The translations under genes were made by a program, and so were the position numbers. From Polytrichum commune (lineage: Eukaryota > Streptophyta > Polytrichopsida > Polytrichales > Polytrichaceae), in the NCBI GenBank assembly GCA_950295325.1, contig OX485809.1:12522001-12586000 (forward strand): a DNA stretch of 64,000 bases. Direction: 5' to 3'. This document shows, piece by piece, positions 1-64,000 of the stretch; position 1 is the first letter of the stretch; the number at the start of each line of letters is the position of its first letter. Under the pieces are notes generated by a model. That model did not search any database. It saw only the letters and a program-made list of their open reading frames with translations, and was not told where the DNA came from.

Positions 1-1669
1 GGAGTGGATTTAAGTAGTATGAGGACATACCTTGGTAAAGTGTGGTAGGTAGAAAGCCAAGGTTAGTTAAATGTTTGAATTAGGATCTTTGTTGATCATT
101 TGAGGGAGGAAGGCTTAGGAGATAAGATGAGAGCCTACAAAGTAGGAGGAGATTTCGAGGGCTTATCGTGAGCCTTGAGGGTGCTCACCCCCTCAAACTC
201 ACTATATAATCCCTCATTCTTCCCTCACTCATCATCTCTTTCCTTCGTGCTCCTTGGCACCCCACGTGTTATAAGTGTGGGTGTATGGAAGCAAGATAGG
301 AGCACATGTGTGTGCATGGTTTTGAAGTTAGGAGCCAAGGCTAGTTGGCCTTGAAGAGGGCTTGACCTCTTGTTAGCATTAGTTTGGGTGTGAATGATTT
401 TAATATAATTTATGGCTTCAAGTTGTAGTACTTGAGTTCATATTTCTTGGGTATACGTGTTTGCTAAGTGTCATCATAACTATTCCACTCGGGCTAGGAA
501 GAAATCGAAGGGTGGAGTACTTTTGGTGACACGTTGCCGGAACACGAGTTGGTAAATGAAAGGGTCCTTTGAGTAGTCTAGGTTGTAAGGGGCATAACTT
601 CCGAGCAGAAGAAGACACTTCGTTGAAATTTAGAGGGTTAGTAAACAACTTGTTAATATGAACATGGTCAAAATCTGAGGATGTTTGGAGTACTAGAGCA
701 GCAGTTATGACATTCTGAACTTTGCCTACATTTTCGAGCTGAAATGGGCATAACTCCTGGACAAAGGCTTGGAAACGCATGAAATTTTAAGGGATGCTTT
801 GTCCTTAGGTTTCCTAGTTGTGGTACAAATTTCAAGTCATTCCGAATAGATGAGAAGGAGATATATCATTCTGAAGTGTTTTCAAGAGTTGTAGACTAAA
901 AAGGCCATAACGTTTTGGCAGAAAATGAAAATAGTTTGAAATTTCAGGGGGTCATAAACAATTAGTTTTTGTGATTGCTCCCAAACTTGGGAGCCCGTGG
1001 GAGGAAGTTATGACATTCTGAAATCGGCCTCTGTAGTTGACGGGCTCTGACGGGTTACTGTGGCAGCAAACAGCGTTGATTTACATCCAACCTGCCGGGA
1101 CTGAGATCAGGAGACTAATTTAATTGAAATGGTATTGATATTGGTTATTTAGGGGTGATATAAGTTTATAAATTTGTGATGAGGATTAACGAGAAATAAG
1201 TTAAATTAGTAATATAAGTGAGGTTTAGCTAGTAAAGTCTAGGGGGACAAAGGAGTTTGCTTAGTTCCATTAGGGATAACCATTAGTTCATTAAACCAAT
1301 ATTGTGGTTGAAGCGTGAGGAGAAACTACAATAAATGACAAGTATTTAACAATACTTAAACTTGTGTAATTCATGGAATCAACAAGCGAGAACTCATGTA
1401 GTAGTGTGGAGTCGACGGCAAGAATTCGCTTCACAATAGGGATATCTTTAAAGGGATGCGTGGCCAAAGCGGCCGGGTGGACATTAGAAAAGGCTAAGGA
1501 TGTAACCTTGCCCGAGATTAAGGAATGTAAAACTACATAGTATGGAATTAATTCCAAGGGTAGATTGGAATTATATATTGGGTTACAAAGAGAGGAATCT
1601 CTACATGTCATTATAAACTTTTCCACTCGGGCTAGGACGAAATCGAAGGGTGGAGGATTTTTGGTGACA
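1..1669 (+). mobile_element. LTR of a Ty3/gypsy-like element (left end outside the window)
   Basis: Plus-oriented LTR ending in GGTGACA at 1669. It matches the complete solo LTR at 12781-14047 over its first part (1-330 against about 12926-13260) and its last 110 bases, so about 145 bases are missing off the left edge. A TATATAA box at 203-209 lies in the shared block. The middle (about 590-1060) holds three diverged repeats, each with a 'ggcataac' core followed by an AT-rich stretch. A second LTR-end-like segment ending TGACA at 531 duplicates about 50 bases of the true end, so this LTR is roughly 0.5 kb longer than the solo copy. It abuts the gag remnant of E1 at 1670. Whether this is a solo LTR or the 3' LTR of a longer element cannot be told. 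Confidence 0.8.
203..209 (+). promoter_or_regulatory. LTR TATA box
   Basis: TATATAA in a stretch identical in the solo LTR (13125-13131). It is the likely LTR promoter element, by position and conservation. Confidence 0.5.
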
Positions 1670-3580
1670 GGAAGCATGTCATCACAATTGGCATCCACGA
1701 CACCATCCATAAATCTAACATCTTGTGAGTTAGACGGACCCGGATCCATAGGCGGAGCTTGGCGCCTATTGTCGTGATTTTGTGGACCTCTTTGCCTACC
1801 TTGAATGGGAATGTACCCGTTTGTCGTTTGCAATCCCGCCGGTGGGTGAAAAGTTTGTCTCTCGTTACCGTGGTCGTAGTACAAATTTGGTGGTCTAAGT
1901 TCATTAGGTAGTCCACCTTGAGGTCTAGCTCCTCTCATATTATCCCTCGCTTATTGTTATGGATTGGCCACCGGATATGGCATGTTAATGACTTTATCCG
2001 GTTGACGACATTCGTCCGAAGGATGGTTTCCACCACAATTACTACAATCATAACCTTGTCCATCGGACCAACATTGTCCTTGGGCGTGTCATTTCCCACA
2101 ACCCGGGTGAAACTCTTTCTTCTCATTGTCTTGACCACCTTGACCTCTAGTAGGGTAACCTCTATTATTCCCTTGACCATAGTGAGGTGGTGCTTGACCT
2201 CGTTGATTTTGTAGAGGTGGACCATTGTGTCTCCGTTGATCACGGTTTTGTCCAACTCTACAATATTGACGAGTATGGCCCGGTTGGCCACATCGAACAC
2301 ACCATAAACCCGACGAATGTCTACCCGACTCAATAGGTGGCGGAGGTGCCGGTTGTTGGCTCTTAATCATCAATGATATTTGATCGGTGAGGCTTTGCAT
2401 TTGTTTGATCATGGCCTCTTAGAATCCTAATTGACTAGCACCTAATCGTCGCTCTACTTTCTCAAGGTGAGGATCAACTCTAGGGGCCGGTAATGCTAGT
2501 AGTGACACCGGTTTTCTAACCACTAAAGGACGTGGCCCCGCATCGGCTATAGCATAAGGAGCTTGACTCTCATACTTAACCGGATCGACCGTGGCCACTC
2601 TAGGTCGAATGGGGATGAATTGAGGTATCAATTCATATTCCCTCCTCCATAAACGCTCATGATCTTTGTCCAAACTTTCTATCTCCCTAGCCGTTCGTTT
2701 GGCATCCGCTAATGTGCAAAGACTTCTCTCAAGAACACTATTAATGGTTCCCGACTTAAAAAATCCTTGGATAAAGAATTGTTTTAGTGTGTCGTCGTTG
2801 AGCATGGTGCCCACGAACCGCGTACACACTAAATCAAATATTCTAATATAAGCCGAGATCTCTTCCTCCCGAGATCTTCTAATACAATGAAGCTAACGCT
2901 CTCAAGGTCGTGCTTTGACCAACTTCCGGACGGAACTCGTTTAAGAACTCTCTTTGTAGTTGATCCCAACTTCTAAAATGACCCTCGGCATGATCCCTAT
3001 ACCACTCATAGGCTTCGCCCTCTAAGGTGGTGGGAAACCACACTAACCAATAATCCGGGCTAGTCACGAGGGAGCTAGCCAACCTCTTCATATACCTCTC
3101 CATATGCCTTGAAGGATCCTCATTCTTAGTTCCATAAAACTTAGGAAGGTGGGACGGTATGTCCAACGCTTGTAAGTTTTGTGGAACCACAATGGGTAAA
3201 CCTCTCGGCCTAACCAATGGATCAATCGGCAGTATAGGAGGTATGGGTGGCGGATCCATCCCTCGATCCCCATCCATCGTGATCGGTGAACTATCTAACA
3301 ATCCATTATCATCTCTTATCGGAAACTCCTCTCTAGGTGTATAATTTTCCGACGAAGTTTCTCCATTCCATTTGGAGGGAGTGATCTCCTCTTCAAGTTG
3401 AGCTCCTAATTCTAATGTATTTAGAATTGATCTAGTTTTAGATTCAACATTTAAGCAACTCTCTATTCTAACATCATATTGTGCTAATCTATCACTAGTT
3501 CTAGAGGATCGCCTCTTTCGCGTAGATTTTCTAATCCTACTATCAAGCTTGGTTTTTGAGAACGTGTCTTACCTTGCATT
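1670..3580 (-). pseudogene. gag: gag of E1 (broken)
   Basis: Nucleocapsid/capsid protein of the element. Reading frames follow one another on the minus strand with frame changes: a start near 3576 (MQGKTRSQ), a Pro-rich stretch near 3250, a retrotransposon-gag core at about 3200-2880 with EGEAYEWYRDHAEGHFRSW, then 2829-2419, then a perfect CCHC knuckle CVRCGQPGHTRQYC near 2310-2270. The end is removed at 1670 by the neighbouring LTR. A one-base loss near 3535, relative to E2, shifts the frame early. A low-complexity Gln/Pro/Asn tail follows the knuckle. The family assignment rests on the gag core and the knuckle. No protease or polymerase of E1 is in the window. Confidence 0.8.
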
Positions 3581-4477
3581 CCATAAGCATCGATCAACCC
3601 TTACTTGACCCAAGCACAATCCTCACATTTCCCTTCTTAATCTTTCCACTTATCTTGGTGTAAATTAAAACTTATGGAGGTGAGGAAAAAGAACCTGCAA
3701 GCCAACTTAGGTGAACAATCCCAAACATGGGATAGGCATGTTCATGCCAATTGTTAGTCAAGTCGGAGCATCACCTCCACACTTTTCTTCGAATAGGCAC
3801 TCACCACATTACCGATAGTGAGGGGGTGACCGTCGCCATACATCATCTCGAAAACCAAGGTATCACCCTTAAGTTTCCAATATAATGCTATGACTAAGGA
3901 ATTACCCTCTACGTCGGATAACGACAACGACAATTACAAAAGTCGTTCCTTAATTACTTAAAGATTCAATCGGAAGAAGGTGCTCATACCTTAAGCTATC
4001 GCTTCCCCCTGCAAGTTAGCACTCCCCTCAATCGCGGTTCAATCGTGATATAACCATCACCAAAGCCTAACTAATACTTCTAACTATGTCATTAGTTACA
4101 AGCCCCGAAACTTGGAGACTCACCCGGAGGTGAGTGTCAAAGTCGAAAGTCCTAAATTAATTATCCATCTAAAAATTTAATTAGCTACCGATCTTAGGTT
4201 CTTTTTGATTTTTTTATCAAAATCCCACGAGGGTGGCGAACGTACCTTCGCCGCGCTCCTTCCTCAAGAATGAAATTGCATAAATCATAATGCAATTCAT
4301 TCCAAGAAAATAATTGACAATACAACTACTCTAATAAATTCAACTATAAAATCCAAGAGAGGATACTTACCGAGCCTCGAGTGCTCCTTCCTCCTTCTCA
4401 AGTTTGTGTCTCCACATTCTCCTACTTGCCTCCAAGTCTTCTAGTTGCCTCCAAGTCTTCTAACTACTACCCGCTTC

Positions 4478-4496
4478 GCTCCCGGCGGACGCACCA
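4478..4496 (-). other. primer-binding site of E1
   Basis: Four bases inside the 5' LTR. On the minus strand it begins TGGTGCGTCCGCCGGGAGC. The E2 copy (62002-62020) reads TGGTGCGTCTGCCGGGAG, which matches the 3' end of plant tRNA-Gly(UCC) as I recall it. E1 therefore has a base change in its site. Confidence 0.6.
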
Positions 4497-4500
4497 TTTA

Positions 4501-6104
4501 TGTGAGGCCAAATCCACCACCCTTTAGCGTCCTAGTCCGGGTGATGACTTTGAGAATCACATTTATCTATTACAACATTGAACCATGCGCAAGGTAATTT
4601 TCATGTTCAAATGAACACCTATTGTCTCACTCATTGTGCTTTATTAATGTTGGCCTCTTGGCTTGTGCTAGAGTTGGCTTTCTCAAGAGTCCAACCCGCA
4701 GCTTTAGCCGCACATGCCCTTACGGACATTCCCCTCACTCTTTTGATATTCACCCCATTTCTCTTGCCATTGCAAGAGTCCTCCACATTCTCCATTAATA
4801 ATGCAAGTGAGTTATTTTGACCGATAGGTGCAAGTGTTGAAAAACATTTTTATCAATGGTTAAACACACTCATACAAACCCACACGTGGTACCAACTAGC
4901 CCAATGAATCTAACTATTTAGCCACCCCTAAAATGGCCTAATGTGATTTAGTTTTTAATGTGCTAACACTCACTAATTGAGCTAGTCTTGCTAACCCCTA
5001 GATGGTTTAAAATGATTTGTTGCTAAGCCTCGCGGCTGCAGTCTAGCCACGGTCTCGGTGCAGTCTAACCCCCAGCAGCCCAGCTATAGTCTTGCCACGG
5101 TCTCGGTGTGGTCTAACCCACCAGCAGCCCAGCTGCAGTCTAGCCAAGGTCTCGGTGTAGTCTAACCCCTAGCAGCCCAGCTGCAGTCTTGCCGCGGTCT
5201 TGGTGTGGTCTAACCCACCAGCAGCCCAGCTGCAGTCTAGCCAAGGTCTCGGTGTAGTCTAACCCCCAGCAGTCTTGCCGCGGTCTAACCCACCAGCAGC
5301 CCAGCTGCAGTCTGCCACGGTCTCGGTGCAGACTAACCCACCAGCAGCCAGCTGCAGTCTAAGTCCATGGAGTTCCAATACCCGAATGGGTAACCCAGCT
5401 ACTAGTTGCACCTTAATACAAACCCTCTCATTCCCTAATCACATGTTTTCTAAGTTTTTCTTCTTCTTTCCTTTTCCTTGCTCCTAAGTAATGAACTAAT
5501 CTAACACACTAATTTCACTAACTACTAACTAATCAACACGTGCAATCTTAAACTCTAAGAGCTCCCTCACTTGGGAGGCATTGAGAGAGAGAGCTTAACT
5601 AACTACCTTCACTAAAAACTAATAACCCACCCACGTGGCTCAAGCTCTTAAGAGCTTGCTCCCTTGAGAGCGCTTGATGGAGAGAGAGGTAAATGAGAGA
5701 AAAAACACCTTAAGTAGCAAAGAGGGAGAGAGGGAGATAGGTGAGGATAGGGTGAGAGGATTAACACCTCCAATCACAATCCCTTAACCTTCTCCTTCAA
5801 AGTAGGGACTAATCCCCATCCACCAAGCTTCCTTCTTCCTAAACTAACAAGATGGATCCAAAAGTGGGCATTTAACCCGCGGAGCTCACCTTGCTTCACC
5901 TTACCCCCTACTCACATTATCAAGGCATACTCTTATTGAAATCAAACCTTGAACTAATCACACAACACCACCTAATGCCTAAAGTTAAATCCACACCACA
6001 CTTCACTCTTTTTATGTTTTGTGAATAATCATCACTCATCAAAGTCAACTAAAATTGGTTTCGAAGAGTTAACCACCACATGTGGGCACCATTTTGGGCT
6101 CACA
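4501..6104 (-). repeat. 5' LTR of E1
   Basis: A 1,604-bp LTR bounded by TGTGAG (at 6104, minus strand) and CTCACA (at 4501). The first 600 bases (5490-6104) recur at 63570-64000 in E2. The middle holds a GC-rich minisatellite (5030-5360). A purine-rich GAGAGAG tract near 5690-5740 is also shared with E2. Confidence 0.85.
5030..5360. repeat. 49-bp minisatellite in the E1 LTR
   Basis: About six and a half tandem units of 48-49 bp built on CTGCAGTCTAGCCACGGTCT and 'aaccc(a/c)ccagcagcccag'. E2 has an unrelated minisatellite in the equivalent part of its LTR. Confidence 0.85.
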
Positions 6105-6153
6105 GATGGTCCTCCGGAGAACCCTTGTAGTGCCGGGTTTTGTCTTTTGAGTG
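6105..6153 (-). pseudogene. fragment of MULE-A gene P: start of a methyltransferase exon
   Basis: After a splice acceptor (GTGCAG at 6159-6154, minus strand), 16 codons read HSKDKTRHYKGSPEDH. The same exon of MULE-B starts HSSDKRRAHKGSSGNH at 17895. E1 cuts the exon at 6104. Exons carrying the ParB-like domain, which should lie between this and 8482, are missing, so MULE-A's gene P has an internal deletion that kept the tandem array. Confidence 0.7.
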
Positions 6154-6349
6154 CTGCACAATCAAAGGACAACCAGGTTTGGTGTTAAAATAATCCTCCT
6201 TGCTTTGTACATTACCTAGTACGGGAATGCAAAACAAATTCTTTATACATTCTTGTACCCTCCTAAAGTGTTGCAACTCTAGATATCAATCACAGTTACT
6301 GCACATATTGTAAGCTACTGTTGAGTTGAAACAAGAGGGGCTTACAAAA

Positions 6350-8450
6350 CTAATCTAATATTATTAATGAATCCTAACTATCACAATCTAACCCCCTAAC
6401 ATGCCCCAGCCCCTAACCTCACCCCTTTAACTCACACAAGCAACCCTTTTTCGGCACCGAAACTTCAAGCCTGACTCAAATATTTAAGCCTAGTTCGACA
6501 CCTAAACCTACCTGAAAGCATGAAATCTTTTCTTATTAATGAATCCTAACTTTCACACTCTAACCCACTAACCTGCCTCAAAGCATGAAATCTGATCTTA
6601 TTAATGATCCCTAACTATCTCACACTCTAACCCCCTAACATGCCTCAAAGCCTGAAATCTGATCTTATTCATGAATCCTAACTATCACAATCTAACCCCC
6701 TAACATGCCCCAGCCCCTAACCTCACCCCTTTAACTCACACAAGCAACCATGTTTCGGCACCGAAACTTCAAGCCTGACTCAAATATTTAAGCCTAGTTC
6801 GACACCTAAACCTGCCTGAAAGCATGAAATCTTTTCTTATTAATGAATCCTAACTTTCACACTCTAACCCACTAACCTGCCTCAAAGCATGAAATCTGAT
6901 CTTATTAATGTCCCCTAACTATCTCACACTCTAACCCCCTAACATGCCTCAAAGCCTGAAATTTGATATTATTCATGAATCCCAACTATCACAATCCAAC
7001 CCCCTAACATGCCCCAACCCCTAACCTCACCCCTTTCACTCACAATACCAACCATGTTTCGGCACCAAAACTTCAAGCATGACTCAAATATTTAAGCCTA
7101 GTTCGACACCTAAACCTGCCTGAAAGCATGAAATCTTTTCTTATTAATGAATCCTAACTTTCACACTCTAACCCACTAACCTGCCTCAAAGCATGAAATC
7201 TGATCTTATTAATGTCCCCTAACTATCTCACACTCTAACCCCCTAACATGCCTCAAAGCCTGAAATTTGATATTATTCATGAATCCCAACTATCACAATC
7301 CAACCCCCTAACATGCCCCAACCCCTAACCTCACCCCTTTCACTCACAATACCAACCATGTTTCGGCACCAAAACTTCAAGCATGACTCAAGAATTGAAG
7401 CCTAGTTCGACAACTAAACATGCCTCAAAGTATGAAATCTTTTCTTATGGATGAATCCTAACTATCACACTCTAACCCCCTAACCTGCCTCAAAGCCTGA
7501 AATCTCATATTTTTAATGAATCCTAACTATCACAGTCTAACCCCCTAACATGCCCCAGCCCCTAACCTCACCCCTTTCACTAACAATAGCAACCTGTTTC
7601 GGCACCGAACCTAAAAGCCTGACTCAAAAATTTAAGCCTAGTTCGAAACCTAAACATGCCTCAAAGCCTGAAATCTGATCTTATGGATGAATCCCAACTA
7701 TCACACTCGAACCCCCTAACCTGCCTCAAGCCTGAAATCTCATATTTTTAATGAATCCTAACTATCACACTCTAACCCCTTACATGCCCCAGCCCCTAAC
7801 CTCACCCCTTTCACTCACACTACCAACCTTGTTTCGGCACCGAAACTACAATCCTCACTCATAAATTCAAGCCTAGCTCGACACCTAGACCTGGCTCAAG
7901 CCTGAAATCTGATTTTATTAATGATCCCTAACTATCTCACTCTAACCCACAAACCTGCCTCAAGACTGAAATCTGATCTTCTTAATGAATTCTAACTATC
8001 AACCTCTATCCTCACACCTTTCAGTCACACTAGAAACCTGTTTCGGCACCGAAACTACAAGCCTCAGTAAAAAATTCAAGCCTGGTTCAACACCTAAACC
8101 TGCCTCAAAGCATTAAATCTTTTCTTATGGATGAATCCTAACATTCACACTCTAACCCCCCAACCTGCCTCAAACCCTTCACCTTCACCCCTTCACTCAC
8201 ACTAGCATCCCTGTTTCGGCACCGAACCAGCACAGCCGACTCAAAATTTTACACCTGGTTCGACACCTAACCCTCACAATCACTGAAATCTGATCCTCTA
8301 ACCCCCTACCCTGTCTCAGACCGAAACCTAACACTTGGACTCAAACTAACCACCATGTTCGGAACACCAAAACCTTAACATTCACATTGAACCCTAACAC
8401 TCACCCTGAAACCGAACACTTAGACTGAACCCAACTTAACCAGACTGAAA
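6350..8450. repeat. tandem array with 304-bp higher-order unit (MULE-A, intron of gene P)
   Basis: Monomers of about 70-76 bp built on 'ctaaccccctaac...gcctgaaatctgat' are organised in a higher-order unit of exactly 304 bp: the landmark 'tcacaatc' recurs at 6381, 6685, 6989 and 7293. Right of 7500 the array decays. Each higher-order unit carries one near-palindrome TTTCGGCACCGAAA. Cores start at 6451, 6755, 7834 and 8043, with damaged arms at 7059, 7363, 7599 and 8216. The CCCTAAC motifs look telomeric but are not in register. The array lies between exon 2 of gene P and its next surviving exon, so it is intronic. Confidence 0.9.
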
Positions 8451-8481
8451 CCTAACAACTAGTTTCGGTGTAACAATTTAC

Positions 8482-9113
8482 CTCTTCGTTAGAGTACTTG
8501 CCATCCGTCTCCATGTTGACTTCTCCTCGTCCCAAGCTATCCTCGTCGCAATCAATGTCCTCCCTGCTACGTTGAGTCTGATTAATGACCTTTTGCCCAG
8601 TGTGCTCTGAAGTAGATTCACTAGAGGTTGCGTTTTGTCGTTGCTGCTGCCTCTGCCCGGGACCAGGTTTAGGTGCCAAACTTGCAGTGATGCGACAAAG
8701 CATCGAAAATATCATTACTCGAATGCATAGGATAGCTGCCTCTCATGCCATAATGTTTCCTTTCAAACCAACTATATAGAGGACTCATAAAATTTGAATA
8801 AATTCAAACTGAATGTAATGTAACCAGAGCATACCTGAATCTCTTCATTGTCCACAGAGGTGTCTTCCTTTCCTAATGAGAATAACCTAATGGGAGCAAC
8901 CTCCGCCTTTTCAAATGACTCAACATTTCGCTTTGAACGACTGTGAGTTGCCTTAGTTGAATTACCCCCTTTTCTTCCCATGGTTGACCTCAATTTGTAC
9001 GGGGTCACTACGTTATCTCTAGTAGCGAACCTCTCCTTTCTCTCAATGCGCCTCTGTTTCTCAATAGTCCTCCTCACTTCTCGATCTGCTCTCGCTCTCG
9101 ACCGAGTGTTCAT
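8482..9113 (-). pseudogene. gene P of MULE-A, exons 1 and 2
   Basis: Exon 1 (9113-8835, 279 bp, 93 codons) starts MNTRSRARADRE and is very basic and Arg/Lys-rich; nuclear targeting or DNA binding is an inference. It ends at a GTATGC donor. Exon 2 (about 8739-8482, 86 codons) contains a PKPGPGQRQQQRQ stretch and an acidic end, then a GTAAAT donor. Exon 1 of MULE-B (37361-37083) is also exactly 279 bp and close to 90 percent identical by eye. Both exons are open, but downstream exons are deleted or cut by E1, so the gene is a remnant. I recognise no named domain in this part. Confidence 0.7.
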
Positions 9114-9485
9114 CTCTAACCATACTGAAGCATCTATGCGCCATCATTATGTTCCTATTATCTTGGATTTAGATAATTAACCTGCAGTTTCTTTAATTAT
9201 TCCTCGGTTTATCCACACTGCATTAAAACACTACAAAAGGCGCTGCTAGTGTCTAATCTACCTAATCGGTGTCAGTTATATAGTGGTGATAAAGTAATGA
9301 CTATTATTGTAGTACATTCTAATCCTACATGAAACATGTTGTCCATAATTTACATGAATAAATATTGACTATTTATTGATCTAACAGGTTGTCAAATATT
9401 CGGGTATTGGTGTCTACCCTTGGTGTATATAATACCCGATTACTTGTACCCATTCTTTCATGTCATCTCATCATATTCTTCTCCA
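9114..9485. promoter_or_regulatory. divergent promoter of MULE-A
   Basis: This 372-bp stretch lies between the start codons of gene P (leftward) and the 142-residue gene (rightward). It is conserved in MULE-B (37362-37732, 371 bp). TATATAA at 9426-9432 lies 54 bases before the rightward ATG and is conserved at 37673-37679. Confidence 0.6.
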
Positions 9486-9914
9486 ATGGGTACTGACTCA
9501 AGTCTCCCAAGCCTTGCTCCTTTAGGTGCTCCTAGTTCATCTCAAATTCACACCACGTTGTCCGTCAATAGTTCTGCAGACGTCAACAACATGAAGATTG
9601 CCAACCCACCTGACTGCTCAGTTGCTCCGGCGGTCGTGGTTCACACTCCACATCCACGGACTCCATCTTTGCAGACGGATGTTGCAACGCTGTTAGAGGA
9701 CAAGTCTACTTTACAGACTCATGCCTATTCTAGAGTAGGGGTTATTAAACCGGGCACTTACTCTAGATCTCTATTAAGGAGTGCACCACGTCCCAAAGGT
9801 CAAGGACTCGGTTGCGCAGGATGCACTGCAGTTCATAGTTTAGGGATTGACCATTGTCATAAACATGACGGTGACAAAAATGACAAAGGGCCCCATAAGT
9901 GTCCTCGTCGTTAA
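9486..9914 (+). CDS. 142-residue Cys/His protein of the MULE (copy A)
   Basis: Unrecognised small protein. It has a Ser/Pro/Thr-rich N-terminal half (MGTDSSLPSLAPLGAPSSS), then HAYSRVGVIKPGTYSRSLL, a C-terminal CxxC (GCAGCTAVHSLGIDHCHKH) and a basic tail. The CxxC plus HCHKH arrangement could bind zinc; that is an inference. I chose the ATG at 9486 because the copy in MULE-B (37733-38161) has the same start, length and stop; an upstream in-frame ATG at 9420 is not shared. It lies just after the TATA box and 467 bases before the transposase start. It is intact although the transposase next to it is wrecked. It could be a separate accessory protein or the product of a leader exon of the transposase message. 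Confidence 0.65.
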   Translation: MGTDSSLPSLAPLGAPSSSQIHTTLSVNSSADVNNMKIANPPDCSVAPAVVVHTPHPRTPSLQTDVATLLEDKSTLQTHAYSRVGVIKPGTYSRSLLRSAPRPKGQGLGCAGCTAVHSLGIDHCHKHDGDKNDKGPHKCPRR

Positions 9915-11163
9915 TCACAATGTAGCATTCTATTGTTTAGAATTTATTATTGCATAGCTACTATCATGCTCTCCACATTATTCGTGGCGGCCGTCATTCT
10001 TATGACCTTATTTGCCAATATATATTATCATGTCCCTTACATCCACTAAATGGTTCACGTGGTCTCTGGTGTATTTATAATTACGGCACTCGGCATTCAG
10101 CCTCATGTTTGTTCTTAATATATCTACATTGGATTGGCATATGATCATGACTAACTTAAGTAATTGCTGCAGTGCATTTTCAGTTCTTAATCATGTTGCT
10201 ATCATGAGTCGGCTTATTATTCCACTACTAATCCAAGTCTCCGCCGTCGTTCACAGATTCCCTCTTGCCATGGCCTGCTAATCACATCACTATATACACA
10301 GCCCCACTTTCTGCTCAGCTTAACTCCATTGCCCATTTGGCCACTCCCTTCTGGGAACTCGCATTTACATTCCTTCTACAATGGCCACCATCCGAGCACT
10401 ACACCATTCCATCCCGCTTATGATCCCTCTAGGAGATGATGGTCTAGCGAAAGTCGCATAGTCGTTCCTTAGTTTGAGGTTTAGATTCCACCCAGACTCA
10501 ATTCATGTCGAGGAAGAGGTCTTTAATGACAACGGTGACTTGAGTCACACTGTCCTTCAGATGTCCTTTTGCATTGACGATGGTAGAGTTTGGTTCTTGC
10601 TCCCTGGGACGTACAAGGCCATAGGCGTCACTGAGTCGGAGATGGCCACCACTACTGTGTTGCTAACACCAGGCGTGTCCCTCACTTCCACCACGCAGGC
10701 TCTTCTTCTGGCGACGGTCAAGAAGGAGCCCGGCATCCAAGAGGTTACCTTGCTCACTGATGACTTTGATGATAATGTGCCACCTGCCTCTGACATTGCC
10801 TCACTTACCCCACCTCCATCGCAGGATGAGCCCTTCATCAATCCTCTGAGGATTCCACACTCGCCTACTGTAAGTCAACCATCTACTTCCAGACCCCCAG
10901 TTCACCCAGGTGTGTCTAAAGATCGTCCGAGTGTTGTCCACCACTTGAAGTTGCTTGCAACCCGACCAAGGTCCAAGAACATCCTCAAGAATATTGATTA
11001 TGAATCTGTTAGGCATGAGAAGGTTGACTTCCTCCCATCTGTTTTTGACGGCGACGTCATCTTTGAGTTCCCTCCTCTCGGAGCTGATGCTCCCCATTCC
11101 CATGCTAGACTCATGTTTGGAATGGACAAGCGTTTCGACGGTCATGCTTGGTGCAGGACAAAG

Positions 11164-11661
11164 CACGGGTAGGTCACTTAGTGCATTTTAAAAACGACGT
11201 GCGGCATAATATAGAGAGGATTAAAATCCTTTGAAATAAAAATTATAAAGGAATTCCAAATAATGAAGGGGCCATTAAATGTAGACAATCCCATTATAAG
11301 TAAGTTAGAAGGACATAAAACGTGGGCCATTATTTTTTTGTAAAATTAATATAGGGGTTGAAGATAAGGATCCTAGAAGGTATATTTAGTGTGGTATGTA
11401 AATGGGTTTAGGACTCACGGGGATGGATGATATTTGGGATTTCCGTCCGTCCAAAATTACTTAAAAAGAATATAGAGTACAAAAAATTGCAGTGACTTGG
11501 ACAATATAAGTAATGGAAGGGTGCAAACAAATGGGACATTTTTGAAATTTAAGTAATTATAGGGAGGCTTTAATTCAACCCTTGAAGGTAAATAGCCCCA
11601 AAACAAAAAAAACCCCAGCCGCACATGGTGCACAAAATTGCCTTAGAGTGACCTACCCGTG
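11164..11661 (+). mobile_element. MITE-like DNA element with 8-bp TSD (copy 1)
   Basis: A 498-bp non-coding element with perfect 15-bp terminal inverted repeats CACGGGTAGGTCACT and imperfect continuation to about 40 bp. It is flanked by an 8-bp direct duplication GGACAAAG (11156-11163 and 11662-11669). Removing the element and one duplication restores the transposase frame across the zinc finger, matching MULE-B. The 8-bp duplication and CA start suggest the hAT superfamily. A second copy is at 62816-63376. Confidence 0.92.
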
Positions 11662-12780
11662 GGACAAAGACGTCTAATATTACCAATGATCTCAGCTTGA
11701 CCTTCCGGTTTTCATGTTGTGTTGGCCATCTCCGTTGTGATAACAAGGGATGTGATTATCTCAACCGCCCCAATCAAGCCACTGACGTCAACGAGACCGA
11801 ATGGGAAGGCTGTACCGCCTCACCCTTCTCCGCAGGTGCTGATCCCCCATCTGGGTCATCTCTCGTTTGTAAGGTCTGTAAGACACCACCTTATTGTCTT
11901 GATACTTGCCAAGCTAGGATGTACTATGTTCTTGGCAAAGGTGACATGACCCGTGCATGCATCCATATGGATCATCACCATCACCCCGTTTCGCAAGGTG
12001 TATGTAGAAAGTCTAAGGTCGAAATTCATGATCTCATTGGTAGAGAGGTTGAGAGGACTCCCACCGCCACCAACTCTCCGATTGCTTTGGCTGCAAGTAA
12101 AGAGTTCCTTCCCAAGTATCTTCTACGCACGGGTGATGATCCCAATAAAGTTATGGACCTTGAGTCCATGAAGTTTGTCATGGACAGGTACCAACACCTC
12201 AGCACCCCTAATATTCGAAACACAGTCACTTCCTTCAAGCGCATTGGGCGAGGGGGGATCATTGACAGCATCATCGGACTCAGAGGTCATAGCAGTTGGC
12301 CCTATGTGCAAGAAAACAAATTCCCTGGCCAAGAAAAATTGTTGGAAAAAGTCTATGTATTCAAGATGTCAGAGGTGGGCCCTGGGTCCGGAGTTGACCT
12401 TGTCAAGAGAATGCAACCACACGGTGATTTGCAGGATGCTTGGGTCATGTTTGACCATGTCAAACGTGTCAAGGGGTGGACAACCATGGCTTGCCATGTC
12501 TATGACTCGGCCTACTGTCGGGTTATGACTATTGCAGTATGTGATATGCAGTCTGAGATGTCACGGCGCAGAGCCTTCTTTGGCATGGGCTCAATGAAGT
12601 TATGCACAGACATGATATTGCTAAAGTTAACTTCAAAGGGTTCATGGCGGACAGTGCACAAGCCAATTGGAATGCAGTTAGGATTATCTATGGCAGTGGT
12701 GATCCCAAGGTTCCTATGGAGTCTCGCGAGAGGACATGTCTATTGCATTGGACAGTGTCTATGGAGCGCCACACCGCCGC

Positions 12781-14047
12781 TGTAAGCCCAAAATTGATGT
12801 CCATATTGGTTGTTAACACTTGTAAAACATTACAAGTGGTGTTTTGGTGATTTATGATTATTCACAAAATATAAAAAGAGTGAAGCTTGAAGAAAGCTTA
12901 GTTTGAATCATTAGGCTTTTGTGGAGTGGATTTAAGTAGGAGAAAGACAAACCTTGGTAAAGTGTGGTAGGTAGAAAGCCAAAGTTAGTTAAAAGTTTGA
13001 ATTAGGATCTTTGTTGATCATTTGAGGGAGGAAGGCTTAGGAGATAGGATAAGAGCCTACAAAGTAGGAGGAAATCTCGAGGGCTTATCGTGAGCTTTGA
13101 GGGTGCTCACCCCCTCAAACTCACTATATAATCCCTCATTCTTCCCTCACTCATCATCTCTTTCCTTCGTGCTCTTTGGCACTCCACGTGTTATAAGTGT
13201 GGGTGCGTGGGAAGCAAGATAGGAGCACGTGTGTGTGCATGGATGTAAGGTTAGGAGCCAAGGCTAGTTGGCCTTGAAGAGGGCTTGACCTCTTGTTAGT
13301 AATAGTTGGGCGTGAATGATTTAAAGTTCAATTTATGGTTTTGTTTGAATACTTGGATTTACATTGATTAGCCTTATACTTATGCGGATGTGCAAAGTCT
13401 CTTATTGGAGCATTTAATTTTGTTGGACTTCATATGAATTTTTGAGAGCCAAAAAACCGAGACTATGTCCAAACTTCCAAAAACTAGTGAAAAAGTGTAG
13501 ATTCAAAGGGAACAGCGTAGAATTGCGACCATATACTTTGTGGCAGTAGAAATATTATTGCATATTCATGTAGAGGACTTCATTACCTATCCATGGATAC
13601 CAAGAACTCATTTTTTGGACTTCATATGAATTTTTGAGAGCCAAAAAACCGAGACTATGTCCAAACTTCAAAAAACTAGTGAAAAAATGTAGGTTCAAAG
13701 GGAACAGCGTAGAATTGCGACCATATACTTTGTGGCAGTAGAAATATTATTGCATATTCATGTAGAGAACTTCATTACCTATCCATGGGTACCAAGAACT
13801 CATTTTTTGGACTTCATATGAATTTTTGAGAGCCAAAAGACCGAGACTATGTCCAAACTTCCAAACTTCCAAACTTCGAGATTAAGGAGTGTAAGAAGAC
13901 ATAGTATAGACTTGGCTAAGTTGCGTATATTCCAACGATAGATTGGAATCATACATTGTGTTACAAAGAGAGAAATCTCTACATGTCATTATAAACTTCT
14001 CCATTCGGGCTAGGACGAAATTGAAGGGTGGAGGTTTTTTGGTGACA
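12781..14047 (+). mobile_element. solo LTR in the MULE-A transposase
   Basis: A 1,267-bp LTR starting TGTAAGCCC and ending GGTGACA, flanked by the 5-bp duplication GCCGC (12776-12780 and 14048-14052). With one duplication removed, the transposase frame runs on (ERHTAA then HIKPDLQQQHK) as in MULE-B. No internal retrotransposon sequence is present, so it arose by recombination between two LTRs. It is the same family as 1-1669. Confidence 0.93.
13423..13869 (+). repeat. 192-bp tandem repeat inside the solo LTR
   Basis: The landmark 'ttggacttcatatgaattt' recurs at 13423, 13615 and 13807, giving 2.3 nearly identical 192-bp units. The related LTR at 1-1669 does not have it. Confidence 0.9.
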
Positions 14048-15431
14048 GCCGCCCACATCAAGCCCGACCTCCAACAGCAACACAAGTTGTTATGCAAGCA
14101 GTACAAGGATGCCAAGACTCCCGAGCAGTCCGAATCCCGTTATCTTGTCATCCGGGCTTGGTGGCTTTCCTCTGAAGCTGCATCCGAGGAAGGAATCAAG
14201 AACCTTGATACATGGCTTGTATTCTGGCACTTTCGTTACCGTCAATGGGGTGGTTTCATGCAACTAGTGAGTACCCACCCACTTTCTATTTCGCTTTTTG
14301 GTGTCAACTTTTTTTTTGTGGTTTCAGTTTAGGCTTTTGGCCTGTTTTTGTGCAAAGCGTACTCACTACATTTTATTTAATTCTCTCAGAATTTCACAGA
14401 TTCTGAGTTGGCAGAGATGCCATCTTGCAACCTCTCCGAGACAGTCCATAACAAATGGCTTCAGCAGTCTGGAAACCGTGGCTCTGATCTGTATGTTGCG
14501 ACCGTGGATGATTTCGTCAGGGCGTTCATGCAATGTACGAACTACTACGCCTACTTGAAGGGTGATCGCTCTGGTACTGGCCCAGGAAAAGAAAAACTCC
14601 GCCTTCGTGCTGCACAACGATCCGGTGACGCCAAAAGAATTGTTGCAGCACTCGAGCACATGCCTGGAGCAGAGCATTGGTGCACCCGCAAACCCCAACT
14701 CGAAGGAGAGGAGGTCTTTGGCACCACCAAGCGCAAACTTGATATGCCCCCTGGTTCTGATCAAGATTCACATAGACCCGACAAGGTCAGCTTCTCTCAT
14801 CCACAAGTGAGCACTAGGTCAACCAAGGCACGCACTGATTCCGCCACACCATCAGACCTGCCCCTAACACAATCCCCCGAGAAATTGATTCCACAACGGG
14901 TCACCCACGTCAATAACATTCAGGAGACCCACTGCGATGTCTCCAAGTGGCACATTTCTAGACTGCCCAAGACTTCCGCCAAGGCCTGCTTCGCCATGCA
15001 AGCTCGCACAAAGACCAAGTGCACCCAGAAGATCGTTCGGCATGGTAAAAGTACTCCAGCTCCTACGTACACCGGCTACATGCGCGACTACAAGAAGAAC
15101 AAGGAATTCTTGACACAGTTCTTCTTCTGCAACGACGACATTGAGAGATGTGTCAAAGGCACTAGGAGGAAGTGGGTGCAGTACCGTCCGGATGTCCCGG
15201 ACGTCTGGCCTGTCCTCACTGGGACAAACCTCTCTCCAGGAGGTTTTGGCCCTTGAAGAAGGGGGATTCCAACTTCAGCAGCGTCAAGATGTGTCACCCA
15301 GAAGACTCTTCGGCGACTCCTCCAATGTTGCCTCATCCATGGCCGAACTCCCTACCCCGGCCCAAGCTGATCAATACCCTACGCTGAGGTTTGGAAAGAA
15401 GATCCGACGCAGTAACAACGGTCCATGCGTC

Positions 15432-15481
15432 GGGAAAAGCTATTTTGCGAGCGGTAAGTTTTCTAGAATATTGAAATTTTG
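15432..15481 (+). repeat. left terminal inverted repeat of MULE-B
   Basis: Shares 19 identical bases with the right end (AAGCTATTTTGCGAGCGGT at 15437-15455), then an imperfect match. It mimics an exon end with a GTAAGT donor, but the flanking duplication and the match to 42594-42643 identify it as a transposon end. Confidence 0.9.
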
Positions 15482-15589
15482 TGTGGTGAAACATGCCCTA
15501 TGACCGCGGTGTAGAGCTAAATATTGAAATATTTTTTGACAATTTTTTTGACAAAATAACCTATAACCGTGGTTGAGGAACCTATAACC

Positions 15590-15930
15590 ATGGTTATAAA
15601 TTTGACCTCAAATCATTGGTTTTAATTTGGGTCTCGACATGCCCAACGGCTTAGATTTCATGTTCGGTCTTGGCATATATGGCCACTTTGGACAAGGCCT
15701 AGGGGTTTTAAGTTTGATTTGAGGTCAAGTTGATAGCTTCAGGTTGAATGAGGGCATGCAATGTTTGGGTTTCATGCTTAGCTACATTCAACTTGAATCT
15801 ATAAATTTGACCTCAAATCATTGGTTTCAGGTTGAGTCTCGGCATGCCAAGTGGTTCATATTTCATGTGGGAGTGGCCACTTTGGATATGGCCCCGGATT
15901 TCTTGGGGTTTGATGTTTGATTTGAACCTA
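15590..15930. repeat. duplicated block of about 204 bp in the MULE-B left flank
   Basis: The phrase 'ataaatttgacctcaaatca' occurs at about 15596 and 15800, with diverged copies of the following 130 bases. It lies between the left TIR and the 3' end of gene P. The remaining 500 bases up to 16457 are AT-rich and show nothing else. Confidence 0.7.
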
Positions 15931-16456
15931 AAACATAGGATGATGTCCATAATTTATGCACAAGCCTTTTTTGGGTTATTCCATTCTTCTTCCAATCTAT
16001 CTTCTCATTTTTTAATTCTTCCATTCTTCTTCCAGTGTATCTTCTTATTATTTGTAATTCTAAAAAACGTATTGATATTCTATACTTATCATCTTTAATT
16101 TTTTGGTTTAGTTTTTCGGTTTAGTTTTCCTTAGTCTTTGTTTCATGTTTTGATCTATATGTTTACAACTACATTTCTTTATCTTTTTTAGTTAACCTCT
16201 ATGTCTTATTGAGTAATAGAGTGGAAGGAGGGTTTAGGGTACACTTTTCGTTGGTGTACACTTTAGTAAACTTGTAGACCATTGTGTAATATAGGTGTGC
16301 ATCTCATATCATTGTTGAACATACTCATGCAGAGGTATTAGAAAAGACACTTGAATGCCAAGTTATATGAGGTGACACTAATGGTTTAGGGTCATTTATT
16401 CAACACAACATTCGCCTAAAATCGCAATCAATCATTGAAAAAGTGTACGAATGCGT

Positions 16457-19400
16457 TCACTCCTCCTCATCACACTGAACAGCTTCTAGATCTAGAAAAC
16501 TCAAGCCTCTACGAGACAGAGAACGGGAGCGCGAAGTGGGATTCCGTATGCCCTCACTTGCAAAACAAAAAGCGATTTCTTCGGCATATGTAGGCAACTC
16601 AAAGGGTTTAGGAGGGCTTGGGAAAAATGTCGGCCTACAAAAAAAAGGTCGATGCTGTGGAAAAATCAGGATCTCGCACCTGCAAAACGAAAGGCTTCAA
16701 TAAAAAGTGACAACAAAAAGAAGTAACATAAATCAACATGATCTCAATAGAAATGCATACTTGACCGTTTAGACTTACTTACTGAATCGGGATTTCTTCA
16801 CGATCCGCTCAACTTCAATTTCCTCGCCATCAATGTCATCCACGATGGTGAGTGGATCCAGGTGAGGAGGCGAAAGAGTAGGTGAAGCCCGGATGAGGGG
16901 TGCCAGTAAGGCCTTGAAGATTTCCTCATCCGGCTCCAACGCAGCAATATGTCGGTTGATATTGCGACAAGCGTGTATGGACGACCCTAGAGAAGTGAAC
17001 ATGATTTAGGTGATAAGTGAATGTACAAATAAAATTGAGTTGAAACCTTGAGGAAAATAAACTGAGACTGAGTAGGGTTTAGGTTGAGAAACCGAACCAG
17101 TGGCTGCAGTGCAGTCAACCACGAGATCCCCAGGAAAGGTAGACGCTTCTATAAGCATCTGCATGAGCAAGACGGACTTCTCCCGAGGGCCTCACCAAGG
17201 TAAATTGCCATTCATGAGCTGATCATCTTTCGTGACCAGGTTCATGAGGATGTCATCTCTGGCAACGTCTACTCCGTGGTGGTCAAGAGCAGGGATTGGC
17301 TGAAAAGAAAATGTAGACTTGGGAACCCCTGGAAGACTCCTCACCGCCAAACAGATGCCAAATCTCATGGTCTGGCATTCGAACAAGAAGATTAGACAAG
17401 ATTGACAATGTCCATGGAGAATCAAATAATGTGTGAAGATCCAAACTGGTCATGCCGGACAAGAACAAAGGGCAAAGATTACAATCGAAAATAATAACAA
17501 ATATATGACAAACGAAAACATATGCATTTCAAGATCAAATCACTTACAGTGGATGTCGGATGTACTGCTGATGTCAAATGCAGACGGTTCATCCCCCACC
17601 ACTCCTTGCGGATTTCAAAACCGTATGACTTGCAGTATCCGAGTATGTTTGACTTTGTGCTCAATCGAAACGGATGAAGGATGATGAATGCACCATCATC
17701 CTAGAGGTGTTGGTCGGCAAAATCAAAAATGGGCTCCAGCCATTCCTTAGAATCCTGGTTCCATAAGGGCACATATGAAATAGGGTTCGAAATACCTGGA
17801 ACTGGGAGACCTTCTGGTTGGTCCACAAGGATCAAATCCACACAAGGGTGGTTTCCAGAAGATCCTTTGTGCGCACGCCTTTTATCAGATGAATGCTGCT
17901 CAATGAGCAATTCAATGCATGTAAGAAACGTAACAATTTCAAAAGCAAACAGAATTGGACAACTAAATACTAGCAGTTGCAAAAGAGAACCACATCAGAT
18001 GGGCAAATAAAAACAAAAATACCTTAGACATAAAAGCTTTGAGGTCATCATAGAGGGGTGACAAACTGCCCGATTCACCGCCAAGGACCTCAAACAATGA
18101 AGAGTTTAGAATGAACTCATCATTCATGCAATTGGTGTCCTCTATGAGATCAACAATCGGCAACTGGGAAAGGAGCTCATATGAGGTGTCCCTCTTAGTA
18201 CCCCTAGCTGAAACTGAGCGAATCTGGGAACCAGAGTCCACGGTTGGACTAGGCTGCACATGACTTATCATTTCTACCTCTCCAGGAGTAGTCACCTTCT
18301 TCTTGCCTTTCTTCATCGATTTTGCAGTTGCTTTCTGTTGCCTCTCCAACTCCTTTAGGTGAGCCTTTTCTTCTGCCTCCTTGACCTTGAGGGTTTTTTT
18401 GCGGTCCTCTTCAATCCGCCTCTTGAGTGCCTTAGCCCTGTCGTTGTCATCCTGGATGCCCTTCAAGTCCTCCATCTCCTCTCCAGACTCTCCAATAGCC
18501 TCGCGTGATTTCCTCAATTCCATCTCAAAAGGTGGGGTGTAATGTGTAGCACAATCGAGATACCACACACCAGAAGTAAGGTGCGAAGTCGTCCATGTCC
18601 TCTGCTGGGCAGCTGTGAACATGCATGAAGTGTTGGACCGGTCCAACCAAGTACTCAAGAAAACCAGCAAGTCCTCTTTCAGAATCGCTTTCTTTGGGAG
18701 GAGCTCATACTTGAAGAACCTGGAAAATAATGATGGCCATAAGAACATGAAAAAGTTGGAATTGATAAAGAGGGAAATAGAAGTATCAAATCAAAGCATG
18801 AAAGGAAAACAGAGCAAACACCTGAATAGGATTCTTCTCACAACAAGGTCCGTTCCCTTGTATCCCTGGAAATCATCAATTTTCTTAAAGCAGTCGTGAC
18901 CGCGAAACACCGAGACAAATGCATGGTCCCAAAGCGTGATCCTGCATTCCTCAATATATGCAGCCAAAGTTAGAGGCTCCAAACACACAGACATGTCGAT
19001 GGGGATGCGATCCTGTTGAACTATGTCTTCAAACATGTTTGTCGCATGATCGGAAATCTGAATGAAAACAAATTACACAATATCAACGAGTTGATAAATG
19101 AGTTGGATTAAAATTACCAAATGAAATGAAAAATTAGTAATGAAAAACAAGGAAAGGAATTAATGGTCAAGGACGAGGTCAAATTGATTATGCAATAGAG
19201 GACGTATCGGCCCCGATACAAGCAAAGCAAAGACAGATTATTCAACTTGGAAAAAAAAAAAATGGATTTGCACGTATCGGCCCCGATACACACACTGCGG
19301 CGGCGGAATGTTAAGGAGCACTCAGCTGAGTCCGGTTAGTTCCAGAATGTCACGATACCTTCTCAAGGGTTATGTGTTGAGGTTGCAATTAGTGTTTAGG

Positions 19401-21146
19401 TTCAAGAGGGCACCAACTAGGCCTATCATAATCCAAAGCAACCATTGGAGGTCAAGCTTTGGGCAAAGGTGTTTGCTTAATTTTCCAAGTTCTCAAACTT
19501 CTACTGATATGATCCACACAACAAATTTATGTAGTATTTCAAAATTAACACATGAGTTAGAATGCAGCAAGAACATTGTAAACTTTGTTGGAAAACACTG
19601 AAGTGTCAAGATATTCATACCCCAGCCCACCAGCATGCCTTTGCTAGGAAAATTGAAAGCTTTTCTTCGGTAACGGGCTTCGCAGGAACTCTTCTTGCCT
19701 CTCGAGTTGCGGCAGAGGCGTTTATGTATTGAAGCCACTTGATTTTGGAAATCGGGGATGCTCTTGAGTCTTGACGTAGTAATTAGCTGAAGCTTTTCTA
19801 AGTTGAGCTCTGGAGATATTGAATTATTGGCATAATGCCGCTCAATCTAGACAATTGCCAACGTCCTCATTAAAAATGGACAAAGTAGATATCTTGAAAT
19901 CAAATTTAGAATGACTAACATGATAAATCACTGGATTCAAGGAATGCAAACAACCTCATCAAACCAACCATCAGTGAGGTCTGGATTTGCAACTGCGACC
20001 AGTTTTCCCATCTTCTGGCACAATGCAATACATCGTTTCTCCACTGCGGACTTCATCGCGGCCGCTTTTTGAGGAGATACAACCCTATCAGACTGCTCAA
20101 TAAGCAAGCGGACACCTTCGTCAGCAGCCATGCTTATTTCATGCTGCCAATTATCAACAAGTTAGTTCATGCTGCAAACAATACACAGGCATGTTACAAA
20201 AAATCCTTAAACAAAGGAATTCAGTAACGTCAACGAACTATACATTCAATCAAAATGACTGAAGCTTAGTAATGACTTGAAATGACTTGAAATGAAAAGG
20301 AACAAGTGCACAAACCTGAAAGATGAAGGAGGTGAAAACATTCAATGGTAAGGTGTATCATGTTTTCTTTTGACCACGCTTACAACGCATGAAGTCAGTT
20401 GCTGACAACATGTCCTTCAGTTTCTCAAGATCCATTTGTCCATATTTTCTAACTCTAAATAGCGCGTGGACGGTGTTCGTTTTGGCATGGGAGTCCTCGG
20501 TGTGCCTGAAACACAACAATACATATATGAAAATGTATCGAATACAGGTACATGTTCAAAGACAATAAAAACGCTGAAAATCACACTTACTTGTTTATGT
20601 TGTGCATCACTTGCATAACCAAGCCGATTTTGTCCTTCGTGTTGAGGACAATGGAGTCCACTCTAAAATGCCAGGAAGAATCATTCTTATGAAGGCGGTC
20701 AATATGGTTGAGCCATGCTTGGCGTCTGTGATTACCATCACAGACAAAAAACATTAGATTCTCCATATGAGAAAGTTCAGGTACCGATAAGAGATACCTG
20801 TTGAATTCCTCATTCTGCGCATTCCAGATGGATCCTCACTTCTCCTTCACCGCAGATGTAACCTCATGAGTATTTCCATGTTCATCACTCAATGTAACGT
20901 AGAACACTACAGCCCCGTCGCGATAGCCATGAACAAACTCTTGTTCAAGCTTATCGAGGTCACTCTGGAGGGTAGGTCTCACCAAAGGCATGGCAACCAA
21001 CCTGCAAAGTGGAATCGAGACGCGTGAAACAGAGATTGGCTGGAATCTGAGGCTGGAAATGGTGGCAACGAAGTTTATTTTATGCCTGCTTCGAATCTCG
21101 TCCTCGTCATCTCCAAAATGCTCGTCGTCGTTTTGGGACTTATCCT
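16457..21146 (-). pseudogene. gene P of MULE-B, main part: ParB-like and DNA-methyltransferase-like protein
   Basis: Ten exon segments in transcription order: 21146-20591, 20505-20384, 20143-19955, 19846-19621, 19057-18822, 18719-18023, 17895-17548, about 17440-17098, 16986-16783, 16634-16457 (stop 16459-16457). The first encodes a ParB/sulfiredoxin-like domain: SRVSIPLCRLVAMPLVRP, then LEQEFVHGYRDG, then FFVCDGNHRRQAW. The 697-bp exon is a Lys/Glu-rich coiled-coil candidate. The last exons resemble a permuted N6/N4 DNA methyltransferase: VDLILVDQPEGLP (the DPPY position, degenerate here), EWWGMNR, then GDLVVDCTAATG with RHIAALEPDEEIF (AdoMet site). Damage: in-frame stops at 20836, 17701 and 17193; RT2 at 21146. 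The splice joints after 20384, 19621 and 17548 do not keep frame cleanly. Family calls rest on motif reading only. Confidence 0.7.
19204..19290. repeat. two identical near-palindromes in an intron of gene P
   Basis: CGTATCGGCCCCGATACA occurs at 19204-19221 and 19274-19291, 70 bases apart, with perfect 7-base arms GTATCGG/CCGATAC around CC. The core TCGGCCCCGA is the one in the 169-bp array and differs by one base from that in the 304-bp array. Confidence 0.85.
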
Positions 21147-21974
21147 TGTCGCGCACCTCTCCATGAGGAGTGGCCGAAACACCATGGGCACAAAGGGGAC
21201 CCCGGAGTGACACCCGGGACTTGTGGCGCCGTTGGTGAGACGGCCCAAGTGATCCTAGTGTGGGTGAGGTCCCCGGGCGTTGGGAACGCCTCCCATCCAC
21301 AAAGACTAGGAGGCACAAGGGTAAGGCCATGAGCTATGCGTAGCTCATGGCGTGGTGATTCTAGAATGCTCAAGAACACCTCAATCCGAGGTGTGAGCTA
21401 GGAGTTATGGCCATTTGAGTGGGGCGTTGTCCCGGGACAGCGCCCTGCTACAGCAGTGCCTGGGAGTGATTCCCGGGACTGCCAAGGTTCAAACAGGCAT
21501 AACTTCCTCACCACTTGCCCGAATGGGGCAAGTGAGGAGTCCATCGGCATCTACGTGAAGCGTAGATGAAGATGGACTGGTTGGTTGCTGGAATCAGACA
21601 TCATACAAGGAAGTTATGATGGTCTGAAGCTGCTGGGGGCTTCTAGGCCCAGCGGCTAAGGGAAAATGTCCACTTGGCCCCAACTCTTGGTAGAGAGACA
21701 AGAGGTTGGTTGACGGTGGGGTAGGGGCCCCGCGTAGAGTCCTAGAGGCTTATATGGGTGAGGTGGTGTGGCCTCACCCACCCGAGGCCGAACGGCAAGG
21801 CCTCCATGGGCTTTGGCCTATTGTGAGGCCATAGTTGCCTAGTATGGTTCGGGTTGTTGTAGTGTTGCTCCGGCAACGCGATGATCAACATAGGATTGGA
21901 CTTCCATGGATGGAAGTCCACATTGGGGAAATGGGTTACCGATTAAGGGGTGAGTCCCGAAAGCAAAGTAGGAG
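21147..21974 (+). repeat. 5' LTR of RT2, first part
   Basis: The first 828 bases of the LTR, up to '...aaagtaggag', where RT1 is inserted. The last 145 bases follow at 28748-28892 after the duplication AGGAG. Confidence 0.93.
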
Positions 21975-22960
21975 TGTCGCAACCCTTGCTAGCCCCCCTT
22001 GACAATCTTGCCAATTTTCAATTCTAGCAAAGGTTACGAGTGCTAACCATTCGCATTCCGCCATGCTAATGATTAGCTCCTCCTACCCCGGACCTTATAG
22101 TTCATAGGAGGGAACCAACCCTCCTACTTTGCTTTCGGGACTCACCCCTTAATTGGTAACCCATTCCTAGATGTGGACTTCCATCCATGGAAGTCCAATC
22201 CCATGTTGATCATCGCGTTGCCGGAGCAACACTACAACAACCCGAACCATACTAGGCAACTATGGCCTCACAATGGGCCAATGCCCATGGAGGCCTTGCC
22301 GTTCGGCCTCGGGTGGGTGAGGCCACACCACCTCACCCATATAAGCCTCTAGGACTTCATGCGGGGCCCCTACCCCACCGTCAACCAACCTCTTGTCTCT
22401 CTACCAAGAGTTGGGGCCAAGTGGACATTTTCCCTTAGCTGCTGGGCCTAGAACCCCCCAGCAGCTTCAGACCATCATAACTTCCTTGTATGATGTCTGA
22501 TGCTAACACTTGACCACTCCATCTTCATCTACGCTTCACGTAGATGCCGATGCACTCCTCACTTGCCCCATTCGGGCAAATGGTGAGGAAGTTATGCCTG
22601 TTTGAACCTTGGCAGTCCCGGGAATCACTCCCAGGCACTGCTGTACCAGGGCGCTGTCCCGGGACAGCGCCCCACTCAAATGGCCATAACTCCTAGCTCA
22701 CACCTCCGATTGAGGTGTTCTTGAGCTTTCTAGAATCACCGCGCCATGAGCTACGCATAACTCATGGCCTTACCCTTGTGCCTCCTAGTCTTCGTGGGTG
22801 GGAGGCGTCCCCAACGCCCGGGGCCCTCACCCACACTAGGATCACTTGGGCCCTCTCACCAACGGCGCCACAAGTCCCGGGTGTCACTCCGGGGTCCCCC
22901 TTGTGCCCATGGTGTTTCGGCCACTCCTCATGGAGAGGTGCGCGACACTCACCCCCACCA

Positions 22961-24002
22961 AACGGAGTCGATGCCCTCATCGACTATACTCGTAGTCGGC
23001 ACACCAATTCTCAAGTTGCCATCCTCTATGGTGCGGCATTGTGTTTACCTTAGGGCGCGACCCCCACAATGCATCTTCAAATTTGGCATAGTCCCAAAGG
23101 TGTTGTTCCTAGGTGGTCCGTTAGCGACCTTGGATCTCTCATCCAAGGACCTAACCTACACTAGACCCACCTACTTTGGGACTCACTTGGGTTGCCCCTC
23201 CTTTGGGGCCTCCCCCGTTAGGCTCCACTAGCCTAACATGACACATCTAGGCGAGACCTCAACGCTTCCACTAAGTTGTCTCGGTTGCAACTCCGAGATG
23301 GCTTTCCATTGTTAAGCCACGCCTCGATCGCACGGGGGTGATGCCAAGTCCCGCCCGACTCGGTTCCCACTTTGCTCTTTCGAGACATGGGTTCATGACT
23401 CCCATGCGCCAACTCTCGTTAGCTCGCGGGTAGCACTTTTATGAGCACGCGCCATCACATTGTCCCCGCCCGGACAAGCCCACAACTAAGAAGTATCTTG
23501 GTTTTATCCAAGGCCCCTCCAAGCTATGGCCCCCAATTACTCGGCTTACCCAACCTAGTTTGGCATGTCTATTCCCCCTCTTCCATTAACCAAGCACAAG
23601 TACAAGACTAGGACCTCATCTCATACTTTTCTCTTTGCACCACTAAAGTTTGGACTTTATTCCCTCAAGCCAAAGAACAAGTGCATGTTGTGGAGCAATT
23701 AACCTCGAAACTATGTTTGCTACTAGAGTCTCTCCCCCACTAAAGGAGATTGATGTCCTCATCAATGCCTACGCTTCTTTTTATTGGAATGTCTAGCCTT
23801 AGTTTCTTCAAAGTGCTTCACCAATTCATTGGTGTTGACCATGTCTCTTGCCGGCACACAAGCGGTTTCTTTCTCAAGGTATCCTCACCATTTCACCAAG
23901 TATTTCTTTGTACTTTTTCTTTCCTTTTCACTTGGGCTTCCTACACTTGAGGATGCCCTCTTACCTCATGTTCCAAATGACCTCCACAAGGTCGGGAGGT
24001 GG
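22961..24002 (-). other. 3' untranslated region of RT1
   Basis: About 1 kb between the integrase end and the polypurine tract. It is conserved at 32915-33956, 44872-45900 and 52930-53980, with no convincing open frame. It includes the conserved phrases 'gtgctcataaaagtgctaccc' and 'gttaggctagtggagcctaac', an inverted repeat. Confidence 0.6.
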
Positions 24003-26960
24003 CCTAATCACTTGCTTGTGATCGGGCCACAAGGTGTCGTCCTAAAATGACTTTCGTAATGAGACATGAAATGTCGGATGCACTTTGATTTCCGGCGGTA
24101 ATTCCAACTTATATATGTCCTTGACCACTTGTTCCACAATGGGAAACGGAGCTCCAATTTTGGACATGAACTTTGGAGTGAGGCCTTCCGACTAAGTGAA
24201 GTTGTTCACATTCAACAACGCCTTTTGGCCCACCTCATTCTCCACTTCGCGTCTTCCGGCATTGACTTGCACTCCGTAGCACCTTCGGGCTTTCTCCACC
24301 AACAACTTGGTCATCTCCGAGACTTGTTCACGCTTCTTGGCCAAGTCCTCACCATCTTGGTTGAACTCTAGTGTTGAATGTGCCCCCTCGAGAGCTAGGT
24401 TAATAGGTTGGAGCGCATCCACTCCATAAGCCACCACCAAAGACCACCCCTTGGTAGCCAAGTGCGTGGCTACATTGCAATTACACTCCGCTCGACCCAC
24501 ATAGTCCGCCCAATCTCTTTGGTCCGCCCCCACCAAGTTCCTCAAGTATTGCTTCAAGACTCCATTCACACGCTCCGCTTTCCCATTCATTTGGGAATGC
24601 AAGGTCGTGCTAAACCTTAGTTTCATTCCGACCTCCTTAGAGAAATGCATTGAAAATGCACTTGTGAACTTTGGATCTTGATCCCACACAATCACTCTTG
24701 GCAACCCGTGGTGCCTCAACCATCCTTTGAGAAAAGGCTATGCGGTCTCCAACGCGGTGGCGGTTCCCACAATCGGCACCATGTGTGCCAACTTGGCAAA
24801 CCGCTCAACCATCAACAAGATGGCATCATACCCATGTGACTCCAGCAAACTTGTGATCAAGTCCATGCACATACTATGCCATGGCGCCGACGGGATAGGC
24901 AACGGTTGCAAGAAACCGCCTTGCTTTTGGTAAGAGGCTCGGTTCATTTGAACCTTGATTCAAGCCTTTACAAAGTGGGCTATATCTTCCTTTATGCACC
25001 GCCAATGGTACCTCCATGACACCATTCTATGGCGGTTTTTTTTTCTTTCTCCTCTATGGCCGGCAATAGGGCTATCACATTCTTCCTTCAAAACCGATAG
25101 CCTCAACTTGCCTTGTGGCACAAATACCCTACTTTGTTTGCACTTGAACAATCCGTCCACCAACTTAACTTCTTTGAGCACCTTGCTCTTGCGAAGCTCA
25201 CCTAAAAGCTTTTGTGCTTTGGGGTAATTAATTTACCCCTCCCGTATCTTGCATCACAAGTTTCCTTCGCCGGCACACATTAGCCACAAGGTTTGGATGG
25301 TTCTCATTGCTTGGAACTCTTCCGGTTTACTTCGCGCATCCGGCACCACATTTCCACGGTCCGGTTTGTGGATCAAATCCACCTTCATAAGCGCCAAACT
25401 ATCATGCCACCGCAATGACTTGGCGCTCACTTGCGCTTGAATGTCAAAATTCTTTTAGGACACATTGTCCATGTAGACCTTTGCTTTGTGCAACCCCAAA
25501 TAGTGTTGCCACATCTTCAAGAAATGCACTACGGCAAAGAAATTCTTTGTCATGAGTTGGTTGTCTTCTTTGACAACCATCGAGCTTCATGCTCCCATAT
25601 GCAATGGCCATCCATCTTACACATAATCCACCATTGGCAAAGTCGCTCACCCCCGTATGCACCTCAAAAGGTTTGTCAAGCTCCGCGAACTTGAGCACGG
25701 GCGTCTAAGAACACTTGCTCTCAAGCTGCCCAAAGACTTGGTGGCAAGGCTCATCCCACTCTTGGGATAGTCATTTCTTCCACAAGTCGGATAAGGTCGG
25801 ATAACCATCAAGCTTAACGCTCTCATATGCAATGGCCATCCATCCTACGTTAACCATCCGCCAATGGCAAAGTCACTCGCCCCCGTATGTACCTCAAAAG
25901 GTTTGTCAAATTTCGCAAACTTGAGCACGGGCGGCGAAGAGAACTTCGTCTTAAGCTCCTTAAAGACTTGGTAGCAAGGCTCAACCCACTTTTGGGATAG
26001 CCATTTCTTGCATAAGTTGGACAAGGTCGGACAACCATCGAGCTTCATGCTCTTATATACAATGGCCATCCATTTTGCCTCAACATCCGCCAATGCTAAA
26101 GTCACTCGCCCCCGTATGCACCTCAAAAGGTTTGTCAAAATCCGCGAACTTAAGCACGGGCGGCGAAGAGAACTTGTTTTTTTGAGCCCCCCCCAAAGGC
26201 TTGGTGACAAGGCTCATCCCACTCTTGGGATAGCCATTTTCCTCAATAAGTTGAATAAGGTCCTAGCAACCTTAGAAAACTCTCGAATGAAGTTGTGGTA
26301 CTAATTGGCTAGGCCAACAAATGACCTAAGCCCTTTTTGAATCAAGGGCCAATTCTCCTTTTGGATTGCCTTGACATTCTTCATGTTCGTCCACCAACTT
26401 CCTTTGTCACCACATACCTCAAGAACTCGATCTCTCGTTGAGCAAAGTTCTTTTTCACTCCTTGGCGGTAATTTTTTTTTTTTTTTTGCGCAACACATTA
26501 GTGAATACATCTTTGTATCTCACCAACATCGCACCAATGTTGTTTGGGGGAGGCCCATCTTTCCTAGCCTCCCCATACGTTCATTGGAGTTGCTCCAATT
26601 GAACCACGACCATTATGTTTTTTATTTTTTTTAATTCGGTCCATTAAGACCAAATTCAACTTAGGTCCTCCTACCATAGGAGTCATTGTTAATTTGAACT
26701 TCAATTCTTTGCCATTATGACACATCATAATGCACGGCAAGCACACCGGCTTGCACCTCACATCTATCATGTGAGTTTCAAAGAAGGCAGCCCTCACAAT
26801 GACATGCATTTTATCTATTTCACTTGGTGTGAAATTTTGACAAAAATCCAATGTCCCACGTTGAAAGGTTACATGCATCGCGGCCTCCTTTGTCTCATGC
26901 GGATCGCCCTTTCCAAACCGCACCTTGGTGGGCTTGCCCGCTCTACCAATCGGCAAGCCC
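24003..26960 (-). pseudogene. pol: pol remnants of RT1 (protease/RT edge, RNase H repeats, integrase)
   Basis: Read in transcription order. A protease/RT-leading segment lies at about 26956-26500 (VKYKDVFTNVLP-like in relatives). Then comes RSFVGLANYYHHFIRG-like sequence near 26330, from the RT thumb. Three repeats of the RT/RNase H joint (DKPFEVHTGASDFAIGG) follow at about 26230-25560, then an HHCC-type zinc region with SPIAGHRGERK near 25080. The integrase core (24947-24192) has CMDLI, WDQDPKFTS and SQMNGKAERVNGVL, which keep the three acidic residues. Stops and frame changes separate these parts. The RT palm with its YxDD motif is not found between the thumb and protease parts, so the element cannot have encoded a working polymerase. 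Confidence 0.75.
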
Positions 26961-27299
26961 CAACTCCCTTATCAGTTTTGGACTTAAGAAGAAGTGGTAG
27001 CCTCTTTATCAATACATGAGACATTTCTCCCATTCATTTGAGCCTCAAGGTACAAAAGACTTGGCCTCGGCTTAAGGCTACTAGCCTTGGCCACAATGCC
27101 ATCGTCTTACATTCGGTTCTCGGCACAAGTATTATTTGGCGGGGTACCTATCTCCCCTCAACGTCCATTGTTGTAACGCACCGCCAAATTGCTTAATGGG
27201 ATCATCGGCCTTGATGCTCATGGCAATTTTGATGATCCCCGCCACAACCTCAATAAACTTTTGGAAATTTGAACTTGGTATTCACCACCCGCTTTTGAA

Positions 27300-27770
27300 A
27301 CCCACCTAAAACGATGTATTTCTTAGAAAACTCGTTCATCTAAGATGTACAATTCATTTGGGTGTGAAATGCGTGCATATACGCCTTAAGAGGCCCGAAC
27401 ACCTCATTTCCACCAAATTCACTCCAACATCAATACCTTCCAAGCATTTGGAATTGGAATTTCAATCCAACAATAATGCCCTCCAAGGTTTTGGGTGCTT
27501 TCGGTATTCTAGGCCCCAAATGTTTTTTGAGGTTTGCGGGAGTCTTTTTCAAAGCACTCCTCCATTTTCCTTACCAAATCCACCCTCATGCCCACCATTG
27601 TCATTAGAACCAATGGTATGGTCAAATTCCACTTGCACATGATCCTTGTTCCAATTTGAGCCTCACAACCTTTTGGAAACCCCGGGCTCACCATCATAAC
27701 CCGCATTTTTGATACCTATGTTTCCCTCAAAGTGTGAGCTCAAAACTTGGAACCCTGCTCTGATACAAAG
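27300..27770 (-). pseudogene. 5' end of the RT1 internal region (gag-start remnant and primer site)
   Basis: Downstream of the primer site the minus strand reads a short conserved leader and a gag-like start that recurs in all four elements, such as RT2 at 28933-29232 and RT4 at 49143-49412. It has stops in each copy. No gag core or zinc knuckle can be recognised. Confidence 0.5.
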
Positions 27771-29478
27771 TGTCGCAACCCTTGCTAGCCCCCTTGACAA
27801 TCTTGCCAATTTTCAATTCTAGCAAAGGTTACGAGTGCTAACCATTCGCATTCCGCCATGCTAATGATTAGCTCCTCCTACCCCGGACCTTATAGTTCAT
27901 AGGAGGGAACCAACCCTCCTACTTTGCTTTCGGGACTCACCCCTTAATTGGTAACCCATTCCTAGATGTGGACTTCCATCCATGGAAGTCCAATCCCATG
28001 TTGATCATCGCGTTGCCGGAGCAACACTACAACAACCCGAACCATACTAGGCAACTATGGCCTCACAATGGGCCAATGCCCATGGAGGCCTTGCCGTTCG
28101 GCCTCGGGTGGGTGAGGCCACACCACCTCACCCATATAAGCCTCTAGGACTTCATGCGGGGCCCCTACCCCACCGTCAACCAACCTCTTGTCTCTCTACC
28201 AAGAGTTGGGGCCAAGTGGACATTTTCCCTTAGCTGCTGGGCCTAGAACCCCCCAGCAGCTTCAGACCATCATAACTTCCTTGTATGATGTCTGATGCTA
28301 ACACTTGACCACTCCATCTTCATCTACGCTTCACGTAGATGCCGATGCACTCCTCACTTGCCCCATTCGGGCAAATGGTGAGGAAGTTATGCCTGTTTGA
28401 ACCTTGGCAGTCCCGGGAATCACTCCCAGGCACTGCTGTACCAGGGCGCTGTCCCGGGACAGCGCCCCACTCAAATGGCCATAACTCCTAGCTCACACCT
28501 CCGATTGAGGTGTTCTTGAGCTTTCTAGAATCACCGCGCCATGAGCTACGCATAACTCATGGCCTTACCCTTGTGCCTCCTAGTCTTCGTGGGTGGGAGG
28601 CGTCCCCAACGCCCGGGGCCCTCACCCACACTAGGATCACTTGGGCCCTCTCACCAACGGCGCCACAAGTCCCGGGTGTCACTCCGGGGTCCCCCTTGTG
28701 CCCATGGTGTTTCGGCCACTCCTCATGGAGAGGTGCGCGACAAGGAGGGTTGGTTCCCTACTATGAACTATTGGTCCGGGGTAGGAGGAGCTAACCATTA
28801 GCATGGCGGAATGCAAATGGTTAGCGCTCGTAACCTTTGCTAGAATTGAAAATTGGCAAGATTGTCAAGGGGGGCTAGCAAGGGTTGCGACACTTGGTAT
28901 CAGAGCAGGGTTCCAATATTTGAGCTAGCACTTTGAGGGAGACATGGCTATCAAACCTGAGGGTTATTATGGTGAGCCCGGGGTTTCCAAAAGGTTGTGA
29001 CGCTCAAATTGGAACAAAGATCATGTGTAAATGGAATTTGACCATACCATTAGTTCTAATGACAATGGTGGGCATGAGGGTGGATTCGGTGAGGAAAATG
29101 GAGGTGTCCTTTGAAAGGGCTCCCGCACACCTCAAAAAGCATTTGGGGCCTAGAATACCGAATGCACCCAAAACCTTGGAGGGCATTAATGTTGGATTGA
29201 AATTCCAATTCCAAATGCTTGGAAGGTATTGATGTTGGAATGAAGTTGGTGGAAATGAGGCGTCCGGGCCTCTTAAGGCGTATATGCGCGCATTTCACAC
29301 CCGAATGAATAGTACATCTTTGATGAACGAGCTTTCTAAGAAATGCATCGTTTTAGGTGGGTTTCAAAAGTAGGTGGTGAATACCAAGTTCAAATTTCCA
29401 AAGTTTATTGAGGTTGTGGCGGGGATCATCAAAATTGCCATGAGCATCAAGGCCGATGACCCCATTAAGCAATTTGGC

Positions 29479-30452
29479 TGTCGCAACCCTTGCTAGCCCC
29501 CCTTGACAATCTTGCCAATTTTCAATTCTAGCAAAGGTTACGAGCGCTAACCATTCGCATTCCGCCATGCTAATGATTAGCTCCTCCTACCCCGGACCTT
29601 ATAGTTCATAGGAGGGAACCAACCCTCCTACTTTGCTTTCGGAACTCACCCCTTAATCGGTAACCCATTCCTACATGTGGACTTCCATCCATGGAAGTCC
29701 AATCCCATGTTGATCATCGCATTGCCGGAGCAACACTACAACAACCCGAACCATACTAGGCAACTATGGCCTCACAATGGGCCAATGCCCATGGAGGCCT
29801 TGCCGTTCGGCCTCGGGTGGGTGAGGCCACACCACCTCACCCATATAAGCCTCTAGGACTTTACGCGGGGCCCCTACCCCGCCGTCAACCAACCTCTTGT
29901 CTCTCTACCAAGAGTTGGGGCCAAGTGGACATTTTCCTTTAGCTGCTGGGCCTAGAACCCTCCCAGCAGCTTCAGACCATCATAACTTCCTTGTATGATG
30001 TCTGATCATAACAACCAACCCCTCCATCTTCATCTACGCTTCACGTAGATGCTGATGGACTCCTCACTTGCCCCATTCGGGCAAGTCTTGAGGAAGTTAT
30101 GCCTGTTTGAACCTTGGCAGTCCCGGGAATCACTCCCAGGCACTGCTGTACCAGGGCGCTGTCCCAGGACAGCGCCCCACTCAAATGGCCATAACTCCTA
30201 GCTCACACCTCCGCTTGAGGTGATCTTGAGCATTCTAGAATCACCACGCCATCAGCTACGCATAGCTCATGGCCTTACCCTTGTGCCTCCTAGTCTCCGT
30301 GGGTGGGAGGCGTTCGCAACGCCCGGGGCCCTCACCCACACTAGGATCACTAAGGCCCTCTCACCAACGGCGCCACAAGTCCCGGGTGTCACTCCGGGGT
30401 CCCCCTTGTGCCCATGGTGTTTCGGGCACTCCTCATGGAGAGGTGCGCGACA
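29479..30452 (-). mobile_element. solo LTR inside RT2
   Basis: A 974-bp minus-oriented LTR of the TGTCGC family with the 5-bp duplication TTGGC (29474-29478 and 30453-30457). The uninterrupted site can be read in RT1 near 27180-27200, confirming a clean insertion. Confidence 0.94.
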
Positions 30453-31397
30453 TTGGCGGTGCGTTACAACAATGGACGTTGAGGGGAGATAGGTTCCCCG
30501 CCAAATAATACTTGTGCCGCGAACCGAATGTAAGACGATGGCATTGTGGCCAAGGCTAGTAGCCTTAAGCCGAGGCCAAGTCTCTTGTACCTTGAGGCTC
30601 AAATGAATGGGAGAAATGTCTCACGTATTGATAAAAAGAGGCTACCACTTCTTCTTGAGCCCAAAATTCACAAGGGAGTTGGGGCTTGCCGATTGGTAGA
30701 GCGGGCAAGCCCACCAAGGTGCGGTTTGGAAAGGGCGATCCGCATGAGACAAAGGAGGCCGCGATGCATGTAACCTTTCAACGTGGGACATTGGATTTTT
30801 GTCAAAATTTCACACCAAGTGAAATAGATAAAATGCATGTCATTGTGAAGGCCGCCTTCTTTGAAACTCACATGATAGATGTGAGGTGCAAGCCGGTGTG
30901 CTTGCGGTGCATTATGATGTGTCATAATGGCAAAGAATTGAAGTTCAAATTAACAATGACTCCCTATGGTAGGAGGACCTAAGTTGAATTTGGTCTTAAT
31001 GGACCGAATGAAAAAAAAAGAAAACATAATGGTCGTGGTTCAATTGGAGCAACTCCAAGGAACGTATGGGGAGGCTAGGAAAGATGGGCCTCCCCCAAAC
31101 AACATTGGTGTGATGTTGGTGAAATACAAGGATGTATTCACCAATGTGTTGCCCAAAAAAAAAATTACCGCCAAGGAATGAAAAATCACTTTGCTCAACG
31201 AGAGATTGAGTTCTTGAGGTATGTGGTGACAAAGGAAGTTGGTGGACGAACATGAAGAATGTCAAGGCAATCCAAAAGGAGAATTGGCCCTTGATTCAAA
31301 AGGGCTTAGGTCATTTGTTGGCCTAGCCAATTAGTACCACAACTTCATTCGAGAGTTTTCTAAGGTTGCTAGGACCTTATTCAACTTATTGAGGAAA

Positions 31398-32290
31398 ATG
31401 GCTATCCCAAGAGTGGGATGAGCCTTGTCACCAAGCCTTTGGGGGGCTCAAAAACAAGTTCTCTTCGCCACCCGTGCTTAAGTTCGCGGACTTTGACAAA
31501 CCTTTTGAGGTGCATACGGGGGCGAATGACTTTAGCATTGGCGGATGTTGAGGCAAAATGGATGGCCATTGCATATAAGAGCATGAATCTCGATGGTTGT
31601 CCGACCTTGTCCAACTTATGCAAAAAATGGCTATCCCAAAAGTGGGATGAGCTTTGCCACCAAGTCTTTAAGGAGCTTAAGACCAAGTTTTCTTCGCCGC
31701 CCGTGCTCAAGTTTGCGAAATTTGACAAACCTTTTGAGGTGCATACGGGGGCGAGTAACTTTACCATTGGCGGATGTTGATCCAAGATGGATGCCCATTG
31801 CATATGGGAGCATTAAGCTTAAAGGTTGTCAAACCTTGTGCGACTTGTGAAAGAAATGGCTATCCCAAGAGTGGGATGAGCCTTGCCACCAAGTCTTTGA
31901 GAAGCTTAAGAGCAAGTTCTCTTCGCCGCCCGTGCTCAAGTTCGCGGAGTTTGACAAGCCTTTTGAGGTGCATACGGGGGCGAGTGACTTTACCATTGGC
32001 GGATGTTGAGGCAAGATGGATGGCCATGGCATATGAGAGCATGAAGCTCGATGGTTGTTCCACCTTGTGCGACTTGTGGAAGAAATGGCTATCCCAAGAG
32101 TGGGATGATGTTTGTACGAGTCTTTGGGGAGCTTAACACCAAGTTCTCTTCGCCGCCCGTGTTCAAGTTCGCGGAGCTTGACAAACCTTTCGAGGTGCAT
32201 ACGGGGGTGAGTGCCTTTGCCAATGGTGGATTATGTGTAAGATGGATGGCCATTGCATATGGGAGCATAAAGCTCGATGGTTGTCAAAGA
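31398..32290 (+). repeat. 229-bp tandem repeat of the RT/RNase H joint
   Basis: The landmark 'atggctatccca' recurs at 31398, 31626, 31856 and 32085, giving periods of 228-230 bp. Each unit encodes the segment from 'WDEPCHQVFKELKTKFSSPP' to 'FDKPFEVHTGAS'. RT1 has about three units, RT3 four (one split by RT4) and RT4 two. Confidence 0.88.
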
Positions 32291-33968
32291 AGACAACCAA
32301 CTCATGACAAAGAACTTCTTTGCCGTAGTGCATTGCTTGAAGATGTGGCGACATTATATGGGGTCGCACAAAGCAAAGGTCTACATGGACAATGTGTCCT
32401 AAAAGTATTTTGACATACAAGCGTAAGTGAACGCCAAGTCATTGCGGAGGCATCATAGTTTGGCGCTTATGAAGGTGGATTTGATCCACAAACCGGACCA
32501 TGGAAATGTGGTGCCAGATGCGCGAAGTAGACCGGAAGAGTTCCAAGCAATGAGAACCATCCAAACCTTGTAGCTAATGTGTGCCGGCAAAGGAAACTTG
32601 TGATGCAAGATACGGGAGGGGTAAATTAACTACCCCAAAGCACAAAAGCTTTTAGGTGAGCTTCGCAAGAGCAAGGTGCTCAAAGAGGTTAAGTTGGTGG
32701 ACGGATTGTTCAAGTGCAAACAAAGTCGGGTATATGTGCCACAAGGCAAGTTGAGGCTATCGGTTTTGAAGGAGGAATATTATAGTCCTATTGCCGGCCA
32801 TAGAGGAGAAAGAAAAAGCCGCCATAGAATGGTGTCAAAGAGGTACCATTGGCGGTGCATAAAGGAAGATATAACCCACTTTGTGAAGGCTTGAATCAAA
32901 GTGCCAAGTGATTAGGCCACCTCCCGACCTTGTGGACGTCATTTGGAACATGAGGTAAGAGGGCATCCTCAAGTGTAGGAAGCCCAAGTGAAAAGGAAAG
33001 AAAATGTACAAAGGAATACTTGGTGAAATGGTGAGGATACCATGAGAAAGAAACCGCTTGGGTGGCGGCAAGAGACATGGTCAACACCAATGAATTGATG
33101 AAGCACTTTGAAGAAACTAAGGCTAGACATTCCAATAAAAAGAAGCGTAGGCATTGATGAGGACATCAATCTCCTTTAGTGGGGGAGAGACTCTAGTAGC
33201 AAACATAGCTTCGAGGTTAATTGCTCCACAACATGCACTTGTTCTTTGGCTTGAGGGAATAAAGTCCAAACTTTAGTGGTGCAAAGAGAAAAGTATGAGA
33301 TGAGGTCCTAGTCTTGTACTTGTGCTTGGTTAATGGAAGAGGGGGAATAGACATGCCAAACTAGGTTGGGTAAGCCGAGTAATTGGGGCCATGGCTTGGA
33401 GGGGCCTTGGATAAAACCAAGAAACTTCTTAGTTGTGGGCTTGTCCGGGCGGGGACAAGGTGATGGCGCGTGCTCATAAAAGTGCTACCCGCGAGCTAAC
33501 GAGAGTTGGCGCATGGGAGTCATGAACCCATGTCTCGAAAGAGCAAAGTGGGAACCGAGTCGGGCGGGACTTGGCATCACCCCCGTGCGATCGAGGGGTG
33601 GCTTAACAATGGAAAGCCATCTCGGAGTTGCAACCGAGACAACTTAGTGGAAGCGTTGAGGTCTCGCCTAGATGTGTCACGTTAGGCTAGTGGAGCCTAA
33701 CGGGGGAGGCCCCAAACGAGGGGCAACCCAAGTGAGTCCCAAAGTAGGTGGGTCTAGTATAGGTTAGGTCCTTGGAGGAGTTCCAAGGTCGCTAACGGAA
33801 CACCCAGTAACGACACCTTTGGGACTATGCCAAATTTGAAGATGCATTGTGGGGGTCGCGCCCTAAGGTAAACACAATGCCGCACCATAGAGGATGGCAA
33901 CTTGAGAATTGGTGTGCCGACTACGAGTATAGTCGATGAGGGCATCGACTCCGTTTGGTGGGGGTGAG

Positions 33969-34953
33969 TGTCGCGCACCTCTCCATGAGGAGTGGCCGAA
34001 ACACCATGGGCACAAGGGGGACCCCGGAGTGACACCCGGGACTTGTGGCGCCGTTGGTGAGAGGGCCCAAGTGATCCTAGTGTGGGTGAGGGCCCCGGGC
34101 GTTGGGAACGCCTCCCACCCACGAAGATTAGGAGGCACAAGGGTAAGGCCATGAGTTATGCGTAGCTCATGGCGTGGTGATTCTAGAAAGCTCAAGAACA
34201 CCTCAATCGGAGGTGTGAGCTAGGAGTTATGGCCATTTGAGTGGGGCGCTGTCCCGGGACAGCGCCCTGGTACAGCAGTGCCTGGGAGTGATTCCCGGGA
34301 CTGCCAAGGTTCAAACAGGCATAACTTCCTCAAGACTTGCCCAAATGGGGCAAGTGAGGAGTCCATCGGCATCTACGTGAAGCGTAGATGAGGATGGAGT
34401 GGTTGGTTGTTATGATCAGACATCATACAAGGAAGTTATGATGGTCTGAAGCTGCTGGGGGGGTTCTAGGCCCAGCAGCTAAAGGAAAATGTCCACTTGG
34501 CCCCAACTCTGGGTAGAGAGACAAGAGGTTGGTTGACGGTGGGGTAGGGGCCCCGCGTGAAGTCCTAGAGGCTTATATGGGTGAGGTGGTGTGGCCTCAC
34601 CCACCCGAGGCCGAACGGCACGGCCTCCATGGGCATTGGCCCAATGTGAGGCCATAGTTGCCTAGTATGGTTCGGGTTGTTGTAGTGTTGCTCCGGCAAC
34701 GCGATGATCAACATAGGATTGGATTTCCATGGATGGAAGTCCACATCCAAGAAATGGGTTACCGATTAAGGGGTGAGTCCCGAAAGCAAAGTAGGAGGGT
34801 TGGTTCCCTCCTATGAACTATAAGGTCCGGGGTAGGAGGAGCTAACCATTGGCATGGCGGTATGCGAAGGGTTAGCCACTCGTAACCTTTGCTAGAATTG
34901 AAAATTGGCAAGATGGTCAAGGGGGGGGGGGGGGGCTAGCAAGGGTTGCGACA
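33969..34953 (+). repeat. 3' LTR of RT2
   Basis: A 985-bp LTR, longer than its relatives partly because of a run of 15 G at 34921-34935 where RT4 has 'gggacc'. It contains the family's hairpins. Confidence 0.93.
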
Positions 34954-34958
34954 ATCCT

Positions 34959-35122
34959 GGTCCTCTCCTCCATCGTTTTCCATATCTGTGTCCGCAATCT
35001 CAACAACAGAACGCTGAACAGGCGAATCGCGTGAACAAACTGCATCATGTTCAAGCTGGCCAAAGACTCAACAAATATCTTCAATGCGCCCAAACATTGC
35101 ATCAAATTTCAAGGATAAACTC
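34959..35122 (-). pseudogene. gene P of MULE-B, exon 3 first part
   Basis: Minus-strand reading AMFGRIEDIC, an in-frame TGA at 35068, then VFGQLEHDAVCSRDSP and an acidic stretch ending ...NDGGED. This joins across the RT2 insertion to QDKSQNDDEHFGDDEDE at 21146. Highly acidic linker ahead of the ParB-like domain. The exon start, about 35115-35122, lies at the edge of the 169-bp array, whose units repeat a similar 'tttagagag' acceptor. Confidence 0.65.
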
Positions 35123-36373
35123 TCTAAATGCTGGAAGTTTGATATATCAACCAAAATTGAAAATCGAAATCAATATGCATATGACCCCCCCCCCTAACCT
35201 TATGACCTTAATGCCCTTGAACCTGAATTGACTTGATTTCTAACTTCAAACTGAAATCCCTACAGACTATGCTCGGCCCCGAATGGACTCTCTAAAGGTT
35301 GCAAGTTTGATATATAAGCCAAAATTGAAAATCTAAAATCATTATGAATATAACCCCCCCCCTTAACCTTATGACCTTAATGCCCTTGAACCTGAATTGA
35401 GTTGAATTCTAACTTCAAACTGAAATCCCTAGATACTATGGTCGGCCCCGAATGGACTCTCTAAAGGCAACAAGTTTGATATATACGCCAAAATTGAAAA
35501 TCTAAAATCATTATGAATATGACCCCCCCCCCCTAACCTTATGACATTAATGCCCTTGAACCTGAATTGACTTGAATTCTAACTTCAAACTGAAATCCCT
35601 ACAGACTATGCTCGGCCCCGAATGGACTCTCTAAAGCTTGCAAGTTTGATATATAAGCCAAAATTGAAAATCTAAAAGCATTATGAATATGACCCCCCCC
35701 CCTAGCCTTATGACCTTAATGCCCTTGAACCTGAATTGACTTGAATTCTAACTTCAAATTGAAATCCCTAGATACTATGCTTGGCCCCGAATGGACTCTC
35801 TAAAGGCTGCAAGTTTGATATATACGCCAAAATTGAAAATCTAAAATCAATATGAATATCACCCCCCCCCCCTAGCCTTATGACCTTAATGCCCTTGAAC
35901 CTGAATTGACTTGAATTCTAACTTCAAACTAAAATCCCTACAGACTATGCTCGGCCCCGAATGGACTTTTTAAAGGCAAGAAGTTTGATATATCAGCCAA
36001 AATTGAAAATCGAAATCAATATGCATATGACCCCCCCCCCCTTACCTTATGACCTTAATGCCCTTGAACCTGAATTGACTTGAATTCTAACTTCAAACTC
36101 AAATCCCTAGATACTATGCTCGGCCCCGAATGGACTCTCTAAAGGCAAGAAGTTTGATATATAAGCCAAAATTGAAAATCTAAAATCATTATGAATATGA
36201 CCCACTAACCCTATGACCTTGAAACCCTTGAATCTGAATTGACTTGAATTCTACCTTCAAACTAAAATCCCTACAGACTAGGCTCGGCCCCGAATGGACC
36301 CTCTCAAGGCTGGAAGTTTGATATATCAGTCAAACTTGAAAATCGAAATCAATATGCATATGACCCCCCCCCC
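35105..36373. repeat. 169-bp tandem array with poly-C tracts (MULE-B, intron of gene P)
   Basis: Seven and a half units. The landmark end of 'cggcccc' recurs at 35280, 35449, 35619, 35788, 35958, 36127 and 36291, giving periods of 169-170 bp (last 164). Most units contain a run of 8 to 11 C after 'tatga', and all carry TCGGCCCCGA or a one-base variant. The array lies in the intron between exon 2 (36630) and exon 3 of gene P, the same intron that holds the unrelated 304-bp array in MULE-A. Confidence 0.92.
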
Positions 36374-36629
36374 CTAACACATTTGGGAGGCAACTCACCA
36401 TTTCCAATTGAGAGTGAACAGAATCCGCACACCCGGCCATTATCCCGCCCTCAACCTCCTCTGCGTCTCCAATCCGTGACTAAACAACTTCTATGGGAAG
36501 AAGATAGAAGAAGAGGAAGGTGCCCTGAATCCTCGTTTTCCTAGTCTCGGACCCTAAACCCTAAAAACCACATTCAAGAAAGATTGCAGATTATGGGTTT
36601 GGCTTTCGGTTTAGGGCTTCACATATTAC

Positions 36630-37361
36630 CTCTTCTCTGAATTGATTATTGCCATTGTCCATGCTGCCTTCGCAAAGATCAACAACATCGGCATCGCCGT
36701 CGAATTCTCCAAGGCTCTGTTAAGTATATTTTGCATTTCCTCATTAGCTATGAACTTACCCTTAGAAATTGCAAGCATTGAAAATTAACATTACGCTAAA
36801 CCCTTACAGTAGAAATCACCATTTTTACACAATATTCACAAACCTGCTGCTCACTGTGAACTGATGTTGAGGCACTCGAGGCTCCCCAAGGTTGAAGTTG
36901 TGTATGTGTCATTCCCTGTTCCTGATGCCCAATCCAATTCCTATTTACATTCCATCACCCAACATATAAAAAATAACATAATTGAAAGCTAATGGGTCTC
37001 GACTGTTCTAATTCTCCGTGAGAATGGTTCACATTTCGTTTTTAAAGAAAACAATATCATGAGGATTTTAGATATACAACACCTCACTGCCCCCTTTGTC
37101 ATCTGGGTTGTCTTCCTCCGTTACTGGAAATAAAACGATGGGAGCAACCTCCGCCTTTTCAAATGACTCAACATTTCGTTTTGAACGACTGTGAGTAGCC
37201 TTTGTTGAATTATCCCCTTTTCTTCCCATGGTTGACCTCAATTTGTACGGGGTCACTACCTTATCTCTAGTAGCGAACCTCTCCTTTCTCTCAATGCGCC
37301 TCTGTTTCTGAATAGTCTTCCTCTCTTCTCGATCTGCTCTCGCTCTCGACCGAGTGTTCAT
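36630..37361 (-). pseudogene. gene P of MULE-B, exons 1 and 2
   Basis: Exon 1 (37361-37083, 93 codons) starts MNTRSRARADREERKTIQ, a basic N-terminus, and ends at a GTGTTG donor. Exon 2 (36716-36630, 29 codons, acidic, ending NQFREE before a GTAATA donor) follows a TTAACAG acceptor. Both exons are whole-codon in phase, like the MULE-A pair, whose second exon is longer (86 codons). This is the 5' end of the gene that continues at 35122, 34959 and 21146. The intron between exons 2 and 3 includes a short plant telo-box-like run (accctaaaccctaaa, 36551-36565). Confidence 0.65.
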
Positions 37362-37732
37362 CTCTAACCATACTCAAGCATCTATGCGCCATCATTATGT
37401 TCCTATTATCTTGGATTTAGATAATTAACCTGCAGTTTCTTTATTTATTCCTCGTTTTATCCACACTGCATTAAAACACTACAAAAGGCGCCGCTATTGT
37501 CTATCTACCTAATCGGTGTCAGCTATATTGTTGTGATTAAGGGATGACTACTATTGTAGTACATCCTATTCATACATGACACAGGTTGTCTAGAATTTAC
37601 ATAAATAACTATTGACTATTAATTGATCTATCAGGTTATCATATATTAGGGCATTGTTGTCCACCCTAGGTGTATATAATATCTGATTACTTGTACCCAT
37701 TCCTTCATCTCATCTCATGATATTCTTCTCCA
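37362..37732. promoter_or_regulatory. divergent promoter of MULE-B
   Basis: A 371-bp gap between oppositely transcribed start codons, well conserved with 9114-9485. TATATAA at 37673-37679 faces right. Confidence 0.6.
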
Positions 37733-38161
37733 ATGGGTACTGACTCAAGTCTCCCGAGCCTTGCTCCTTTACGTGCTCCTAGTTCATCACAAATCCACAC
37801 CACGTCGTCTTTCCCCGGTTTTGCAGACGTCGACAACATGAAGAGTCTAAACCCACCTGATTGCTCAGTTACTCCGGCGGTCGCAGTTCAGAGTCCACAT
37901 CCCCAGATTCCATCTTTGCAGACGGATGTTGCAACGTTGATAGAGAACAAGTCTACTTTACAGACTCATGCCTATTCTAGAGTAGGAGTTATTAAACCGG
38001 GCACTTACTCTAGATCTCTATTAGGGAGTGCCCCACGTCCCCAAGGTCAGGGACTCGGATGTGCAGGATGCACTGCAGTTCATAGTTTAGGGATTGACCA
38101 TTGTCATAAACATGAGTGTGACAAAAATGGCAAAGGGCCCCATAAGCGTATTCGTCGTTAA
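37733..38161 (+). CDS. 142-residue Cys/His protein of the MULE (copy B)
   Basis: Same length, start and stop as 9486-9914, with the C-terminal GCAGCTAVHSLGIDHCHKH fully conserved and changes concentrated in the Ser/Pro-rich N-terminal half (residues 20-70). The basic tail reads GPHKRIRR. That spread of changes suggests the C-terminal Cys/His part is the constrained portion. The stop is followed, 387 bases on, by the transposase start. Function unknown. Confidence 0.68.
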   Translation: MGTDSSLPSLAPLRAPSSSQIHTTSSFPGFADVDNMKSLNPPDCSVTPAVAVQSPHPQIPSLQTDVATLIENKSTLQTHAYSRVGVIKPGTYSRSLLGSAPRPQGQGLGCAGCTAVHSLGIDHCHKHECDKNGKGPHKRIRR

Positions 38162-38547
38162 TCTCAATTGTTTAGGATTTATTATTGTATGCCTATTATC
38201 ATGCTCTCCACATTATTCGTGGCGGCCGTCATTCTTATGACCTTATTTGCCAATATATATTATAATCATCAATGTTTAGAATGTATGTCTGTTGTTGGAT
38301 TAAAATATTTGATATGTTTGCCTGTTATAGGATTCTACTATTCAATATCTTGCATATCTCGTACTTGCATCTAAAATTGGTTTTTCAGCCGTCTTTCATC
38401 TTCCTATGCATGACTCTCTATTAACATCTGTAATTCCGCTTGCTGGTACATAAGTTGCCAGTTGGCTCTGTAATTCCTTTCCTGTTATATATTATTGCCA
38501 TTTCAATGTTCAGAGGACTTGTTTTGATCAGAGTTCTGTCGTACACT

Positions 38548-41500
38548 ATGGCCCTGCTTCGTGCTGAATCTCATTCTGTTCCGGTCCTCTTTCCATTAGG
38601 TGAAGACAGTCATGCTAGTCACTTGTGCAACTTTGAGTTTGAGGTTTCAGTATCGTGAGGTCACTATCTTTGTCGAAGAAGAAGTTTTTGACGATCATAC
38701 CGGTCTAGTTTCACATGCAGTTCGTCAGACTAGAGTTGAGAATGATGACGGTTCGTTCTAGTTGCTGAAGCCTGGAAAATATCGCGTATATGGAGTCTCT
38801 GAGTCTATGTTTGATTGTTCGACTGAACTTCTAACACCTAGGGAGTCGTCCACTATTAGCATTGAGAGACCGTTGTTGTCCAAGGTCAAAATTGAGCCCG
38901 GTCTAAATACAATTTATGAGTTGAGTGATGATTCCGGCGGTGATGTAGAAGTTTTAAAGTCAGATAGTGAAGTCCGACCTTCGCTCTCTACAGAAGCAGT
39001 TCGCCAGGAAAGAACTCCTCCTGTTAGTCCCTCTAGTCATCCTGGTCAGGCCAAGGTTGTGGCAAGTCCTGCTCTCAGTATCATTCATTCCTTGATGCGT
39101 CTTGGAGCTCGTAAGCGGTCCAAAAGTGTGTTGTCTCGAATTAACTTTGATGCGATCAGACTCCAGCAGGTTGATTACCTTCCCCTTCGTTACGATGGGG
39201 ACGTTATCTCTGAATTTCCACCTGTAGGTGACCATGGGCAGATTACAAAGGCCAAGCAGCTTCAAGGAATGGACAGAAGGTACGATGGCCATGCTTGGTC
39301 TCGCACAATTACATCCAATATTCAGAATGATCTCAAGCTTTTGTTTCGTACATCTTCTTGTTTGGGCCACCTCCATTGCGACAATCATGCCTGTGAGTAT
39401 CTTCAGCGAGACCACAGGACTTCCAAAGTGAATGAAACAGAGTGGGAAGGATTATCTGAGAAATTGTTTGAAGTAGGGTCCAAACCTCCTGTTGGTTCCA
39501 CAGTTGTTTGCAAATCCTGTAATGTCCCTCCCACCTGTGTAGCTGTCTGCACTGCCAAGATCTACTATGTTACTGGGACACCTCACATGACGAGGGCTTG
39601 TGTGCACTTGGGATCTCATGACCATCCCGTGAAGTCAGGTGAACATCGGGACTTCATCGATTTGACAGACAGCTTGATTGGGGATCAAGTCGAACGCACC
39701 CCCTCAGCCACTCGCTCTACTATTGTGCTTGAAACTGCAAAGGAAGTACTGGGTCCACTCCTCCTTGCTAAAGAAGGTGACCCACAGAAGATCTTGGAGT
39801 TGGACGAACTGCAAGTTATTTTCGATCGGTGTAAGCACCTAACCTCGCCCAACATTCGTAACGCAGTTACCACGTTTAGGACTATGCGTCGCTTTGGAGT
39901 CATGGACAGTATTACCAAGTTACGCGGTGCTAGCAATTGGAGGTTCGTGCAGCAGAATAGGTTTCCAGGGCAAGGAGCGGACATGGACAAGGTCTTTGTC
40001 TTCAAGATGTCTGAAGTTGGGCCGGGCAGCGGCGTCGACCTCGTCAAACGAATGCAGCCCGGTGGTGACCTGGAGAACTCGTGGATAATGTTTGACCATG
40101 TCAAACGGGCCAGGTCGTGGACCACAATGGCTTGCCATGTGTACGATTCCACATATTGCCGTGTCATGACCATCACAGTATGCGACATGCAGTCTGAAGA
40201 TGTTGTTGCCCAGTCAGTCGTGTGGAAGAACTTGAACGCTCTCATGGCTCAACATGGAGTGCACAAAGTAAATTTTAAGGGTTTCATGGCCGACAGTGCC
40301 CAAGCCAACTGGAATGTTGTTCGAATCATATACGGAAGTGGAGATGCGTATGAGAAGATGGTGGACAGAGAGAGGACTTGTCTTTTCCATTGGACACAGT
40401 CCTTGGAGAAACATACCAAGGCCGATATCCATCAAGACCTGCAATATCAGCATCGAATATTATGCCAGCAATACAAGAATGCGAAATCGATGGCGGAGGC
40501 AGAGACAAAGTTTTTGGCAATTCGGGCATGGTGGATGTCATCCGGTGCAGCAACTGAACAAGCTCTACCTCGACTGGAGCTCTGGCTGGCGTTCTGGCAT
40601 TTCCGTTACCGCCAATGGGGTGGATTTATGGATTTGGCAAGTATCCTTTCCTATATATTTCACTCTTTATAGTTCAACTACATTGATATCCCCTAAAACC
40701 TAAATCGAACTCTATGGGCATTGCAGGATCTAAGTGAAGCTGAACTAGCGGAAATGCCATCCTGTAACCTTGCTGAATCTATCCATAACAAGTGGAAGCA
40801 GCAATCCGGCGATCGAGGCAGCGACCTTTATGTGGCAACAGTCGATGATTTCGTGCGTGCTTTCATGCAGTGCTCAGCATATTCCCAATTCCTAAAGGGA
40901 GACAACCCTGGAATTGGACCCTCGAAGGAGGAATTGAAGCTGAGGCGTGCTCAGAGGTCTGCCGCAAAAACAGGAATATCAAAACCGCTGCATGAGGCCA
41001 TCTTGAAGATGCCTGGCGGTGACGAGTGGTGCACCAGGACTCCCCACCTTGAAGGGGAAGAGGTATTTGTTCCTATGAAGCGTAAACCAGACACTGCTTT
41101 CGGTGACGAACATGAATCTCACAGGCCAGACAAAATCAGTATATCCCGACCTTGCGTCCAAACCAGATTTGCCCGACTTGACGATTCTCCACCTCATGTG
41201 ACAATTCCAGATTCTCCCACAACTCCAGATTCTCCCGTAAACGCAGATGAAGAGCAGCCGCAACTTCCAACACACGTAGCTCCGCAGCAGGTGGATCGAC
41301 ACCACGTCACCGCGATTGAGGAGACATTATGCAACCCTGCCCAGTGGCACATCACACGGCTGCCTAAGACCTCTGCGAAGGCTTGCTTTGCTCTACAAGC
41401 AATCACCAAGAAGAAGTGCGTCGCTCGGATTGTACAAGACGGGAAGAGCACCGCTGCACCTACCTACTCAGGCCTCATGGATAACTTTCGGAAGAAGAGA

Positions 41501-42193
41501 TTGGACCCTCAAGACTTCTTTTTCTGCAATGACGACATTGAGAGATGCGTTAAGGGGACAAAAAGAAGATGGGTGGTCTCAGTCCCGAACGTTCCGGAGG
41601 TATGGCCGGTTAAGTTGGGGACCAACTTAACCTGCAAAGAGATCCTCTCCTTAGAAAACGCAGGATTTAGACTGCCCCAGCGGAAAGAAATGACACCTTC
41701 CAGAAATTTTCAGGACCACCCGTTACCTTTGGACTTAGCAAGCTACACGACACCTGCATATCCGGATGAGTTTCCCACCCGGCGTTCAGGGAAGTTGATT
41801 AGGCGCAACAAGAAGGCCCCGTCAACAAAACACGCCAATAATTGTGCCTCAGCCCTATCACTGAAAGCCAAAGTGCACAAATTGTGCATGCTTCCAGCCC
41901 CTGCCTTAGGATGCATAGTCTCGTTGGATTCCAGCACGCCCCCAAAGGTTCAGCAATACTACTTGACGATTTCGCAGCTGCCAGCATGCACTTGTCCTAA
42001 CTTCAAGGAGATGGCAACTAAGGCAATTGGAAAACGGGGTCAATGGGCCAACTGTAAGCATTTGTACTATTTGTTTACTGTACTGTGTGGTTTGAACTCA
42101 GATTCAGACACGTTCATTCATGCAGCTAGTTTTAGCTTCAACGAAGTGAAGCGAGTTTTGCAAGCTGGTTTATTGAAGTACCTTGACTCTTAG
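38548..42193 (+). pseudogene. Mutator-like transposase of MULE-B (nearly intact)
   Basis: About 1,190 residues in two exons (38548-40636 and 40727-42193) joined across an intron with a GC donor. Domains: N-terminal MALLRAESHSVPVLFPLGED; WRKY-GCM1-type zinc finger at 39355-39631 (CLGHLHCDNHAC, CKSCNVPPTC, GSHDHPV); transposase core with MFDHVKRARSWTTMACHVYD (40090-40150), GFMADSAQANWNVVRI (40280-40330) and RTCLFHW; WHFRYRQWGGFM; a possible zinc-binding stretch FFFCNDDIERC (41516-41550); SWIM finger CTCPNF...NCKHLYYLF (41990-42075). Two aspartates are plausible catalytic residues; I could not place the third acidic residue. Damage is slight: two bases fewer than MULE-A near 38615, shifting frame, and TAG at 38759. 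From 38762 the frame is open to the end. WRKY-GCM1 plus SWIM around a DDE core is a known MULE architecture. Confidence 0.85.
40637..40726 (+). other. GC-AG intron of the MULE-B transposase
   Basis: A 90-bp intron with donor TTG|GCAAGT and acceptor TTGCAG. It sits at the position of the MULE-A intron (14267-14389), whose donor is a normal GTGAGT. Splicing joins GGFMDL to DLSEAELAEMPSC, matching GGFMQL and NFTDSELAEMPSC. Confidence 0.8.
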
Positions 42194-42593
42194 AGTTTTC
42201 TGTTTCTTTGAAGAAACATACGTATGCAAGATTTTTTATAATCATAATGTAGTGAGACTAAAAGGGCCACTACAAGACATTTGACGCACCACATGTATTT
42301 CTTTTTTCCAAAGTTGCGTGACCCTTTTGGAGTACCACTATTTCTTATTATACTGAAACAGTACGTGTTTGACTTGACCTAAATCCATATTTATTATTGA
42401 TATTAGTTCCAAATGTTCAATTTAACACCCTAAATCATATTTTTCACTGATACAATAACGTTTTTTCCTATATCAGAGCCCTTAATTGCCCACGGTCATA
42501 GGTCCCACTGTTCACTAAGTTTAGAAAAAAAATTACTAAAAATATATGTAGTAAAAAAATACCCTGAACTTACTGCTTAAAATAACATTTTAA

Positions 42594-42643
42594 TCAAAAT
42601 ATCTCGGAAGTTACCGCTCACCGCTCGCAAAATAGCTTCGTCC
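42594..42643 (-). repeat. right terminal inverted repeat of MULE-B
   Basis: The minus strand begins GGACGAAGCTATTTTGCGAG. Compared with the left end it has an extra 'ggtgagc' after position 24. The region 42194-42593 is the AT-rich 3' flank of the transposase, with nothing else visible. Confidence 0.9.
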
Positions 42644-42653
42644 TCCATGCGTC

Positions 42654-43019
42654 CAACAACGCAACAAGTGGGAGTCAGCCCTCAACGTCGACGGACAAAT
42701 CACCTCCGTCACAATGATACCTCACCCAGGGATCGGGTGCATCATTCTCTTCCAGTCCCGAAAGAAGGCTAAGGTTGAAGACTACCGTATCTCTATCAAC
42801 ACCTTCCCGTCTTGCACATGCCCGGATTTCGTGGAGATGTCAGCAAGAGCACTTGGGAAGCGGCGCCCTTGGGTGAAATGCAAGCACTTGTACTTCATCT
42901 TCCGTGTGACCTGCAACTTGGATCAATACCAAGACACTTTCATCCATGCTCCGAGCCTTAGTTTCAATGAAGTGAAGCACCTCCTCGAAAGTGGCATCAT
43001 GAAGCATGTGGGACCTTAG
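42654..43019 (+). pseudogene. 3' end of the MULE-A transposase (SWIM domain)
   Basis: Continues the MULE-A frame interrupted at 15431: QQRNKWESALNVDG, then HPGIGCIILFQ, the SWIM finger CTCPDF...KCKHLYFIF, and SFNEVKHLLESGIMKHVGP with a stop at 43017. Read alone it looks like a 101-residue gene from an ATG at 42714. The flanking duplication, equal residue count and match to MULE-B's own C-terminus show that it is an exon end. It is undamaged. Confidence 0.88.
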
Positions 43020-43596
43020 CGTGGATACCTATAGAAGCTAGGCTTCCCCCCCTTATTTATAAGTTGTCGCTAAGTATTATTGCGTTGAGTATACTATAGT
43101 ATGAGTGCACATTTTCCGAAAATATCGCTGATATATCAGACCTATCATTATCTACATGATGTGAATTGTATTCATTTTTAGATATATATAAAGGTTTCTA
43201 AATATTTATGGGTCTCTACTTCCAACGGTAGTTTTAGATGTTATTGAATGGTACGAATTTTGCTACTTTGCTTGAATGCTTGAATTTCTTGACTTAGAAT
43301 TTTCTCTTACGTTGTAACCATAGCCTATGATTAAGCAGCTCTCACCATAATATGGACAGTCAAAATTTCCCTGGTTTAATTAGATCATGTGAACTAGTCT
43401 CTCTGAAAGGTACCGTAAAACCAAGTCTTTGTCCTTAAAGCCCTCAAAATTTGCACAGAAATAGGTCCATCATTTTTACTAAAAAAAAAGGTCCCACGAT
43501 TTTTTCTATTTATATTTTCTAAATTTGGAAATTTTATTACTATAATTGGAAAGCGTTGATTTTTTTCTGCTCACCGCTCACACGGTAGCGTCGTTG
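43020..43596 (+). other. 3' flank and right terminus of MULE-A
   Basis: An AT-rich non-coding stretch ending in a TIR-like segment (43567-43596, 'gctcaccgctcacac...cgtcgttg'), similar to MULE-B's right end. E2 gag starts at 43597. The expected 9-10 bp duplication would be ACTTCCGGAC, but its partner is off-window. Confidence 0.7.
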
Positions 43597-43883
43597 ACTT
43601 CCGGACGGAACTCGTTTAAGAACTCTCTTTGTAGTTGATTCCAACTTCTAAAATGACCCTCGGCATGATCCGTATACCACTCATAGGCTTCGCCCTCTAA
43701 GGTGGTGGGAAACCACATTAACCAATAACCCGGATTAATCACGAGGGAGCTAGCCAACCTCTCCATATACCTCTCCATATGCCTTGAAAGATCCTCATCC
43801 TTAGTTCCATAAAACTTAGGAAAGTGGGACTGTATGTCCACCGCTTGTAAGTTTTGTGGAACTACAATGGGTAAGCCTCTCGG
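43597..43883 (-). pseudogene. gag: gag core of E2, distal piece
   Basis: Encodes RGLPIVVPQNLQAVDIQS through LEGEAYEWYTDHAEGHFRSW to LNEFRPEV, nearly the same as E1 at 3200-2900. It is cut at the right by RT3 and at the left by MULE-A. Confidence 0.85.
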
Positions 43884-44871
43884 TGTCGCAACCCTTGCTA
43901 ATCCCCCTTGACAATCTTGCCAATTTTCAATTCTAGCAAAGGTTACGAGCGCTAACCATTCGCATTCCGCCATGCCAATGGTTAGCTCCTCCTACCCCGG
44001 ACCTTATAGTTCATAGGAGGGAACCAACCCTCCTACTTTGCTTTCGGGACTCACCCCTTAATCGGTAACCCATTTCTTGGATGTGGACTTCCATCCATGG
44101 AAATCCAATCCTATGTTGATCATCGCGTTGCCGGAGCAACACTACAACAACCCGAACCATACTAGGCAACTATGGCCTCACATTGGGCCAATGCCCATGG
44201 AGGCCGTGCCGTTCGGCCTCGGGTGGGTGAGGCCACACCACCTCACCCATATAAGCCTCTAGGACTTCACGCGGGGCCCCTACCCCACCGTCAACCAACC
44301 TCTTGTCTCTCTACCCAGAGTTGGGGCCAAGTGGACATTTTCCTTTAGCTGCTGGGCCTAGAACCCCCCCAGCAGCTTCAGACCATCATAACTTCCTTGT
44401 ATGATGTCTGATCATAACAACCAACCACTCCATCCTCATCTACGCTTCACGTAGATGCCGATGGACTCCTCACTTGCCCCATTTGGGCAAGTCTTGAGGA
44501 AGTTATGCCTGTTTGAACCTTGGCAGTCCCGGGAATCACTCCCAGGCACTGCTGTACCAGGGCGCTGTCCCGGGACAGCGCCCCACTTAAATGGCCATAA
44601 CTCCTAGCTCACACCTCCGATTGAGGTGTTCTTGAGCTTTCTAGAATCACCACGCCATGAGCTACGCATAACTCATGGCCTTACCCTTGTGCCTCCTAAT
44701 CTTCGTGGGTGGGAGGCGTTCCCAACGCCCGGGGCCCTCACCCACACTAGGATCACTTGGGCCCTCTCACCAACGGCGCCACAAGTCCCGGGTGTCACTC
44801 CGGGGTCCCCCTTGTGCCCATGGTGTTTCGGCCACTCCTCATGGAGAGGTGCGCGACACTCACCCCCACCA

Positions 44872-47800
44872 AACGGAGTCGATGCCCTCATCGACTATAC
44901 TCGTAGTCGGCACACCAATTCTCAAGTTGCCATCCTCTATGGTGCGGCATTGTGTTTACCTTAGGGCGCGACCCCCACAATGCATCTTCAAATTTGGCAT
45001 AGTCCCAAAGGTGTCGTTCCTAGGTGGTCCGTTAGCGACCTTAGATCTCTCCTCCAAGGACCTAACCTACACTAGACCCACCTACTTTGGGACTCACTTG
45101 GGTTGCCCCTCGTTTGGGGCCTCCCCCGTTAGGCTCCACTAGCCTAACGTGACACATCTAGGCGAGACCTCAACGCTTCCACCAAGTTGTCTCGGTTGCA
45201 ACTCCGAGATGGCTTTCCATTGTTAAGCCACCCCTCGATCGCACGGGGGTGATGCCAAGTCCCGCCCGACTCGGTTCCCACTTTGCTCTTTCGAGACATG
45301 GGTTCATGACTCCCATGCGCCAACTCTCGTTAGCTCGCAGGTAGCACTTTTATGAGCACGCGCCATCACCTTGTCCCCGCCCGGACAAGCCCACAACTAA
45401 GAAGTTTCTTGGTTTTATCCAAGGCCCCTCCAAGCCATGGCCCCCAATTACTCGGCTTACCCAACCTAGTTTGGCATATCTATTCCCCCTCTTCCATTAA
45501 CCAAGCACAAGTACAAGACTAGGACCTCATCTCATACTTTTCTCTTTGCACCACTAAAGTTTGGACTTTATTCCCTCAAGCCAAAGAACAAGTTCATGTT
45601 GTGGAGCAATTAACCTCGAAGCTAAGTGTGCTACTAGCGTCTCTCCCCCACTAAAGGACATTGATGTCCTCATCAATGCCTACGCTTCATTTTATTGGAA
45701 TCCTTAGCCTTAGTTTCTTCAAAGTGCTTCACCAATTCATTGGTGTTCACCATGTCTCTTGCCGCCACCCAAGCGGTTTCTTTCTCATGGTATCCCCACC
45801 ATTTCACCAAGTACTCCTTTGTACATTTTCTTTCATTTTCACTTGGGCTTCCTACACTTGAGGATGCCCTCCTACCTCATGTTCCAAATGACCTCCACAA
45901 GGTCGGGACGTGGCCTAATCACTTGCTTGTGATCGGGCGACAAGGTGTCGTCCTAAAATGACTTTCGTAATGAGACATGAAATGTCGGATGCACTTTGAT
46001 CTCCGGCGGTAATTCCAACTTATACATGTCCTTGAACACTTGTTCCACAATGGAAAACGAAGCTCCAATTTTGGACATGAACTTTTGGAGTAAGGCCTTT
46101 GGGCAAGGTGAAGTTGTCCACATTCAACAACACCTTATTGGCCCACCTCATACTCCACTTCGCGTCTTCCGGCATTGATTTGCACTCCGTAGCACCTTCG
46201 GGCTTTCTCCACCAACAACTTGGTCATCTCCAAGACTTGTTTACCATCCTTGGCCAAGTCCTCACCATCTTGGTTGAACTCTAGTGTTGAATGTGCCCCC
46301 TCGAGGGCTAGGTTAATAGGTTGGAGCGCATCCACTCCATAAGCCACCACGAAAGACCACCCCTTGGTAGCCAAGTGTGTGGCTGCATTGCAATTACACT
46401 CCGCTCGACCCACATAGTCCGCCCAATCTCCTTGGTCCGCCCCCACCAAGTTCCTCAAGTATTGCTTCAAGACTCCATTCACATGCTCCGCTTTCCCATT
46501 CATTTGGGAATGCAAGGCCGTGCTAAACCTTAGTTTCATTCCGACCTCCTTAGAGAAATGCATTGAAAATGCACTTGTGAACTTTGGATCTTGATCCCAT
46601 ACAATCACTCTTGGCAACCCGTGGTGCCTCAACCATCCTTTGAGAAAAGGCTATGCGGTCTCCAACGCGGTGGCGGTTCCCACAATCGGCACCATGTGTG
46701 CCAACTTGGCAAACCGCTCTACCATCAACAAGATGGCATCATACCCATGTGACTCCGGCAAACTTGTGATCAAGTCCATGCACATACTATGCCATGGCGC
46801 CGACAAGATAGGCAACGGTTGCAAGAAACCGCCTTGCTTTTGATAAGAGGCTCGGTTCACTTGGCACTTTAATTCAAGCCTTCACAAAGTGGGCTAAATC
46901 TTCCTTTTATGCACCGCCAATGGTACCTCCATGACACCATTCTATGGCGATTTTTTTTTTTTTTTTTTTTTTCCTCCTGTATGGCCGGCAATAGGACTAT
47001 CAAATTCCTCCTTCAAAACCGATAGCCTCTACTTGCCTTGTGGCACATACACCCAACTTTGCTTGCACTTGAACAATCCGTCCACCAACTTAACTTCTTT
47101 GAGCACCTTGCTCTTGCGAAGCTCACCTAAAAGCTTTTGTGCTTTGGGGTAGTTAATTTATCCCTCCCGTATCTTGCATTACAAGTTTCCTTCGCCGGCA
47201 CACATTAGCCACAAGGTTTGGATGGTTCTCATTGCTTGGAACTCTTCCCGTCTACTTAGCGCATCCGGCACCACATTTCCACGGTCCGGTTTGTGGATCA
47301 AATCCACCTTCATAAGCACCAAACTATCATGCCACCACAATGACTTGGCGCTCACTTGCACTTGTATATGTTAAAATACTTTTAGGACCCATTGTCCATG
47401 TAGACCTTTGCTTTGTGCGACCCCAAATAATGTCGCCACATCTTCAAACAATGCACTACGGCAAAGAAGTTCTTTGTCATGAGTTGGTTGTCTTCTTTGA
47501 CAACCATCGAGCCTCAAGCTCCCATATGCAAAGGCCATCCATCTTACATTAACAATCCATCATGGACAAAGTTACTCGCCCCCGTATGCACCTCAAAAGG
47601 TTTGTCAAACTCCACGAACTTGAGCACGGGCGGCGAAGAGAACTTGCTTTTAAGCTCCCCAAAGACTTGGTGACAAGGCTAGTCCCACTCTTGGGATAGC
47701 CATTTCTTTCACAAGTCGGACAACCATCGAGCTTCATGCTCCCATATCCAATGGCCATCTTTTTTTTTTACATCAACATCCGCCAATGATAAAGTCACTC

Positions 47801-48128
47801 GCCCCCGTATGCACCTCAAAAGGTATGTCAAACTCCGCGAACTTGAGCACGGGCGGCGAAGAGAACTTCGTCTTAAGCTCCTCAAGGACCTGGTGGTACG
47901 GCTCATCCCACTCTTGGGATAGCCATGTCTTGCACAAGCCGGACAAGGTTTAACAACCATTGAGCTTATTGCTCTCATATGCAATGGTCTTCCATCTTGG
48001 ATCAACATCCGCCAATGGCAAAGTGACTCGCCCCCGTATGCACCTCAAAAGGTTAGGCAAACTCCGCAAGCTTGAGCACGGGCGGCAAAGACAACTTGCT
48101 CTTAAGCTCTCCAATGGCTTAGTGGCAC
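44872..48128 (-). pseudogene. pol: internal region of RT3, 3' half
   Basis: Contains the 3' untranslated region, the integrase core (46860-46135: CMDLI, WDQDPKFTS, NGKAEHVNG), the HHCC region (47150-46980), a T-run of about 23 at 46951-46973, and RT/RNase H joint repeats (47550-48110). It is broken by stops. RT4 inserted at 48128 within a repeat unit. Confidence 0.75.
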
Positions 48129-49101
48129 TGTCGCGCACCTCTCCATGAGGAGTGCCCGAAACACCATGGGCACAAGGGGGACCCCGGAGTGACACCCGGG
48201 ACTTGTGGCGCCGTTGGTGAGAGGGCCCAAGTGATCCTAGTGTGGGTGAGGGCCCCGGGCGTTGGGAACGCCTCCCACCCACGGAGACTAGGAGGCACAA
48301 GGGTAAGGCCATGAGCTATGCGTAGCTCATGGCGTGGTGATTCTAGAAAGCTCAAGAACACCTCAATCGGAGGTGTGAGCTAGGAGTTATGGCCATTTAA
48401 GTGGGGCGCTGTCCCGGGACAGCGCCCTGGTACTGCAGTGCCTGGGAGTGATTCCCGGGACTGCCAAGGTTCAAACAGGCATAACTTCGTCAATACTTGC
48501 CCAAATGGGGCAAGTGAGGAGTCCATCGGCATCTACGTGAAGCGTAGATGAAGATGGAGTGGTTGGTTGTTAAGATCAGACACCAAACAAGGAAGTTATG
48601 ATGGTCTGAAGCTGCTAGGGGCTTCTAGGCCCAGCAGCTAAGGGAAAATGTCCACTTGGCCCCAACTCTTGGTAGAGAGACAAGAGGTCTCTTGACGGTG
48701 GGGTAGGGGTCCCGCGTAGAGTCCTAGAGGCTTATATGGGTGAGGTGGTGTGGCCTCACCCACCCGAGGCCGAACGGCAAGGCCTCCATGGGCTTTGGCC
48801 TATTGTGAGGCCATAGTTGCCTAGTATGGTTCGGGTTGTTGTAGTGTTGCTCCGGCAACGCGATGATCAACATAGGATTGGACTTCCATGGATGGAAGTC
48901 CACATTGGGGAAATGGGTTACCGATTAAGGGGTGAGTCCCGAAAGCAAAGTAGGAGGGTTGGTTCCCTCCTATGAACTATTGGTCCGGGGTAAGAGGAGC
49001 TATCCATTAGCATGGCGGAATGCGAAGGGTTAGCGACTCGTAACCTTTGCTAGAATTGAAAATTGGCAAGATTATTAAGGGACCTAGCATGGGTTGCGAC
49101 A

Positions 49102-52100
49102 CTTGGTATCAGAGCAGGGTTCCAATATTTTGAGCTAGCACTTTGAGGGAGACATGGCTATCAAACCTGAGGGTTATTATGGTGAGCCCGGGTTTTCCAA
49201 AAGGTTGTAAGGCTCAAATTGGAACAAAGATCATGTGTAAATGGAATTTAACCATACCATTGGTTCTAATGACAATGGTGGGCACTAAGGTGGATTCGGT
49301 AAGAAAAATGGAGGAGTGCTTTGAAAAAGGCTCCCTCAAACCTCAAAAAAACATTTGGGGCCTAGAATACCGAAAGGACCCAAAACCTTGGAGGGCATTA
49401 ATGTTGGATTGAAATTCCAATTCGAAATGCTTGGAAGGTATTGATGTTGGAATGAATTTGGTGCTAATGAGGCACCCGGGGCTTCTTAAGGCCTATGTGC
49501 GCTATTCAAACGCACAAATGAAGGATACACCTAAAACGGACGAGCTTTCTAAGAAATGCATCCTTTTAGGTGGGGTTTTAAAAGCGGGTGGTGGATGCCT
49601 TGTTTAAGTCCCCAAGGCTTCTTGAGGACATGGTGGGGACCATCAAATTTGCAAGAGCATTGAAGCCGATGGTCCCAAAGAGAAGTTTGGCGGCGCATCA
49701 CCACAAGTGGCTTTAGCCAAATTAGGTCCCAAAGAAATGAGTGCAAATTGTTTGGTCCATTTTACTTAGGCAAAACATGTTGGTGCCGCGGATGGAATGT
49801 TGAAAGGTGGCTTTATGCTTCCAAAGCAAATCATACTTGTGCCGCGGACGGAATGTTGGGAGGTGGGTTTGTCCTACCAAGGCAATTTATGTTCGTGCCG
49901 CGGACGGAGTGTGGGAAGGTGGCTTTGTGCTACCAAGGCAAAACATGTTTGTTTTGCGGACAAATTATTAGAAATTGGTTTTGTGGCACCAAACCAATTT
50001 GTTCCGCGGACGAAATGTTTAAAGTTGGCTTTGCGGACCAAGCCAAGCCAAGTTGCCGAGGACCGAATCTAAGACGATGGCATTGTGGCCAAGGCTAGTA
50101 GCCTTAAGCCAAGACCAAATATTTTGTACCTTGAGGCTCAATGAATGAGAGAAATGTCTCATGTGTTGACAAAGAGGCAATGGACTCTTTCATGAGCCCA
50201 AAGCTCATAAGGGGGTTGGGGCTTGTCGACGCATAGAGCGGGCAAGCCCACCAAGGTGCGGTTTGCAAAGGGCGAACCGCATGAAGCAAAGGAAGCCGCG
50301 ATGCATGTAACCTTTCAATGTGGGACATTGAATTTTGTCAAAATTTCACACCATGTGAAATTAATAAGGTGCATGTCATTGTAAAGGTCACATTCTTTGA
50401 AACTCACATGATAGATGTGAGGCCGAAGCCGGTGTGCTTGCGGTGCATTATGATGTGTCATAATGGCAAAGAGATGAAGTTCAAATTGATAAGGACTCCT
50501 ATGGTAGGAGGACCCAAGTTGAATTTGGTCTTAATGGACCAAATGAAAAATGGCCAATATAATAGTCGTGGTTCAATTGGAGCAACTCGATAGAACTTAT
50601 GGGGAGGCTAGGAAAGATGGGCCTCCCCTAAACCACTTTGGTGGGATGTTGGGGAGATACAATGATGTATTCACCAATGTGTTGCCCAAAAGTTACCGCC
50701 AAGAAATGAAAATAACTTTGCTCAACAAGATATTGAGTTCTAGAGGTATGTGGTGACAAAGGAAGTTGGTGACAAACATGAAGAATATCAAGGCCATCCA
50801 AAAGGAGAATTGGTCCTTGACTCAAGAAAATGGCTTAGGTCATTTGTTGGCCTAGCCAACTACTACCACCACTTCATTCGAGGTTTTTCTAAGGTTGCTA
50901 GGACCTTAGTCAATTTGTTGAAAAAATGGCTATCCCAAGAGTGGGATGAGCCTTGTCACCAAGCCTTTGGGAAGCTCAAGAGCAAGTTCTCTTCACAAGA
51001 TGTGGTTAAGTTTCCGGGTTTTCATAAGCATTTTGAAGTGCACATGGAGACGAAGGACTTTATCATTGGCGGATGTTGATCCAAGATGGATGACCATTGC
51101 TTATGAGAGCATTAAGCTTCATGGTTGTCGAACCTTGTCCGGCTTGTACAAGAAATGGCTATCCCAAGAGTGGGATGAGCCGTGCCACCAAGCCATTTGG
51201 GGAGCTTAAGAGCAAGTTCTCTTCGCCGCCCGTGCTCAAGTTCGTGGAGTTTGACAAACCTTTTGAGGTGCTTACGGGGGTGAGTAACTTTGCCAATGAT
51301 GGATTGTTAATGTAAGATGGATGGCCTTTGCATATGGGGGCTTGAGGCTCGATGGTTGTCAAAGAAGACAACCAACTCATGACAAAGAATTTCTTTGCCG
51401 TAGTGCATTGCTTGAAGATGTGGCGACATTATTTGGGGTCGCACAAAGCAAAGGTCTACATGGACAATGTGTCTTAAAAGTATTTTAACATATACAAGCG
51501 CAAGTGAGCGCCAACTCATTGCGGTGGCATGATAGTTTGGCGCTTACGAAGGTGGATTTGGTCCACAAACCGGACCGTGGAAATGTGGTGCCGGATGCGC
51601 TAAGTAGACGGGAAGAGTTCCAAGCAATGAGAACCATCCAAACCTTGTGGCTAATGTGTGCCGGCAAAGGAAACTTGTGATGCAAGATATGGGAGGGATA
51701 AATTAACTACCCCAAAGCACAAAAGCTTTTAGGTGAGCTTCGCAAGAGCAAGGTGCTCAAAGAGGTTAAGTTGGTGGACGGATTGTTCAAGTGCAAGCAA
51801 AGTTGGGTGTATGTGCCACAAGGCAAGTAGAGGCTATCGGTTTTGAAGGAGGAATTTGATAGTCCTATTGCCGGCCTTAGAGGAGAAAGAAAAAAATCGC
51901 CATAGAATGGTATCATGGAGGTACCATTGGCGGTGCATAAAGGAAGATATAGCCCACTTTGTGAAGGCTTGAATCAAAGTGCCAAATGAACTGAGCCTCT
52001 CACCAAAAGCAAGGCGGTTTCTTGCAACCGTTGCCTATCTTGTCGGCGCCATGGCATAGTATGTGCATGGACTTGATCACAAGTTTGCCGGAGTCACATG

Positions 52101-53990
52101 GGTATGATGCCATCTTGTTGATGGTAGAGCGGTTTGCCAAGTTGGCACACATGGTGCCGATTGTGGGAACCGCCACCGCGTTGGAGACCGCATAGCCTTT
52201 TCTCAAAGGATGGTTGAGGCATCACGGGTTGCCACAAGTGATTGTGTGGGATCAAGATCCAAAGTTCACAAGTGCATTTTCAATGCATTTCTCTAAGGAG
52301 GTCGGAATGAAACTAAGGTTTAGCACGGCCTTGCATTCCCAAATGAATGGGAAAGCGGAGCATGTGAATGGAGTCTTGAAGCAATACTTGAGGAACTTGG
52401 TGGGGGCGGACCAAGGAGATTGGGCGGACTATGTGGGTCGAGCGGAGTGTAATTGCAATGTAGCCACGCACTTGGCTACCAAGGGGTGGTCTTTCGTGGT
52501 GGCTTATGGAGTGGATGCGCTCCAACCTATTAACCTATCTCTCGAGGGGGCACATTCAACACTAGAGTTCAACCAAGATGGTGAGGACTTGGCCAAGGAT
52601 GGTAAACAAGTCTTGGAGATGACCAAGTTGTTGGTGGAGAAAGCCCGAAGGTGCTACGGAGTGCAAATCAATGCCGGAAGACGCGAAGTGGAGTATGAGG
52701 TGGGCCAATAAGGTGTTGTTGAATGTGGACAACTTCACCTTGCCCAAAGGCCTTACTCCAAAAGTTCATGTCCAAAATTGGAGCTTCGTTTTCCATGGTG
52801 GAACAAGTGTTCAAGGACATGTATAAGTTGGAATTAATTACCGCCCGAGATCAAAGTGCATCCGACATTTCATGTCTCATTACGAAAGTCATTTTAGGAC
52901 GACACCTTGTGACCCGATCACAAGCAAGTGATTAGGCCACGTCCCGACCTTGTGGAGGTCATTTGGAACATGAGGTAGGAGGGCATCCTCAAGTGTAGGA
53001 AGCCCAAGTGAAAATGAAAGAAATGTACAAAGGAGTACTTGGTGAAATGGTGAGGATACCATGAAAAAGAAACCGCTTGGGTGGCGGCAAGAGACATGGT
53101 GAACACCAATGAATTGGTGAAGCATTTTGAAGAAACTAAGGCTAAGGATTCCAATAAAATGAAGCGTAGGCATTGATGAGGACATCAATCTCCTTTAGTG
53201 GGGGAGAGACGCTAGTAGCACACTTAGCTTCGAGGCTAATTGCTCCACAACATGAACTTGTTCTTTGGCTTGAGGGAATAAAGTCCAAACTTTAGTGGTG
53301 CAAAGAGAAAAGTATGAGATGAGGTCCTAGTCTTGTACTTGTGCTTGGTTAATGGAAGAGGGGGAATAGATATGCCAAACTAGGTTGGGTAAGCCGAGTA
53401 ATTGGGGGCCATGGCTTAGAGGGGCCTTGGATAAAACCAAGAAACTTCTCAATTGTGGGCTTGTCCGGGCGGGGACAAGGTGATGGCGCGTGCTCATAAA
53501 AGTGCTACCCGCGAGCTAACGAGAGTTGGCGCATGGGAGTCATGAACCCATGTCTCGAAAGAGCAAAGTGGGAACCGAGTCGGGCGGGACTTGGCATCAC
53601 TCCCGTGCGATCGAGGCGTGGCTTAACAATGGAAAGCCATCTCGGAGTTGCAACCGAGACAACTTAGTGGAAGCGTTGAGGTCTCGCCTAGATGTGTCAC
53701 GTTAGGCTAGTGGAGCCTAACGGGGGAGGCCCCAAACGAGGGGCAACCCAAGTGAGTCCCAAAGTAGGTGGGTCTAGTATAGGTTAGGTCCTTGGATGAG
53801 AGATCCAAGGTCACTAACGGACCACCTAGGAACGACACCTTTGGGACTATGCCAAATTTGAAGATGCATTGTGGGGGTCGCGCCCTAAGGTAAACACAAT
53901 GCCGCACCATAGAGGATGGCAACTTGAGAATTGGTGTGCCGACTACGAGTATAGTCGATGAGGGCATCGACTCCGTTTGGTGGGGGTGAG
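49102..53990 (+). pseudogene. internal region of RT4
   Basis: Gag-start remnant (49143-49500); 56-bp tandem repeats (49783-50060); protease/RT edge (50318-50700: NLVLMDQMK, GRYNDVFTNVLPKSYR); RT thumb (LRSFVGLANYYHHFIRGFS near 50840); two RT/RNase H joint units (50925-51300); RNase H remainder (51340-51500); HHCC region (51750-51970); integrase core 52030-52711 (CMDLI, WDQDPKFTS, NGKAEHVNG); 3' untranslated region. Stops occur in every part and the RT palm is absent, yet the LTRs look identical. The element was therefore probably moved by another element's enzymes. Confidence 0.8.
49783..50060 (+). repeat. 56-bp tandem repeat with CCGCGG motif
   Basis: The landmark 'gtgccgcgga' or a variant recurs at 49783, 49839, 49895, 49951 and 50001. 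RT3 has the reverse-strand equivalent at about 56040-56230. It is absent from RT1 and RT2. Confidence 0.82.
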
Positions 53991-54968
53991 TGTCGCGCAC
54001 CTCTCCATGAGGAGTGCCCGAAACACCATGGGCACAAGGGGGACCCCGGAGTGACACCCGGGACTTGTGGCGCCGTTGGTGAGAGGGCCCAAGTGATCCT
54101 AGTGTGGGTGAGGGCCCCGGGCGTTGGGAACGCCTCCCACCCACGGAGACTAGGAGGCACAAGGGTAAGGCCATGAGCTATGCGTAGCTCATGGCGTGGT
54201 GATTCTAGAAAGCTCAAGAACACCTCAATCGGAGGTGTGAGCTAGGAGTTATGGCCATTTAAGTGGGGCGCTGTCCCGGGACAGCGCCCTGGTACTGCAG
54301 TGCCTGGGAGTGATTCCCGGGACTGCCAAGGTTCAAACAGGCATAACTTCGTCAATACTTGCCCAAATGGGGCAAGTGAGGAGTCCATCGGCATCTACGT
54401 GAAGCGTAGATGAAGATGGAGTGGTTGGTTGTTAAGATCAGACACCAAACAAGGAAGTTATGATGGTCTGAAGCTGCTAGGGGCTTCTAGGCCCAGCAGC
54501 TAAGGGAAAATGTCCACTTGGCCCCAACTCTTGGTAGAGAGACAAGAGGTCTCTTGACGGTGGGGTAGGGGTCCCGCGTAGAGTCCTAGAGGCTTATATG
54601 GGTGAGGTGGTGTGGCCTCACCCACCCGAGGCCGAACGGCAAGGCCTCCATGGGCTTTGGCCTATTGTGAGGCCATAGTTGCCTAGTATGGTTCGGGTTG
54701 TTGTAGTGTTGCTCCGGCAACGCGATGATCAACATAGGATTGGACTTCCATGGATGGAAGTCCACATTGGGGAAATGGGTTACCGATTAAGGGGTGAGTC
54801 CCGAAAGCAAAGTAGGAGGGTTGGTTCCCTCCTATGAACTATTGGTCCGGGGTAAGAGGAGCTATCCATTAGCATGGCGGAATGCGAAGGGTTAGCGACT
54901 CGTAACCTTTGCTAGAATTGAAAATTGGCAAGATTATTAAGGGACCTAGCATGGGTTGCGACAGGCAC

Positions 54969-56891
54969 GGCTCATCCCACTCTTGGGATAGCCATTTATT
55001 GCACAAGCCGGACAAGGTTCGACAACCATGGAGCTTAATGCTCTCATAAGCAATGGTCATCCATCTTGGATCAACATCCGCCAATGATAAAGTCCTTTGT
55101 CTCCATGTGCACCTCAAAATGCTTATGAAAACCCGGAAACTTAACCACATCTTGTGAAGGGAACTTGCTCTTGAGCTTCCCAAAGGTTTGGTGACAAGGC
55201 TCATCCCACTCTTAGGATAGCCATTTCCTCAATAAGTTGAGTAAGGCCTTAGCAACCTTAAAACAAATCTAGAATGAAGTGGTGGTAGTAGTTGGCTAGG
55301 CCAACCAATGACCTAAGTTTTTTTTTTTTTTTTTGAGTCAAAGGGCCAATTCTCCTCTTGGATTGCCTTGAAATTCTTCATGTTTGTCCACCAACTTCCT
55401 TTGTCACCACATGCCTCAAGAACTCAATTTCTTCTTGAGCAAAGTTGCAATTCACTCCTTGGCGGTAACATTTTGAGCAACACATTGGTGAATACATTCT
55501 TGTATCTCACCAACATCCCACAAGTATGGTTTGGGGGAGGCCCATATTTCCTAGCCTCCCCATGAGTTCCTTGGAGTTGCTCCAATTGAACCACAACCAT
55601 TATGTTTTTTTTATTTTTCATTTGGTCCATTAAGACCAAATTCAACTTGGGTCCTCCTTCCATAGGAGTCCTTGTCAATTTGAACCTCAATTCTTTGCCA
55701 TTATGACACATCATAATGCACGGCAAGCACACCGGCTTGCACCTCACATCTATCATGTGAGTTTCAAAGAAGGCGGCGTTCACAATAACATGCACCTTAT
55801 CCAATGTCCCACAAATCCAATGTCCCACATTAAAAGGTTACATGCATCGCGGCCTCCTTTGTTTCATGCGGTTCGCCCTTTTCTAAACCGCACCTTGGTG
55901 GACTTGCCCGCTCTATCAATCGGCAAGCCCCAACTCCCTTGTGAGTTTGGGCTCAAGAAGGAATGGCTTGCCTCTTTGTCAACACATGAGACTTGGCCTC
56001 GGCTTAAGGCTACTAGCCTTGGCCACAAAGCCATCGTCCAACATTCCGTCCTCGGCAACTTGGCTTGGCTTGGTCCGCAAACCCAACTTTAAACATTCCG
56101 TCCGCGGGACATATTGGTTTGGTGCCACAAAACCAATGTCTAATAGTTTGTCCGCGGAACAAACATGATTTGCCTTGGTAGCACAAAGCCACCTCCCAAC
56201 ATTCCGTCCGCGGCACGACTATGTTTTGCCTTGGTATAATGGGCCAAACTACTTTCGCCCATTTCTTTGGGACCAATATCGGCTAAAACCCACTTTGTGG
56301 TGATGCGCCGCCCAACTTCTTTTCGGGACCATCGGCTTCAATGTTCTTCACATCTTAAAGATTCCCGATACGTCCTCAAGAAGCTTTGGGGACTTGAACA
56401 TGGTATTCACCACCCGCTTTTGAAACCCCATCTAAAACGATGTGTTTCTTAGCCAACTAGTCAATCTTAATTGTGCCATTCATTATGGTGGTTAAATCGC
56501 ACACATAGGCCTAAAAGCCTTGAGTGCCGCATTTGCACCCATTCCAACTTCACCACATTCTAAGCAATTTGGATTGGAATTTCAATCCAATATTACCACC
56601 GTCCAAGCTTTCGCATGCATTCGGTATTCTAGCCCCCGAATACTTTTCGAGGTTTGCGGGAGCCCTTTCAAAGCACTCCTCCATTTTCCTCACCGAATCC
56701 ACCCTCATGCCCACCATTGTCATTAGAATCAATGGTATGGTCACAATCCACTTGCACATGATCCTTGTTCCAATTTGAGCCTTACAACCTTTTAGAAACC
56801 TCGGGCTCACCATCATAACCCGCATTTTTTTGATAGCCATGTCTACCTCAAAGTGCTAGCTCAAATATTGGAACCCTGCTCTGATACCAAG
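54969..56891 (-). pseudogene. internal region of RT3, 5' half
   Basis: Continues RT3 right of RT4: two more RT/RNase H joint segments (54970-55220), RT thumb (near 55290), a T-run (55320-55334), protease/RT edge (55828-55424 with RYKNVFTNVLLKMLPPRSE), 56-bp-type repeats (56040-56230), gag-start remnant (56840-56550) and the primer site. Confidence 0.75.
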
Positions 56892-57866
56892 TGTCGCAAC
56901 CCTTGCTAATCCCCCTTGACAATCTTGCCAATTTTCAATTCTAGCAAAGGTTACGAGCGCTAACCATTCGCATTCCGCCATGCCAATGGTTAGCTCCTCC
57001 TACCCCGGACCTTATAGTTCATAGGAGGGAACCAACCCTCCTACTTTGCTTTCGGGACTCACCCCTTAATCGGTAACCCATTTCTTGGATGTGGACTTCC
57101 ATCCATGGAAATCCAATCCTATGTTGATCATCGCGTTGCCGGAGCAACACTACAACAACCCGAACCATACTAGGCAACTATGGCCTCACATTGGGCCAAT
57201 GCCCATGGAGGCCGTGCCGTTCGGCCTCGGGTGGGTGAGGCCACACCACCTCACCCATATAAGCCTCTAGGACTTCACGCGGGGCCCCTACCCCACCGTC
57301 AACCAACCTCTTGTCTCTCTACCCAGAGTTGGGGCCAAGTGGACATTTTCCTTTAGCTGCTGGGCCTAGAACCCCCCCAGCAGCTTCAGACCATCATAAC
57401 TTCCTTGTATGATGTCTGATCATAACAACCAACCACTCCATCCTCATCTACGCTTCACGTAGATGCCGATGGACTCCTCACTTGCCCCATTCAGGCAAGT
57501 CTTGAGGAAGTTATGCCTGTTTGAACCTTGGCAGTCCCGGGAATCACTCCCAGGCACTGCTGTACCAGGGCGCTGTCCCGGGACAGCGCCCCACTCAAAT
57601 GGCCATAACTCCTAGCTCACACCTCCGATTGAGGTGTTCTTGAGCTTTCTAGAATCACCACGCCATGAGCTACGCATAACTCATGGCTTTCCCCTTGTGC
57701 CTCCTAGTCTTCGTGGGTGGGAGGCGTTCCCAACGCCCGGGGCCCTCACCCACACTAGGATCACTTGGGCCCTCTCACCAACGGCGCCACAAGTCCCGGG
57801 TGTCACTCCGGGGTCCCCCTTGTGCCCATGGTGTTTCTGGCACTCCTCATGGAGAGGTGCGCGACA
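56892..57866 (-). repeat. 5' LTR of RT3
   Basis: A 975-bp LTR. Against 43884-44858 it differs, for example, at 'ggctttcccc' versus 'ggccttaccc', 'tttctggcac' versus 'tttcggccac' and 'attcaggc' versus 'atttgggc'. Confidence 0.93.
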
Positions 57867-58051
57867 CTCGGCCTAACCAATGGATGAATAGGCGGTATAG
57901 GGGGTATGGGTGGCGGATCCATCCCTCGATCTTCATCTATAGTGACCGGTGAACTATCTAACAATCCCCTATCAACTCCTATCGGAAATTCCTCCCTAGG
58001 TGTGTAGTTTCCCGATGAAGTTTCACCACTCAACTTGGAGGGAGTGATCTC
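57867..58051 (-). pseudogene. gag: gag N-terminal piece of E2
   Basis: Encodes the Pro-rich stretch DPPPIPPIPPIHPLVRP and ETSSGNYTPREEFP, as in E1 at 3360-3180. It is flanked by RT3 on the left and E3 on the right. Confidence 0.8.
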
Positions 58052-60889
58052 AGTGGTAGTTTTGGGCCACCCCCTTTCGAGGGAGCCTAAAAGTATCACA
58101 CAAGCCCTTCGGTGAAGGTGGCCTGCATTTGCAGGCGCCCAAGCCGAACCCGGATGATAGGTGTATAACGTGAGTAGTTAGATTTTTAAGGGAGATTAAA
58201 TATGCGTCATAGTACCTCCGGAGGTTAGGCCTTAGTTTTTTACTAGTGTGGCTTTAAACTCCACTAACCAATTTCATATCTAGTTCTAACCTTAACCTAC
58301 AACCTATTCTACGCGCAGACGCACCAGCCTTGAAACCAAGGCAATCCTAATTTGTGAATTGGGATGGTTCTGATACACCCAACCGGGTGTGACTCATACC
58401 ACCCTAACTCAACGAACGGAATAACGACAATTTGATGGACCATTCAATTCTTCCTATTTCTTTATTTAGTTCTATTTAGTTTTCTAAGCGGGGGAACTTG
58501 GCCTAAGTCCCACCCTTCACACAAATTCCTTCTTAATTACTTACTTTTGTTTGCACGTCCTAACTTACTACATTAACATATTAGGCATCACCCCTTACCT
58601 CGGGTCTCTTGCCAACAAGGGTTTACGATTTATTTTGTATGTTTTGATTGTTAAATGTGTTTACACTGGATAGACCACGAAATGCAACTCAATGGGACCA
58701 GGGTGACGGGCGACCTGTAGGTTCAACCTGTTGCGCAATCTTCATAAATTGGGGCCATTACTCCCAATTTATGGGGCCAACAACATAATAGTGGATTCGC
58801 GGGTCATTAACCCCACCTTTCCACCAACAACATTCAGAGTGGTCGTGTCGGTGATTAATCCGACTTACCACACACGAAACTTGCTAATAAATGAAGCTAC
58901 TACCACAAAACATACCAAGGGCCCCGAAAACAATGGAATTGGGTACTCCCTTGGTGGTTAAGTGGTCAAGCCACTTGACCTTACGAGATAGGTGAGTGGG
59001 TTTAGAGATGCGTACCTTAGCCGTGCTCCCTCCAATCCTAAATGGAAGGCTTAAGGTTAGTTAATTTACCTCAATTTTCCTCGGTTGATTTGGGCTTGAT
59101 GTAGGCCGAGCCGCTACCTCCTTCCTTGCTCCACTTTCCGAGCGTCGACCTTGCCTCCTTCTTTGTAACTAGTTTGGTAGTAAGCGTACCTTAGTTAACA
59201 ATTAAAATATAAAGTGTTATTCTGCCCTGTAATTTAATCCTAAGCATAATATTTATACTTAGTGCACCAAATTATCTTTCCAATGATCTAAAAATCACTC
59301 TAATCGGATAAGAAATACAAAAGTTATGAGGGTTGGAAGTGTGAGGTCGATTCAACCGACCCTTCCAACCCACCTATCTACCTTCTAACTTCAAGAATTC
59401 ATAGCACATTCCTTACTACTTGGATCTAGGCTTTCCTTATACCATTGGAAAGCTATGAACAAGCTCTAACTAGAAAAATTATGACATCAGCAGGTTAAGC
59501 TAATAGAAATTCAGCGGACTCCTTGTAACACAGCAGTCAATCAAGAAGGCTTAAACTATGTATCTCGCCTTCAACAATTCATATCTAATTCAAATCTTAG
59601 TCGAATCAAACGTTCTATATGACCCTGGAGAGATATTAAAAAGATGTATTTGATAAAAATATGTGATTAGAAAGGCAAGCCGAAGTGAACCCAGCAGGTC
59701 CTCTGTAATGCAGCAGTCAACCAAAAGTTCTCAAACTATGTGTCCCATCTTGCACAATTCATATCTAATTCAAATCATGCTCAAATCAAATGTTCTAAGC
59801 CATTTTGGAAAGCTACACAAAAGTTCTACTTGGGAAAAATATAATTTCTTGGAATTAAAATTCCTATTGGGCTCGCAGGTCTGATCCAGCAGCCGCTACC
59901 CACAAGACCACCCAGTTTTTCTACTCCATCTTTGAAAATCCATAACTAATTGTCATCTCGACCAAATCACAAATGGGAAACGGCTATGGATAGCTATATG
60001 AAATCTCTCTAAGAGAAAAATGATAAGTATCTTGTTCTAGCTTTTGAACTAAGCCTTCAGGGCATTGGCAGATGAGGTCTATAATGCCTCTACTCAAAAC
60101 TCTACCATCCAACCTACCTTTACAAAAGAAGGAATAATTTTGTTGGTGTGTTAATAAACACACAATCTAACTAGGAGAGAGAGAGTAGAGGAGGTTCTCA
60201 AGCCTTTCTTTTAGACCATTGAGAATACATGCTAAAGGATTTTTTCCTAACTACATTGAAGCAGGGCTTCGCCCAAAAACTAGAGAAAGAGAGAGAGCTA
60301 CAAGGTGGAAGGAGGGGTTTTTAAACCCTCTCACAAAAGGGTTGGACCCCTCCTCCACCGGATCCATTTTTCAAACCCTTTCCCGAAATTTTGGCTCGGG
60401 GGTTTTCCCGGTTGAGGTTGCCACCCTCTCGCCGAGGTGGCTCCGACAAAAAACCTTTAGAAATCTTTCTAATTTTTCCGCCATCGAGTTGGCAAGGGGG
60501 CAAGTGGGCAAGTATCCCCCTTGCTCTCTTTCTTTTTTTCTTCAAAATTCTTCACGCCGATTTTATCTTCTTACGTAAAACACCTCCAATAGTCTTGTGT
60601 GCCTCACACTAACTAATAAACTAACACTTGCTTAGCTAGCATCTACTAACATTTGCTTAATAGCTAGCATCTACTAATATTTCCTTAGCTAGTTGTTTTT
60701 ACTAGCTAGCACATTTTTTCTACTTTGCTATCTTCTAGCACTACTTAGTTTCATTTTGACCTTCCTTCTTCTAGGCTAAATGCTAAATGAACTAATTTTT
60801 CCTAAATTCCCTATTAATTCTAACTTTTAATGCTAACATTCTAACTAAAAGTGATCCCGCAGAGTGGTGGACCACTCAAAGGGTTCACA
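58052..60889 (-). mobile_element. E3: 2.8-kb insertion in E2 gag, retrotransposon-like
   Basis: E1's uninterrupted gag shows this stretch is inserted. A 5-bp duplication ATCTC flanks it (58047-58051 and 60890-60894). The right end reads TGTGAACCC on the minus strand, like an LTR start. The left end lacks a canonical CA, so the copy may be truncated. A 12-base match to the Gly-type primer site (TGGTGCGTCTGC on the minus strand) lies near 58320-58331. The middle (59300-60100) has diverged repeats with 'gcagcagtcaa'. No protein was recognised. Confidence 0.6.
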
Positions 60890-60894
60890 ATCTC

Positions 60895-61104
60895 CTCTTC
60901 AAGTTGAGCTCCTAATTCTAATGTATCTAGAAATGATCTAGTCCTAGGTTCGACATTTAAGCAACTCTCTATCCTAACATCATCTTGTTCTAATCTATCA
61001 CTAATTCTAGAGGATCGTTTCTTTTGCGTAGATTTTTCTAATCCTACTATCAAGCTTGGTTTTTGAGAACGTGTCTTACCTTGCATTCCATAAGCATCGA
61101 CCAA
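60895..61104 (-). pseudogene. gag: gag start of E2
   Basis: Starts MVDAYGMQGKTRSQKPSL and ends ELGAQLEEE at the E3 junction. It is open over its length, whereas the E1 counterpart has a one-base deletion. Confidence 0.75.
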
Positions 61105-62024
61105 CCCTTACTTGACCCAAGCACAATCCTCACATTTCCCTTCTTAATCTTTCCACTTATCTTGGTGTAGATAATTAAAAATTATGGAGGTGAGGAAAAA
61201 GAACCTGCAAGCCAACTTAGGTGAACAATCCCAAACAGGGGATAGGCATGTTCATGCCAGTTGTTAGTCAAGTCGGAGCATCACCTCCGCACTTTTCTTC
61301 GAATAGGCACTCACCACATTACCGATAGTGAGGGGGTGACCGTCGCCATACATCATCTCGAAAACCAAGGTATCACCCTTAAGTTTCCAATATAATGCTA
61401 TGACTAAGGAATTACCCTCTACGTCGGATAACAACAATGGCAATTACAAAAGTCGTTCCTTAATTACTTAAAGATTCAATTGGAAGAAAGTACTCATACC
61501 TTAAGCTATCGCTTCCCCCTGCAAGTTAGCACTCCCCTCAATCGCGGTCCAATCGTGATATAACCATCACCAAAGTCTAACTAACAATTCTAACTATATC
61601 ATCACTTACAAGCCCCGAGACTCGGAGACTCACCCCGAGGTGAGTGTCAAAGTCGAAAGTCCTAAATTAATTTATCCATCTAAAAATTTAATTAGCTACT
61701 GGTCTTAGGTTCCTTTTGATTTTTTTATCAAAATCCCAAGAGGGTGGCGAACGTACCTTCGCCGCGCTCCTTCCTCAAGAATGAAATTGCATAATTGACA
61801 ATGCAATTCATTCCAAGGAATTAATTGAAATACAACTACTCTAATAAATTCAAATGAAAAACTCAAAAGAGAATACTTACCGAGCCTCGAGCACTCCTCC
61901 CTCTCTCTCAAGTTTGTGTCTCCAAATTCCTACTTGCCTCCAAGTCTTCTAGTTTCCTAGTCTCCTAGTCACCTCCAAGCCTTGTAACTACTACCCGCTT
62001 CACTCCCGGCAGACGCACCATTTA
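61105..62024 (-). other. leader and primer-binding site of E2
   Basis: Non-coding leader closely matching E1 (3580-4500). The primer site at 62002-62020 reads TGGTGCGTCTGCCGGGAG on the minus strand, four bases from the LTR end. Confidence 0.75.
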
Positions 62025-62654
62025 TGTGAGGCCAAACCCACCACCCTTTAAGCGTCCTAGTCCGGGTGATGGTGTTGAGAATCACATGTATTGTTTGTAT
62101 CGGAAGAATGATCTCTTTGCACCCAAAGGCGTTCATATCATTTTGAATCACTTTGTTTATTAGTGGTAGCCTCTTGGCTTTGGGCCGTGTTGGCCTTCTC
62201 AAGGGTCCAACCGGCGACCTTGGCAACACAAGCTCTCAAGGATATCCCCCTTTGGCCTTTGATTATTCTCTTCGTTACTTGACCATTGCTAGAGTCTTCC
62301 GCTTTCTCCATTGGCCTAACCTCCTTTGTCTCGCCAATGTGGATATCCTCCGCTTTCTCCATTTTTTTTATAAGTGATCGATTTTCTACCAAAAAGGATG
62401 TAAGTGTTGAAAAACACTCCCTTAATGGTTAAACACGCTCCCACACAATTGCCTTGCGGCCACCCTTAATTCTAACTATACTAAAAATCCTTACTACTTT
62501 CCCATGGCTAATTAAGGTTTTAGGGAATCTAATGTGATAGATGCTAGAATATGTTTGTGCCTTATTGATTAGTTCCAACTTCGAGTAGCCTATTAGCTTA
62601 ATTAAATGTAAATGGTTTACCCAACCAGGTAACCTTTTAATTTAACTAGCCTAC

Positions 62655-63430
62655 AACTTCGGCGCTCCAGGGGCCTTAAGCCAGACTTCAGTGCTTCAAA
62701 GGCTTAGCCCAGCCTCGGCGCTCCAGGGGCCTTAAGCCAGACTTCGGTGCTGCAAGGGCTTAGCCCAGTCTCAGTGATCCAGGGGCCTTAAGCCAGACTT
62801 CGGTGCTGCAAGAGCCACGGGTAGGTCACTCTAAGGCATTTTTGCGCACCACGTGCGGCTGGGGTTTTTTTGTTTTGGGGCTATTTACCTTCAAGGGTTG
62901 AATTAAAGCCTCCCTATCATTACTTAAATTTCAAAAATGGCCCATTTGTTTGCACCCTTCCATTACTTATATTGTCCAAGTCACTGCAATTTTTTGTACT
63001 CTATATTCCTTTTAAGTAATAAAAGCTAATCTACTTCCTAACGCATTGACGAGTGTAAAGGGAAACCATGGAAACAAAGAAGGGTGCAAACAGTAATATC
63101 ATTGCAAACAAAGTTATGAAGAAAACACATAGGAGACCATAGCAAACATACTAAACATACCTTCTAGGATCCTTATCTTCAGCCCCTATATTAATTTTAC
63201 AAAAAAATAATGGCCCACATTTTATGTCCATCTAACTTACTTATAATGGGATTGTCTATATTTAATGCCCCCTTCATTATTTGGAATTCCTTTATAATTT
63301 TTATTTCAAATGATTTTAATCCTCTCTATATTATGCCGCACGTCGTTTTTAAAATGCACTAAGTGACCTACCCGTGGCAAGAGCTTAGCCCAGTCTCGGT
63401 GATCCAGGGGCCTTAGCCCAGACCTCAGTA
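62655..63430. repeat. 56-58-bp minisatellite in the E2 LTR, split by a MITE
   Basis: Units built on 'ggcgctccaggggccttaag' and 'cttcggtgctgcaagggctt', three before and about one and a half after the MITE at 62816-63376. Unrelated in sequence to the 49-bp array of E1. Confidence 0.85.
62816..63376 (-). mobile_element. MITE-like DNA element with 8-bp TSD (copy 2)
   Basis: 561 bp, with terminal inverted repeats CACGGGTAGGTCACT and the 8-bp duplication GCAAGAGC (62808-62815 and 63377-63384). It is in the opposite orientation to 11164-11661. Both ends and about 300 internal bases match that copy; the centre (about 63020-63160) is unrelated, so the pair differ by internal replacement. Confidence 0.92.
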
Positions 63431-64000
63431 ACCCAGAAGCTTAATCAAGCCGAACTAAAATTTACCACAATCCACCTAATCACCTAATTAGTCAAAGGCC
63501 CACATGCGAGCCTTTCAACTACACACTAAATGTTATCCTCTCAAGATGCTTAATCGGACAATGGATAACTCTTTTATTCTTTGACTAATAAACTAACTAA
63601 TAAACTAACAACATTAACTAATCTACACACGTGGTTCCAAGCTCTAAGAGCTCACCTCCTTGAGAGGACGAGAGAGAGAGCTTAACTCCTTCACTTCACT
63701 AAAAACTAATCAACCCACACACGTGGCTCAAGCTCTTAAGAGCTCGCTCTCTTGAGAGCACTTGATAGAGAGAGAGGTAAAATGAGAGAAAAACACCTTA
63801 AGTAGCAAAGAGAGAGAGAGGGAGAGAGGGGGAGAGAGGTGAGGATAGGGTGAGAGGATTAGCACCTCCAATCACAATCCCTTAACCTTCTCCTCCAAAG
63901 TAGGGACTAATCCCCATCCACCAAGTTTCCTCCTTCCTAAACCAACAAGGTGGATCCAAAAGTGGGCATTTAACCCGCGGAGCTCACCTTGCCTCACCTT

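What the first reader, a model, noticed from the sequence alone, without database searches (positions are those of the whole stretch)
16457..37361. ParB-like plus DNA-methyltransferase-like gene carried by a plant Mutator-like transposon
Seen: gene P lies within MULE-B's inverted repeats, shares a divergent promoter with the transposase, and its first exons (and one methyltransferase exon fragment at 6105-6153) recur in MULE-A, so it belongs to the element. Motifs: FFVCDGNHRRQAW and SRVSIPLCRLVAMPLVRP (ParB/sulfiredoxin-like); VDLILVDQPEGLP before GDLVVDCTAATG (permuted N6/N4 methyltransferase order). Known: ParB-type domains fused to such methylases occur in phages and prophages. Inference: the MULE acquired a phage-like base-modification gene that may mark or protect element DNA, counter silencing or assist partition. 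I know of no description of this cargo in Mutator elements.
Basis: partly seen in the sequence, partly recalled or inferred. Interest (0 to 1): 0.95.

Follow-up and report, generated by a model that had tools for sequence, protein, structure and literature searches.

The report
Transposon gene fusing ParB and methyltransferase folds
A large and abundant jumping-gene family in this genome carries, beside its transposase, a second gene that joins a bacterial-type ParB DNA-partition fold to a DNA-methyltransferase fold with an altered active-site motif, a helper gene of which I found no earlier description.

Summary
Gene P lies inside a 27.2-kb element (15432-42644) with matching ends and a 9-bp target duplication; the joined flanks give an open frame, so the element sits in another element's transposase. 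P and the transposase T are divergent here and elsewhere: 68 of 150 scored ParB exons have a T upstream and divergent within 30 kb, against about 1 by chance. P is no recent capture: it is under purifying selection, and P genes about 30% identical keep the arrangement at five places. A predicted structure supports the ParB fold; the first 14 structure matches are ParB, Noc, KorB or PadC, though sequence profiles do not reach significance. The methyltransferase part matches DNA methylases. The prediction that intact copies restore DPPY fails: motif IV is D-x-P-E/D in nearly all copies read or score-typed; the AdoMet glycine is lost in several lineages. Best reading: an ancient partner of the transposase, a ParB-like DNA binder with a probably non-catalytic methyltransferase domain, perhaps acting on the element's own tandem arrays as VANC does. 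That mechanism is inference. Mutator membership is likely, not proven.

The parts
15423..15431 (.). left 9-bp target-site duplication (CCATGCGTC)
15432..15458 (+). left terminal inverted repeat of MULE-B (P side)
   Evidence: 21 of 22 core bases match the right end; the same terminus follows P in 7 of 10 fetched copies (A2, A3, A4, B1, B2, C1, F1) with different flanks; A1, D1 and E1 gave no match to the 22-base probe within 4 mismatches
16457..16678 (-). gene P exon 10 with stop
16778..16984 (-). gene P exon 9 (end of methyltransferase domain)
17096..17371 (-). gene P exon 8 (motif X and AdoMet motif I, here VDCTAATG); one in-frame stop
   Evidence: PF01555 match, profile 163-218, E=1e-6; DpnA match with the A3 copy
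17548..17895 (-). gene P exon 7 (motif IV, here VDQPEGLP); one in-frame stop
18023..18721 (-). gene P exon 6 (linker, charged region)
18824..19057 (-). gene P exon 5
19621..19846 (-). gene P exon 4; carries a frameshift in this copy
19955..20146 (-). gene P exon 3
20319..20504 (-). gene P exon 2 (after the ParB exon); one in-frame stop
20590..21150 (-). gene P exon 1, ParB-fold domain (DGNHR motif); one in-frame stop; upstream part cut off by the nested insertion
   Evidence: (model made from copy A3)
21151..34953 (.). nested insertion (retroelement-like and repeat sequence) splitting exon 1
   Evidence: homology to uninterrupted copy B1 stops and resumes here
34954..35134 (-). separated upstream part of exon 1 and adjoining sequence
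35119..36378 (.). tandem array, 169-bp unit, 7.5 copies, between first exon and ParB exon
   Evidence: array of the same period in copy B1
37098..37361 (-). promoter-proximal exon of P (basic N-terminal peptide; splicing to exon 1 inferred)
37721..38161 (+). transposase exon T0, divergent to P
38762..40672 (+). transposase exon T1 (putative catalytic region)
   Evidence: no Pfam match
40697..42193 (+). transposase exon T2 with C-terminal CxC/CxH (SWIM-like) pattern
   Evidence: no Pfam match for T2 itself
42617..42644 (-). right terminal inverted repeat of MULE-B (T side)
42645..42653 (.). right 9-bp target-site duplication
8850..9110 (-). promoter-proximal P exon of MULE-A (the element into which MULE-B inserted)
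   Evidence: 85% identical
9474..15431 (+). MULE-A transposase exons up to the insertion point
42645..43019 (+). MULE-A transposase C-terminus (SWIM-like) after the insertion
   Evidence: continuous frame in joined flanks; SWIM E=0.13, below cut-off

Best explanation
Gene P is an ancient second gene of a very large Mutator-like DNA transposon family and the usual partner of its transposase. It encodes about 1,060 residues: a ParB-fold domain, a long linker, and a permuted (beta-class) amino-methyltransferase domain. SHOWN BY COMPUTATION: membership of the element, divergent pairing with T in several lineages, purifying selection, the ParB fold (predicted structure), the methyltransferase homology, and the altered motifs. 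INFERRED: the protein no longer methylates bases by the normal DPPY chemistry. It uses both bacterial-type domains to bind DNA, probably at the subfamily-specific tandem arrays in its own introns. Bound there, perhaps spreading as ParB does, it keeps the element accessible to its transposase or counters host silencing, working like VANC in VANDAL elements but built from other domains.
Confidence: 0.45

Rival explanations
1. P is an active DNA amino-methyltransferase with an unusual D-x-P-E/D motif IV that marks element DNA with 6mA or 4mC to protect it or set its chromatin.
For: PF01555 homology; the AdoMet glycine is kept in 13 of 15 L059-type rows and 7 of 11 deep-lineage rows typed; strong selection on methyltransferase exons.
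Against: The stacking aromatic of motif IV is replaced by an acid in nearly all copies read or typed. In the main family the motif I glycine is gone in 32 of 32 distinct copies read.
Confidence: 0.15
2. P is a transposition co-factor, as mudrB has been proposed to be in maize MuDR: it assembles or bridges the element ends for excision or integration and has no role in silencing.
For: Divergent pairing with T. mudrB is described as apparently required for integration (PMC6446971, passage). ParB-type proteins bind and bridge DNA (recalled).
Against: The arrays found lie between first exon and ParB exon or in introns rather than at the ends. 20 of 21 T places of one young subfamily have no P detected within 45 kb.
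Confidence: 0.25
3. The ParB domain is a nicking nuclease, as reported for the Bacillus cereus ParB-methylase Bce_0392, used to process element DNA.
For: ParB/Srx fold; PMC5512222 passage on Bce_0392 and related enzymes.
Against: Nuclease residues were not tested. The closest folds are partition-type ParBs, several solved with CTP analogues or CDP.
Confidence: 0.1
4. P is a passively captured gene fragment, as in Pack-MULEs.
For: Mutator elements often carry captured genes (PMC6446971, passage); many P copies carry stops.
Against: dN/dS 0.07-0.20 between subfamilies, co-diversification with T, and open exons in several lineages.
Confidence: 0.03

Closest known systems
VANDAL elements with VANC anti-silencing proteins (Arabidopsis)
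   Same: A Mutator-type element with a further conserved gene; tandem repeats that differ between related elements, in introns and upstream regions (PMC5735166, passages).
   Different: No comparison of VANC and P sequences was made; P has ParB and methyltransferase folds; anti-silencing by P is not shown.
Bacterial and phage ParB-methylase fusions (e.g. Bce_0392, and the 501-aa protein on contig C12)
   Same: ParB domain fused to a DNA amino-methylase domain (PMC5512222, passage).
   Different: P is intron-rich and transposon-borne, with a long linker; motif IV is DxP[E/D], not DPPY; no significant full-length match among the 7,990 candidates scored from 5.8 billion proteins.
MuDR mudrB and other second genes of Mutator elements
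   Same: Second gene beside the transposase (PMC6446971, passages).
   Different: The part of the group table shown lists other accessory domains; 'methyltransferase' occurs 0 times in that review's main text.
Virus-borne Mariner elements with methyltransferase genes (Mariner-2_PGv, Mariner-1_OLpv)
   Same: A transposon that carries a methyltransferase gene (PMC3627910, passages).
   Different: Different superfamily, methylase types and host; no ParB mentioned in the passages I saw.

Membership tests
Mutator-like (MULE) transposons | 8-11 bp target-site duplication | tested here: met
   9 bp at exact ends, shown for one element only; range from PMC6446971 passage
Mutator-like (MULE) transposons | terminal inverted repeats | tested here: met
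   short, 21 of 22 core bases
Mutator-like (MULE) transposons | MULE transposase domain | tested here: inconclusive
   no Pfam match for T exons at E<=1 or E<=10; the genome search with PF10551 did not complete; no fold of T obtained
Mutator-like (MULE) transposons | SWIM zinc finger in the transposase (common, not universal) | tested here: inconclusive
   CxC/CxH pattern present; SWIM E=0.13 in MULE-A, below cut-off; none in MULE-B's T2
ParB/sulfiredoxin superfamily | ParB fold | tested here: met
ParB/sulfiredoxin superfamily | significant sequence match to a ParB profile | tested here: not met
   no PF02195; phrog_1033 (ParB-like) weakly in 27 of 56 members, best E 0.091, 0.051; hhalign negative
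ParB/sulfiredoxin superfamily | CTP binding and switching | not testable with these tools
   needs protein; D, G, N, H of the motif are invariant in the 56-sequence alignment
N6/N4 amino-methyltransferases (PF01555) | profile match above cut-off | tested here: met
   29.3 bits against 26.7 over profile 163-218 only; L058 35.3 over 163-216, L059 32.4 over 1-216
N6/N4 amino-methyltransferases (PF01555) | catalytic motif IV (D/N/S)PP(Y/F/W) | tested here: not met
   DxP[E/D] in nearly all copies read or typed; the consensus is recalled
N6/N4 amino-methyltransferases (PF01555) | AdoMet motif I FxGxG | tested here: inconclusive
   kept in L058, first Gly kept in most L059-type rows, replaced in the main family and others
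VANC anti-silencing proteins | sequence-specific hypomethylation of own element | not testable with these tools
   needs methylation data

The most novel reading that the evidence does not exclude
A eukaryotic transposon family has domesticated a bacterial ParB-methylase as a chromatin tool: a ParB domain that loads and perhaps spreads on parS-like tandem arrays within the element, joined to a methyltransferase fold turned into a DNA reader, giving each subfamily its own self-recognition and anti-silencing system. This would be a ParB-type spreading clamp at work in a eukaryotic nucleus.
Probability: 0.2. Interest if true: 0.95.

Novelty: new variant of a known kind. Interest (0 to 1): 0.83.

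Why it matters
How DNA transposons defend themselves against silencing is known for few systems. This one offers a family with over a thousand first-look candidate places for each gene, open and near-identical copies, clear subfamilies and candidate target arrays, so co-evolution of protein and target can be tested directly. It would also show a bacterial partition-type fold and an altered DNA methylase fixed as the usual partner of a eukaryotic transposase.

Tried and rejected
Recent capture or passive cargo: rejected by selection and co-diversification. Restored DPPY in intact copies: rejected. ParB by sequence: Pfam, NCBIfam, PDB and hhalign gave no significant match. A full-length protein search found nothing among 7,990 candidates. 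A first structure model from 9 sequences was useless, pLDDT 37.5; the 56-sequence model replaced it. A left end of MULE-A was not found. A distant P copy beside B2 was too decayed to read its methyltransferase. Literature: searches gave no description of a ParB-methyltransferase gene in a Mutator element; of their hits I saw passages of PMC5512222, PMC3627910, PMC9033089, PMC3671162 and PMC12045711, none on this, and did not open the other listed papers. One search (DUF1015 and ParB) was fruitless. The library is open-access PMC only.
Full report
What was checked. The window is part of contig C7 of an unnamed 408-Mb assembly in 64 contigs. I read gene P exon by exon and compared its exons with ten copies fetched from the same genome.

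The element. Gene P lies inside one insertion. The left end starts at 15432 and the right end is at 42644; the ends share a 22-base core with 21 identities, and 9-bp duplications flank them. Joining the flanks gives a continuous transposase frame through the site, and locus L018 carries that frame uninterrupted. So MULE-B is nested in the transposase gene of MULE-A. The P-side terminus recurs after the end of P in seven of the ten copies (A2, A3, A4, B1, B2, C1, F1), each time with different flanking DNA; A1, D1 and E1 gave no match to the 22-base probe within 4 mismatches. The duplication was checked for this one element only.

Pairing with the transposase. The promoter-proximal exon of P and the start of T face away from each other in the window element, in MULE-A, and in copies A1, A2, A4 and B1; B2 has a partial first exon and T1; in A3, C1, D1 and E1 they were not found in the stretch fetched, and F1 has diverged and mixed T pieces. 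Genome-wide I had the best 150 places each for the ParB exon (of 1,223 first-look candidates), methyltransferase exon 7 (of 1,064) and the T core (of 1,774). Of the 150 ParB exons, 68 have a T upstream and divergent within 30 kb; the three other arrangements give 2, 3 and 5; T places put at random give a mean of 0.99 and at most 5 in 200 runs. Of the 75 best T places (about 88% identity or more), 50 have a divergent ParB exon within 30 kb. These are lower bounds, since most candidates were not scored. Against the pairing: of T rows 76-94 (74-78% identical, one partial row at 90%) only 1 of 19 is linked, and of rows 95-150 only 17 of 56. In those last rows there are 21 places of 72% identity, nine of them with the same score; 20 of the 21 show no P from my lists within 45 kb, and one (C3:48386311) has a 43%-identical ParB exon 12.6 kb away in the divergent arrangement. 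Their P may be absent or too diverged for my lists.

Age and selection. Between subfamilies dN/dS is 0.07-0.20 over ParB exons, linker and methyltransferase exons where dS could be estimated; for A against B, dS is saturated while dN is about 0.27. Within young groups values scatter from 0.07 to 2.75 on few changes, mostly 0.3-0.8, as expected of copies that decay after insertion. A search with the L059-type methyltransferase found further deep lineages (142 rows, 137 of 1,129 candidates scored). One, about 30% identical, with single exons of up to 472 open codons, lies 9.6-13.4 kb from T in the same divergent arrangement at five places; of 14 pairs of such places and T within 45 kb, 10 are upstream and divergent. 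P and T have therefore diversified together for a long time.

Methyltransferase domain. PF01555 matches the joined exons at E=1e-6 over its last quarter, and an L059 exon over its whole length at E=1.1e-7. Exons 7-9 of copy A3 match DpnA at E=2e-6 and phage methylases at 23-25% identity in the 12 of 300 records listed. The order, motif IV before motif I, is the permuted one. Motif IV reads D-x-P-E in 33 of 34 distinct main-family copies and D-x-P-K in one; of two copies of a deep lineage, L058 has Asp and L059 Tyr (I removed six duplicate loci by hand). To type copies I could not fetch, I repeated the search with one residue changed and compared scores. Controls: Glu gives +3.0 to +3.1 bits, Asp +2.1, Tyr -4.3, Phe -3.0, Trp -2.5. 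Of 20 rows of the roughly 25-45%-identical lineages that cover motif IV in both searches, 19 shift by +2.9 to +3.1 (Glu) and one (C2:1364846) by +0.1. Of 16 such rows of the L059 type, 11 shift by +2.0 to +2.5 (Asp, perhaps Glu in one), L059 itself by -4.3, and four rows of decayed copies by -0.9 to +0.8. So an acid in place of the aromatic is general, and L059's Tyr is private. At the first glycine of motif I, 0 of 32 distinct main-family copies have Gly. Typed in the same way, 13 of 15 L059-type rows keep Gly (-2.7 to -2.8) and two decayed ones shift by -0.5; the abundant 153-codon lineage behaves as Ser (about +0.3 to +0.5 in the rows I compared by eye); of 11 deep-lineage rows 7 look like Gly, 3 like Ser and 1 like Ala, while six rows did not come back. 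The altered motif IV is thus shared by the lineages typed, while the AdoMet motif decayed in some. I read this as a domain kept for something other than ordinary methylation, without excluding an unusual activity.

Arrays. Elements carry long tandem arrays between the first exon and the ParB exon: a 295-bp unit in A1, 169 bp in B1 and in the window; related repeats recur in later introns of A1. A short core, CTGANNTGAGG, occurs 24, 25, 37 and 43 times in the four A copies, 29 times in D1 and 37 times in E1, never in the matched exons; A and E arrays have different flanks around that core. B1, C1 and the window element have none, B2 one, F1 two. VANC proteins of Arabidopsis bind short motifs that accumulate as tandem repeats in introns and upstream regions of their own elements (PMC5735166, passages). 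That parallel is the basis of my mechanism, and it remains an inference.

What is known. In the passages I saw of a review of Mutator elements across eukaryotes (PMC6446971), second genes are common, but 'methyltransferase' does not occur in the main text. Methyltransferase genes in transposons have been reported for virus-borne Mariner elements (PMC3627910, passages). ParB-methylase fusions are known from bacteria (PMC5512222, passages). Eight literature searches on this point turned up no description of this combination; the library holds open-access papers only, and not every listed paper was opened.

Verdict. The element did not just pick up a working phage methylase: it carries an old, selected, divergent ParB-methyltransferase protein as the usual partner of its transposase. 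Novelty is high, function is open, and membership of Mutator is likely but rests on ends, duplication and a weak zinc-finger match.

Noticed in passing
L039:7752-8092, L054:1568-1890, window 42645-43019: Three elements (A3, B2 and the window's MULE-B) are each inserted in, or directly beside, an exon of a distant relative of P or T, which may reflect abundance or a preference for related elements.
   Followed up: partly
G000:C10, C12, C23 (L001-L003, L055-L057): Small contigs that look bacterial or phage-derived; C12 encodes a 501-aa ParB-methylase fusion with an intact DPPYG. Probably contamination or associated microbes.
   Followed up: partly
G000:C3:13620523, C3:12064191, C3:58494821: Three T copies of a 76-78%-identical subfamily lie in open frames of 2,390-2,527 codons, far longer than other T copies; unexplained.
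   Followed up: no
L050-L051 (copy E1): Mosaic P gene: methyltransferase exons close to subfamily A (dS about 0.06) but ParB and linker exons far diverged, suggesting recombination between subfamilies.
   Followed up: partly
G000, 21 places of 72% identity: Young T copies, nine with the same score; 20 of 21 without any detected P within 45 kb. Their partner, if any, is unknown.
   Followed up: partly
P0005-P0124: 441 relatives of the ParB region occur in short contigs of public assemblies (sources ena, jgi, lgn, ncbi), so the family is widely sampled; in P0115 exons 1 and 2 are contiguous, spliced or intronless.
   Followed up: partly
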